Positions 1 through 46,790 of a stretch of DNA of 46,790 bases are shown here, one piece after another. The DNA is from Candidatus Scalindua japonica (lineage in GTDB: Bacteria; Planctomycetota; Brocadiia; Brocadiales; Scalinduaceae), in NCBI RefSeq assembly GCF_002443295.1, contig NZ_BAOS01000046.1, positions 1 through 46,790 on the forward strand, given 5' to 3'. The notes beneath the pieces are model-generated. The model was not told where the DNA came from, ran no database searches, and worked only from the letters and a program-made list of their open reading frames with translations. Both the position numbers and the translations under genes were made by a program. The number at the start of each line of letters is the position of its first letter. Within the stretch, counting starts at the first letter, position 1.

Positions 1-2
1 TT

Positions 3-839
3 GCTACTATATGCACTTTTTTCATTCTTTTGAAAGAAAAACCAGACATTCTTATTGTCCCAAACCCATCTGTAGTTTTGTCTTTCATTTCCGCGGTTTA
101 CAAATATGCTTTTAAATATTCATTAATTATTGACCTCCATACGCATTACATTAATCCTCAGGGGTTAAATGGCTTGCTTTTTCAGTCGTTAAATAGATTC
201 TCACTAAAATGCTGCAATTTGATCATAGTAACTAATAGTTCCTATCAGGAGAAGATAAGAGACAAAACAAACAATGAAATATTCATTTTGCCGGACATGA
301 TCCCCACGTTTGACCGCAAATTCAAGAAAGTACCGCTTAAGGGTAAAGTAAATATATTGTATGTATGTACGTTTTCAGAGGATGAGCCGTGGGAAGAGGT
401 AATTAAAGCGGGAAGTCTACTGTCTGAAGGTATTTGTGTCTATATTACAGGAAAACATAATAGATTTAATAAAGATATATTACCTTCAAATATTGAACTA
501 ACCGGCTTTTTGCCAATTGAAATGTATCAAAATATGTTGAGGTCAGTGGATGCCATCATGGTTTTGACATACGAAGAGGACAATTTATTATGTGGAGGTT
601 ATGAAGCCATTGCCGCAGAAAAACCCTTAATAATATCAAACAAGAAAGTAATAAAAAGGTTTTTTAGTAAAGGTTCTGTTTATACTGAGAATATTGCAAA
701 AGATATAGCTGAGGCTATAATGAAAATGTTTCAACATAAGGATAAGTTAACTGAAGAGATGAAAAGTATTAAATTAATTAGAGATGAGGAATGGAAAATT
801 CAATGGAATAATTTCTTAAATAAAATATATAGAAAGTGA
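3..839 (+). CDS. Glycosyltransferase family 4-like protein, 5'-partial
   Basis: The reading frame is open to the left edge of the window, so the N-terminal acceptor-side domain is missing; the TTG at 30 is not a convincing start. What remains resembles the C-terminal half of a GT-B glycosyltransferase. A linker with NEIFILPDMIP is followed by KGKVNILYVCTFSEDEPWE, which matches the nucleotide-sugar half of GT4 enzymes. GGYEAIAAEKPLIIS then sits where GT4 enzymes carry the E-x7-E donor-binding region. Such enzymes build exopolysaccharide or lipopolysaccharide at the cytoplasmic face. The acyltransferase and secreted lyase downstream fit a polysaccharide locus. Donor and acceptor sugars cannot be told from sequence. 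Confidence 0.75.
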   Translation, partial: ATICTFFILLKEKPDILIVPNPSVVLSFISAVYKYAFKYSLIIDLHTHYINPQGLNGLLFQSLNRFSLKCCNLIIVTNSSYQEKIRDKTNNEIFILPDMIPTFDRKFKKVPLKGKVNILYVCTFSEDEPWEEVIKAGSLLSEGICVYITGKHNRFNKDILPSNIELTGFLPIEMYQNMLRSVDAIMVLTYEEDNLLCGGYEAIAAEKPLIISNKKVIKRFFSKGSVYTENIAKDIAEAIMKMFQHKDKLTEEMKSIKLIRDEEWKIQWNNFLNKIYRK

Positions 840-1082
840 TGCTGGTATAGTTGGCTCGGTACATCTATTTCTCCTTTTTTGACCCGTGTTCAATCTTGCA
901 TGATTAGTGTTACTATTGTATAGTAAATGTTCTTTTATTTAAAAGATCGCGTGAAGAAACTTCTTGAAATTAACTGATTCATTTTGCTTTAAATTATATT
1001 TCAATGCCGGCCACTCAATAATTTAATATATTGTAATTCAGGTTGAATATGTATTCAGTTTACATTCAAATATTTACTATCA

Positions 1083-1667
1083 ATGAGCGAAGAAATACAA
1101 TTAATCAACAAAATCCGTTCTCAGGGGTTGTTTGAACTTATTCATAAAAGTGTAGGATATTTTAAGGGGATACTCACATCACTTATAAGGTTTCAAAAAA
1201 TATCTAAGATAAGAATAATAGGCAGTATTAAAATTGTTAAAAGAAAAGGTTTGATAAGTGTTGGAGATTTTACCACTTTCTGGCCGTGCGTAAAGCTCAA
1301 TTGTCAAAATAGCGCTAATAATAAAATTGCCAGGTTACAAATAGGTCATAGTTGCTCTATTGGTGACAGAACGGAGATACATTGCGGCGAAAACATTGAA
1401 ATAGGTAACTACGTAATTGTAGCATGGGATTGTGTCATTATGGACCGTGATTATCATTCTTTAAATGGCACGCGGGAAATCGTAAAAACTGTTAAAATTA
1501 TGGATAGAGTCTGGATTGGATGCCGTTCAATTATATTGAAAGGTGTTACCATTGGTGAAGGCTCTGTGGTTGCCGCGGGTTCTGTGGTAACTCGTGATGT
1601 GCCTCCATATACCCTTGTCGCAGGTAATCCAGCGAAGGTAATCAAAGAGGTTAAGGAATGGTGCTGA
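1083..1667 (+). CDS. Hexapeptide-repeat acyltransferase (WbbJ/LbetaH type)
   Basis: The 194 residues end in a left-handed beta-helix made of hexapeptide repeats (about residues 60-185). They include [17 protein letters not shown] and the typical C-terminal block [18 protein letters not shown] followed by [10 protein letters not shown]. His125 in MDRDYHS lies where the catalytic histidine of sugar O-acetyltransferases is found. The family transfers an acetyl or other acyl group from acyl-CoA to a sugar hydroxyl, usually as a trimer in the cytoplasm. The gene stands 243 bases after the glycosyltransferase and 54 bases before the secreted lyase, so a role in decorating an exopolysaccharide is likely. 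The exact acceptor is unknown. Confidence 0.85.
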
Positions 1668-1721
1668 ATTGATAACATACTTTTTTATTTTGAATAATTT
1701 AGAAAGGTTGGAATATTACTA

Positions 1722-4700
1722 ATGGCTATATATCCGAAAATCATGAAAAGATCAGGGATCAGAATACTTTTAATCATCTTGGGCATTTTTATTTTTGCGG
1801 GTTATGTACAGGCGAATGAAAATATGATAAATATTGGTGGTCTGGAATTTCCGGCTGATTGCTCCCTTGTGAAAAATGAAAGGCCGCGTCTGCTGTTTCG
1901 TGGCAGAGACCTGCCTGCGTATAAGTCCAGAATCCAGGGTGTGATGAAAACGGATTATGAGCGTTTTAAGGCATACTGGGACAAAAAAATCTCTAAGAAG
2001 GACTATAAATTGTTTTCGCCGGAGCAAATGGATGGCATCTGTCTGGGGGTACTATACCAACTCAGCGGTGAACGTCGTTATGCCGATGTTATTAAGAATT
2101 CACCATTCTTTGAAAAAGGGAGTATATTCTGGTCATACCCCTTTACCCTGGATTTGATCATGGACACTCTCACCAGGGAGGAGATTACTAATCAGATAGA
2201 CCGTTTCCTTGCGCTTGGTAGGCAAAATAAGTTCCGGTGGTCAACTGGTAGTGATTGCCTGTGGCCTGCTTTAGTTCTTTACGGCTCTGATCCAGATCGT
2301 GATGAAGAAATTGCAAAGTGGATTGCTCGTGGCGTGAAGGAAACCAGAAAAGTAATTCAGTCTTCAAATTACAGTGCGGACAATCGAGGTGGAGATTTTA
2401 ACAGTTTTTCCTATATCGGCAACCACTCCCTGGTCCGACTTGGAGCGCATATTACTGCCATGAGCAATGCTCTTGACGAAGATACATGGCAGACAAGTAC
2501 ATGGATGCGTCACCTGGCCTCATACTATATCTACCATTTTATGCCATGGAGAAATAGCGTCATCCATTTTGACAACACCACCGGTCTTGTGTTTGGTCCT
2601 GTCGGAAGCTCTTTTGGCGGAGAGTATCTGCTGCACGCTGCTCCGGCACGTTACCGGGACGGGCTCTATCAATGGTGGATTAATCAATTCCTTGTCGCGG
2701 AAAACCCGAAAGCCAGAGGCTGGCGCAGAGAGTCCAGAGAGAATCAAGTCATGGCCGGCTTCTGGGGAAGGCTTCTTTTTTACGATCCTGAAATTCCCAA
2801 ACGGAAGCCGAAGGACATTCCTCCCAGTCGTTTCTTTGCCACTCGTGGTATTGCTTCAATGCGTGAGAATTGGTCCAAAGATGCGACTTTTGTGCATTTC
2901 CGCGCGGGAGCGCTTGGGGGACTGGGAGACAATCGTCACAATGCGGATAATAACACCTTTACCATTTATAAAAAAGGCATCCTGGCATTGGATACTGGCG
3001 GGGCCCATTTGCTGGACATGAAAAGACTTAAATTCAACCCGTCTGCGATAACCGATTATTCTTCCAGGACGCTGGCCCATAATGGCATTCTTATCAAACA
3101 CGAAAAGGAGGAGCCAGTAGCAATTGGAGGAGGATCTCTGCTACGACACTGGCCTGCCCAATGGTCTGAGAAGCGTGGTGTAAATATTACAGAAAGAAAT
3201 GTTGCTAAGATTATAGCGTATGAAACATCCCCGGAATTTGACCACGTGTGCGGAGATGCTACTAATAATTATGACCCCAATGATGTGGACCTTTTCACCA
3301 GAGAAATGGTCTATGCCCGTCCCAATCTCATATTCCTGTATGACCGCGTTGACACTGCGCGTGATCTGTGTCACTCTACATTTCTTCTGCACACTGCTGA
3401 TAAACCCGTGATAGATGGAAGTGAAACACCGGATCAGCGTATTCATCCCGAGGGACATTATCTCTGGGATGGAAATGTGGTTACCGTCACAGATGAAGAG
3501 ATGGGTGGCAGGATGTTCTTAAAGATGTTGCTGCCCGAGACACGGGAAATACGACTGCTCGGTGGCGAGTATCACGAGTTTGAGACACCGGATGGAAAGA
3601 ACCATGGACCTACAGCAGAAACTTACAAGATACCCCTGGACAGTGGGGCCATCAGGCAATCCCGGTTACTGGGAGAAGGTCTGCGTGGTTGGAGAATCGA
3701 GGTGGAAGAGAAAAACGGTGACCGTTCACAACGTTTTTTAAACGTCTTCCAGACTTGTGACGAAGGTGTTTCCAGAATGGTCCCCTGTGAACTTGTGAGT
3801 CGTGATGATATGGAAGGGGCAAAGGTGCAAATTGACGGTCGTACTGTCGAAGTGCTTTTCAACAGCAAAATGCCGTCAGGAGGAGAGATTTCCATCCGTC
3901 AGGATGGGAGAGACATCATCCAGCGAGCTCTTGCAGATAAGATCGAGGACCATTATGAACGCTGGAAGAGTCATCCCGGGTATGAGAAGTGGATGAATGA
4001 TCCTTTTCTTCAATCAGTGGTGTTGGGAGATAACCCGAAACAGAGCCAATCATCAATATCTCTTTTACAGACAGCGACAAATACCGCAACCAAAGCAGAA
4101 AATACAGGTACAATTCATGACGGACAAAATATAGTCAGAGACATACTTTTTAAAGAAGATTTTGAAGATAAGAACTTTACTTCGCGAGGATGGTATGATA
4201 ATACAAACTTGAGTTTAACAGTATCAGAACATGTTCCGGGAAGTAAAAGTTCTGTTGTATTCCACTTCAAAAAAAATGATAAGACGCCACAATCCGGTGG
4301 GGCAATAAGAAAGAAATTTACAGAAACTGACGAAGTTTATGTCAGCTATTTTGTCAAATACAGTTCAAACTGGGAAGGATCTAATAAGACATATCACCCA
4401 CATGAGCTTTATCTATTGACAAACATTGATGATGACTGGATTGGGCCCTCTCGTACTCATTTAACAGCCTATATAGAGCAAAATGAAGGAGAGCCTCTTC
4501 TTGCTATACAGGACGCGCTGAATATTAACCAATCAAAGATAGGCGTTGATCTTACACACGTTACCGAAAACAGGGCTGTAGCAGGCTGTAATGGAGAGGG
4601 GAGCTGTTATAAGGTGGGGAGTGGCCACAACAATGTAAAACATTGGAAGGCAGGCAGTATTTATTTTAAGGATAAGCCTGGTAAAAATTACAAGAGTGAT

Positions 4701-5384
4701 TGGCATTTTATAGAAGCTTATTTTAAATTGAATACTATATCTGGTGGAGAAGGTGTGGCAGATGGTCAGATAAAATATTGGTATGATGGCAATTTGATCA
4801 TTGACCACAATGATGTCATAATGAGGACTGCGATGCATCCCGATATGAAATTCAATAAGATTCTTATCGGGCCATACATAGGTGATGGTTCTCCTGTCGA
4901 TCAGACCTTCTGGATTGATAATTTAACGGTTGCAGCCTCATCTACGGGTGACACCGCCCCTCGGAATAAAATCAGTTCGGAATTACAAACTAACATGACT
5001 GAAGATGAAAGTTTGCAGGAACAGCTTGACAATCTATACCAGATTCCGGGTGTAGAATGGTTACATCAAGGTGTGGATTTGACAAAAGATACTAAAGGAC
5101 CTTTTACTGTCAAGATTCGGGTGGAAGGGCTTGAAGAGGAGAAGCATTCTACCGTCTTTCCGAGAATTAGATATTATGTTGGTACCGGTAAAAGTCATGG
5201 ATACTATGATATGAAATATGAAGGAGAAAATGTTTGGAGTTTTGATATTCCGGATCCGAACTGGCACAAGTACCGCGCTAATAGTATCCATTATCATGTT
5301 AAACTCTTTGATGAAGCAGGTGAGGTTGTTTCAGAGAGCCGTTGGGAAATAGAATTGATTGATTCATTTATCCAATCATATTAG
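1722..5384 (+). CDS. Secreted heparinase II/III-like lyase fused to lectin-like domain
   Basis: This protein has 1220 residues. The N-terminus is a Sec signal peptide (hydrophobic ILLIILGIFIFAGYVQA, ending near residue 31); a start at Met8 (base 1743) is also possible. Residues about 45-350 look like the alpha/alpha-toroid of heparinase II/III-type polysaccharide lyases. Residues about 370-740 form the beta-sheet part, with the family-typical RHNADNNTFTIYKKG around His406 followed by LALDTGG. From about 807 a second module starts (FKEDFEDKNF) and ends near FWIDNLTVAAS (about 1065), resembling a concanavalin-A-type jelly roll. A final Ig-like segment spans about 1105-1215. Lyases of this kind cleave uronic-acid polysaccharides by beta-elimination. 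Placement in an exopolysaccharide locus suggests trimming or turnover of the cell's own polymer. Base composition looks less AT-rich than the sugar cassette at 7005-11539. Substrate is not predictable. Confidence 0.8.
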   Translation: MAIYPKIMKRSGIRILLIILGIFIFAGYVQANENMINIGGLEFPADCSLVKNERPRLLFRGRDLPAYKSRIQGVMKTDYERFKAYWDKKISKKDYKLFSPEQMDGICLGVLYQLSGERRYADVIKNSPFFEKGSIFWSYPFTLDLIMDTLTREEITNQIDRFLALGRQNKFRWSTGSDCLWPALVLYGSDPDRDEEIAKWIARGVKETRKVIQSSNYSADNRGGDFNSFSYIGNHSLVRLGAHITAMSNALDEDTWQTSTWMRHLASYYIYHFMPWRNSVIHFDNTTGLVFGPVGSSFGGEYLLHAAPARYRDGLYQWWINQFLVAENPKARGWRRESRENQVMAGFWGRLLFYDPEIPKRKPKDIPPSRFFATRGIASMRENWSKDATFVHFRAGALGGLGDNRHNADNNTFTIYKKGILALDTGGAHLLDMKRLKFNPSAITDYSSRTLAHNGILIKHEKEEPVAIGGGSLLRHWPAQWSEKRGVNITERNVAKIIAYETSPEFDHVCGDATNNYDPNDVDLFTREMVYARPNLIFLYDRVDTARDLCHSTFLLHTADKPVIDGSETPDQRIHPEGHYLWDGNVVTVTDEEMGGRMFLKMLLPETREIRLLGGEYHEFETPDGKNHGPTAETYKIPLDSGAIRQSRLLGEGLRGWRIEVEEKNGDRSQRFLNVFQTCDEGVSRMVPCELVSRDDMEGAKVQIDGRTVEVLFNSKMPSGGEISIRQDGRDIIQRALADKIEDHYERWKSHPGYEKWMNDPFLQSVVLGDNPKQSQSSISLLQTATNTATKAENTGTIHDGQNIVRDILFKEDFEDKNFTSRGWYDNTNLSLTVSEHVPGSKSSVVFHFKKNDKTPQSGGAIRKKFTETDEVYVSYFVKYSSNWEGSNKTYHPHELYLLTNIDDDWIGPSRTHLTAYIEQNEGEPLLAIQDALNINQSKIGVDLTHVTENRAVAGCNGEGSCYKVGSGHNNVKHWKAGSIYFKDKPGKNYKSDWHFIEAYFKLNTISGGEGVADGQIKYWYDGNLIIDHNDVIMRTAMHPDMKFNKILIGPYIGDGSPVDQTFWIDNLTVAASSTGDTAPRNKISSELQTNMTEDESLQEQLDNLYQIPGVEWLHQGVDLTKDTKGPFTVKIRVEGLEEEKHSTVFPRIRYYVGTGKSHGYYDMKYEGENVWSFDIPDPNWHKYRANSIHYHVKLFDEAGEVVSESRWEIELIDSFIQSY

Positions 5385-5445
5385 CAACTATATACAATTA
5401 ATTATTGGCCCCACATACACCAGGCGCAGGGGAGGAGGAGGGGGT

Positions 5446-5985
5446 TCATTCCAAATGAATATTATCAAGGAAAATTGTATGTTTTTTTCTGGGTTGTACC
5501 AGGAAGATGATTACCTGTTGGACGGTTGCAAGGACTATTCTTCTATTTGTTCCTGATGTGTGTAAACGGTTTAATGGAAGAGAAATATGGTTCATGCCAT
5601 ATTTAAGAGTACTTTCGTGGTTGTATCTATTGTGAAATGAAGGAGCGTTCTGGTCATCTATACGAATGGTAAAGAGTAGCGGTGTTTCTTCCTGGTGGTA
5701 CATGTCAAAATTAAGAGTGCTGTAGCTTGACCAATCCGGATTGAACTTATTCAGCTCTACTCCGGGATAGGAAGAGGGATACAACTCCATCTTAAGGCAT
5801 CTTTGACCTGACGTTGCGTGCCTGTCTGTAAGGGTGAAGAGCGATTTACATTGCCATGAGAGTGTATCGAGTGTGTCTTCTGTCTCAAAATCGTACCTAA
5901 ATGGTTGCCTTGGTGAACAACTCATTAAAAGCATAGGTGGGAGTAGTAATAAAAATAACAAACGTATTAATTTGGTATTCAACAT
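5446..5985 (-). CDS. Small lipoprotein with beta-sandwich (CBM-like) domain
   Basis: The 179 residues start with a lipoprotein signal: hydrophobic LLFLLLLPPMLLMSC with the lipobox cysteine at 23. The rest (FRYDFETEDTLDTLSW ... LFTIRIDDQNAP ... HTIFLDNIHLE) has the look of a jelly-roll carbohydrate-binding or galactose-binding-like fold. In such folds a opening DFE and a closing FLDNI frame alternating strands. The start codon lies 6 bases after the stop of the metallophosphoesterase, so the two are almost certainly cotranscribed. No catalytic motif is visible. The function is unknown; binding a glycan at the membrane surface is the best guess. Confidence 0.65.
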   Translation of the reverse strand: MLNTKLIRLLFLLLLPPMLLMSCSPRQPFRYDFETEDTLDTLSWQCKSLFTLTDRHATSGQRCLKMELYPSSYPGVELNKFNPDWSSYSTLNFDMYHQEETPLLFTIRIDDQNAPSFHNRYNHESTLKYGMNHISLPLNRLHTSGTNRRIVLATVQQVIIFLVQPRKKHTIFLDNIHLE

Positions 5986-5991
5986 TAAATA

Positions 5992-6828
5992 TTACTCAAT
6001 AAATTCAAATAATACGACTTCTGGAGGCATGCCAAACCGAAAACGTAGATCTGATGTGCCAATGCCGCTTGTGACATATAATGATTTATTTTCGTTTCGA
6101 TATAAACCGTAAATGTGTGCAACGTCAGGCTTCCTTTTAATAATCTTCCAGATAAATTCAGGGAGAAACACCTGACCTCCATGGGTATCGCCGGAAAGGA
6201 CCAGGACATCCTCTGTTGCGTTTATACTATTGTACACAGAAGAGACGTGAGAGAGTACTATAGTCGGTTTGCCATTATGCATCTTATGCAGAGTTTTTAA
6301 GTCAGGCGCATAGTCCGAATTTCCTAAGCCGATAATAGAAAATTGTGTACCTCCAGCTTCGAGATCCATGCGAGCATTTCTTAAAAATTTGACTTGATGT
6401 TGTATCGGTGGGAGTGTGCTTCCTTCTGAATGACAAAACAGGCAAGACCATCTAGAGAAAGAATAATCCGCATCTCCCATTACAGCGTATACACCAAGTG
6501 GAGCGCTTAATTTTGACAGGAAGCTTATAGCGTTGTCGTAAGCCTGTTTCCCCGCATTCCATTTAACATAATCTCCCGTTAATAAAATCAAGTCGGGTTT
6601 GAGTGTGTTTAAGATTGTAAGTGTGTGTTTTATAGATAAAGACCTGTTTTCTCCGATATGTAGATCGCTAAGCTGTACTATTTTTAATTTCTTAAATGTA
6701 GATGCCAGGGCTTTATTTCTGATCTTAACTGTCTTTAAGTTAACTTTCTGTGGTTCGATGTAGAAACTGTACAATACAACCACTATCAGGCTTGTAATTG
6801 TGATTCCAATAAAAAATTTTCTCATCAT
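5992..6828 (-). CDS. Membrane-anchored metallophosphoesterase with CXXCH insert
   Basis: The 278 residues begin with one membrane segment (FFIGITITSLIVVVLYSFYI), which should place the domain outside the cytoplasm. The calcineurin-like fold is recognisable from DLH (Asp55, His57), TGD (Asp86), SHVS (His194) and GDTHGGQ (213-219). It resembles the YkuE-type phosphoesterases that act on phospholipid-linked substrates. Two motifs deviate. The canonical GNH(D/E) reads GDAD (118-121), losing the Asn metal ligand and the catalytic His, and the canonical GHTHGGQ reads GDTHGGQ (Asp214). Directly after GDAD a segment contains CLFCH (129-133), a perfect c-type haem attachment motif. The gene leads a two-gene unit with the lipoprotein. 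Whether it is still a hydrolase is uncertain. Confidence 0.8.
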   Translation of the reverse strand: MMRKFFIGITITSLIVVVLYSFYIEPQKVNLKTVKIRNKALASTFKKLKIVQLSDLHIGENRSLSIKHTLTILNTLKPDLILLTGDYVKWNAGKQAYDNAISFLSKLSAPLGVYAVMGDADYSFSRWSCLFCHSEGSTLPPIQHQVKFLRNARMDLEAGGTQFSIIGLGNSDYAPDLKTLHKMHNGKPTIVLSHVSSVYNSINATEDVLVLSGDTHGGQVFLPEFIWKIIKRKPDVAHIYGLYRNENKSLYVTSGIGTSDLRFRFGMPPEVVLFEFIE

Positions 6829-7004
6829 TTTTAAACAACTTTTTTTGTTTTCATTTTCAAATATTCTTGATTTTTTTTACTAACTTACTATACTCACATA
6901 AATTACTTAAAGTAGTTTCCTGTCAACAAATGTTCAAACGCTATCTTTACTATTCTAAAGTCTTCGTCTCGAATATTTATATCTGAGATTATCGGAAATA
7001 ATAA

Positions 7005-7565
7005 ATGTCATTTCAATTCAAAAAACTTGCCATACCGGAAGTGATCTTAATCGAACCTGAAGTGTTTAAAGACGATCGCGGTTTTTTTATGGAAACATAT
7101 AAGCTTTCTGATTTTAAAAAAACAGGCATTGATGTTGATTTTGTTCAAATATGCCATTCTCGTTCGAGTAAGAATATTTTGCGTGGATTACATTACCAAT
7201 TAAATCCAAATGCTCAAGGAAAACTTGTTCGTTGTATTAAAGGTGATGTTTTTGATGTGGCCGTTGATATTCGTGAAGGCTCTCCTACTTTTGGCAAGTG
7301 GGTTGCTGAAATACTTTCTGAGGATAATAATAAAATGTTGTATATTCCTGAGGGGTTTGCTCATGGGTTTGTAGTGTTAAGTGATTGGGCAGATATGTTG
7401 TATAATATGACGAATGAATATGCCCCGGAATCAGCACGTGGAATCGCATGGGATGATGCTGGTTTGGCTATTTCATGGCCTGTCAGTAACCCTGTATTGT
7501 CTGAAAGTGACCAGAATAGTCCGGCACTTGAAAAAATAGATAACACATTTAAATATGAGAAATAA
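7005..7565 (+). CDS. rfbC: dTDP-4-dehydrorhamnose 3,5-epimerase (RmlC-type), copy 1
   Basis: The length (186 residues) and the cupin fold match RmlC: VFKDDRGFFMETY, LRGLHYQLNP with the catalytic His, GDVFDVAVDIREGSPTFG and IPEGFAHGFVVLSD. The enzyme epimerises C3 and C5 of dTDP-4-dehydro-6-deoxyglucose in the cytoplasm. It opens a five-gene run and overlaps the following RmlD-like gene by 11 bases, so the two are translationally linked. In this cassette the product may feed a C-methylated sugar rather than ordinary rhamnose, and some relatives epimerise only one carbon. A second, different RmlC gene lies at 31819-32379. Confidence 0.9.
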   Translation: MSFQFKKLAIPEVILIEPEVFKDDRGFFMETYKLSDFKKTGIDVDFVQICHSRSSKNILRGLHYQLNPNAQGKLVRCIKGDVFDVAVDIREGSPTFGKWVAEILSEDNNKMLYIPEGFAHGFVVLSDWADMLYNMTNEYAPESARGIAWDDAGLAISWPVSNPVLSESDQNSPALEKIDNTFKYEK

Positions 7566-8424
7566 ATTTTTAATAACCGGCGCAAATGGGCAATTAGCAA
7601 AAGCATTTATTTCTCAATTAACAGATGCAAAGAAGGAAGTCAGTTCATTTACTAAAGAACAGTTAGATATTTCAAATTATAACGCAGTCATCAAAATCGC
7701 GAAGGATATAAAGCCGGATTATATTATTAATTGTGCCGCATTTAATTATGTAGATGCAACCGGGGAAGAATATGATACAGCCTTTGAAATCAATACTAAT
7801 GGAGTAAAAAATTTAGCGTTAAGTAGTAAAGAAATAGACGCTTTTTTAGTCCATTTTAGTACTGATTTTGTTTTTGATGGGAAGAAAGACGGTTTGTATA
7901 CAGAAGAAGACCTGCCTCATCCGGTTAATCCTTATGGACAGAGTAAATTAGAAGGGGAGAGAATTCTCAAGGAGGTCGGTGCTGATTATTTATTACTCAG
8001 GACTAGTTGGGTGTTTGGGGATGGGAGACAAAATTTCTTATATAAGCTTTCTCAGTGGGCGGCTAAAGCAGATGTATTAAAAGTCACTGCAAATCATGTT
8101 TCGGTGCCTTCTTACTCAGAAGACATTGCCAGAGTCACTTTATTAGCTTTAGAAGCGAAACTTAAATGGCTTTATCATTTGTGCAATAGCGGTTATGCTT
8201 CGCGTTACGAATTAGCACGACAATATTATGAGTCTATGGGAATTGAAAAGGTTATTATACCTGTCCCTGATACTTATTTTAAAGAAAAGGTACAACGCCC
8301 TTATTTCACGGCTATGTCAAATGCAAAGATTTCTCATGATTTAAACATCACCATTCCCGATTGGAGAGATGGGGTCAATCGCTTCTGCGAGCAAATGAAG
8401 GAAGGTAAATATGCGAGATTTTAA
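7555..8424 (+). CDS. rfbD: dTDP-4-dehydrorhamnose reductase-like (RmlD family)
   Basis: This is a short-chain dehydrogenase of the extended RmlD type, with 289 residues. The N-terminal NAD(P)-binding motif is TGANGQLAKAF, the Ser/Thr catalytic motif is FSTDFVFDGKKDG, and the Tyr-x3-Lys pair is YGQSKLEGE. RmlD reduces the 4-keto group of the epimerised dTDP sugar with NAD(P)H. The ATG at 7555 lies inside the end of rfbC, and the end overlaps the C-methyltransferase start by 14 bases. Because a C-methyltransferase follows, the physiological substrate could be a methylated 4-keto sugar; that is inference from context. Confidence 0.88.
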   Translation: MRNKFLITGANGQLAKAFISQLTDAKKEVSSFTKEQLDISNYNAVIKIAKDIKPDYIINCAAFNYVDATGEEYDTAFEINTNGVKNLALSSKEIDAFLVHFSTDFVFDGKKDGLYTEEDLPHPVNPYGQSKLEGERILKEVGADYLLLRTSWVFGDGRQNFLYKLSQWAAKADVLKVTANHVSVPSYSEDIARVTLLALEAKLKWLYHLCNSGYASRYELARQYYESMGIEKVIIPVPDTYFKEKVQRPYFTAMSNAKISHDLNITIPDWRDGVNRFCEQMKEGKYARF

Positions 8425-9667
8425 AGAGACCACATCATGTAGAGTTTGTCGATCTGAAAATTTATTTCAATATCTTGATCTTGGAAGTCATCCATTGGCT
8501 AATTCTTATATAAAACAGAATCAAGTTAATGAGGAAGAGTTTAAAGCTCCGCTGAAGATTCTGTTGTGCGAAGAGTGCGGCCTCTCGCAACTATCTGTAG
8601 TGGTTAATCCGGAGAAAATGTTTACTCATTATTTGTATGTTAGTTCTACTCCTGAGACGTTCAGAGATCATTGTGATCAGCTGGCTGGGGATGTAAGTCA
8701 ATTATTGCATCATGGTACAGATAAGTTTGTTCTGGATATTGCAAGTAATGACGGTTGTTTATTAAGAGCATTTCAAAAACAAGGGTTTAAAACATTAGGA
8801 GTGGATTCTGCGAAGAATCTGGCAAAAGAAGCTAATGAAAAAGGGATTGAAACTATTTGTGGTTTTTGGTCAACGTCTATCGCTTTAAATATAGTTGAAA
8901 GATATGGCAGGCCGTCAATTATTACCGGGCAAAATGTATTCGCGCATGTTGGCGATGTTCATGAATTTGTCAAAGCGGTTGAAATTTGTTTAGATGATAA
9001 AGGAATGTTTATTTTAGAATTTCCATATTTATTAGATTTCATTGAACGTAATCTTTTTGATACCGCTTACCATGAACATGTTTCTTACGTAGGAGTAAAT
9101 CCTGTTAAATATCTTATCGAAAAATACGGACTTGAGATCATCGATATTAAACGGTTTTATAATATTCATGGAGGTACGATTAGAATAATTATGGCAAGAA
9201 AAGGGGTGTATCAAGTTTTCGATAATGTCAGGGAGGTATTAGAGCGGGAAGAAAGCTTTGGTATTAAAAACAGTGAAACCTATATCGCATTTGCTAAACG
9301 TGTGGATAAAATTAAACAAAATTTAATTGCTTTGCTTGATCAGGCGAAAGAAGAGGGACGGACTATCTGGGGATATGGGGCAAGCGCGAAAGGGAATACT
9401 CTTTTGAACTATTTTGGTATTAATAACCAATTGATAGAACGTATTATTGATGATAATCCTAAAAAATGGAAATATTTAACACCCGGTGCAAGAATACCAA
9501 TTTGCGGGATTGAGGAGTTAAATTCAAAAGACAATATGGTGGATGATTTATTATTATTAGCCTGGAATTTTGGTGAAGAAATACAAAAAAGATGTATGGC
9601 TGTCGGGTATAAAGGAGATTTTATTTATCCTGTTCCGAGGCCAGAAAGAGTAAAATCTGTATCATAA
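8411..9667 (+). CDS. Sugar C-methyltransferase (TylCIII/NovU-like)
   Basis: The three-part architecture of SAM-dependent sugar C-methyltransferases is complete in 418 residues. An N-terminal zinc module has cysteines 10 and 13 (CRVC) and 53 and 56 (CEEC). The central Rossmann methyltransferase has LDIASNDGCLL as the SAM-binding loop and AYHEHVSY, the region that in the family holds the catalytic base. The C-terminal module has IWGYGASAKGNTLLNYF. Characterised relatives methylate a carbon next to the keto group of dTDP-4-keto-6-deoxysugars. The gene sits between the reductase and the dehydratase of the same pathway with a 14-base overlap upstream. The position methylated is not predictable here. 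Confidence 0.85.
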   Translation: MRDFKETTSCRVCRSENLFQYLDLGSHPLANSYIKQNQVNEEEFKAPLKILLCEECGLSQLSVVVNPEKMFTHYLYVSSTPETFRDHCDQLAGDVSQLLHHGTDKFVLDIASNDGCLLRAFQKQGFKTLGVDSAKNLAKEANEKGIETICGFWSTSIALNIVERYGRPSIITGQNVFAHVGDVHEFVKAVEICLDDKGMFILEFPYLLDFIERNLFDTAYHEHVSYVGVNPVKYLIEKYGLEIIDIKRFYNIHGGTIRIIMARKGVYQVFDNVREVLEREESFGIKNSETYIAFAKRVDKIKQNLIALLDQAKEEGRTIWGYGASAKGNTLLNYFGINNQLIERIIDDNPKKWKYLTPGARIPICGIEELNSKDNMVDDLLLLAWNFGEEIQKRCMAVGYKGDFIYPVPRPERVKSVS

Positions 9668-9680
9668 AATAATTGGAGCC

Positions 9681-10637
9681 ATGATGTCGAAAAAAGTTGT
9701 TGCGGTAACAGGCTGTTTAGGCTTTATTGGATCTCATTTCACTCGTGCTTGTTTACATAGAGGATGGAATGTCTGGGGGATCGATAAGATAACTTATGCG
9801 GCGCATGAGCACTGTTTACAAGAATTTAAAAGGTCAGACCTTTTTAAATTTACACAGGCAGATATATGTACAATGACTCATCTGTATGATATTGACGTTG
9901 TTGTTAATTTTGCGGCTGAAACACATGTAGATAATTCAATTATGGATGCCAGGCATTTTGTTCAGACAAATGTTTGTGGTGTTGAAAATTTATTGGAATT
10001 AATCAGAAGTAAGCGTAATTATGAAATGCCTTTATTGGTCCACATCAGTACAGATGAAGTATATGGAGATATTGCAGAAGGGCTTCATAGCGAAACAGAT
10101 ATTTTAACGCCGAGCAATCCTTATTCTGCTTCCAAAGCAGCAGCAGATTTACTGATTTTAGGTTGGCATAGAACGCACGATATTCCTTATAATATTATCC
10201 GTCCAACCAATAATTATGGTCTGGACCAGTATCCTGAGAAACTTATTCCTAAGGCGGTTAAATATTTAACATTAGGTAAGCCAATTCCAGTTCATGGGGA
10301 TGGGAGTTGCCGAAGGAATTGGTTGCATGCACAAGATACAACGCAAGGGATAATGACAGTTATTGATAAGGGAGAGTGTAATACCGTCTATAATTTATCA
10401 GGTAACTGTGAATTGCCAAACAAAGAGGTTATTCAAAAGATTATCAATTATTATTTTGGCGAAGAACCATCTGATCCGGAAAAATATACAAAAACAAATT
10501 ATGTTCGTATTGGGGAAGATATACGCTATTCATTAGACGATAGCAAATTGAGGAAACTGGGATTTAAGCCTGAACAAGATTTTGATGAACAGCTTAAGGC
10601 ACTCGTTAAATATTATAAAGATCATTTTATTTGGTGA
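9681..10637 (+). CDS. NAD-dependent nucleotide-sugar dehydratase/epimerase (RmlB-like)
   Basis: The 318 residues form an extended short-chain dehydrogenase. The coenzyme motif is TGCLGFIGSHF; VVNFAAETHVDNSI, ISTDEVYGDI and YSASKAA (Tyr-x3-Lys) closely follow dTDP-glucose 4,6-dehydratase, including the Thr-Asp-Glu catalytic group. RPTNNYGLDQYPEKLIPK is also RmlB-like. It is about 30 residues shorter than usual RmlB proteins and less canonical than the copy at 32447-33505, so a related reaction on a different nucleotide sugar is possible. The start is one of two adjacent ATGs preceded by GGAG. It is 13 bases after the methyltransferase and ends at the next gene. Confidence 0.82.
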   Translation: MMSKKVVAVTGCLGFIGSHFTRACLHRGWNVWGIDKITYAAHEHCLQEFKRSDLFKFTQADICTMTHLYDIDVVVNFAAETHVDNSIMDARHFVQTNVCGVENLLELIRSKRNYEMPLLVHISTDEVYGDIAEGLHSETDILTPSNPYSASKAAADLLILGWHRTHDIPYNIIRPTNNYGLDQYPEKLIPKAVKYLTLGKPIPVHGDGSCRRNWLHAQDTTQGIMTVIDKGECNTVYNLSGNCELPNKEVIQKIINYYFGEEPSDPEKYTKTNYVRIGEDIRYSLDDSKLRKLGFKPEQDFDEQLKALVKYYKDHFIW

Positions 10638-10639
10638 AC

Positions 10640-11539
10640 ATGAAATTATCAGTCATAACTCCCATTCATAATGAAACTGAATGTATCCCTCTATTCTTAG
10701 ATAAAATCAAGCCTGTCTTAGATGATTTAAAAGGGATTGAGGGGTGGCAGTTGTTTTTTGTTAACGATGGAAGCACAGATAACTCTTTAGATTTACTTAA
10801 ACATGCACATCTGAAAGATAATCGAATTAATGTTATTTCATTATCAAGAAATTTTGGATATCAAGCGGCGCTTTTAGCTGGACTTCAGACTGCAGATTCT
10901 GATGTATATGCAATTATAGATGTTGATTGTGAAGATCCACCGGAATTATTGAAAGTCTTTCTCCAGAAAATCAATGAAGGTAATCACCTAGCTTATGGGA
11001 TACGTTCTCAGCGGCCGGAACCAAAGTACATTGTCTGGTGCCGAAAGATATTTTATAAGTTGAATATGCTGATAGCTGACAGTAATGTTTATATGTGGAT
11101 GGCAGAGTACAGCATGTTTACTCGTCATCTACGTAACGCAATTTTGAAGCCACAAACAACATTTCCTTTTTTGCGTACTGAAATGGCTTATGCAGGGTAT
11201 AAATCGGAAGGTATTCAATATCAACGTCAAAAACGTATAGCAGGTAAATCTCACTATAAATTTTATCAGATGGCAAGGTTTGCTATTGCGGGAATTCTGG
11301 CAGGTACTACTTTTCCTCTACGTTTTATATTATCTTTGTCTGTAGCCATTTTTTTGGTGTTTAGTGTTTTGCTGTTTTCAATTCATGATCTTTCGCTGTT
11401 AACTTTTCTAACGATAGATTTAGGTTTGTTTTATCTTTTGATTACTATTCCTCTCATAAGCATATATTTGGCTCGAACATATAAAAATGTTGTTAATAGA
11501 CCTGGATTTTTTATTGACCCACAAGACACCTATATTTAA
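10640..11539 (+). CDS. Family 2 glycosyltransferase with two membrane segments (GtrB/DPM1-like)
   Basis: I chose the ATG at 10640, two bases past the stop of the preceding gene, over an in-frame TTG at 10631. The GT-A core shows SVITPIHNE at the N-terminus, FFVNDGSTDNSLDLL (nucleotide binding) and DVDCEDPPELL (metal-binding region). The C-terminal 80 residues hold two membrane segments (LRFILSLSVAIFLVFSVLLF and LGLFYLLITIPLISIYLA). This layout fits polyprenyl-phosphate glycosyltransferases of the GtrB/ArnC/DPM1 group, which load a sugar onto a lipid carrier. It closes the sugar cassette and could use its product. The next gene is convergent, 19 bases away. Confidence 0.85.
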   Translation: MKLSVITPIHNETECIPLFLDKIKPVLDDLKGIEGWQLFFVNDGSTDNSLDLLKHAHLKDNRINVISLSRNFGYQAALLAGLQTADSDVYAIIDVDCEDPPELLKVFLQKINEGNHLAYGIRSQRPEPKYIVWCRKIFYKLNMLIADSNVYMWMAEYSMFTRHLRNAILKPQTTFPFLRTEMAYAGYKSEGIQYQRQKRIAGKSHYKFYQMARFAIAGILAGTTFPLRFILSLSVAIFLVFSVLLFSIHDLSLLTFLTIDLGLFYLLITIPLISIYLARTYKNVVNRPGFFIDPQDTYI

Positions 11540-11558
11540 TACAGAAATTACAATGTTA

Positions 11559-12887
11559 CTAAATATTCAATCGCTTTGACTGTAATGATTGAAACTGATT
11601 TTCTTTATCTAATTTATGCTTGTAAATAATAAATTCTTCGGATTTGTTATAACTTTTTTTAAACATTTCAGCGCTCATTCTCGCATCCTTGGTTAAATAT
11701 AATCTTCCGCCATAATCTGTAACTATTTCATCTAATTGATCTAAAAAAGCAAACAACTCAGAAGAAATAGGAAAATCTAATGCAAGTGTAAATCCCTCCA
11801 TTGGAAAGGATATCAGGTTTGCGTTTTCTTTGCCAAAAAGTTTCAATCCAGCAAAAAAGGAACCCATTTTACTCTCATTTACTTTCCTTAATATCTTGAT
11901 AATGCCATCTTTGCATGCATTCTTAGGTAAAACAAACTGATATTCAGTAAAACCTCTTTTCCCATAGATTCTGTTCCAGTTATGGATGCCATCAACGGGA
12001 TAAAAAAAAGAGTCGTAGTCAACTATAGAGTCTTCTGCCTTTTTAGAATGTTTGTTATAGATGAGAACATTAATGATTTTTACGGTTAATTTATTCAGTG
12101 TGAAATCAGGAAACATAAATGGGATATTAAACCTCTTTTTTTTCTTTATTTTCAGTAGGTTTTGAGAAATATCTGATTTCTTCATATCTTTCGTTGTTGC
12201 ATGCTCTCCTAACATCAAAATACCCCTTCCGGACTTCTCTCCTTTCGAAAGGCAATCTATCCAGGCGATTGAATAAGTGAAGTTATTGTACTGTTCAAAC
12301 AACTCCATCATCTCGTAAATATTTCTGGCCCTGATAGTTTTCTGCTTTATATAAGCGGTTTCAATTCTTTTTAACCTTATTACCGCATTGAGAATTATTC
12401 CCGTTAGTCCCATTCCCCCACATGTGGCCAGGAATAAATGGTAATTTGCCACTCTTGAACAACGAATAATCATACCTCCGGGCAACATAATGTCCATAGA
12501 TACAATATAGTCTGAAAATGAGCCCTCTTTATGATGATTTTTACCATGTACATCACTGGCTATCGCTCCACCTACCGTAATAAATTTAGTCCCTGGAGTT
12601 ACAGACAAAAACCAGCCTTTTAAAATACACTTATCAATAATTTTATCTAAACTGACACCGGCATCACATTTGATAGTCCCATTATTCTCATCAAAATCAT
12701 GTATGCTATTTAGACTGAGGAGAGAAATTATGTTTTTATTTAATGAAGAGTCTCCATAACTGCGGCCTGACCCCCTTGTTATGAGAGGATGCTTATCTCT
12801 TAAATGCTCTTTCAGGCCGTTATCGGTGCTGAATTTTTTAATGTCCGCGTCTATTACAGGATAATTTCCCCAACCTGATAATTTCAT
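11559..12887 (-). CDS. FAD-dependent oxidase of DprE1 (decaprenylphosphoryl-ribose oxidase) type
   Basis: This 442-residue protein is a VAO-type flavoprotein. The FAD-binding motif TRGSGRSYGDSSLN (37-50) and the pyrophosphate-binding stretch VGGAIASDVHGKNHH (105-119) are nearly diagnostic of the DprE1 family. The C-terminal half carries the ALO-like substrate domain. DprE1 oxidises the 2'-hydroxyl of polyprenyl-phosphoryl ribose, and with the reductase DprE2 makes the arabinose donor of mycobacterial walls. Homologues outside actinobacteria are common and their substrates are often unknown. No DprE2 gene is visible beside it. The upstream neighbour is a polyprenyl-type membrane glycosyltransferase, consistent with a lipid-linked sugar. 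Confidence 0.8.
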   Translation of the reverse strand: MKLSGWGNYPVIDADIKKFSTDNGLKEHLRDKHPLITRGSGRSYGDSSLNKNIISLLSLNSIHDFDENNGTIKCDAGVSLDKIIDKCILKGWFLSVTPGTKFITVGGAIASDVHGKNHHKEGSFSDYIVSMDIMLPGGMIIRCSRVANYHLFLATCGGMGLTGIILNAVIRLKRIETAYIKQKTIRARNIYEMMELFEQYNNFTYSIAWIDCLSKGEKSGRGILMLGEHATTKDMKKSDISQNLLKIKKKKRFNIPFMFPDFTLNKLTVKIINVLIYNKHSKKAEDSIVDYDSFFYPVDGIHNWNRIYGKRGFTEYQFVLPKNACKDGIIKILRKVNESKMGSFFAGLKLFGKENANLISFPMEGFTLALDFPISSELFAFLDQLDEIVTDYGGRLYLTKDARMSAEMFKKSYNKSEEFIIYKHKLDKENQFQSLQSKRLNI

Positions 12888-12922
12888 ATAAATCTTTTAA
12901 ATGGTATCAATGATGTTTTAAT

Positions 12923-14587
12923 CTATTTAGTATCTAAGTATCTCTGAAGGGCACTTTGCCAGTAATTGTTGTTATTCAGATTTACCGGTTTCATTACTTT
13001 TACAAAAAACCAATCGGTTTCTGCATTACCCACTTCTCCAACTGTTTTTAAAACAATATTTGGATATTTTAAGCGCAAGTTGCTCTCCCAGTCATAAATG
13101 GCAAAGTCATTATTCAGGATCACATAATCAATTTCACCATTAAAGTCGCTTTTTGCCCATCTGTTGCCACGTATTGTATCAATGATTGTAACATTCACAT
13201 CAGGATTGATGTATGGCCATAATTCTGTTGGCCCAACTACCGTGTAATGTTTTTCTTTATTTTTAAAAATTTCATCCATTAGTTCGATGACTGCACTCTC
13301 ACTATATTTTTCCTTTATACTATAGGTAATAAATTTACCACTAAAAGCTGCCAGTAAACCCACTGCTACTATCGTTAATAAGAGGAGTAATGACCGACTC
13401 AAGTTTTTTATTCCCGGACTAGGTGTTAATTCTAACTCTTTACAAAGAATTAAGAAAAAGAATGGAACAATAGGTATAGCGTGATCTGCCCAGGGATGTG
13501 GGTCCAGCGCCAAAACTCCTATAGCAGATAAACATCCGACAGGAATACTGATGCGTGCTAATATTTTTTCTTTGGTTGAATGTCTAAAGAGAAAAACAAT
13601 AAACAACACAAGAGCTAAGATTAACGCAAAAAATTCTCCTGAATTTGACAAAAAGAAATAATCGGACCACCTTCCTGTCTCTTTCTCAAATACAGGCAAG
13701 ACACCATTTTTTAGAATTGAAACAACCGAATCCCCTACATCCATATTAAAATTTACAGGAATTTTAGTTGGGATTAGAGTATCCATAATGCCCTTTTGAA
13801 AAATAAAGCTAAGGGTACCGGTTAATATAAGTGAAGCATAAAATTGTTTTTTAAATTTAGATATGCTATTCCAGGAAACTATTAATTCTGTTATTAAAAA
13901 TGATATCAAAAAGGCGAGGGGAACAGCAGAGGTAACATGTATTAAGCTCAAAAGAGAGATGCTCAAAATACCTGAAATGTATAATATCAAATGATTTTTC
14001 TTGGCTCCTGTTTTGATGAGGAGAAAAACTGCCAGGGTCATGATAGTTAACATTAAATCCGGGCGTAGGTTGGAAGAGCCTACTCTGATAATGTTTGTAT
14101 CCGTTAAATAAAGTAACCAGCATAACAGGACAATAAACTTGTTGCCGGATATTTTTCTTAAAAGCAGATAAACCATTGTGAACAAAATAAGCATTTCAAT
14201 AATACCAAATGCTTTAGCAGACCATATACCTGCCCCAAAAATTTTAAACCACCACGACATCGGTATGATTCTTACGGTCCTGCTCACATCGTAACCAAAA
14301 GAGGCCTTTACTCCATTGATATCCTGGAGTTCTTTAGCACTCTGCTGGCTTTCTCCCGGATCTGAATTTCTCGACAGGGAGAGAGCAGGATAGCTGTAAA
14401 GCCCTCCATCTACACCAAGCGGCACATAGACGTACATGACTATGATAAGCAAAATTGTGGTGATTAATGCGCCGGCACCTACCATATATACAGGTTTTTT
14501 CTCTTCTTGCAGCAGATTCTTGAATGATTTAATGAAATTATTTTTTAAATATAGCATTGAGACCGTTAATGATTCAAAATTGTTCAA
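12923..14587 (-). CDS. Multi-pass glycosyltransferase, GT39/ArnT-like (PMT superfamily)
   Basis: The 554 residues include about ten to twelve membrane segments, starting with GAGALITTILLIIVMYVYV. The first outside loop carries LGVDGGLYSYPALSLS, where the GT-C superfamily keeps an acidic catalytic residue. A second block (WFKIFGAGIWSAKAFGIIEML) and LRPDLML are also typical. A soluble C-terminal part of about 110 residues follows the last helix. Such enzymes move a sugar from a polyprenyl-phosphate carrier to a protein, lipid or glycan on the outer face of the inner membrane. The DprE1-like oxidase is 35 bases downstream on the same strand. Donor and acceptor are unknown. Confidence 0.75.
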   Translation of the reverse strand: MNNFESLTVSMLYLKNNFIKSFKNLLQEEKKPVYMVGAGALITTILLIIVMYVYVPLGVDGGLYSYPALSLSRNSDPGESQQSAKELQDINGVKASFGYDVSRTVRIIPMSWWFKIFGAGIWSAKAFGIIEMLILFTMVYLLLRKISGNKFIVLLCWLLYLTDTNIIRVGSSNLRPDLMLTIMTLAVFLLIKTGAKKNHLILYISGILSISLLSLIHVTSAVPLAFLISFLITELIVSWNSISKFKKQFYASLILTGTLSFIFQKGIMDTLIPTKIPVNFNMDVGDSVVSILKNGVLPVFEKETGRWSDYFFLSNSGEFFALILALVLFIVFLFRHSTKEKILARISIPVGCLSAIGVLALDPHPWADHAIPIVPFFFLILCKELELTPSPGIKNLSRSLLLLLTIVAVGLLAAFSGKFITYSIKEKYSESAVIELMDEIFKNKEKHYTVVGPTELWPYINPDVNVTIIDTIRGNRWAKSDFNGEIDYVILNNDFAIYDWESNLRLKYPNIVLKTVGEVGNAETDWFFVKVMKPVNLNNNNYWQSALQRYLDTK

Positions 14588-14875
14588 TTATTTAGATGGT
14601 CAATTGTCACCATTCTTATTGATAACCTGTTAATATTTATTGTTTCTTTTTTATCGTATTTCTTTTTATAATACGCAATTATCTATGAAAGTGTTGAGTG
14701 TTTACTTTCAGCTTAATAACACAATTGTGATGAATTGTCAACTTTTGACGATGTTTGTTCAAGTTTGAACGGCTTCCATTTTAATATTTTTCAGATCAGA
14801 TTGTATTGTGCCGTATTATTTGCATAATCTCTTTATGTACCCGGTTAAACTCTATTATGTTCAATACGTGATATC
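14588..14875. other. Intergenic region between divergent genes
   Basis: This AT-rich gap of 288 bases separates the membrane glycosyltransferase (leftward) and the HtrA-like protease (rightward), so it must hold both promoters. It has several short dyads, including CACAATTGTG (14720-14729) and an imperfect TTCAAGTTTGAA (14759-14770) that could be operator sites. I could not find a -35/-10 pair good enough to name in either direction. Confidence 0.4.
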
Positions 14876-15646
14876 ATGTGTTTTTTTTCTTTTTTTACAT
14901 TACTATTGCTGCTAACAATTGGAAATGTTTCTGCTCATGGCCGTGATACCCATCTGGTAGAGACGATAAATAGAATCAAACCTTCAATAATAGCGGTTGG
15001 GACCTATCATCCACTTTCCAGACCTGCAGTAAAATTCTATGGTACTGGTTTTGTCATTAGTAGAAATGGTTTCGCAATTACGGCAGAGCATGTAATAAGT
15101 GCGATAGCAAGAAATGGCGAAATGGGTAATTTATATGCTTTTTTTCCTGATACAGGGAACTCAATAAAAGTAAGTGCTAAACTCATAAGCAAGAATATAA
15201 AATATGACCTTTCGATTATTAAATTGAAAGGAAGTGGATTTGATTATTTAAAGTTAGGAGATTCTTCAAGTGTTAAAGAAGGTCAGTCTATCGCACTTTG
15301 TGGTTATCCATATGGCCCTGTTTTTGGATTGCATCCAACTACACATACTGGAATAATCAGTAATATAAGTCCTATGGTAGTTCCCGTACAGAATATGTCA
15401 TTACTTTCCAATAGAATGATAAAGGCATTAACAGACCCATATTACATCTTTCAGATTGATTGTACGGCTTTTCCCGGTAACAGTGGTGGGCCGCTGGTTC
15501 TTCCTGAAACGGGTGAAGTTATAGGTGTGTTGAATAGTGCATTTATAAAGATCACAAAGGAGAATAAGCAGATATCTACCGGCATTAGTTATGCGATACC
15601 TATCAATTATGTAAGAGAGCTTATTGAATCTATCAAAAAGAAGTGA
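14876..15646 (+). CDS. Secreted trypsin-like serine protease (HtrA/S1C), no PDZ domain
   Basis: A signal peptide (FFTLLLLLTIGNVSA, cleavage near residue 20) is followed by one chymotrypsin-fold protease domain. The catalytic triad is visible: His72 in ITAEHV, Asp111 in YDLSIIKL, Ser203 in GNSGGPL. At 256 residues it ends right after the protease domain, so the PDZ domains of DegP/DegS are absent. It should act in the periplasm or at the surface on misfolded or specific proteins. It precedes the giant TPR gene by 195 bases, but a good promoter in that gap argues for separate transcription. The PEP-CTERM gene further on suggests an envelope-protein context. Confidence 0.85.
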   Translation: MCFFSFFTLLLLLTIGNVSAHGRDTHLVETINRIKPSIIAVGTYHPLSRPAVKFYGTGFVISRNGFAITAEHVISAIARNGEMGNLYAFFPDTGNSIKVSAKLISKNIKYDLSIIKLKGSGFDYLKLGDSSSVKEGQSIALCGYPYGPVFGLHPTTHTGIISNISPMVVPVQNMSLLSNRMIKALTDPYYIFQIDCTAFPGNSGGPLVLPETGEVIGVLNSAFIKITKENKQISTGISYAIPINYVRELIESIKKK

Positions 15647-15737
15647 CATACATATTAAATGTTTCTTTCGGGTTAGAGTGTTGTATTTATTAAAGTTACA
15701 ATGAAAGTTTTGTGTTGATAGTAAAACAATTTTGTAG

Positions 15738-15765
15738 TTGACATAATTTACTACTGCTATATTAT
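15738..15765 (+). promoter_or_regulatory. Sigma-70-type promoter for the TPR gene
   Basis: TTGACA at 15738-15743 and TATTAT at 15760-15765 are separated by 16 bases. They match the -35 consensus fully and the -10 consensus in five of six positions. The following coding start is at 15842, preceded by an AAGGGG ribosome-binding site. Confidence 0.55.
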
Positions 15766-15841
15766 AACAAAATATTGTATAGCTATTTAACTGTATTGTC
15801 CTTAAATATCTTAATATTGAAAAAAAAGGGGTGCTAAATTA

Positions 15842-18800
15842 ATGGATGAATTTAAAAAAACACGCAGGAAACGTAGGCAAAAAAACACTGGTATGATCGA
15901 GAGTACCGATAATCCGGCGAAGAGATACAGACGCTCCAGGAGTTCCAGGGGTACGAAGTTCTGGATTTTGTTTGTGGTAGTTCCAATAATTGTCGTGTTG
16001 TGTGCGTCTATAGGCTCTTACGGTTTATACAAAAAGAGAAAAGCATCTCGTTACGAAAATACTAAACAAGGTCTGCAGCAAGGATCGATATATGCAAAAT
16101 TAAATAGACATAATGATGCAATTAAAGAGTATAAAAAGGCGTTGGAGAAGAACCCTCAGGATATCAATATCCTCTATCAATTGGGCATTTCATATATCAA
16201 GTTAAAGGAATTTGACAAAGCGGTAAGTGCGTTTAAAACTGCCCTCAAAATCAAACCGAATTACTCAAAAGCACGTTTCCAGTTGGCAGTCATTAGATTA
16301 ACTAAGGCAAAAGAGTTAAGAAAGCTTGGTGAGAGTGAATCTGTTGTTTTAGAAATACTGTTGGATGCTGAAGATATATGCAGAGAGATAATAGAGAAAG
16401 ATAATAATTTCATACAGGCGTATGCTTTATTAGGGGAAGTTCATTTCTTACAAGGATTACTTGATGATGCCATAATAGATTATAAACGTATACTCAAAAT
16501 TGATAATTCATATGTAAATGGTCATATTGCTCTTGCCAGGTTGTACGTGAACAAAGGTAGTTTAGATATGGCAGAGGAGGAGTGTAAATTAGTGCTGTCA
16601 GAATTTGAACCCGATAATAAGATGGTGCAGTTTCTCTTAGCGACAATTTACGAGCAAAAAGGCATGTATGATGAGGCCGTTTCATTATTGATGCGGATGA
16701 GCGAGGATGCGCCTGGTAATACGATGGTGAACATACAATTAGGTTTATTATATTTGAAACTGTCTAAATTTGATGAGGCACTTGAGCAAGCCGATAAAGT
16801 TGCTTCTCCGCTGCCACCGGCAGTATATTTTATTAAAGGAAGTGTGTTGCTGCAAAGAAAAAAATTCAAGGAAGCTATTACCCTCTTGAAAGAGGCAGTT
16901 ATTAGCTTGCCTAAACTGGTAGAACCACACTATTTTCTGGCACATGCTTTATCAGGGATTGGGCGTTTTGAGGAAGCTAAGACTGAGTTTAAAACTGCCA
17001 TCAACCTCGCTCCAAATTTCGTTCCCGCAAAAATTGGTCTTGCGAAGCTCCTGTCGAGCGCGGGTTGGCATAAAGAAACAATTGATCTGTGTAATGAAGT
17101 CCTTGAACTCAAACCTGACAATGTGGATGCGATGCAATTGCTTGGTCTGGCATATATTAAAGAACAAGATTTTGAAAACGCTGAAAAACAGTTTCGGAAA
17201 ATTCAAGAGATAGACTCATCTGTTGGTGATATTAATATGGCCTATTTGAGCCTTACTTCGGGACAGTTAAGCAAGTGTATACGTCAGTGTGAGGAGATTC
17301 TCCATACTGATCCTGAGACAGTAAAAATTTATGATATTCTGGGTCTGGCACACATAAGACGAGGTGATTTCGATAGTGGTATTGAACAATTTAAGAAGGC
17401 CCTGAAGTTAAATCAGAATTCAATATCTACTCTTGTTAATCTTGCAAAGGTTTACGTAGTAGCTGAAAGAATAGATGAGGCGAAGAAAATACTGAAAACA
17501 ACGTTATCAACAAATCCGGATAATTTAAAAGTATTGTCTTTATTAGCAGGTATATATCAGAGGGAAAGCAATGTTGATGAGTCGGCAAAAATCTTTGAAC
17601 GGATAATAGAAATAGACCCTGATTTAATTGACGGTTATGGATTAGCCAGTATGTATTTCTTGCAGGGTAAGACAGACGAGTCGATTGATTTGTATAATAA
17701 GGCGCTTAAACTCATTCCTGAAAATGTTGTAATACTTACGAATCTTGCCCTATCGTACCAACAAAAGGAAAATTATGTAGCATCTCTCAAATATTGTACA
17801 AAGGCAATTGAATTAAGACCTGAAAATCCATCTTATAAGTTTATGTTGGCAAATATTTTTATTGCTAAAGGTGCACATAGCGCCGCGAAGGAGCAAATTG
17901 AATCTATACCATCTTTCTCAGGTGACCAGAAAAATGCGTTTCTTGAATTAATAGATTTATCCCAATTGGACGAAAAGAAAGGAAAGCAGATAGCACTTGC
18001 ATTAAATAAAATAATCTTTCTGAGGCAAGGTGGTTTATTAGATTTGGCAATAAAAGAGTGTAAAAAGGCAATTGAGATTTTTCCTGAAAATATAATTCCT
18101 AAAGTAATCCTGGCTAATACCTATCTCAGTTTAAAGCGTAACGAGGAGGCGATTGCAGTATATTCTGAAATTGTCAAAGAGAAACCGGAGTTTGCGTCCT
18201 CTTATTATGATCTGGGAATGGCATATATTTTGAGCGGTAATCAGGACCAGGCACTTTCAACGTATCAAATGCTTGATGATAATGATGAGGGGTCTGTGTC
18301 GGCTCGCCTGGTACTTGCAGGTACTCTTATGAAAGATGGTGATGCGGAAAAGGCGGAAAAGGCGGCAAAGATAGTTGGGGATGTTATAAAAATAGATCCG
18401 AACAATTTGATGGCTCAAAGTTTGTTGGGTAAGATGAGCCTTGCGGATAAGGATTATTCAAAGGCAGAAACCGCATTCACGAAGATGATTGAATTAAAGG
18501 GTGATACTTTTGAAGGTCATTTTAATATGGCAAGAATGAAATTATCTCAAGGTGAATATGAAGAGTGTATTCAGCACTGTAAGGTGGCATTGCGAACAAA
18601 GCCTGTAGATGTGCGAATACATAATATCCTGGGAGTTGCTTATATGAGGAAAGGTATGTTAAAAGATGCGGCATTATCTTTTAATAAAATAATAGACATT
18701 AATTCTGATTTTATTCCGGCTTATCTGAATCTTGCACATATGAACATGGTTGCGCAAAAGCCTGGCATAGCTTCTCTTTTGTACAAAGCTGCACTGAAGG

Positions 18801-20278
18801 TGGATTCTGATTCAGTTGAAGCTCGAATTGGCTTAGGAAATTCATACGCGCTATTGAATGATAATGTACTTGCTATTGCTGAATTTGAGACGGTGATAAA
18901 AAAATATCCTAACAATATTGATGCTCATGTTGCATTGGCAAGAAGCAATATTGCTCTGGGTAATAACACGAAGGCAAAACAGGCAGTAATGAATGCTTTA
19001 AGCATAGACACTGATAATCCAATAGCACGTTCTGTGCTAACGAAGATATATGTAATAGATGAAGATATGCAACAGGCAATAAAACAGTTGGAATGGGTTT
19101 TGGTAAAAAGCCCTAAAACAATAGAAGTTTATGATCTTGGGGTTTTGTATGTGGACATTGGAGAGTTTGATAAGGCTATATCAGTTTATAAGCAGGGTGT
19201 AGACAATTTTCCTGGTAATCACTTATTGTGGTGCAATCTTGCAGTTACTTATCAATTAGGTAAGGATTATAAAAGTGCTAAAACTGCTTTTAATAAGGCA
19301 TTAACAATTCAGCCGGATGGTATTATTCCAAATTTGTGCATGATTCATTTATATATGGCTAAAGGTGAAATAGATAATGCGAGACAGCATTTGAAAAACT
19401 TGACAATAATCGGAGATGTAAACAAGCGGAGGTATCTGCGTTTGTTGGAATTGTGTGGTAAGGATGTGGAAGTAGCTGATAAGGTATCACATCATTTATC
19501 ACGGGCTATTATTTATTCTAATAATAGATGGTCCAAACGTATTATAAACGAATATGATGAGTTGATAAAAATGGTACCTGGCAATGCTGTTGCATATAAT
19601 GCAAAGGCAGATAATCTGGTATTGATTCGACAATATGATAAAGCAATAAAAGCTTATAAGAAAATAATAGAAATAGAGCCGGAATCTCCGGATGCTTATA
19701 TTAAACTTGCCGGTGTATATAGACGTAGTGGGGACAATGATGAGGCATTGGCTCAGTTTAGAAGGGTAATACGTGTTGATCCTGAGAATACTATTGCTCA
19801 CTTGAATATAGGCATTTTGACAGAAGCCAAAGGTCTGCTTGAGGAATCAGTCAATTTTTATAATAAGGTAATAGAATTAGACCCGAATTCTTCGGTTGCG
19901 TACAATAACCTTGCATGGTTATATGCATCAAAAATGAAGAATAAAATTGAAGAAGCATTGGTGCTGGCAAAAAAAGCAAAGGAACTTAATCCGAATAATC
20001 CAGCCATTGCCGATACTCTTGGGTGGATTTACTATTTGGATGCTGATTATGACAATGCTGTTTCGGAGCTTAGAGCTGCGGCGCGTAATGCGACATGGAA
20101 CCCTTCTATACGTTATCACCTTGGGGCTGCTTATTACAAAAAGGGGATTCTGAGAGATGCATTGAGAGAGATGGAACGTGCATTAAAAATTAGTAGCACT
20201 TTTCCTGAGGCGGAAGATGCAAAAGAAATTATTGAAAAAATAATAATAAACAAGGTAAGGGGCAACAGTAGTAAGTGA
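15842..20278 (+). CDS. Giant membrane-anchored TPR repeat protein
   Basis: The protein has 1478 residues. The first 39 are extremely basic (KKTRRKRRQK, KRYRRSRSSR), followed by one membrane helix (WILFVVVPIIVVLCASIGSYG, 41-61). The remaining roughly 1400 residues are almost unbroken 34-residue tetratricopeptide repeats, around 40 by length. Repeats such as NRHNDAIKEYKKALEKNP and KEFDKAVSAFKTALKIKP show the W/L-G-Y-A-F-A-P pattern. By the positive-inside rule the TPR array lies in the periplasm, or in the planctomycete equivalent. TPR superhelices are scaffolds for protein complexes; no catalytic domain is present. It resembles the very large TPR proteins that accompany PEP-CTERM/exosortase loci, but lacks their lipobox. 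The PEP-CTERM gene 1 kb downstream supports such a link only loosely. Confidence 0.9.
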   Translation: MDEFKKTRRKRRQKNTGMIESTDNPAKRYRRSRSSRGTKFWILFVVVPIIVVLCASIGSYGLYKKRKASRYENTKQGLQQGSIYAKLNRHNDAIKEYKKALEKNPQDINILYQLGISYIKLKEFDKAVSAFKTALKIKPNYSKARFQLAVIRLTKAKELRKLGESESVVLEILLDAEDICREIIEKDNNFIQAYALLGEVHFLQGLLDDAIIDYKRILKIDNSYVNGHIALARLYVNKGSLDMAEEECKLVLSEFEPDNKMVQFLLATIYEQKGMYDEAVSLLMRMSEDAPGNTMVNIQLGLLYLKLSKFDEALEQADKVASPLPPAVYFIKGSVLLQRKKFKEAITLLKEAVISLPKLVEPHYFLAHALSGIGRFEEAKTEFKTAINLAPNFVPAKIGLAKLLSSAGWHKETIDLCNEVLELKPDNVDAMQLLGLAYIKEQDFENAEKQFRKIQEIDSSVGDINMAYLSLTSGQLSKCIRQCEEILHTDPETVKIYDILGLAHIRRGDFDSGIEQFKKALKLNQNSISTLVNLAKVYVVAERIDEAKKILKTTLSTNPDNLKVLSLLAGIYQRESNVDESAKIFERIIEIDPDLIDGYGLASMYFLQGKTDESIDLYNKALKLIPENVVILTNLALSYQQKENYVASLKYCTKAIELRPENPSYKFMLANIFIAKGAHSAAKEQIESIPSFSGDQKNAFLELIDLSQLDEKKGKQIALALNKIIFLRQGGLLDLAIKECKKAIEIFPENIIPKVILANTYLSLKRNEEAIAVYSEIVKEKPEFASSYYDLGMAYILSGNQDQALSTYQMLDDNDEGSVSARLVLAGTLMKDGDAEKAEKAAKIVGDVIKIDPNNLMAQSLLGKMSLADKDYSKAETAFTKMIELKGDTFEGHFNMARMKLSQGEYEECIQHCKVALRTKPVDVRIHNILGVAYMRKGMLKDAALSFNKIIDINSDFIPAYLNLAHMNMVAQKPGIASLLYKAALKVDSDSVEARIGLGNSYALLNDNVLAIAEFETVIKKYPNNIDAHVALARSNIALGNNTKAKQAVMNALSIDTDNPIARSVLTKIYVIDEDMQQAIKQLEWVLVKSPKTIEVYDLGVLYVDIGEFDKAISVYKQGVDNFPGNHLLWCNLAVTYQLGKDYKSAKTAFNKALTIQPDGIIPNLCMIHLYMAKGEIDNARQHLKNLTIIGDVNKRRYLRLLELCGKDVEVADKVSHHLSRAIIYSNNRWSKRIINEYDELIKMVPGNAVAYNAKADNLVLIRQYDKAIKAYKKIIEIEPESPDAYIKLAGVYRRSGDNDEALAQFRRVIRVDPENTIAHLNIGILTEAKGLLEESVNFYNKVIELDPNSSVAYNNLAWLYASKMKNKIEEALVLAKKAKELNPNNPAIADTLGWIYYLDADYDNAVSELRAAARNATWNPSIRYHLGAAYYKKGILRDALREMERALKISSTFPEAEDAKEIIEKIIINKVRGNSSK

Positions 20279-20315
20279 GTATACTCGGCTTTGGTTGATT
20301 ATGAAGTAATAATTA

Positions 20316-20748
20316 ATGTAAAAAAAAGAGTTTCGGTGGCATTTTTATAATGGTGCTGACAGTTGGATTTGTTTTGACAACTGCTAATGCAATTCCAACC
20401 AGCGGCACCGCCGCCGATTTAACTGGAACCCGGGCCGCAGAGGTCGATGGGGAGATAAACATAACAGATACTCCAAATCACGCGGATGCTACTCTTGATT
20501 GGCTCATCATAGATATAATTTAGATGGCACTTTACTACACATAGACTTTTAACGGATTCAAATAGCCCGCTATAAATCATTTCACTCTTGATCTTTCGGA
20601 TTCTGCTATAGTTAATGGGGTGTTCCAGAATGGAGTTATTACTGACGTCACCATTAACGGTAATGATATAGTTGACAACAAGTTATATCCTTGTAAACCC
20701 TACGTATTACTCGTGGCGACTGCGTATAGCTGCTCTGTTGTAGAGTAA
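20316..20748 (+). pseudogene. Decayed gene for a secreted protein
   Basis: Reading frames here spell broken pieces of one secreted protein. ATG at 20316 is followed at once by an extra T that makes TAA. Without that T the frame reads MKKKSFGGIFIMVLTVGFVL then TTANA, a textbook signal peptide, and runs on to a stop at 20521. A second frame then gives YNLDGTLLHIDF, and a third (about 20566-20748) gives LDLSDSAIVNGVFQNGV and VTINGNDIVDN to a stop. At least two or three frameshifts are therefore needed. No PEP-CTERM tail remains. The segment between the TPR gene and the maturase fragment looks like a deletion-scarred remnant. Family unknown. Confidence 0.6.
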
Positions 20749-20757
20749 AGGTTAAAA

Positions 20758-21096
20758 TCATACTTTAGTACATTTGCTGAGTAAGTATTGTTCGAATGAC
20801 AGTAACCCCATTCTTCTCAACCGGCGTATTGGAAAACGTCTGTTGTCAGTCCTCCGTTTTATTGAGCACTTAAAGCATCTCAGCCTCATGCGTATCCAAC
20901 ATTCTAATCTTCCATATACTACCTGTAAATCGCCAGGTCGAAAGTAATTGACGTGCTCTCTTATCACAGGAATGAGTCTGCCAATAACTGTTTTCAGGTT
21001 AACGCCTTGTGATCGTTTAGAGTCATGAGGTGTGAAATAATAGTTGACAGTGACAGCAATAGTGTTTATTATATTAAACAAAAGAGGCGGTAGCAA
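20758..21096 (-). pseudogene. Remnant of group II intron reverse transcriptase/maturase (C-terminal part)
   Basis: The 112-codon frame matches only the end of a group II intron-encoded protein. IGRLIPVIREHVNYFRPGD, then VVYGRLECWIRMRLR, then RRFPIRRLRRMG follow the family pattern of a NYF-R-G block, a W(I/V)R-RLR helix and a basic RxLxxLG tail (maturase X domain and end). The reverse transcriptase core with its YxDD motif is absent upstream on this strand, and the first 20 residues look like unrelated readthrough. It is thus a truncated, non-functional fragment. No intron ribozyme domain V was recognised next to it. It lies beside another decayed gene, marking this kilobase as a site of insertion and deletion. 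Confidence 0.65.
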
Positions 21097-21298
21097 ATAG
21101 CATTATCCCTGTTGAACATATTTTCAATTATACAAATTAAGTATTTCATTTTCAGCTGAAAAATACGAAATAAACTGTTGGACATTAGTTTGTATTATTA
21201 TCTTGTCACAGAATTTTTTTTTTATTCTGGTAGAGAGCGATCTTGGTGTGGTGAGTAGGTTAGCTCTTTTAAATATTTATTAAAGAGAGGGACGTATT

Positions 21299-22177
21299 AT
21301 GATGTTAATGTTTTATAGAAAATGCAGTACTATAGCCGTATTGTCAGGTATTGTCACGTTGATGGTATTCTGCTCAACGGTGATGGCTACACCAGTTGAG
21401 TCGGTTTTTTCTGACCCTGCCAATGGGTGGATGCAGTTTGCGGATGATGACGGTATCGCTACCGGACACGGAGGTCAGAACTTCGATACGGAATATCTCT
21501 TTTACAAGATTGATGGTGATAATCTTTCAATAGGGCTGCAGACAGGGTTTGATGTGGAAACCGGAAGGAATGGTACTGGTAGATATTATACGGGAGACCT
21601 TGCGTTATCATTTGATGGCGATCACTCAGGGTTTGGCGGCAGCGGATATGAGTATGCTCTGGACTTTGGATTACAAACCAGAGATTTGAGGAAAAGGTCC
21701 CAGGGAGACCCACAGAATATCGATGCTAACGTCCACGGTACCATCGGTACGTCCGGTATAGATGTTGCTGGCTTGTACGAGAATGTAGAGTGGTATAACG
21801 GCCATATGCAAGTTAATACGGATGATGGTGATGGTGAAGACGAACCTCCATTTGCAATGAATGAGGGTGATATTGTAGCCAACGCTCTGCAGTACAATAT
21901 TGGGGATTTGGGAACGAACAGTTTTTACAGAATAGTTACATTTGATACAACTTTGGTTTCTGAGGCATCTGATGGAAGCTATTCAGTGCACGCCCACTAT
22001 ACAATGAACTGTGGGAATGATTCAATCCATGGTGGTTTTGCTGTTGTTAATAGCTCTAACAGCTCTGAGCCTGTCCCTGAACCTGCTACTGTGGTTCTGT
22101 TAGGAATCGGTCTGATTGGGTTGGGAGGAGTATATATTAGAAGGAGATATATACGACGCCTAAGTGAGAATGTTTAA
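21299..22177 (+). CDS. PEP-CTERM sorting domain protein
   Basis: This 292-residue exported protein has a signal peptide (YRKCSTIAVLSGIVTLMVFCS, cleavage after TVMA near residue 31). It ends with a complete PEP-CTERM tail: Pro-Glu-Pro at 260-262, a hydrophobic helix (ATVVLLGIGLIGLGGVYI) and an arginine cluster (RRRYIRR). Exosortase cuts such tails and attaches or releases the protein at the surface, usually in cells that make exopolysaccharide. The middle part is acidic and glycine-rich (YYTGDLALSFDGDHSGFGG, DDGDGEDEPP) and may bind calcium; no enzyme motif is seen. GAGAGGGA before the ATG is a good ribosome-binding site. No exosortase gene is in this window. Confidence 0.9.
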   Translation: MMLMFYRKCSTIAVLSGIVTLMVFCSTVMATPVESVFSDPANGWMQFADDDGIATGHGGQNFDTEYLFYKIDGDNLSIGLQTGFDVETGRNGTGRYYTGDLALSFDGDHSGFGGSGYEYALDFGLQTRDLRKRSQGDPQNIDANVHGTIGTSGIDVAGLYENVEWYNGHMQVNTDDGDGEDEPPFAMNEGDIVANALQYNIGDLGTNSFYRIVTFDTTLVSEASDGSYSVHAHYTMNCGNDSIHGGFAVVNSSNSSEPVPEPATVVLLGIGLIGLGGVYIRRRYIRRLSENV

Positions 22178-22190
22178 GAGTGGTGTAATG

Positions 22191-23354
22191 TTAAGATAAA
22201 CGCTCAATAGTCAGTTTTGCTGCTTCAGCAAGGAATGCAGCGCCGATACCCAGGGCGTCTTCATCAAAATCGAATGTAGAGCTGTGAGCGGGTATGCATT
22301 CCAACCCCTTCTTCTGCGATCCCAATCTTACCAGGCATCCGGGGATTTTTTCCAGATAATAGGAGAAATCTTCACCACCCATACAAGCAAATTTGGTGTC
22401 AACCAGAGCATTGTGTCCAATGGAATTAATGACAGCAGTTTTTGCGATTTCAGACTCTTCCACGGTATTTATAACTGACGGGTAGCCCATAGTAAAGTTT
22501 ACGCTGACTTTTGCGTTGTGAAGTGTCCCGGCAGCATCTACGATACGTGTTATACCAGACATTATTTGATCTCTTATCTGCGTGTCTGTCGTACGTATTG
22601 TACCGGAAAGTTTAGCCTTCTCTGCTACCGCATTAGGCACAGAACCTCCCTCGATCCGCCCTACCGATACAATTGAGGGATACAAGGGATTTACTTCTCT
22701 GGAAACGATAGTCTGAAGGGACATTACTATAAGACTGGCTACTACAATTGCGTCAACTGCATCGTGAGGCTGTGCGGCGTGGCCTCCCTTACCTGTAATT
22801 GTAATATCGAATCTATCGGTAAATGCCGAGATCGTACCGGCTTGTACTACTAATTTTCCTGTCTTGTAATGTCTGTCCAGATGGCATGCGAATATTGCTT
22901 CTGCTTTAACAAGCAGTCCCGATTCCATGATTTTCTGCGCTCCACCACCGCCTTCTTCTGCCGGTTGGAATACAAGTAACACGCTGCCCGTTTGAAGAGA
23001 TTCTTTAAGTAAAGAGGCTGCCCCGATCAGCATTGCGACATGCCCGTCATGACCACATGCATGCATTACACCCTCTGTTTTTGAAGAAAACTCAAGCCCT
23101 GTCTCTTCCTGGATAGCCAATGCATCCATATCTGCCCTCAAGGCTACAACAGGCCCTGTATCATTACTTTTATTTATACGGCCTATTACACCGGTTTTCC
23201 CAATTCCTGTAGTTGCTTCAATACCAAGCCTCTTTAATTCCCTGGTTATGATGGTAGCAGTATTCTCTTCCTGATAACCAAGCTCCGGATACATATGGAT
23301 TTCACGACGTATTCGAACCATATGTTGAAACAACTCTTTTGATACAATATTCAT
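22191..23354 (-). CDS. M20 family amidohydrolase (N-acyl-amino acid hydrolase type)
   Basis: The 387 residues carry the M20D zinc-peptidase signature. ACGHDGHVAMLIGAA holds Cys100 and His102, FQPAEEGGGGAQ holds the catalytic Glu133 and metal ligand Glu134, and CHLDRHY and GGEDFSYYLE are further metal-site blocks. HPELGYQEE-like YPELGYQEENT near the N-terminus is typical of HipO/AmaA enzymes. These hydrolyse N-acyl amino acids such as hippurate or N-acetyl-diaminopimelate in the cytoplasm. The insert domain (about 180-300) is the dimerisation lid. The gene converges on the PEP-CTERM gene with 13 bases between, and no partner gene is obvious. The precise substrate cannot be assigned. Confidence 0.88.
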   Translation of the reverse strand: MNIVSKELFQHMVRIRREIHMYPELGYQEENTATIITRELKRLGIEATTGIGKTGVIGRINKSNDTGPVVALRADMDALAIQEETGLEFSSKTEGVMHACGHDGHVAMLIGAASLLKESLQTGSVLLVFQPAEEGGGGAQKIMESGLLVKAEAIFACHLDRHYKTGKLVVQAGTISAFTDRFDITITGKGGHAAQPHDAVDAIVVASLIVMSLQTIVSREVNPLYPSIVSVGRIEGGSVPNAVAEKAKLSGTIRTTDTQIRDQIMSGITRIVDAAGTLHNAKVSVNFTMGYPSVINTVEESEIAKTAVINSIGHNALVDTKFACMGGEDFSYYLEKIPGCLVRLGSQKKGLECIPAHSSTFDFDEDALGIGAAFLAEAAKLTIERLS

Positions 23355-23389
23355 AAATTCATTCTATTATAATGGCGATAAATATCCAG

Positions 23390-23597
23390 ATTAAAATCAG
23401 TAGCGTCAGATTAGGTTTTTGCATATAGCAATTTTTTGCTCCAATACTGTCATTCCCGCATGCTTTAAGCGGGAATCCAGATTGAACGAACCACTTGGAT
23501 ACCCGATAAAGAAATTCCTGCCCGAATAGGTACAGGCTGGCGGGTATGACAAAAAACGGTATACGCAAAAACCTAACCGGACGCTACTGAATTAAAA
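23390..23597. mobile_element. MITE-like element of 194 bp with 7-bp target duplication
   Basis: Two 31-base arms, 23397-23427 and 23560-23590, are inverted copies with three mismatches. They begin TCAGTAGCGTC and share TTAGGTTTTTGC. Directly outside both arms stands the same heptamer ATTAAAA (23390-23396 and 23591-23597), as expected of a target-site duplication. The element has no transposase, so it is a non-autonomous insertion. It lies between the M20 gene and the DNA polymerase gene. A small open frame across it (23359-23568) is explained by the repeat and is not a gene. Confidence 0.7.
23448..23551. repeat. Inner palindromic repeat (CATTCCCGC/GCGGG type)
   Basis: Nested in the MITE-like element is a second inverted-repeat unit. 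TGTCATTCCCGC (23448-23459) opposes GCGGGTATGACA (23540-23551) with one mismatch. Inside the left part, CCCGC at 23455-23459 also pairs with GCGGG at 23469-23473. This resembles the short GCGGGAATCCAG-type interspersed repeats of many bacteria. No second copy was noticed in this window. Confidence 0.6.
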
Positions 23598-23869
23598 TAG
23601 TCTTTTATATATTCTGCAGAGTTAAATTTTCATTGGGTTGCACGAACAAACTCATATGTCCATGATGTTTCCTTTAACATACTGAAAGTATAACAAACAG
23701 GGTTTGTACATGCTGTCTTTACATAAGGTACAAAAATATGTTTATTTCTACTGGACAAAAAAGTACTGGACCATAGAATACTAATTCAGGGATTTTTTTC
23801 AATTCTTCTATTTAATTCCTGAATTCTTTAAATCCTAAATTACCTAAAAAGGAAGGTTATCAGTTACAA
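23598..23869. other. Noncoding leader region of the DNA polymerase gene
   Basis: Between the MITE-like element and the polymerase start I see no gene. The region is AT-rich and must hold the polymerase promoter, but no convincing -35/-10 pair stands out. A GGAAGG purine run at 23851-23856 lies 13 bases before the ATG and is the likely ribosome-binding site, rather distant. Confidence 0.4.
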
Positions 23870-26095
23870 ATGGATATGAAATTCAAAAAAGTATCTTTTC
23901 ACGAGAATGAGATTCTATTTGGTCGTGATTCTACTCCTTTTATTACGGCTGTTGAGTTTGATGGTAATAATAGTGTAGAGATTTTTTTTCGTAAAAAAGA
24001 TAAAGTTGCATCAAAGAAGGAAGTATTTAAACCTTTTATTTTATTGGAAGATACTATCCATATGGAAGGATGGAACGGTACGTATGAGGCAAAGAGGCTT
24101 AATGGAGATGCTTATTATAAGTACCTGGTCTTTCTGGAAACCTGGTCAGATTTGCAGCTATTGTTAAAGCATTTTAAGAAGAAGACCGGAGCAACTCCGG
24201 CAAGTTTGAGCGCTCCTTTTCTCTTTTTAAATGATCCGGTTCATCAATACCTTGTTTTTTCAGGACAAACACTCTTTAAAGAGATGTTATATATTGATCT
24301 TGTCAGACTACAGCTTGACATCGAAACATACTGTGCTGAGGGGTATGAGTTTTCAAATCCATATAGAGATGAAGACAGAATTACTCTGATATCTCTTTCG
24401 GACAGTAGTGGTTGGGAGTATGTAATCTCAGGAAAAGAATATGGTGAGAAAGAGATGCTGGAGGTTATGGTTGAACAGATAAATTTAAGAGACCCTGACG
24501 TAATCGAAGGTCATAACATATTTAATTTTGATTTAACTTACATATCGGCGCGTGCGAGAAGGTACAAGGTTCCTTTGGCTATTGGCCGCAATAAACAGGT
24601 ACTTAAATCTCATCAGTCACGTTTAAATATTGCAGAGAGAACAATCTCTTATAAAAAATTTGAGATATATGGTCGTCATATTGTGGATACGTACTTACTG
24701 GCACAGATGTATGATGTTACTGCCAGGAATCTGGAGAGTTATGGCCTTAAGAATGTAGCCAGGCATTTTAATCTTGCTTCTCCGGATAGAACGTACATAG
24801 ATCCGGACAGGTTAAGTTGGTATTTTGATAATAAGCCAGATGAACTTTTAAAATATGGCCTGGATGATGTCAGGGAGACAAGGGCAATAAGCGAAATCCT
24901 GGGCCAGAGCTTTTATTATCAGACGCAGATATTTCCATACTCGTTTCAGAATACTATTATCAGAGGCAATGCGACTAAAATTAATTCTCTTTTTATTAGG
25001 GAATATATAAGTTCAGGTCATTCGATTCCCCGGACATCCCAGTCCAGAGAGTACTCAGGTGGATACACAGATATGTTTCTTCAGGGTGTGATCAACAGAG
25101 TTTTATACTGTGATGTTCAGTCACTGTATCCATCCATAATGTTAACCTTTAAATACTTTCCGAAAGTTGACGAGCTGAATATCTTTCATTCACTATTGGG
25201 TGACTTGAAGGATTTCAGATTAAAGACAAAGGAGATGATGTCTACTGCTGAGACAAAATCTGAAAAAATGTATTTTGACGCGCTCCAGTCCACGTTCAAG
25301 ATACTCATTAATTCATTTTATGGTTATCTGGGTTTTGCGTATGGACACTTCAGTGATTTTGAAGAGGCAAACAAAGTAACGGCAAAAGGACGTGAAATTA
25401 TTAAATCCATGATTGAATGGCTGGAGGATAACGATTGTAAGGTGATAGAGATTGATACAGACGGTATATACTTTGTTCCTCCCGGCAGAGTTAAACAGGA
25501 GGAGGATGAGGAAGAGATCATTAATGAATTATCCAGTGCGCTGCCTGAAGGTATAAATCTTGAGTTAGCCGGCAGATATAAAGCAATGTTCAGCTATAAA
25601 ATCAAGAACTACGTACTCCTTGATTATGATGACAAAATAATTATCAAGGGATCTGGTCTGCGTTCAAGAGGTTTAGAGCTTTTTCAACGCAGGTTTATGG
25701 AGGAGATGTTTCTTCATTTGCTTAAGGGAGAGGGTGAAAAGATGGATGGTCTTCTGGATAAATACGAAAAAGAGCTGACAGACCACAAGTGGGACAAAAA
25801 GATGTTTATAAAAAAGGAGACCCTGAAAGAGTCCCTTGCTACCTATTCCGAAAAGGTAAGTAAAAAGAAGAGGAGCGCTGCCGCGGCCTATGAACTCGCC
25901 CTTAAGTCAGAACGCAGCTATCAGCCGGGTGATCAAGTATCTTATTATGTAATTGGTGATAAGAGCAGGGTGAGGGTATTTGATAACTGCAAACTTGCTT
26001 CACAGTGGGACAGGGAAGAACCGGACGAAAATGTAGAGTATTATAAAAAAAAGCTTAAAACGCTATATGATAAATTTAAGCCGTTTTTCGAATAA
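23870..26095 (+). CDS. polB: Family B DNA polymerase (Pol II-like)
   Basis: The 741-residue protein has both activities of family B polymerases. The proofreading exonuclease shows Exo I LDIETY (Asp150, Glu152), Exo II EGHNIFNFDLTYI and Exo III YGLDDVRET. The polymerase shows motif A DVQSLYPSIML, motif B KILINSFYGYLGF and motif C IEIDTDGIYF (Asp529 and Asp531). The downstream KNYVLLDY and IKGSGLRSRG match the KxY region that holds template and primer. It is slightly shorter than E. coli Pol II (about 780). Such enzymes extend past damaged bases or restart stalled forks, often under SOS control; no LexA box was recognised. It appears to be a single-gene unit followed by a strong hairpin. Confidence 0.93.
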   Translation: MDMKFKKVSFHENEILFGRDSTPFITAVEFDGNNSVEIFFRKKDKVASKKEVFKPFILLEDTIHMEGWNGTYEAKRLNGDAYYKYLVFLETWSDLQLLLKHFKKKTGATPASLSAPFLFLNDPVHQYLVFSGQTLFKEMLYIDLVRLQLDIETYCAEGYEFSNPYRDEDRITLISLSDSSGWEYVISGKEYGEKEMLEVMVEQINLRDPDVIEGHNIFNFDLTYISARARRYKVPLAIGRNKQVLKSHQSRLNIAERTISYKKFEIYGRHIVDTYLLAQMYDVTARNLESYGLKNVARHFNLASPDRTYIDPDRLSWYFDNKPDELLKYGLDDVRETRAISEILGQSFYYQTQIFPYSFQNTIIRGNATKINSLFIREYISSGHSIPRTSQSREYSGGYTDMFLQGVINRVLYCDVQSLYPSIMLTFKYFPKVDELNIFHSLLGDLKDFRLKTKEMMSTAETKSEKMYFDALQSTFKILINSFYGYLGFAYGHFSDFEEANKVTAKGREIIKSMIEWLEDNDCKVIEIDTDGIYFVPPGRVKQEEDEEEIINELSSALPEGINLELAGRYKAMFSYKIKNYVLLDYDDKIIIKGSGLRSRGLELFQRRFMEEMFLHLLKGEGEKMDGLLDKYEKELTDHKWDKKMFIKKETLKESLATYSEKVSKKKRSAAAAYELALKSERSYQPGDQVSYYVIGDKSRVRVFDNCKLASQWDREEPDENVEYYKKKLKTLYDKFKPFFE

Positions 26096-26131
26096 ATCAT
26101 ATTGGGGGTTTTTAAGCCCAATATGATTTAT
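26092..26131. terminator. Perfect 15-bp hairpin between polB and tRNA-Leu
   Basis: ATAAATCATATTGGG (26092-26106) and CCCAATATGATTTAT (26117-26131) are perfect inverted copies around a 10-base loop. The left arm includes the end of the polymerase stop region and the right arm touches the tRNA 3' end. Since the genes converge here, it could end transcription from both sides, though a run of T after the stem is lacking. It could equally assist tRNA 3' processing. Confidence 0.55.
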
Positions 26132-26218
26132 GGTGCCAGAGGTGGGAGTCGAACCCACACCCCCATTACAGGGACCGGATTTTGAGTCCGGCGCGTCTGC
26201 CAATTCCACCACTCTGGC
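26131..26218 (-). tRNA. tRNA-Leu (anticodon CAA)
   Basis: Read on the minus strand, the acceptor stem GCCAGAG (26212-26218) pairs with CTCTGGC (26135-26141), followed by discriminator A and an encoded CCA (26131-26133). The anticodon loop is CTCAAAA with anticodon CAA at 26182-26184, reading UUG. The T loop GGTTCGACTCC is canonical. The long variable arm makes it a class II tRNA, as for leucine. It lies downstream of the NfeD-FloA genes on the same strand. Confidence 0.96.
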
Positions 26219-26280
26219 TACCAGATTATATATTTAGAAGCTTCTTCCTGTCCGTGTAAGTTCATGAAGACGGTTGACGT

Positions 26281-26330
26281 TTCCTCTCTTTCGAGAGGAT
26301 TCCAGTTGGAGTTCTCTTGAAAGAGAGGAA
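26281..26330. repeat. 12-bp inverted repeat upstream of tRNA-Leu
   Basis: TTCCTCTCTTTC (26281-26292) and GAAAGAGAGGAA (26319-26330) are perfect inverted copies, with a small inner TCCA/TGGA stem. The transcript in either direction would fold into a long hairpin. Lying between the small membrane-protein gene and the tRNA, it may be a processing or attenuation site. No T tract follows it, so a simple terminator is less likely. Confidence 0.5.
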
Positions 26331-26367
26331 TTCGCTCTGAAAATAGTAACCGCAAAGATCCAATGTA

Positions 26368-26832
26368 TTAAAATAATCTATGATTCTTTCTCTTTGAAAT
26401 TGGAGGGCCAATTATCTCCGACAAAATTATTGCACTTGGAAGATCTTGCTTTGATAAGGGGCCCCACGGAAATTTTGTATGGTAAATTACTTTCTTTTCA
26501 GGAAGAGGTGATTTTTGTTTCTCTTTATGTTTATTTACCAATTGAGATTTAAACTGATGAACCCTGTTCTTTGTCTCTGGTCCCTCTCTCTGCGAAACTG
26601 TTTTTTTTAAAGGTTGATGTGTTCTTCTCTTCGTTCTTATTTGAGGCTCAGGCTTTTCAATACCTAGTAGCTCTTCCATGTATCGGCTGAGCTTGCCCTC
26701 TTCTCCTCTTGTTTTATATTCCGTGTCATTTGTCCTGTCAATATCAGTACCCGGTCTGTTTCTGGCTCGATTCTTAAGAGCAGTATATATTATAAAAGCG
26801 ATTATTATTACTGACCAGACTAATTGTTCCAT
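26368..26832 (-). CDS. Small membrane protein downstream of floA
   Basis: The 154 residues start with one membrane helix (LVWSVIIIAFIIYTAL) followed by a basic, disordered-looking linker rich in Lys, Arg, Gln and Pro (25-130). The end is DLPSAIILSEIIGPPISKRK. This short LSE-I-GPP motif recurs at the C-terminus of small membrane proteins in several bacterial phyla, which argues that the gene is real. It is 55 bases after floA on the same strand. The function is unknown; a partner of the flotillin-like protein is a reasonable guess from position only. Confidence 0.7.
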   Translation of the reverse strand: MEQLVWSVIIIAFIIYTALKNRARNRPGTDIDRTNDTEYKTRGEEGKLSRYMEELLGIEKPEPQIRTKRRTHQPLKKTVSQREGPETKNRVHQFKSQLVNKHKEKQKSPLPEKKVIYHTKFPWGPLSKQDLPSAIILSEIIGPPISKRKNHRLF

Positions 26833-26887
26833 TCATATTTCCCTTGAATTGCCAGAAAAATTAAATCTAATTAGGGTAAATTCGTAT

Positions 26888-27922
26888 CTACATTTTTGGA
26901 ATATCGTCACTTGTCTTGGAAATAGACGTTCTCATTTCTGTGTCTGCCTGAATATTCTTCAGGTGATAGTAGTCCATTATTCCAAGGTTACCCTCTCTGA
27001 ATGCCTGAGAAATTGCCTTTGGCACTTCTGCTTCTGCAAGGACCACTTTAGCCCGGTTCTCTTCTACCAATGCCTTCATTTCCTGTGCCCTTGCTACCGC
27101 CATTGCTCTGCGTTTCTCAGCTTCTGCCTGGGCGACTATTTTGTCAGCTTCTGCCTGGTCTGCCTGCAGTTTAGCCCCTATATTATCTCCAACATCTATG
27201 TCAGCGATGTCGATAGATAATATCTCAAATGCGGTACCGGAATCAAGTCCTTTTTCTAAAACTCTTTTTGATATTGAATCAGGGTTCTCCAACACTCTCT
27301 TGTGCGTTTCTGCTGAACCAATTGTAGTTACGATCCCTTCTCCAACGCGCGCGATGATTGTCTCTTCCGTTGCGCCTCCGACTAATCGCTCTATGTTTGC
27401 TCTCACTGTCACTCTGGCCTTTGTTCTGAGCTGGATACCATCCATTGCCACTGCGTCAATAGTTTGTCTCCCTTTATCCGGATCAGGGCAATCAATAACC
27501 TTTGGGTTGACACTCGTTTTAACTGCATCGAGAACATCTCTTCCTGCCAGATCTATTGCACAGGCCCTGTCAAAGCCCAAATCAATCTTTGCTTTATCAG
27601 CAGCAATTAATGCCCTGATGACGTTAGGTACGTTACCTCTTGCCAGGTAGTGTGCTTCAAGCTGGGGAGTGTCGTAATCCAGGCCTGCTTTCTTTGCCAT
27701 AATACGAGAATCAACAATAGTCCTCGCGTTGACACGTCGGAATGTCATTCCAATTAACTGGATGAGGGCGACATTGGCGCCAGACGCTAATGCTTGTATA
27801 TACAACCAACCGTATTTAAAAATTAAGAGAAGAAATAAAATTAAAAAGATGGAAGCGATAACGATCCCAATTGTCAAAACTTCCTTGGATGCGACTAGTA
27901 AAGGTATGTTTATGTTTATCAT
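26888..27922 (-). CDS. floA: Flotillin-like protein FloA (UPF0365/YqfA)
   Basis: The 344 residues match FloA over the whole length. An N-terminal membrane hairpin ([21 protein letters not shown]) is followed by [54 protein letters not shown] and an SPFH/band 7 domain. An Ala-Glu-rich coiled coil ([19 protein letters not shown]) with a short tail ends it. FloA oligomerises on the inner face of the membrane and organises microdomains. It directly follows two NfeD-family genes (17 bases from the short one), the usual bacterial pairing in which NfeD and the flotillin act together. Both proteins are intact. Confidence 0.95.
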
Positions 27923-27939
27923 TTCTTTCTCCTTCGGTT

Positions 27940-28401
27940 TTATGTTTTTACTGGTCTTACTACTATTCTATTTCCTTTTACTTCTGTAACCTTAATCCTG
28001 GTATCTTTTAATATCATTTCGCCTTCTGAGATGACGTCTACTTTGTGGCCGTTTATATTCGCAGTCCCTGAAGGTCTCAGTGTAGTAATTGCAACACCTT
28101 CAGTTGATAACAGTTCGTCTCTTTTGTCTGTAGAAGATGCAAAACCCTTCTCTGACGCCTTAACGGCAAAAGTCTTCGTGAGAAGTTTATACCATGTTAT
28201 AAAAAATATTGGAATAAAGCAAATACCTATAACCAGTAATATGTGTCCTAACAGGTTTGATATGTGTAAATATGCAAATATTATGCTTGTAATAACGCAG
28301 CCTGCACCACAAATTCCGACTATCGCCCCTGGTATAAATAACTCTATGGTTATCGCAATCAGGCCGATTACATATAATGTTATGATCCCTGATATACTCA
28401 T
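27940..28401 (-). CDS. Short NfeD-like membrane protein
   Basis: The 153 residues have three or so membrane helices ([41 protein letters not shown], with [10 protein letters not shown]) and then a soluble C-terminal OB-fold domain. [22 protein letters not shown] and [14 protein letters not shown] mark that domain, as in NfeD proteins. It lacks the ClpP-like protease part, so it is the 'short' (NfeD1a-like) form. It lies 7 bases after the long NfeD gene and 17 bases before floA. It probably works as the membrane/OB partner of FloA. Confidence 0.85.
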
Positions 28402-28408
28402 AATAATT

Positions 28409-29896
28409 TTATACAGCCTTTACAACTATTATATTTCCTCTGATTTCTATTATTTCAACGATTTGCCCTTTTTCAATATACTCTCCCTCTGTTACGACAT
28501 CGAGTATGTTATTGTTAACTTCAATCTTGCCGGTAGGGTGTAAGGTGGTAGACGCCAGCCCCTGCGTGCCTGGCAAACTGCTCTTCCCCGCAGGTTGGGG
28601 CGGGATTACATAACCGCTTTGAGCGGTCTCAGAAGTTGTTAAGACCAAACGGTTAAAAAATGGTATACCCGGCATAAATCTGAATAATAGAAAAATGGTA
28701 ATTCCGCTGCCAATAATACTACACATCACTGCAAATATATTTTTAACAAACATATCGACGTCATACGGTGTTCTTGGGATAGTAAAATCCTGAAATGATA
28801 AAATTGCTCCTATAAGTATTAAAATAATTCCTGGAATTCCAGCAATACCAAAACCAGGTATTAAGAGTATTTCAACAGCTATCAGAACTATACCTGAAAA
28901 AAATATAATAATTTCAGGTGCTTCTGCCAGGCCAACGAGATGTTTGCTCAGGAAGACTGTTGCGAGGCAGGAAATACCTATGATTCCAGGTAATCCAAAA
29001 CCGGGGCTCTTGAATTCCATCCATATAGCCGCCAATCCAATACCAAGCAGGATTGGTGCAATTTTTGCCAGGAATCTTACCATCTCCTCAGACCAGTTTG
29101 TTTCTAATATATCAGGAGTAGCGTTTTCTACATTCAGTAAACTTAATAATCCATTACGGTCTTCCACAATTCCCTTTGCGAATTGGTATTCATATGCCTC
29201 TTTTGCATGCATTGTGAGTAGCTTTCCCTCTTCTATAATCAACTTTCTGGACTTGATTCCCTTTTTTGTCTCCTCGGTCATTTCTTTAAGTTCTCTGCCG
29301 GAAATATAAAACCCATCAGGTTTTTCTTCTGTAACTATTCGATAGACTTCTATCTCTTTTGTAACCATTGCTTCCGCAAGCAGAACAGGATAACCGTTCT
29401 TTTCCGCAAATTTTCTGAACTTTGTCCTCAGGACAGTCTGGATTTTTTCACCGACAGTTTTGTAACCACCTTCAGAAGAGGGGACAATTGGTTCACAATC
29501 TCCTAATTCCGCCTGAGGAGACATGTATATTTCATTACATGAAATTGCTATCAGAGAACCTGCCGAAATTGCCTTTGTCGGAATAAATGCTACTGTTTTT
29601 GTATTCTTGATATTGCTGATATATTCTGATATTTCAAATGCGGGTTCCAGTTGACCTCCAAATGTGTCTATCTCAATAATTATGAGATTTGAGCCATTCT
29701 CTTTTGCAATTTCAACTCTTCTTGTCAGAGAACGGTAAATACCACCATCAATTGTCCCACTTAGAGGTATAATTGATACCTTATCGTCATATGAGTTGTT
29801 TTCCGTTGGGGCGGTAATATTTTCTGATCGAGTTGATACTGTTAATATGAAGTGAGTAAGTAATAAGGAGAGTAAAATATTTATAAACTTTTTCAT
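28409..29896 (-). CDS. NfeD-family membrane serine protease, long form
   Basis: The 495 residues contain a signal peptide and a ClpP-like protease domain (about 40-215). In it, IIIEIDTFGGQLEPA and KAISAGSLIAISC carry the nucleophile Ser111; YMSPQAELGDCEPI is the following conserved block. Four or five membrane helices (about 270-420) and a C-terminal OB-fold (GLASTTLHPTGKIEVNN ... EIIEIRGNIIVVKAV) complete the full NfeD layout. Archaeal relatives cut hydrophobic stretches of stomatin-type partners, and the FloA gene lies in the same unit. It is the first gene of the operon; a promoter candidate lies 45-73 bases upstream of the start. Confidence 0.92.
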   Translation of the reverse strand: MKKFINILLSLLLTHFILTVSTRSENITAPTENNSYDDKVSIIPLSGTIDGGIYRSLTRRVEIAKENGSNLIIIEIDTFGGQLEPAFEISEYISNIKNTKTVAFIPTKAISAGSLIAISCNEIYMSPQAELGDCEPIVPSSEGGYKTVGEKIQTVLRTKFRKFAEKNGYPVLLAEAMVTKEIEVYRIVTEEKPDGFYISGRELKEMTEETKKGIKSRKLIIEEGKLLTMHAKEAYEYQFAKGIVEDRNGLLSLLNVENATPDILETNWSEEMVRFLAKIAPILLGIGLAAIWMEFKSPGFGLPGIIGISCLATVFLSKHLVGLAEAPEIIIFFSGIVLIAVEILLIPGFGIAGIPGIILILIGAILSFQDFTIPRTPYDVDMFVKNIFAVMCSIIGSGITIFLLFRFMPGIPFFNRLVLTTSETAQSGYVIPPQPAGKSSLPGTQGLASTTLHPTGKIEVNNNILDVVTEGEYIEKGQIVEIIEIRGNIIVVKAV

Positions 29897-29940
29897 GATA
29901 GATACTTACCGTAAGGTGCAATTAACATTATAGACAATGG

Positions 29941-29969
29941 AATTTATCAGAAATCAGATTGCTTGTCAA
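29941..29969 (-). promoter_or_regulatory. Candidate promoter of the nfeD-floA operon
   Basis: On the minus strand TTGACA (29964-29969) and TAAATT (29941-29946) are 17 bases apart. The -35 box is perfect and the -10 box matches at four of six positions. A separate TATAAT at 29927-29932 has no partner at the right distance, so the exact start is uncertain. Confidence 0.45.
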
Positions 29970-30081
29970 CTTCATTAGTATTTGGTGCACTTATGGCGTG
30001 TAAAGCTGGTTAATTCACCGTTTGCTGTAATCTTCCGGATGACAGTTATGGGTAATATTCCCCAGTTTTTCCCAATAATAG

Positions 30082-30110
30082 TTGACTTTCGGGTACTAAA
30101 TTTGTAGCAT
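30082..30110 (+). promoter_or_regulatory. Candidate promoter of the sigma-54 activator gene
   Basis: TTGACT (30082-30087) and TAGCAT (30105-30110) are spaced by 17 bases, a fair sigma-70-type pair, 43 bases before the coding start. No sigma-54 -24/-12 element was recognised here. Confidence 0.4.
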
Positions 30111-30152
30111 GCTATCTTAATTTAACAATAATTTGGAGAAATTTTACATAAA

Positions 30153-31706
30153 ATGGATGGTACAACTAGCTTAAGGGTTGAAGATATTGTTAGAAACAAA
30201 AATCTGAAGGAAACTCATTTACATGATATTCTTGAGGCCAGCGCGATTATTAATTCTAAACTGGATTTGAACCATGTATTGAAACAGGTTATTGTTCACG
30301 CTACAAGGCTGACTAATTCCGTTGCGGCATCCATTATACTGAAATGTGATTCCAGCGATGATCTGGTTATTCGTTATGCGACTGGTCCTGCTTCCAATGC
30401 GATTTCAAATGTCAGATTTCCTACGGACAAGGGTATTGCCGGATTCTGCATAAATACAGGGCAAATTGTTGTAGTTTTTGATGCCAAGAAGAATCCACAC
30501 CATTTTGCGGACATTGATAAACTTTCAGGCTTTAATACTGAAAGTGTTTTGTGTGTTCCATTGTGTGTAAAAGGTAAAACAATCGGTTGTGTTCAATTGT
30601 TAAATAAGTGTGATAGTACATCGTTTAACAATGAAGATATTGCTGTTGCGACAATAATGAGTAATTTTGCTGCTGTGTCTGTTTCGAATGCTAAGAGCTA
30701 TGATAACCTGCAGAGAACAAATTTTGCTCTCAAGTCACAGTTATTTACAACAGATATGGTAACTGGTAAGAATAGTAAAATGAAGAAAATTCTACAGTCT
30801 ATTAATAAACTGAAAGATACAAAAAGTAATGTTTTAATTCTTGGTGAATCAGGCACCGGTAAAGGTGTCATCGCACGCGCTATTCACAGGCAAAGCAGTC
30901 GAAAAGATAATCCGTTTGTTACCGTTAATTGCTCAGTCTTATCACCGACACTGTTAGAGAGTGAACTATTTGGACATGAAAAAGGGGCGTTTACCGGCGC
31001 GGACAAACTAAAGGTGGGGAGGTTTGAGATTGCAGACAGTGGAACGGTATTCTTAGATGAAATTGGAGAAATTGACAAATCGATACAGACTAAACTTTTA
31101 AGAATTTTGCAGGAAAAAGTTTTCGAACGTGTGGGTAGTACTAAAACCCTGACAACAGATATTCGCATAATAGCTGCGACAAACAGCGATTTAGAAAAAG
31201 CGGTAGAGCAGAATCTGTTCAGGAGAGATCTCTATTACCGCCTGAAAGTTATCGTTTTCCAACTGCCACCACTAAGAGAACGAAGGGAAGATATACCAGC
31301 CTTCGCGCAATTCTTTCTGGAAAGATACTGTAAAGAGTTAAGTAAGTCAGCACGTACGTTTGATAAGAATTGTATGAGTGCTTTGGTTAGTTATGATTAT
31401 CCGGGTAATATAAGAGAGTTAGAAAATATTGTTGAAAGGGCTGTCGTTTTAGCGGAAGGTGATGTTATTCATATTAGTGATTTGCCGGATGAAATTCAAT
31501 ATAGAAAAAAAGCTGTTTTTGATAGAAAGATTGAAGCTCCTGAAAAAACCAAATCAATTTATGAAATGGAAAAGGATGCGATTTACAAAACAATGCTTGA
31601 ATGTTCGTGGAACCAGAGTATGGCTGCACGTTTATTAGGGCTTAGTCGTGACAAATTGAGATATCGTATAAAAAAATACAAAATAGAAAAACCTGCTGAA
31701 GATTAA
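30153..31706 (+). CDS. Sigma-54-dependent transcriptional activator with GAF sensor (NifA/FhlA-like)
   Basis: Three domains are clear in 517 residues. An N-terminal GAF domain (about 35-180) ends in [19 protein letters not shown]. The AAA+ domain has Walker A GESGTGKG (231-238), the sigma-54-contacting GAFTGA loop (278-283) and Walker B TVFLDE (298-303). A C-terminal Fis-type helix-turn-helix ([22 protein letters not shown]) ends it. There is no receiver domain, so it is controlled by a small molecule or partner bound at GAF, not by phosphorylation. It activates sigma-54 promoters by ATP hydrolysis. The neighbours give no clear regulon: the flanking operons read away from or toward it on the other strand. 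Confidence 0.93.
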
Positions 31707-31818
31707 TACGAAAGGAGTTTCCTTTCAATATTGTACTGCCTCTGTAACATTCTCAGGGTATCTTTGTTCCCATGTCATCAAGTAGTTAACAGCGCCTCAT
31801 GAAGAAGATGTGTATGCT

Positions 31819-32379
31819 TTACTGGTAAATTGGAAGATGTATTTCCGGCGCCTCTTTCAATCCTGGATATTGCTTGTCTTTATCTGATACCGTCGGAACT
31901 TCTACAGGCCAGTCTATTCCAATTGAGGGGTCTGACCATACCACACCATATTCATCATCCGGGTTATACAGGTCAGTAGTTTTATATAACACATCTGCAG
32001 TTTCACTGACGACGCAGAAGCCATGAGCAAAACCTTCAGGAACAAAAACCTGTCGTCTGTTTTTTTCGGAAAGATATGCTCCTACCCATTTACCAAATCC
32101 GGGAGATCCGCGACGTATGTCAACAGCAACATCATATATTTCCCCCGTAATAACATAAACCAATTTGCCTTGTGGGTGGTTTAACTGATAGTGCAGTCCT
32201 CTCAGTGTCCCGCGTGTTGAGTGTGAGTAATTGTCCTGAACAAAGACATGGTCTATGCCCGCGTCAGCATATTTCTTCTGATGGAAGGTTTCCATGAAAA
32301 AACCGCGGGAATCATTAAAAACTTTAGGCTCAAGCAGTAAAACGCCTGGCAGGTCCATGATAGTATATTTAATAGACAA
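31819..32379 (-). CDS. rfbC: dTDP-4-dehydrorhamnose 3,5-epimerase (RmlC), copy 2
   Basis: The 186 residues are a canonical RmlC. VFNDSRGFFMETFHQKKY, TRGTLRGLHYQLNHPQGKL with the catalytic His, GEIYDVAVDIRRGSPGFGKW and FVPEGFAHGFCVVSE can be seen. It differs in sequence from the copy at 7005-7565 and looks closer to the textbook form. It follows rmlB by 67 bases and completes the first half of dTDP-rhamnose synthesis. The glucose-1-phosphate thymidylyltransferase (RmlA) and a second reductase are not here, so RmlD at 7555 or another copy elsewhere must finish the pathway. Confidence 0.93.
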   Translation of the reverse strand: MSIKYTIMDLPGVLLLEPKVFNDSRGFFMETFHQKKYADAGIDHVFVQDNYSHSTRGTLRGLHYQLNHPQGKLVYVITGEIYDVAVDIRRGSPGFGKWVGAYLSEKNRRQVFVPEGFAHGFCVVSETADVLYKTTDLYNPDDEYGVVWSDPSIGIDWPVEVPTVSDKDKQYPGLKEAPEIHLPIYQ

Positions 32380-32446
32380 CTGTTAAAAGCTCCTGATCTG
32401 TTATAATATTGCCTTCTCAGCAATGATATTTTCTAATCTTTAAAAA

Positions 32447-33505
32447 CTAAGTACCATAGTGTTCTTTGACCCACGTTAAGTATTCACCACTCTTTATTCT
32501 GTCTGTCCAATTTGTATTCTGGAGATACCATTGGATCGTTTTTTTGATACCTGATTCAAAGGATTCTTCCGGAGACCAACCCAGTGTATTCTTTAATTTG
32601 CTGAAATCAATCGCATATCTTCTGTCATGACCGGGCCTGTCCTTTACAAACTTGATCAACTCTCTTCGTGGGCGATTATCCGGTAATTTTTTGTTATCAT
32701 CCAGTATTTCGCAAATCATTTTTACAAGTTTCAAATTTTCCAGTTCATTATTACCACCGACATTATATGTCTCACCGTGAATTCCTTTTTTCATAATCAT
32801 CCAGACTGCCGTGCAGTGATCTCTTACGTATAACCAGTCTCTGACATGCAAACCATCTCCATAAACAGGTAGTGATTCTCCTTCAATAGCATTAAGGATC
32901 ATCAGTGGGATCATCTTTTCAGGAAACTGATATGGGCCATAGTTATTGGAACAATTTGATATTGTGATGGGCAGGTTATAGGTCTTATAGTATGCCCTTG
33001 CAAGATGGTCAGACGATGCCTTGGATGAGGCGTAAGGACTATTTGGTTTATAGGATGTTTCTTCTGTAAAGAAGCCTTCTGCACCCAGACTGCCAAATAC
33101 CTCATCTGTACTGACATGGTGAAAAAGCTTGATGCTGTCAATATGGCTTCTGGCGACATCTAACAAATTAAAGGTCCCAACTATGTTGGTTTGAATAAAT
33201 GTATCAGGCTTGACAATAGATCTGTCGACATGCGATTCTGCTGCAAAATGGCAAACACTATCAATTTGATACTCTGTAAATATTTTTGTGACCTCTTCCT
33301 TATCACATATATCAGCCTTGATAAATTTATATTTTTCAGGAAAGTTTTCATCTGTCCCGGTCAAGTTATCAGGATTTCCGGCGTAAGTCAGATTATCTAC
33401 ATTAATTATCCTTCCTGAAAAATCAGATTCCTCAAGAAGATAACGGATAAAATTTGCTCCGATAAAACCGCTTCCACCGGTAACTAATAAGTTTTTGTAC
33501 ATCAC
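32447..33505 (-). CDS. rfbB: dTDP-glucose 4,6-dehydratase (RmlB)
   Basis: With 352 residues this is full-length RmlB. The NAD motif is VTGGSGFIGANF; FAAESHVDRSI, VSTDEVFGSLG (Thr-Asp-Glu catalytic group), YASSKASSDH (Tyr-x3-Lys) and SNNYGPYQFPEKMIPL follow in order. YGDGLHVRDWLYVRDHC and RPGHDRRYAIDFSK complete the diagnostic blocks. The enzyme dehydrates dTDP-glucose to dTDP-4-keto-6-deoxyglucose in the cytoplasm. It lies 7 bases after the DUF362 gene, so the three genes of this strand are one operon. It is the standard copy; the shorter paralogue at 9681 is divergent. Confidence 0.95.
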   Translation of the reverse strand: MMYKNLLVTGGSGFIGANFIRYLLEESDFSGRIINVDNLTYAGNPDNLTGTDENFPEKYKFIKADICDKEEVTKIFTEYQIDSVCHFAAESHVDRSIVKPDTFIQTNIVGTFNLLDVARSHIDSIKLFHHVSTDEVFGSLGAEGFFTEETSYKPNSPYASSKASSDHLARAYYKTYNLPITISNCSNNYGPYQFPEKMIPLMILNAIEGESLPVYGDGLHVRDWLYVRDHCTAVWMIMKKGIHGETYNVGGNNELENLKLVKMICEILDDNKKLPDNRPRRELIKFVKDRPGHDRRYAIDFSKLKNTLGWSPEESFESGIKKTIQWYLQNTNWTDRIKSGEYLTWVKEHYGT

Positions 33506-33512
33506 TGGCTTT

Positions 33513-34535
33513 CTATATTGCTATGACATCTATCAACGAAGGGTCGTCAACTCCAATGCCTAAATTTGCGGCTGTTTCAATATACTTTGGTTCTCTGCCA
33601 GCCTCTTTAAGAGATGGCATATTTACCTCTTTTCTCTTTTTCTCAATAATCTGTGCTCCAACGCGGTCCAGGGCTACAGGATCTGTTCCAATCAACATAC
33701 CCTGAAAATCCCATGACCATTGCGGTTTGAAAGCCGGACCTCCATGGTATTGCGCCTTCAGTGCATCACAAACAATTAATCGAAGTTTGTCCTTTATAAA
33801 AGGGTGGCTGTTGAGATCCGCAACATAAGGGTCACAATTACTATCATGGTATTTGTTGGGATTATGTATAATCCCAAAGAAGTTCTTCATCCCTATCGAT
33901 ACACCGGCAAGATCGTGGTCTTTCAGGATCGGTACATTTACTATAGCAGTGCAGAATGATGATGCTATCTTACTGAAACAACTGCCAATGCTGCCGATGA
34001 TCAGTGGTTTTGAGGTGTACCCTCCTGAGGGGAGATCGTCTGTTCCAAAACACTTGAAGCCATTGTTACTTCTACGAATATTAAATCCGGCATCTTCCAA
34101 TTCTCTATTGAATCTTTCAAATATTACTATATTACTCTCTCTTACACCAGCCGACTTTATACCGTTTATAATAGCCTCAACTATTTCCGTATGAGGTGAA
34201 AACCTCTTGCCGGCCAGACAATTAAGTTTAATCCCGACTATATCATTTTTGTTGAAGAGCCTGCTCCACGCTACCATCGGATTTTCTGAACCTGTTATTT
34301 TTAATAATGCACTGTCAATAGCCATACTAATAACATTCGTGTCTGCTCTTCCATTAGCATTTATGAATTTCCTGTCTTTTGCAAGTATAACTCTCGACCT
34401 TAATAGAGTATTTTCTTCTGCATATAGAGTTTTAAAAAAATTACTATTACCTAATAAGAGAGACGAAGCGCAAAGCCCGGTCCCTATAGCGGTTGCCTCT
34501 TCAAGGAACTCTCTCCGAGATTTATTGATAGTCAT
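33513..34535 (-). CDS. Tat-exported DUF362 protein
   Basis: The first residues NKSRREFLEEATAIGTGLCA form a twin-arginine signal (Arg7-Arg8 followed by EFL), so the folded protein should be exported. The body has DUF362 hallmarks: NDIVGIKLNCLAGKRFSPH, VNVPILKDHDLAGVSIGMKNFFG and GTDPVALDRVGAQIIEKKR. No CxxCxxC ferredoxin motif is visible, unlike longer DUF362 proteins. The molecular function of DUF362 is not established. It heads the operon with rmlB and rmlC behind a perfect promoter, which is an unexpected partner for sugar-nucleotide enzymes. At 340 residues it is the usual length of the simple form. Confidence 0.85.
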   Translation of the reverse strand: MTINKSRREFLEEATAIGTGLCASSLLLGNSNFFKTLYAEENTLLRSRVILAKDRKFINANGRADTNVISMAIDSALLKITGSENPMVAWSRLFNKNDIVGIKLNCLAGKRFSPHTEIVEAIINGIKSAGVRESNIVIFERFNRELEDAGFNIRRSNNGFKCFGTDDLPSGGYTSKPLIIGSIGSCFSKIASSFCTAIVNVPILKDHDLAGVSIGMKNFFGIIHNPNKYHDSNCDPYVADLNSHPFIKDKLRLIVCDALKAQYHGGPAFKPQWSWDFQGMLIGTDPVALDRVGAQIIEKKRKEVNMPSLKEAGREPKYIETAANLGIGVDDPSLIDVIAI

Positions 34536-34590
34536 TTAATTTAATTATTAACGTGAATATGCGCGAAAGTTTGTGAGATTCAGAAGGATT

Positions 34591-34618
34591 ATTATAGCAA
34601 AATGTGGCTTCGTGTCAA
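34591..34618 (-). promoter_or_regulatory. Consensus sigma-70 promoter of the DUF362-rmlB-rmlC operon
   Basis: On the minus strand TTGACA (34613-34618) and TATAAT (34591-34596), both perfect, are separated by 16 bases. The DUF362 start lies about 55 bases downstream. This is the best promoter in the window and suggests strong constitutive expression. Confidence 0.72.
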
Positions 34619-34692
34619 TGTATTGATGTATCAGATATGAAATGTATAGAAAGGGGGGTACAATAATTTTGCACTATTTGTATGTTGACATA

Positions 34693-34735
34693 CTAAAAAA
34701 TAAGCCTTATCTCAACAGGTGAGATAAGGCTTATT
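34693..34735 (-). terminator. Rho-independent terminator of the coiled-coil protein gene
   Basis: A 16-bp perfect stem, AATAAGCCTTATCTCA (34699-34714) against TGAGATAAGGCTTATT (34720-34735), has a 5-base loop. Read on the minus strand it runs straight into six T residues. It lies about 180 bases after the gene ending at 34918. The plus-strand side lacks a comparable T run. Confidence 0.8.
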
Positions 34736-34917
34736 GTGTATTTAAAAGTAAAATTGCTGAAAGTAGCGTTTAGCGTATTTTACTGGAAATTGAAAGTACT
34801 TTAACTGTGAAATCCTTCTCTTAACATAAAAAACACTGGCTACTGCTCTATATTTAATTTGTTAAAGAGATTTCTCCATTCCTTTTACAAATTCGTCAGT
34901 TGTTTTCGGGAATTGTT
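34736..34917. other. Untranslated 3' region with a short coding-like frame
   Basis: After the stop of the coiled-coil gene the minus strand keeps a short open frame at about 34865-34923 (TTG start, KQFPKTTDEFVKGMEKSL then stop). It is amphipathic and looks protein-like, but it is only 19 codons, so I do not call it a gene. The rest up to the terminator is AT-rich with nothing recognised. Confidence 0.3.
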
Positions 34918-35397
34918 TCAATGTGAAGATTCGATCAATGTCTCTTCAATTTCATCTAATGCGTCTATTCTTGTGCCTCCATCATTGGTGCTCATCTGTT
35001 CTCTCAACTCTTGAACGGCCTGCCTTGCTTCTATCAGGTTCTTTGTATAACCGGCTTTGTCTGTTTCCAAGACAAGCTTTGCAACTGTTACAACCGTTAA
35101 TTCATTCTGCAGTTCAGCAAGTTCTCCATCAAGTTCTTCACTTGCTTCTGTTAGTTCAGCCACTTGCATTTCCAGCTCCTTATTCTGTTTGTCAACCTTA
35201 CTCAGCTTCATAATCATATCAGGTACTTTCAATATTTCTGTTTTACCTGCTAATATCTGCTGCTCCATATGATGTACTCTTTTTAATTGAGCTGTGTATT
35301 TACCAATAGAGGTAATTGCAAGTGTGAAAAATATAATAGCAAAAACTGCAAAAAAAGCAGTTGTTGTTGCAAAAATTTTAACCTTTCCTGTAGCCAT
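34918..35397 (-). CDS. Membrane-anchored coiled-coil protein
   Basis: The 159 residues start with one membrane helix (IFATTTAFFAVFAIIFFTLAI, 8-28), followed by a long coiled coil with regular leucine heptads. Its stretches QNKELEMQVAELTEASEELD and ELAELQNELTVV cover most of the rest. The helix orientation is not certain; the N-terminus is short with Lys4 and Lys6, so the coil may lie in the periplasm. GGAGAAGGAAACG before the ATG contains a strong Shine-Dalgarno sequence. It is a single-gene unit with its own promoter and terminator. The function is unknown, probably structural or an assembly spacer. Confidence 0.78.
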   Translation of the reverse strand: MATGKVKIFATTTAFFAVFAIIFFTLAITSIGKYTAQLKRVHHMEQQILAGKTEILKVPDMIMKLSKVDKQNKELEMQVAELTEASEELDGELAELQNELTVVTVAKLVLETDKAGYTKNLIEARQAVQELREQMSTNDGGTRIDALDEIEETLIESSH

Positions 35398-35467
35398 CGT
35401 TTCCTTCTCCTTTCAAACGCATTTTTCTGTAAAAAGTTAATGGAGTTATGTTTAAACAGTTTTCGTT

Positions 35468-35496
35468 AATCTAACAAATAGCGGATTTTATGTCAA
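35468..35496 (-). promoter_or_regulatory. Candidate promoter of the coiled-coil protein gene
   Basis: On the minus strand TTGACA (35491-35496) and TAGATT (35468-35473) are 17 bases apart. The -35 box is perfect and the -10 box matches at four of six positions. The gene start lies about 70 bases further on. Confidence 0.5.
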
Positions 35497-35602
35497 GTAC
35501 GAATTTGTTGTCGAATTAATTGTCTCCGTACCATATTTAACTTCCGTTTATTCTGATATTTATGATTGAATCTGTTAATTGTTCCTGTTTAAATTTAGCA
35601 TT

Positions 35603-36250
35603 ATGAACATTTCCATAAAACATAAATATTCCATGATAATTACTCTTTGTGCCCTGAATATTCTCTTTTGCCAGAGATATTCTGCCGGATACGGTTATAA
35701 GAAGAGTGAAGATCCTATTATCACGGTTTTCAAATCAGTGATTTTCAATGGCAGAAAGGGTGATTGGGAGAGAGTTGCGCTAGACATTGACACGATTAGT
35801 GACAGAATTGATGATGTTAAAAATATTTTTGATGTAAACCTCAGACCGGCGCTTAATGCGGGCCTGTGCCAGCATAATTTTCAGGAAGTAATCAAGGTAA
35901 TGGCTAACCTTGTATTCCTCGCGATGAAAGAGAAATTTTATTGGAATATCAGTGAAGGTCTTCGCATATTTATGAAGGCAAAGGTCAGGCTCCGGCTTGC
36001 CGATGAATATTATACCCTTTTGCTTTCGGGGAATGTCAGAAGATATGATAGGCTGAATGGTACGAAATTTCATGATGATATCTTCAATAAGTTTGCAGAA
36101 GCCGGAAATGCTCTGGGGAGCATCGGTTTTCTTGGAGCAGGGGCTGTCAGCCCGAAACTGAATGATTTTGAAATTGCCACAAAGGAAATCGAACAAAAAC
36201 TTCTTATTGTTTTTCCATATTTTCAGAGTGGTGAAGAGATAACATATTGA
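35603..36250 (+). CDS. Secreted helical protein of unknown function
   Basis: I prefer the ATG at 35603 to the in-frame TTG at 35579, because it gives a clean signal peptide (NISIKHKYSMIITLCALNIL, cleavage after YSA). The mature part of about 185 residues looks all-helical and is moderately charged. RALNAG-like RPALNAGLCQHNFQEVIKV and YWNISEGLRIFMKAK are its most distinctive stretches. I recognise no family and no metal or haem motif. The stop codon overlaps the TTG start of the porin-like gene (ATTGA), so both should be translated together. A periplasmic partner of that outer-membrane protein is the simplest inference. Confidence 0.7.
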   Translation: MNISIKHKYSMIITLCALNILFCQRYSAGYGYKKSEDPIITVFKSVIFNGRKGDWERVALDIDTISDRIDDVKNIFDVNLRPALNAGLCQHNFQEVIKVMANLVFLAMKEKFYWNISEGLRIFMKAKVRLRLADEYYTLLLSGNVRRYDRLNGTKFHDDIFNKFAEAGNALGSIGFLGAGAVSPKLNDFEIATKEIEQKLLIVFPYFQSGEEITY

Positions 36251-37368
36251 TAAACTTACGTAAACTGTTTCAAAATACAACTATTACAGTTCTCATTATA
36301 ATTAGTACACTGAACTTGTCCCAATGTGATGTTGTTGGACAGGATATAACAGACAATCAGTTTTTTTTTGATGTAGATGAGATAAAGTTTCCGGAGCCGA
36401 AATTACTCAGTCCGGAGTTTCACGGCAACTTAAGTCTTGGGGTGCCATTTTCAGAAGGTCTCGATGAATCGGAAAAAGGCTCATCAAAGGTCTTTCACCA
36501 GACAGAAATTACCCTCTGGGCAGGAGTACAGATATTTAAAGGCTTGTCATTTGTTACTGAGCTTGAGATAGAAGAGGGTTTTGAGGTTTATGAGATTGAG
36601 AGATGCGCGCTGGATTGGAAGGTATTCAATAACAAATGCGTTTTAAGAGTAGGGAAGTTTTATTATCCATTTGGTATTGAGAGACTGGTAGAAAATGCAG
36701 TTAATAACAAACTTATAGACAGGCCGAATCCATCTATTAAGATAATTCCGGGGACATATTCTGATGAGGGATTGGAACTATACGGAAATCTTCCTTTCCT
36801 CTACAAAACAAGATTACAATATGAGTTTGCGGCAACTAACGGGCTCTCCAGTTTTGAGGGAAAAGGGGAGCAGCATCTGGATGATAATAATGATGATATC
36901 TCACTGGGAGGGCGTCTGGGTGTTGAAATATTACCGGACTTCGAAATAGGAGGATCTTATTCTACAGGTAAGTACGATGACGATGAAAGATACAGAATGG
37001 ATTTTGTGGGAGTGGACGCGTTGTTTCGCAGAGGTGGTTTTGAGATACGGGGTGAATACATAAGGAGTAACGTTGAACGGCCAACTGATGCAGGAGGAAG
37101 TTTTGATCGTGAGGGTTACTACATTCAGACTTCATATAAATTCTTGCCTGATATAAATTACATTGAGCATATTGAGGTTGTGGGAAGATTCGATTCTGTT
37201 GATCCTGACGATCTTGTGACAAATGAAGGTGATATGGACAGGGTAGCTGTGGGAGTAAATTTATCTCCATCACACCATTTCATACTCAAGTTACAGTACG
37301 AAATGGAAAATGAGGCGACCGAGGATAGAGAAAACAAAGGATTTATTCAGATGAATATCAGGTGGTGA
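36247..37368 (+). CDS. Porin-like outer-membrane beta-barrel (OprP/OprO type)
   Basis: Translation must start at TTG (36247), which overlaps the previous stop; no ATG lies nearby. The signal peptide is LFQNTTITVLIIISTLNLSQ. The 373 residues then show alternating beta strands, with RVGKFYYPFGIERLVENAVN and a PSIKIIPGTYSDEGLELYG segment that recall phosphate-selective porin-type barrels. The protein ends on an aromatic residue (QMNIRW), as outer-membrane barrels do for BAM recognition. GYYIQTSYKF and HHFILKLQYEME are predicted late strands. Substrate is unknown. Cysteine 28 might also form a lipobox-like site, which I consider less likely. Confidence 0.72.
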   Translation: MINLRKLFQNTTITVLIIISTLNLSQCDVVGQDITDNQFFFDVDEIKFPEPKLLSPEFHGNLSLGVPFSEGLDESEKGSSKVFHQTEITLWAGVQIFKGLSFVTELEIEEGFEVYEIERCALDWKVFNNKCVLRVGKFYYPFGIERLVENAVNNKLIDRPNPSIKIIPGTYSDEGLELYGNLPFLYKTRLQYEFAATNGLSSFEGKGEQHLDDNNDDISLGGRLGVEILPDFEIGGSYSTGKYDDDERYRMDFVGVDALFRRGGFEIRGEYIRSNVERPTDAGGSFDREGYYIQTSYKFLPDINYIEHIEVVGRFDSVDPDDLVTNEGDMDRVAVGVNLSPSHHFILKLQYEMENEATEDRENKGFIQMNIRW

Positions 37369-38006
37369 TGATTGCAGAGGGAAAATGAAACAGAGAAGCA
37401 GGTGCCGACCGTACCGATTAACAGATTTAATTGTTTTCTCCTACTGGTATAACGTCTGGATAAATCTACATTTCGTTATGGGTTTTCTTTAGTTTGGTTC
37501 CAGGCACATATATGTTCGGGTAATCATAAAAATATCTCTATCGAAAATTTATAAAAAGTAAAACGATGTTTTGCCGTAATCAAACACGATATATAAATAT
37601 TCAAAAAAAGTACAGAGGAGCTTCGCCTGCTTTTATACTAAGATCAATAACCAATCATCATTGTATCATCCATTTGTCGTTTGTAGTTAAAATACATTAA
37701 CATGTTTTAACAAATTATAGTATTATAACAAAATAAAATGAAATATTATTAACGTCGCAAATTAATTACAAATTGAGTGATTTTGATATCGCTGTTAACG
37801 TATTGCGTCGCTTCATTTTTCATGTGAGGTTCTTGTAACAAGAGTAACGTTTATTACGCTGTATATCCATGTACATAAGGAATTTGTTTCGGAAATACAA
37901 ATGATGGTAAGTTGTTAAAATTAATAGATTCTGAGAAAATAAGTGGCCTTGTTCGACTGAAGGCGGGTAAGGATAACACATTGAATTTCTGGATATTGCA
38001 TTACTC
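37369..38006. other. Intergenic region without recognised gene
   Basis: This gap of 638 bases between the porin-like and stress-protein genes is AT-rich and has stops in all frames apart from frames of at most about 60 codons with no protein-like character. I see no tRNA, no convincing terminator after the porin gene and no clear promoter box. Both a terminator and the promoter of the stress-protein gene should lie here. Confidence 0.5.
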
Positions 38007-38867
38007 ATGAAAATTATATTAGCTGTAGACGGTTCTAAGAATTCAGAATGGGCAGTAGATTTCCTTCTGAAGATTCCATTGGCAGAAATGCCTCAGATCA
38101 GCGTGTTGCAAATAGTGCCTGAGAAAAAGCATATGACTCCTTTTTTAGATTCAGTCTATCACAAACTATACAAAGACACGATACAGGAAAAGATAGATAA
38201 AGATATTTTGTCTGCGGAGACACTGACCACACGAATTGCAGAACAACTAAGATCCCGATGGAATCACATAGAGTCCATAATTGAGAAAGGACAGGTATCG
38301 GATAAGATTATAGAAAGGGCAAAAGGAGAAAAGGCGGACTTGATCATTCTGGGCTCACGAGGACTTAGTAAAGCAAAATCTTTCTTTTTAGGCGGGGTTT
38401 CTCAAAAAGTCACTACTTACGCTCCGTGTTCAGTTCTTGTTGTAAAGAAAAAAATAAGTACATTCAAGAGAGTCCTTATCGCGACAGATGGGTCTCACTA
38501 TTCCAATGTCGCTGTAAAATTTCTAAAATCCTGTTTTCTAACAAAAGAATTTAGTACCACTCTTCTTAACGTTTGGGACTCTCCTGTCATCCTTCCACAA
38601 TTTGCTTATGAAGCTATAGGGGAAAAACGCCTTAAAGAGTTGCATAAAATGGCATTCTTGGCAAATGCTTTATGCGTTGAAGGTGATCCGGCAGAAATGA
38701 TTAATGATATAGCCCAGCGAAGAAAAGTCAATCTTGTAATTGTCGGATCAAAAGGTCTTACGGGAAATAAGCGATTTCTTTTAGGTAGTGTTGCCCGAAA
38801 AGTGGTTACTTACAATAATAGCTCTGTTCTTGTTGTAAAGAGCATTGATAAGCCAAATATGACTTAG
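38007..38867 (+). CDS. Tandem universal stress protein (UspA family)
   Basis: Two Usp domains are fused in 286 residues. The first (1-150) starts MKIILAVDGSKNSEWAV and carries the ATP-binding loop GSRGLSKAKSFFLGG. The second (about 153-280) starts RVLIATDGSHYSNVAV and has GSKGLTGNKRFLLGS. Only the second fits the full G-2x-G-9x-G-S pattern; the first has Gly in place of the last Ser/Thr. The second half is shorter, missing part of the middle helix region. Usp proteins are cytoplasmic, bind ATP and help cells survive starvation or stress. The mechanosensitive channel gene follows 51 bases downstream, possibly in the same unit and also linked to stress. Confidence 0.9.
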   Translation: MKIILAVDGSKNSEWAVDFLLKIPLAEMPQISVLQIVPEKKHMTPFLDSVYHKLYKDTIQEKIDKDILSAETLTTRIAEQLRSRWNHIESIIEKGQVSDKIIERAKGEKADLIILGSRGLSKAKSFFLGGVSQKVTTYAPCSVLVVKKKISTFKRVLIATDGSHYSNVAVKFLKSCFLTKEFSTTLLNVWDSPVILPQFAYEAIGEKRLKELHKMAFLANALCVEGDPAEMINDIAQRRKVNLVIVGSKGLTGNKRFLLGSVARKVVTYNNSSVLVVKSIDKPNMT

Positions 38868-38918
38868 TAATAATATGTTGACGAGGAGAATGGTTAATTT
38901 GCAGGAAAAGATAAATTT

Positions 38919-41900
38919 ATGAAAATTATGTATCGACAAAATATTTTGATGGTTTTCATCCTGGTATGGAGTATGGGGGACATTAATTTGTCTGCCCAGG
39001 AGGTAAGTCCACCAACTGGTTCTACTGATATTGTGTCATCATACTCCGCTGAAGTACTGAATGTCCACAAAGTCAGCACTTTGATTACCGAAATCGAAGG
39101 TAAAACGGAGCTTGATGAGGCCCTTCGCGCAAAATTGCTTGAAAAGTATCGCGCGGCATTGTATCAACTGGCGTTATCTCAACAACACAAAAATGAAACA
39201 GAAATTTTAAAACGTTATATCGAGGCCACTCCGGAAGAGACCAGAAAACTCCGGGAACAGTTACTGGAGGCTCAAAAATCTGATATTCAAAATAAACCGT
39301 TACCTGCTGATATATCCGAATATACAACATCCAGGGAATTGGAGTTAAGGCTTGCTAAAGAACAGGCTGACCTGACAGCTCTAAAGAACAAAGTGACTGG
39401 TATTAAAGCGGAAATACAGCAACTCCAGATGCGGCCGGACAATATACAGAGTGAATTGGTTGATGCGAAACAAAGGCTTGACGAATATACTGAAACTCTC
39501 AAAGCCGGTTTGCTTAACGAAGAGAACCCAACAGAATCGAATGCACGTATAATACTGCTACAAGCCAGACAAAGCTCAGCTTTACATGAAATTAACAAGC
39601 TCGAACAAGAACTAATGAGCCACGATGTGAAAAGAGAATTACTGCTGGTAACACGAGATGTTTTCAATATAAAGGTATCATACACAGAGCACATTGTAAA
39701 AGCTATTGAGGATATGGTAAACCAGTTTCGTGAGAAAGAAGTTAAACAAGCCAGTTTAGCTGCTGAAGCTGATAAACATAAAGCTATAGACAAGCACCCT
39801 GCCGTAAAAGGACTTGCGGGAGAAAATGCAGAGTATACTTCCGAATTAACAGATGTGGCTCATTATATTAGTAAAATTACTCCACAACGGACATCACTCA
39901 GCGATCATCTCAAACAACTCAAACTTGATTACGAAAACGCGAAAAAACAGATTGAAATCGCAGGTAACGTGGATGAAGCCCTGGTACAGATCATGCTCGA
40001 TCAACGAAGAAGATTACCGGATTTAAACGGCAAGAGAAAAATCAATGAGGAAATAAGAAAGAAAGTTATTGCGGCAAGATTGAGAAGATTCCGGTTAGAT
40101 GAACAAATCAGACCAATGAGTAATATTCCTCTGGAAGCAGCACGTATTATGAGCGAAAAAGTGCAAAAGCCTGTTCTTGAGGCAGACGGGAAGGATATTG
40201 AGAATGAAATTACCGTCCTTTTAACTAAAAAAAGTGAACTTCTTAGTAAATTAGATGCCGCCTATGGAAGTCTGCTTAAATCACTGGGAGAATTTCATTC
40301 AGAGTTGAATCAATACATAGAAAATGTTCAGGTTTATGCTTCTTTTATGGATGAGCAATTAATGTGGGTACCCAGTTCACCACCATTTAGCAAGTTAACA
40401 TGGCATAAACTGATTAGTTCATTTAACTGGTTATTTTCGCCGTATAATTGGAAAGAACTGGGCATTGCCAGTTTGAGCATCTTTACTAATGCTCCGGTGT
40501 TATCCGGGATAGCCATATTAATAGCATTCTGGCTGTTTTCTACTAGAATCAAGCTCAAGAAAGGGCTGGAGGCGATATCCAATAACATAGGAAAAATATC
40601 TACAGATCATTTTAAACATACACTTCTTGCCTTATTAATAACCATATTATCAGCTATCCCTTTTCCGTTCATTCTTGTATTTTTCTCCTGGCAGCTGTTG
40701 AAGATCGAAGAGTCTGTTGAATTTGTCAAGGCATGTGGATTTGGACTGCTTTTCACCAGCTGGTTCATGCTGAGTTTTCAATTTTTCAGAGCTGTCTGTT
40801 ATAAAAAGGGTCTTGGTGAAACTCACTTCAAGTGGAAAAAAACCACGTTGAAAGTTCTTCGTAATAATCTGTTCTGGCTGCTTATGATTGTCTCCATAGC
40901 AAGTTTCTTCACTACCCTGGTAGAATACCAGAGCAATAATAACTTCCGTGACAGCCTGGGGCGATTAGGTTTTATAATAGGGATGGCTGCTTTTACCGTT
41001 TTTATACAAAGGGTAATTCAACCCAAAAAAGGTATTTTTGGAAACATAATCTCTGAAAATCCTAATGGATGGTTGACCCGCATGACGTGGCTCTGGTATC
41101 CTGCCGCAGTACTACTGCCTGTATCACTTGTAGGATTGGCAGCTTTTGGCTATTACTATGTCGCTTATCAGTTAGGTCTTAAGTTACTGCAAACCCTGTG
41201 GATACTATTTGGGGCAGTCATTGCCTATTATATAGGTATCAGATGGTTCTACATAAAGGAGAGGAAACTTGCACTTGAGCAGGCGTTGGAAAGACGAAAA
41301 GCCGCTGCTGCCGCAAAGAGCGTCGCAGAAGGGACAATTGAAATAACAGAAGTCGCGTTGCCACAATTTGAAGAACCTGTTGTTAATCTTTCAGCAGTAA
41401 AAGAACAGACAAGAAATCTACTCAGGTCTTTTATCGGTTTTTCCGTGATCATTGGAATCTGGATAATCTGGGCTACCGTATTGCCCGCACTTAATGTCCT
41501 CTATAAAATTAATCTCTGGTCACACACTGTGGTGATTGACGGTAGTCCGGCGCTACAATGGGTTACCCTCTTTCATTTAATGCTCTGTCTGGTTGTAGGA
41601 GTGACTACGGCTGTCGTTGCAAAAAACCTTCCTGGCGTTCTCGAAATCGCTATTCTCCAGAACCTGCCGATTCAGACGGGAAGTCGCTACGCCATTACAT
41701 CGATCAGCCAATACATTATCGTCACTATAGGTTTAGTCTCGATATCTAAGATTATGGGAGTGAACTGGGCACAATTCGGTTGGTTGTTCGCGGCCCTCAG
41801 CGTTGGTATCGGATTTGGCCTGCAGGAAATAGTTGCAAACTTTGTGTGTGGTATTGTGTTGTTTATAGAACGTCCTATACGTGTGGGCGATATCATAACC

Positions 41901-42383
41901 GTTTCAGATGTGTCAGGGACTGTCACTAAAATCCAGATTCGAGCTACAACAATCACCAATTGGGATCGTCAGGAATTCGTAGTGCCTAATAAGGAATTCA
42001 TCACCGGGCGTATTCTTAACTGGACTCTCTCTAACACCACAAATAGATTCACTATTGATGTGGGCATCGCCTATGGATCTGACGTGGAGCGCGCACGAGA
42101 ACTGCTTTTGCAGATTGCTGGTGAACACCCTGCGGTCCTGAAGGACCCTGCTCCTTTCGCAATGTTCCAGAAATTTGAGGACAGCTCATTGCACATGTCT
42201 TTGCGTTGCTACTTGCCAAATCTGGATAAACGCCTGGCAACAATTCATGAACTCCACTCTGATATCCACAGAAGATTTAAAGAGGCAGGTATAGAGATCG
42301 CATTCCCTCAACGTGATATTCATGTAAAAAACACTGATAATGTTGTTAAAGAATCTGAAGGTCAACAATTCAGAGAAAAATAA
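38919..42383 (+). CDS. Large MscS-family mechanosensitive channel (MscK-like)
   Basis: This 1154-residue protein has the plan of MscK (KefA). After a signal peptide (ILMVFILVWSMGDINLSA) comes a long periplasmic coiled-coil part (about 30-490), then about eleven membrane helices from near residue 520. The MscS core sits at about 930-1140. The pore helix region is WLFAALSVGIGFGLQEIVAN, followed by FVCGIVLFIERPIRVGD and the beta domain (TISDVSGTV-like VSDVSGTVTKIQ, EFVVPNKEFITG). The vestibule and C-terminal parts end in IEIAFPQRDIHV. Such channels open under membrane tension and release solutes on osmotic down-shock; MscK also needs external potassium. AGGAAAAG precedes the ATG. The small glycine-rich membrane protein follows. 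Confidence 0.92.
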   Translation: MKIMYRQNILMVFILVWSMGDINLSAQEVSPPTGSTDIVSSYSAEVLNVHKVSTLITEIEGKTELDEALRAKLLEKYRAALYQLALSQQHKNETEILKRYIEATPEETRKLREQLLEAQKSDIQNKPLPADISEYTTSRELELRLAKEQADLTALKNKVTGIKAEIQQLQMRPDNIQSELVDAKQRLDEYTETLKAGLLNEENPTESNARIILLQARQSSALHEINKLEQELMSHDVKRELLLVTRDVFNIKVSYTEHIVKAIEDMVNQFREKEVKQASLAAEADKHKAIDKHPAVKGLAGENAEYTSELTDVAHYISKITPQRTSLSDHLKQLKLDYENAKKQIEIAGNVDEALVQIMLDQRRRLPDLNGKRKINEEIRKKVIAARLRRFRLDEQIRPMSNIPLEAARIMSEKVQKPVLEADGKDIENEITVLLTKKSELLSKLDAAYGSLLKSLGEFHSELNQYIENVQVYASFMDEQLMWVPSSPPFSKLTWHKLISSFNWLFSPYNWKELGIASLSIFTNAPVLSGIAILIAFWLFSTRIKLKKGLEAISNNIGKISTDHFKHTLLALLITILSAIPFPFILVFFSWQLLKIEESVEFVKACGFGLLFTSWFMLSFQFFRAVCYKKGLGETHFKWKKTTLKVLRNNLFWLLMIVSIASFFTTLVEYQSNNNFRDSLGRLGFIIGMAAFTVFIQRVIQPKKGIFGNIISENPNGWLTRMTWLWYPAAVLLPVSLVGLAAFGYYYVAYQLGLKLLQTLWILFGAVIAYYIGIRWFYIKERKLALEQALERRKAAAAAKSVAEGTIEITEVALPQFEEPVVNLSAVKEQTRNLLRSFIGFSVIIGIWIIWATVLPALNVLYKINLWSHTVVIDGSPALQWVTLFHLMLCLVVGVTTAVVAKNLPGVLEIAILQNLPIQTGSRYAITSISQYIIVTIGLVSISKIMGVNWAQFGWLFAALSVGIGFGLQEIVANFVCGIVLFIERPIRVGDIITVSDVSGTVTKIQIRATTITNWDRQEFVVPNKEFITGRILNWTLSNTTNRFTIDVGIAYGSDVERARELLLQIAGEHPAVLKDPAPFAMFQKFEDSSLHMSLRCYLPNLDKRLATIHELHSDIHRRFKEAGIEIAFPQRDIHVKNTDNVVKESEGQQFREK

Positions 42384-42641
42384 ATAGTATGAACTTGAGA
42401 ATATGAGTCAAAAAGAAATAAAGGTAAGCAGTATGATAAAAATATAACGTGTTTAACCTTCATTTATTATTTGTAGCATTTTGATTGAAGTTGAAGAGGA
42501 CAATAGCGGGAGCTGAAGAGTAGTAAAAAGATTCATGTGTAAATGGGAAATGCATGATAAAGTGTGGAAACAGCAAACTTAAATGAACTTGTGCAAAGGA
42601 TAGAAAACCTTTTTTGCGATTTGCAGTATCATTTCTGAACT

Positions 42642-43184
42642 ATGAATAGTGACAAATTAAGATTGATGGGAACATGTATTTTATCATTTTCAATTTTCTG
42701 TCTGGTAACTGTGCTGGTTTATGTAGGTTATGAAATCAATACGGTTATCACGGAGATACGTCCTCTTGTTAAAGAGAGGGAGAGTGGAAAGAGCCTCGTC
42801 TCAGATATCGCGAGTGAGATAGTGAATCTCAGATATTCTATCCATGATGTTGTTGTAACCGTAGATCAGGCAAAAGCAGAGATAGAGAGCATTGATCAGA
42901 ATATCACACCTCTGATTCATGAAATTGAATCCGTGCGACGTGATATGCCAGTACTCATCGACAGAACGGAAAAGCTTATGGTGACGGATGTTCCTGATTT
43001 ACTATTGAGAGCGGAGCAACTCATTGCAGATATTGAAAAAGCGGGTGAACGTGCAGGCAAGGGTGCTGTTAAAGGCGCTGTCAAGGGTACTATCGGACTT
43101 CCTGTTAACACCGGTATTGGCATTCTGTCCTCTCCGGCAAAAATATTTAAAAAGAAGGAAAACTCAGATCAAAAAATGAAGTGA
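42642..43184 (+). CDS. Small membrane protein with coiled coil and glycine-zipper tail
   Basis: The 180 residues start with a membrane helix (TCILSFSIFCLVTVLVYVGY, 11-30). A predicted coiled coil (about 35-135) follows, with heptads in SIHDVVVTVDQAKAEIESID and RRDMPVLIDRTEKLMV. The tail (about 138-160) carries small-residue repeats GKGAVKGAVKGTIG, a glycine-zipper type that can pack against membranes, then a Lys-rich end. I recognise no family. It lies 258 bases after the mechanosensitive channel on the same strand, perhaps a separate unit. The gap between holds no gene I can support. Confidence 0.68.
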   Translation: MNSDKLRLMGTCILSFSIFCLVTVLVYVGYEINTVITEIRPLVKERESGKSLVSDIASEIVNLRYSIHDVVVTVDQAKAEIESIDQNITPLIHEIESVRRDMPVLIDRTEKLMVTDVPDLLLRAEQLIADIEKAGERAGKGAVKGAVKGTIGLPVNTGIGILSSPAKIFKKKENSDQKMK

Positions 43185-43262
43185 CAAAAGAAATTAAGCC
43201 TTAAAACTGAGTAATCAACTTGTTTGATCACTGTTTCATAAAGGCTTGGATTAATAACGGTA

Positions 43263-44948
43263 TTACAGGAAATAGGCTTTCACAATGTACTGCTGTAACA
43301 TTCTCTGTGTATTAAAAAATGAACCGTTTATTGCAATACAATTCTTCATGATGTCAACATAGTGCTTCTGCTTTCGGTAGAATAGTGGAATAATTTCAGA
43401 AAGTTTATTGTATAAAGACAGTGCATCTTTTGACCGGTCACTGACGCCATCCATATCTTGGTCGTTGCTGTCAATAGACCACCCTGTTACATCTTTAATG
43501 TAGCCTTCAAGCCACCAGCCATCCAGAATACTGAGGCTGGGCACACCATTCAATGCAGCCTTCATTCCACTTGTTCCAGACGCTTCAAGAGGGGGTTGTG
43601 GAGTATTGAGCCAGAGATCGACACCGGAAGTAATCATCTTGCCAAGTTCCATGTTATAATTCGGAATATATGCAATCCTGATGTCTCCCTTCAACATACT
43701 TTTCAATTGATGAATCCGTTTGATAAGTTCCTTGCCGCCTACATCTTTTGGGTGGGCTTTCCCTGAATAGATAACCTGAAAAAGACCGACTTGAGATGAA
43801 ATTTCTCTGAGCCTCTCAAGGTCTTGAAAAAGGAGATCTCCTCTTTTGTAAGCTGCTGCCCGTCTTGCAAATCCTATGGTGAAAATATCCTCATCCATTC
43901 CTGCATTTGTCTGATGGTTTACATACTGAATCAGTAATCTCTTTGCTTTAGCATGAGCAACCGATAATTCATCTTTTGGGATATTCAAAGCATACCGTAA
44001 ACTGGCATTGTCCTCTCTCCATCCCGGAATATAACAATCGAATAAGTCCTGTATGGGCTGAGATGTCCATGTCTCAGCATGAACACCGTTTGTAATGGAG
44101 TCAATTATATAGTTTGTAAACATATGACGTGATACTTCGCCATGCTTTTTGGCAACACCATTGACATAATGACTTAAGTTAAGCGCTAAATACGTCATAT
44201 TTAAAAGTCCACCACAGCAAAATACATCTTTCATGTCAAGAACTTCCCGATTCCCCAGAACACGCGTCACCAGATCCATAGCAAACCGATCATGTCCTGC
44301 GGAGACAGGTGTATGCGTAGTAAAGACACAGCTTTTCCGTACCGCTTCAACATCTTCGGTTATTATGGATGTTCTCCCTGCCTTATTAGCTTCCTCATCC
44401 AGAAGTTCTAATGTCAGAAGGCTTGGATGCCCTTCATTCATATGAAATCGTTCAATATCATGATATCCAAGTGATCGGAGCATTTTCACGCCACCAATAC
44501 CAAGGATTACTTCCTGGCAAATGCGATAATGGTCATCTCCGCCATAAAGAAAATCCGTTAAGTTTCTATCCCATTGAGAATTTTCTTCAAGATCAGTATC
44601 CAGGAAATAAACAGGGACCGTAAAGTCGTTGATACCTTTCATATCATACTTCCAGGCACGAAGATATACCATACGACCCTCTATGGTCACAGTGACTCTC
44701 TCCGCCATCTCTACAAGAAAGTCTTCAACAACCCATTCCACGGGTTCTTCAGTCTGCCATCCACTGGAATCCAGCCTTTGATAAAAATAACCCTTTCTAT
44801 ACAGTAGTGATACAGCTACCAAAGGTATTTTAAGATCGGAAGCTGAACGTATTGTATCTCCTGCCAACACACCCAATCCTCCGCTATAGGTTGGCATCCC
44901 TGATTTCAAGGCTATTTCCATAGAGAAATATGCAATTTTACCATTCAT
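43263..44948 (-). CDS. Alpha-glucan (glycogen/maltodextrin) phosphorylase, short form
   Basis: The 561 residues match the short alpha-glucan phosphorylase family. [26 protein letters not shown] begins the protein, [16 protein letters not shown] and [12 protein letters not shown] follow, then [14 protein letters not shown], and [19 protein letters not shown] with Lys463 as the likely pyridoxal-phosphate attachment site. The enzyme releases glucose 1-phosphate from the end of glycogen or maltodextrin in the cytoplasm. It is about 250 residues shorter than E. coli GlgP and lacks the extra N-terminal domain of some relatives, which is normal for this group. The neighbouring genes are not glycogen genes. 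Glucose 1-phosphate is also the precursor of dTDP-sugars. Confidence 0.92.
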
Positions 44949-45342
44949 AATATTTTAAAACATTCTGTTACATTCAATGTAAGATTGCAAACTCGGTATC
45001 CGCAAAGAGAACATAATGCGGCCTTACCCTATTATTTATTATTTTAAGAATACTGAAATTTTCAGTCGCAGGGGAGACAAGAAATTCCATATTTAAACAA
45101 TTTATCCTTCGTAGTCTCCGCACGGTTGAAGTACTTTGGAGGATGAATACTACGGAGAAAGAGGGTTTACATTAAAAACTAAATTTCATATAAAATCAAC
45201 TATGTTTTTGCCAGAACTTATTATTGACAATAAAAGTATTTTCTTGTAAATGCTAACGTTATAATCCATAATTCGATTTTTTCTTTACTAAGCACTAATA
45301 TAAACACTTTGGGCTTTTTTCATCATTTACAGACGGGAAACA
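44949..45342. other. Intergenic region between divergent genes
   Basis: This gap of 394 bases separates the glucan phosphorylase (leftward) from the MFS gene (rightward). It contains the palindromic repeat at 45104-45157. A TTGACA at 45224-45229 and a TATAAT at 45260-45265 are present but 30 bases apart, so they are not one promoter. No small gene or RNA was recognised. Confidence 0.4.
45104..45157. repeat. Palindromic intergenic repeat
   Basis: ATCCTTCGTAGT (45104-45115) faces ACTACGGAG (45149-45157) with one mismatch in nine, and inner TCTCC/GGAGGA segments add to the symmetry. Richer in GC than its surroundings, it looks like a short interspersed palindromic element. No second copy was found in the window. 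Confidence 0.4.
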
Positions 45343-46734
45343 ATGAACACTAAGAATAATTCCATTCAAAAGGTTAAAATACGTAAGACATTGAAGATGT
45401 CAATTTTTGAAGGCAGTTTCTCGGGTATTTCAGCTTCAATCTTTGAATATTTTATCCGACCGCTTGCACTCTTTCTGAATGCAAACCTTTTTCAGATTGG
45501 TATATTATCATCCTTTCCGCAGTTGCTGATAAGCGTTACTCAACTCTATCTTCCGGATTTTCTCAAACGGTTTAAGAGTAGAAGGAACTTTGTCGCTCTT
45601 TGTGCCCTTATTCAAGCTTTCATGGTGATTCCCATAATATTAGTACATTATGTGCCAAAAAACGTGCAAATCCCACTGTTAATATCATTCTACTGTTTAT
45701 ACGCGATTATCGGTTCCATGATTGTGCCTGTCTGGGCGTCCCTTATGTCAGATATTGTTCCAAAACGAATTAAAGGTTTGTATTTTGGCAGGAGGGCAAT
45801 GGTAATAGGAGTTTCTTCGCTTATCGTTGTCTTATTCATCGGTTATCTGCTTCAGGTATCTTTGCAGAAAGTGTTCTGGGGTTTTGTTGTGATTTTTACC
45901 TTTGCATGCGTTCTCAGAATAATTTCATCATTTATTTTGATGAGGCATTACGATGCACCTCTTCATATAAAACCTGAACACCACTTTTCATTTTTCCAAT
46001 TTCTTAAAAGATCAAAAACCGGAAACTTTGGCAAATATGTTTTTTTCGTATCTGCAATGTCCTTTTCAGTATTTATCGCTTCACCATATTTCAGCGTATA
46101 TATGCTTAAAAGAATTCATTTCGGATATGTTGAATACACCATAATAAGTGTCAGCCCTCTTCTTTTTGGTCTCTTATTAAAACCTGTCTGGGGAAGGATT
46201 GGAGACAAATTTGGTAATCTATTTGTAATCAGGGTTTGCAGTTTGGTGATTGCACTTGTTCCTGCCGCATGGCTTGTTTCAAAAAATTTTTACTGGCTCC
46301 TGTTAATACAAGTACCTTCAGGACTTGCCTGGAGTGGTTTTAACTTATGTACATTAAATTTTATTTACGATTCCGCTATCCCGGAAAAGAGGGTACGCTG
46401 TATATCTTATTTCAACACCATGTATACATTTTCTGCATGTGCAGGTGCTTTTCTGAGCGGATTGCTGGCTAATTACGTACCTGAACTATGGGGTGAAAGG
46501 TTATTGTCGATTTTTGCAATCTCTGCTATCCTGAGAGGAGTAACTCTCCTGTTTTTTTATAATCGTGTTAAAGAGGTAAAACGAGTAAGGCCGTTTAAAT
46601 TAGAGAAAGAGTATTTCAAGGAAATCATTCCAGTCTTTCGGCCAAACCGGGGCTACATACGGCCTGTCAGTGTTGATATAGATCAAGATACCAGTTGTCC
46701 TGTCAAAACACACAATCCGAAAAAAAGTTTATGA
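45343..46734 (+). CDS. Major facilitator superfamily transporter
   Basis: The 463 residues contain about twelve membrane helices in two halves. The first half includes LLISVTQLYLPDFLKRFKSR after helix 2, where MFS proteins keep the basic loop (motif A), and YFGRRAMVIGVSS. In the second half LKPVWGRIGDKFGN is the repeated loop between helices 8 and 9, and LVSKNFYWLLLIQVPSG follows. The tail of about 50 residues is cytoplasmic. It is close to the group of MFS proteins annotated only as putative permeases, so the substrate and direction are unknown. The protein is complete; the stop lies 56 bases before the window end. Confidence 0.85.
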   Translation: MNTKNNSIQKVKIRKTLKMSIFEGSFSGISASIFEYFIRPLALFLNANLFQIGILSSFPQLLISVTQLYLPDFLKRFKSRRNFVALCALIQAFMVIPIILVHYVPKNVQIPLLISFYCLYAIIGSMIVPVWASLMSDIVPKRIKGLYFGRRAMVIGVSSLIVVLFIGYLLQVSLQKVFWGFVVIFTFACVLRIISSFILMRHYDAPLHIKPEHHFSFFQFLKRSKTGNFGKYVFFVSAMSFSVFIASPYFSVYMLKRIHFGYVEYTIISVSPLLFGLLLKPVWGRIGDKFGNLFVIRVCSLVIALVPAAWLVSKNFYWLLLIQVPSGLAWSGFNLCTLNFIYDSAIPEKRVRCISYFNTMYTFSACAGAFLSGLLANYVPELWGERLLSIFAISAILRGVTLLFFYNRVKEVKRVRPFKLEKEYFKEIIPVFRPNRGYIRPVSVDIDQDTSCPVKTHNPKKSL

Positions 46735-46790
46735 TCATTTCGTTACTTATATATACGGCTTATTGAATCGGCGATTTCAATACACGGGTT

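Follow-up and report, generated by a model that had tools for sequence, protein, structure and literature searches.

A conserved CXXCH insertion in the altered active-site loop of a metallophosphoesterase relative from Candidatus Scalindua japonica

Could a metallophosphoesterase fold carry a c-type haem? This question is raised by one gene in a 46,790-nucleotide stretch of the Candidatus Scalindua japonica genome (contig NZ_BAOS01000046.1), which was analysed at its full length and is called the window here. On the minus strand, at 5992-6828, an open reading frame encodes a protein of 278 aa, whose translation includes ...YAVMGDADYSFSRWSCLFCHSEG...LVLSGDTHGGQ.... A sequence-only reading of this DNA had described the protein as a metallophosphoesterase in which the GNHD loop has become GDAD, with the haem motif CLFCH eight residues on, and in which a metal-ligand His of the GHTH motif is replaced by Asp. 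The translation bears out both descriptions: GDAD occupies residues 118-121 and CLFCH residues 129-133, C129 being the eighth residue after D121, and GDTH stands at residues 213-216. In our literature search, no paper joining metallophosphoesterase and haem c was found, nor any on Scalindua and metallophosphoesterase. The gene and the residues that matter below are as follows.

5992..6828, minus strand: metallophosphoesterase-fold protein with CXXCH, 278 aa (PF00149, E 8.5e-9; AF2 pTM 0.85; 4 orthologues)
6748..6828, minus strand: N-terminal hydrophobic signal anchor, residues 1-27, with no twin-arginine motif (AF2 helix 2-27; hydropathy)
6658..6666, minus strand: DLH, motif I, metal site A ligands, intact, residues 55-57 (invariant in the clade and homologues)
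6571..6576, minus strand: GD, motif II, bridging Asp, intact, residues 85-86 (alignment)
6466..6477, minus strand: GDAD where homologues have GNHD (Asn replaced by Asp and His by Ala/Ser), residues 118-121 (across the 5 orthologues D119 and D121 never vary and residue 120 is A or S)
6400..6465, minus strand: loop of residues 122-143 with a clade-specific insertion of 12-14 residues (not in any homologue outside the clade)
6430..6444, minus strand: CLFCH, CXXCH c-type haem attachment motif, residues 129-133 (C, C and H invariant in 5 orthologues)
6397..6399, minus strand: His144, clade-specific invariant residue, candidate second axial ligand (N/K/E/A/S/R in homologues)
6247..6249, minus strand: His194, metal ligand of the LSH motif, intact (alignment)
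6181..6192, minus strand: GDTH, with Asp for the metal site B His of GHTH, residues 213-216 (alignment)
6115..6117, minus strand: His238, clade-specific invariant residue, alternative axial ligand (Tyr in homologues)

Then, what kind of protein is this? In a Pfam profile search, the family of calcineurin-like phosphoesterases (PF00149) matched at 36.6 bits, above its curated cut-off of 21.5, and AlphaFold gave a confident metallophosphoesterase fold (pTM 0.85), for which Foldseek found Mre11, NadN and TT1561 among PDB structures (probability 1.00, TM about 0.4-0.5). The best NCBIfam match is LpxG (NF033458, E 2.6e-32), with 112.4 bits against an equivalog cut-off of 350, and the match to YaeI (NF008460) is also significant, with 103.5 bits against a cut-off of 188. 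A canonical YaeI or LpxG enzyme was rejected, since both scores fall far under the equivalog cut-offs. Judged from its residues, the protein is a member of the superfamily by descent and a non-canonical enzyme, because the ligand set DxH / GD / GNH[DE] / H / GHxH is incomplete; most likely it descends from YaeI/LpxG-like (COG1408) metallophosphoesterases. It aligns over its full length, with 30-37% identity, to YaeI/YkuE-type phosphodiesterases (COG1408; NF008460) and to Tat-bearing homologues in the Brocadiales, which share its fold, metal site A and N-terminal membrane or signal segment. However, these relatives have intact GNHD and GHTH motifs, no insertion, no CXXCH and a Tat motif. Upstream of the annotated ATG there is a poly-A run (window 6828-6854, minus strand), and the in-frame codons there (..NKKSCLK) look like the longer N-terminus of the orthologues (MSTKKSYLTTKR). 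Therefore, translation may truly begin further upstream, or the length of the homopolymer may be in error.

The NCBIfam result raises the possibility that the protein is the UDP-2,3-diacylglucosamine pyrophosphatase of Scalindua, that is, an LpxG-like enzyme of lipid A synthesis that faces the cytoplasm, in which CXXCH would be incidental. Chlamydial LpxG is likewise calcineurin-like, and it too has an N-terminal membrane helix (PMC4807358). However, LpxG has canonical motifs, retaining GNHD and GHXH, and a cytoplasmic lipid A substrate, whereas the score here is 112 against a cut-off of 350 and the gene lies in an exopolysaccharide locus together with an exported carbohydrate-binding lipoprotein. 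In addition, the gene is present in five of the 13 genomes of the genus and in none of the other eight, so that an essential step in lipid A synthesis is unlikely. We consider this reading very improbable.

How far has the active site been changed? Outside the CXXCH clade, D55, H57, D86, N119, H120, D121, H194, H214 and H216 are kept in 25 of 25 aligned homologues. Within the clade, the metal-A ligands D55, H57, D86 and H216 are kept together with H194, whereas N119 has become Asp, H120 Ala or Ser, and H214 Asp. That is, the metal-site-B and general-acid positions are altered and the metal-site-A ligands are intact. Furthermore, D119, D121, D214 and H216 are invariant in the five genomes, and among the homologues examined GD[AS]D was seen only along with CXXCH, a decayed copy in genome G015 aside. 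The earlier description of a haem motif placed after a mutated active site is supported in part, since GD[AS]D and CXXCH are conserved together in 5/5 orthologues, but GDTH has to be set apart. A phylum-wide search for GDTHGGQ yielded three further genuine phosphoesterases (L105, L107 and L110), planctomycetal proteins that have the same His-to-Asp change at metal site B and differ in keeping GNHD or GNWD, in lacking CXXCH and in standing apart from the clade in the tree. Coupling of all three substitutions to CXXCH was thus rejected as regards GDTH: since GDTHGGQ recurs in these proteins, the replacement of His by Asp in GHTH does not form one set with the motif. The other DNA matches to GDTHGGQ (L106, L108 and L109) were discarded, as their frames contain no phosphoesterase. 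In L105 (G131, frame from position 16), a domain of roughly 200 residues is inserted between the GNHD and H-x-P motifs.

Such changes leave room for a phosphoesterase that is still catalytically active, its metal site being retuned and its CXXCH loop secondary; this reading overlaps those with and without haem. Neither metal site A nor the GD bridge is altered, and the His of GNHD is replaced elsewhere, as GNCD in YfcE-type class III PDEs (PMC4320098) and as GNWD or GNRD in the family members L071, L075 and L083, while GDTH occurs in the otherwise canonical members L105 and L107. On the other hand, loss of the GNHD Asn inactivates Rv0805 (N97A; PMC3776917), and here the Asn, the His and the site-B His are changed together, GD[AS]D being found in no other homologue examined. 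We regard an active enzyme of this kind as possible, though less likely than not.

Relative to the homologues, the insertion of 12-14 residues begins directly past the GNHD position. In the five orthologues it contains C-X-F-C-H, where L, G or R fills the first X and F invariably fills the second. CLFCH is the sole CXXCH among the open frames of at least 100 aa in the window, the chance expectation of such a motif is about 0.0006-0.0007 per protein of 278-aa length, and its two cysteines are the only ones in the soluble domain. H133, H144, H238 and M117 are new invariant residues in the clade, among which H144, H238 or M117 is, by its conservation, a possible distal haem ligand. When the insert was compared with PDB sequences, cytochrome c555 was the only one matching at E<=10, no single match being significant by itself, and the insert gave no match to the Pfam cytochrome families. 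A comparable case is known from the Cache domains (DUF3365/Tll0287), in which an inserted 13-residue CXXCH fragment (EVRCQSCHEQGAR) binds haem (PMC12889525). There, as here, a CXXCH fragment sits in an unrelated extracytoplasmic fold, the comparable stretch being SRWSCLFCHSEGS in the window and SRKSCGFCHEEGS in genome G002. However, the Cache fold is a sensor and the present one a metallohydrolase, and haem has been proven by spectroscopy in Cache, as against the motif alone here.

Could the cysteines instead, joined by H133, H144 or both, make up a structural zinc site, or else a disulfide or redox-switch loop, with no haem? C-X2-C-H-X10-H is plausible as a zinc set, and haem is inseparable from zinc or disulfide by sequence alone. 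AlphaFold gives no sign of a haem pocket; its pLDDT is below 50 at residues 123-129 and 133-142, so the loop is effectively unmodelled, speaks neither for nor against such a pocket, and is equally compatible with zinc or a disulfide. However, C, C and the His right after the second Cys are all conserved, and a disulfide needs no such His. Moreover, the protein is probably exported in a host with the cytochrome c maturation System II, for which accessible CXXCH peptides are substrates. On this evidence a haem-free loop seems somewhat doubtful to us.

The preferred reading, haem attachment, requires attention to where the domain lies. The sequence-only reading had proposed an N-terminal membrane helix that places the domain where cytochrome c maturation works. 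AlphaFold agrees on the helix (residues 2-27), and the domain is probably outside the cytoplasm, as suggested by the Tat signals of the closest homologues, the Sec-like signal anchor of the clade and the lipoprotein gene next door. A Tat motif is found in 23 of 24 sister-family homologues, the exception having a truncated start call, and in 0 of 5 CXXCH orthologues. The mean peak hydropathy is 2.36 in the five orthologues (2.23 for the anchor of the window protein) against 1.22 in the Tat-bearing relatives. Tat exports folded proteins, and System II works on Sec-delivered apoprotein. The switch from Tat to a Sec-like anchor would thus fit haem attachment, since System II needs the apoprotein threaded unfolded; plain anchors are also found in other superfamily members. 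A counter-point to export is LpxG, the top NCBIfam family here, which pairs an N-terminal membrane helix with a cytoplasmic substrate.

As for the machinery, the earlier reading had named a Ccm system, that is, System I, and in this respect it has to be corrected: the host genome has System II, with neighbouring CcsA and ResB genes and another such pair. System II has been documented in anammox bacteria (PMC4222556). Purified bacterial CcsBA attaches haem to peptides of as few as 9 residues, requiring both thiols and the His and not the adjacent helix (PMC8112865).

Is the motif maintained by selection, or is it a chance or neutral feature of a decaying gene? Orthologues with 67-70% identity occur in four other genomes of the genus, the named loci being those of Candidatus Scalindua sp. 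SI037_bin72 and Candidatus Brocadiaceae bacterium S225, and GD[AS]D, GDTH and the C-X-F-C-H insertion are kept in all five intact copies. dN/dS is about 0.2 in all pairwise comparisons of the five, with dS at 0.83-1.26 for every pair but one, so that synonymous sites are near saturation. C129, C132 and H133 are invariant across the five genomes, and several motif positions show silent codon variation with the residues unchanged. The CXXCH, GD[AS]D and GDTH motifs are under purifying selection. Decay has occurred in a sister genus, where L077 (G015:C6:28397-29208) is a gene copy with several frameshifts that still shows GDAD and GDTH and reads CELCR at the haem motif, and most genomes of the genus are without the gene. 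However, the low dN/dS, the motif residues fixed despite synonymous codon change and the conserved partner gene all stand against a chance motif, which was rejected for the five intact copies and is almost certainly not the explanation. Homologues that keep GDAD/GDTH and have lost CXXCH at random, a pattern that the sequence-only reading had set against its own proposal, were not found among intact genes, the G015 pseudogene being the only such copy.

The clade is narrowly distributed. Searches of the order (62 genomes), the class (75) and the phylum (392 sampled), and of viral contigs, revealed no further CXXCH-bearing relative, coverage beyond Planctomycetota being shallow; the best plasmid matches are distant metallophosphoesterases, about 28-33% identical. 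A pattern-based contig scan, which reaches close relatives only, gave just two Scalindua-type loci. In the tree, the stem branch of the clade is long (1.87 changes per column), which hides in what order the changes arose and whether they were coupled.

What does the protein work with? The following neighbours in the window bear on this question.

5446..5985, minus strand: 179-aa lipoprotein, CBM11-like beta-sandwich, partner gene (lipobox LLMSC; Foldseek)
1722..5384, plus strand: two-domain polysaccharide lyase-like protein (HepB-like 3e-17, PF14099 2e-5, both below cut-off)
14876..15646, plus strand: trypsin-like protease, conserved neighbour (PF13365 5e-23; synteny)
15842..20278, plus strand: TPR-repeat protein, 1,478 aa, conserved neighbour

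The sequence-only reading had suggested the coupled lipoprotein as a partner, and the wider comparison supports this. The lipoprotein gene lies 6 bases downstream of the phosphoesterase gene in the window, adjoins it with the same orientation in each of the five genomes, and is present, family-wide, in exactly the five genomes that have the phosphoesterase. Its top Foldseek match is CtCBM11 (E 6e-7), on a moderate model (pTM 0.67), and Pfam CBM_11 scores under its cut-off on the lipoprotein orthologues. The protease and TPR genes diverge from the pair. The protease is adjacent to the pair in the other four genomes, whereas in the window seven genes (7005-14587), mostly for sugar-nucleotide and glycan synthesis, lie between them. 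The polysaccharide lyase-like gene flanks the pair on its other side, and three of the remaining four loci also have a relative of it close by. The window copy encodes an exported 1220-aa protein in which a HepB-like heparinase region is fused to a PF14099-like lyase region. The host genome encodes two exosortases, and the G015 pseudogene has exosortase, EpsI and TPR genes as neighbours. The locus is thus an exopolysaccharide/exosortase setting. A role in defence was rejected, as PADLOC gave no match.

Several other genes of the window were noted. At 11559-12887 (minus strand) there is a homologue of the DprE1-like decaprenylphosphoryl-ribose oxidase (1.4e-126, below the equivalog cut-off), adjoined in this planctomycete exopolysaccharide cluster by a PMT_2-type glycosyltransferase (12923-14587). 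Two RmlC copies (7005-7565 and 31819-33505) occur within the 47 kb, each with an RmlB-like gene nearby, and a PEP-CTERM protein (TIGR02595) is encoded downstream of the TPR gene (21299-22177, plus strand).

A functional parallel is offered by UpsH (YpbG) of B. subtilis, a COG1408 undecaprenyl-diphosphate-glycan phosphoesterase that frees undecaprenyl phosphate from a lipid-linked polymer and requires both conserved His of its metal-binding motif (PMC11898649). By that description, a lipid-linked surface polymer as substrate would suit an exopolysaccharide locus. However, the first His of the metal motif is Asp in the window protein, and UpsH has no reported haem motif. By analogy with the release of undecaprenyl phosphate by UpsH, a glycan linked to a lipid pyrophosphate was probably the ancestral substrate.

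Taken with an even chance of being right, our explanation is that the protein is a membrane-anchored extracytoplasmic phosphoesterase derivative that carries haem c, covalently bound, next to a remodelled active site and acts with the CBM11-like lipoprotein. A short cytochrome-like CXXCH segment would have entered the active-site GNHD loop of a COG1408-type ancestor. After Sec export, the host System II would most likely attach one haem c to the loop, where it would lie next to or above the remodelled metal site. The binuclear site may have been remodelled around the haem, with site A kept, site B formed by Asp-Asp-His-Asp and the catalytic His gone, and the product would work with its co-encoded lipoprotein in the exopolysaccharide/exosortase locus. 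Given the remodelled site and the lost His, an ordinary phosphodiesterase appears less likely than a regulator that responds to redox state or gas, or than a slow or specialised phosphoesterase capped by haem. The further idea that the redox state of the haem or its binding of NO controls or replaces the binuclear-site chemistry by way of the grafted CXXCH, so linking anammox redox and NO to surface polysaccharide, is, in our judgement, unlikely.

In these marine anammox bacteria, as the alignments indicate, a phosphoesterase relative has lost key active-site residues and gained a conserved CXXCH in the same loop, and haem may be bound here by an enzyme fold in which it has not been reported. 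If haem is attached, the metallophosphoesterase fold would here bear a haem c, something that our literature search found nowhere reported, and this would be the second case, after the Cache domains, of a short CXXCH fragment converting an unrelated extracytoplasmic fold, here at the catalytic loop. Anammox metabolism runs via NO and many c-type cytochromes, and a haem-bearing protein of this kind would be a candidate redox- or gas-responsive component in a marine anammox exopolysaccharide locus.
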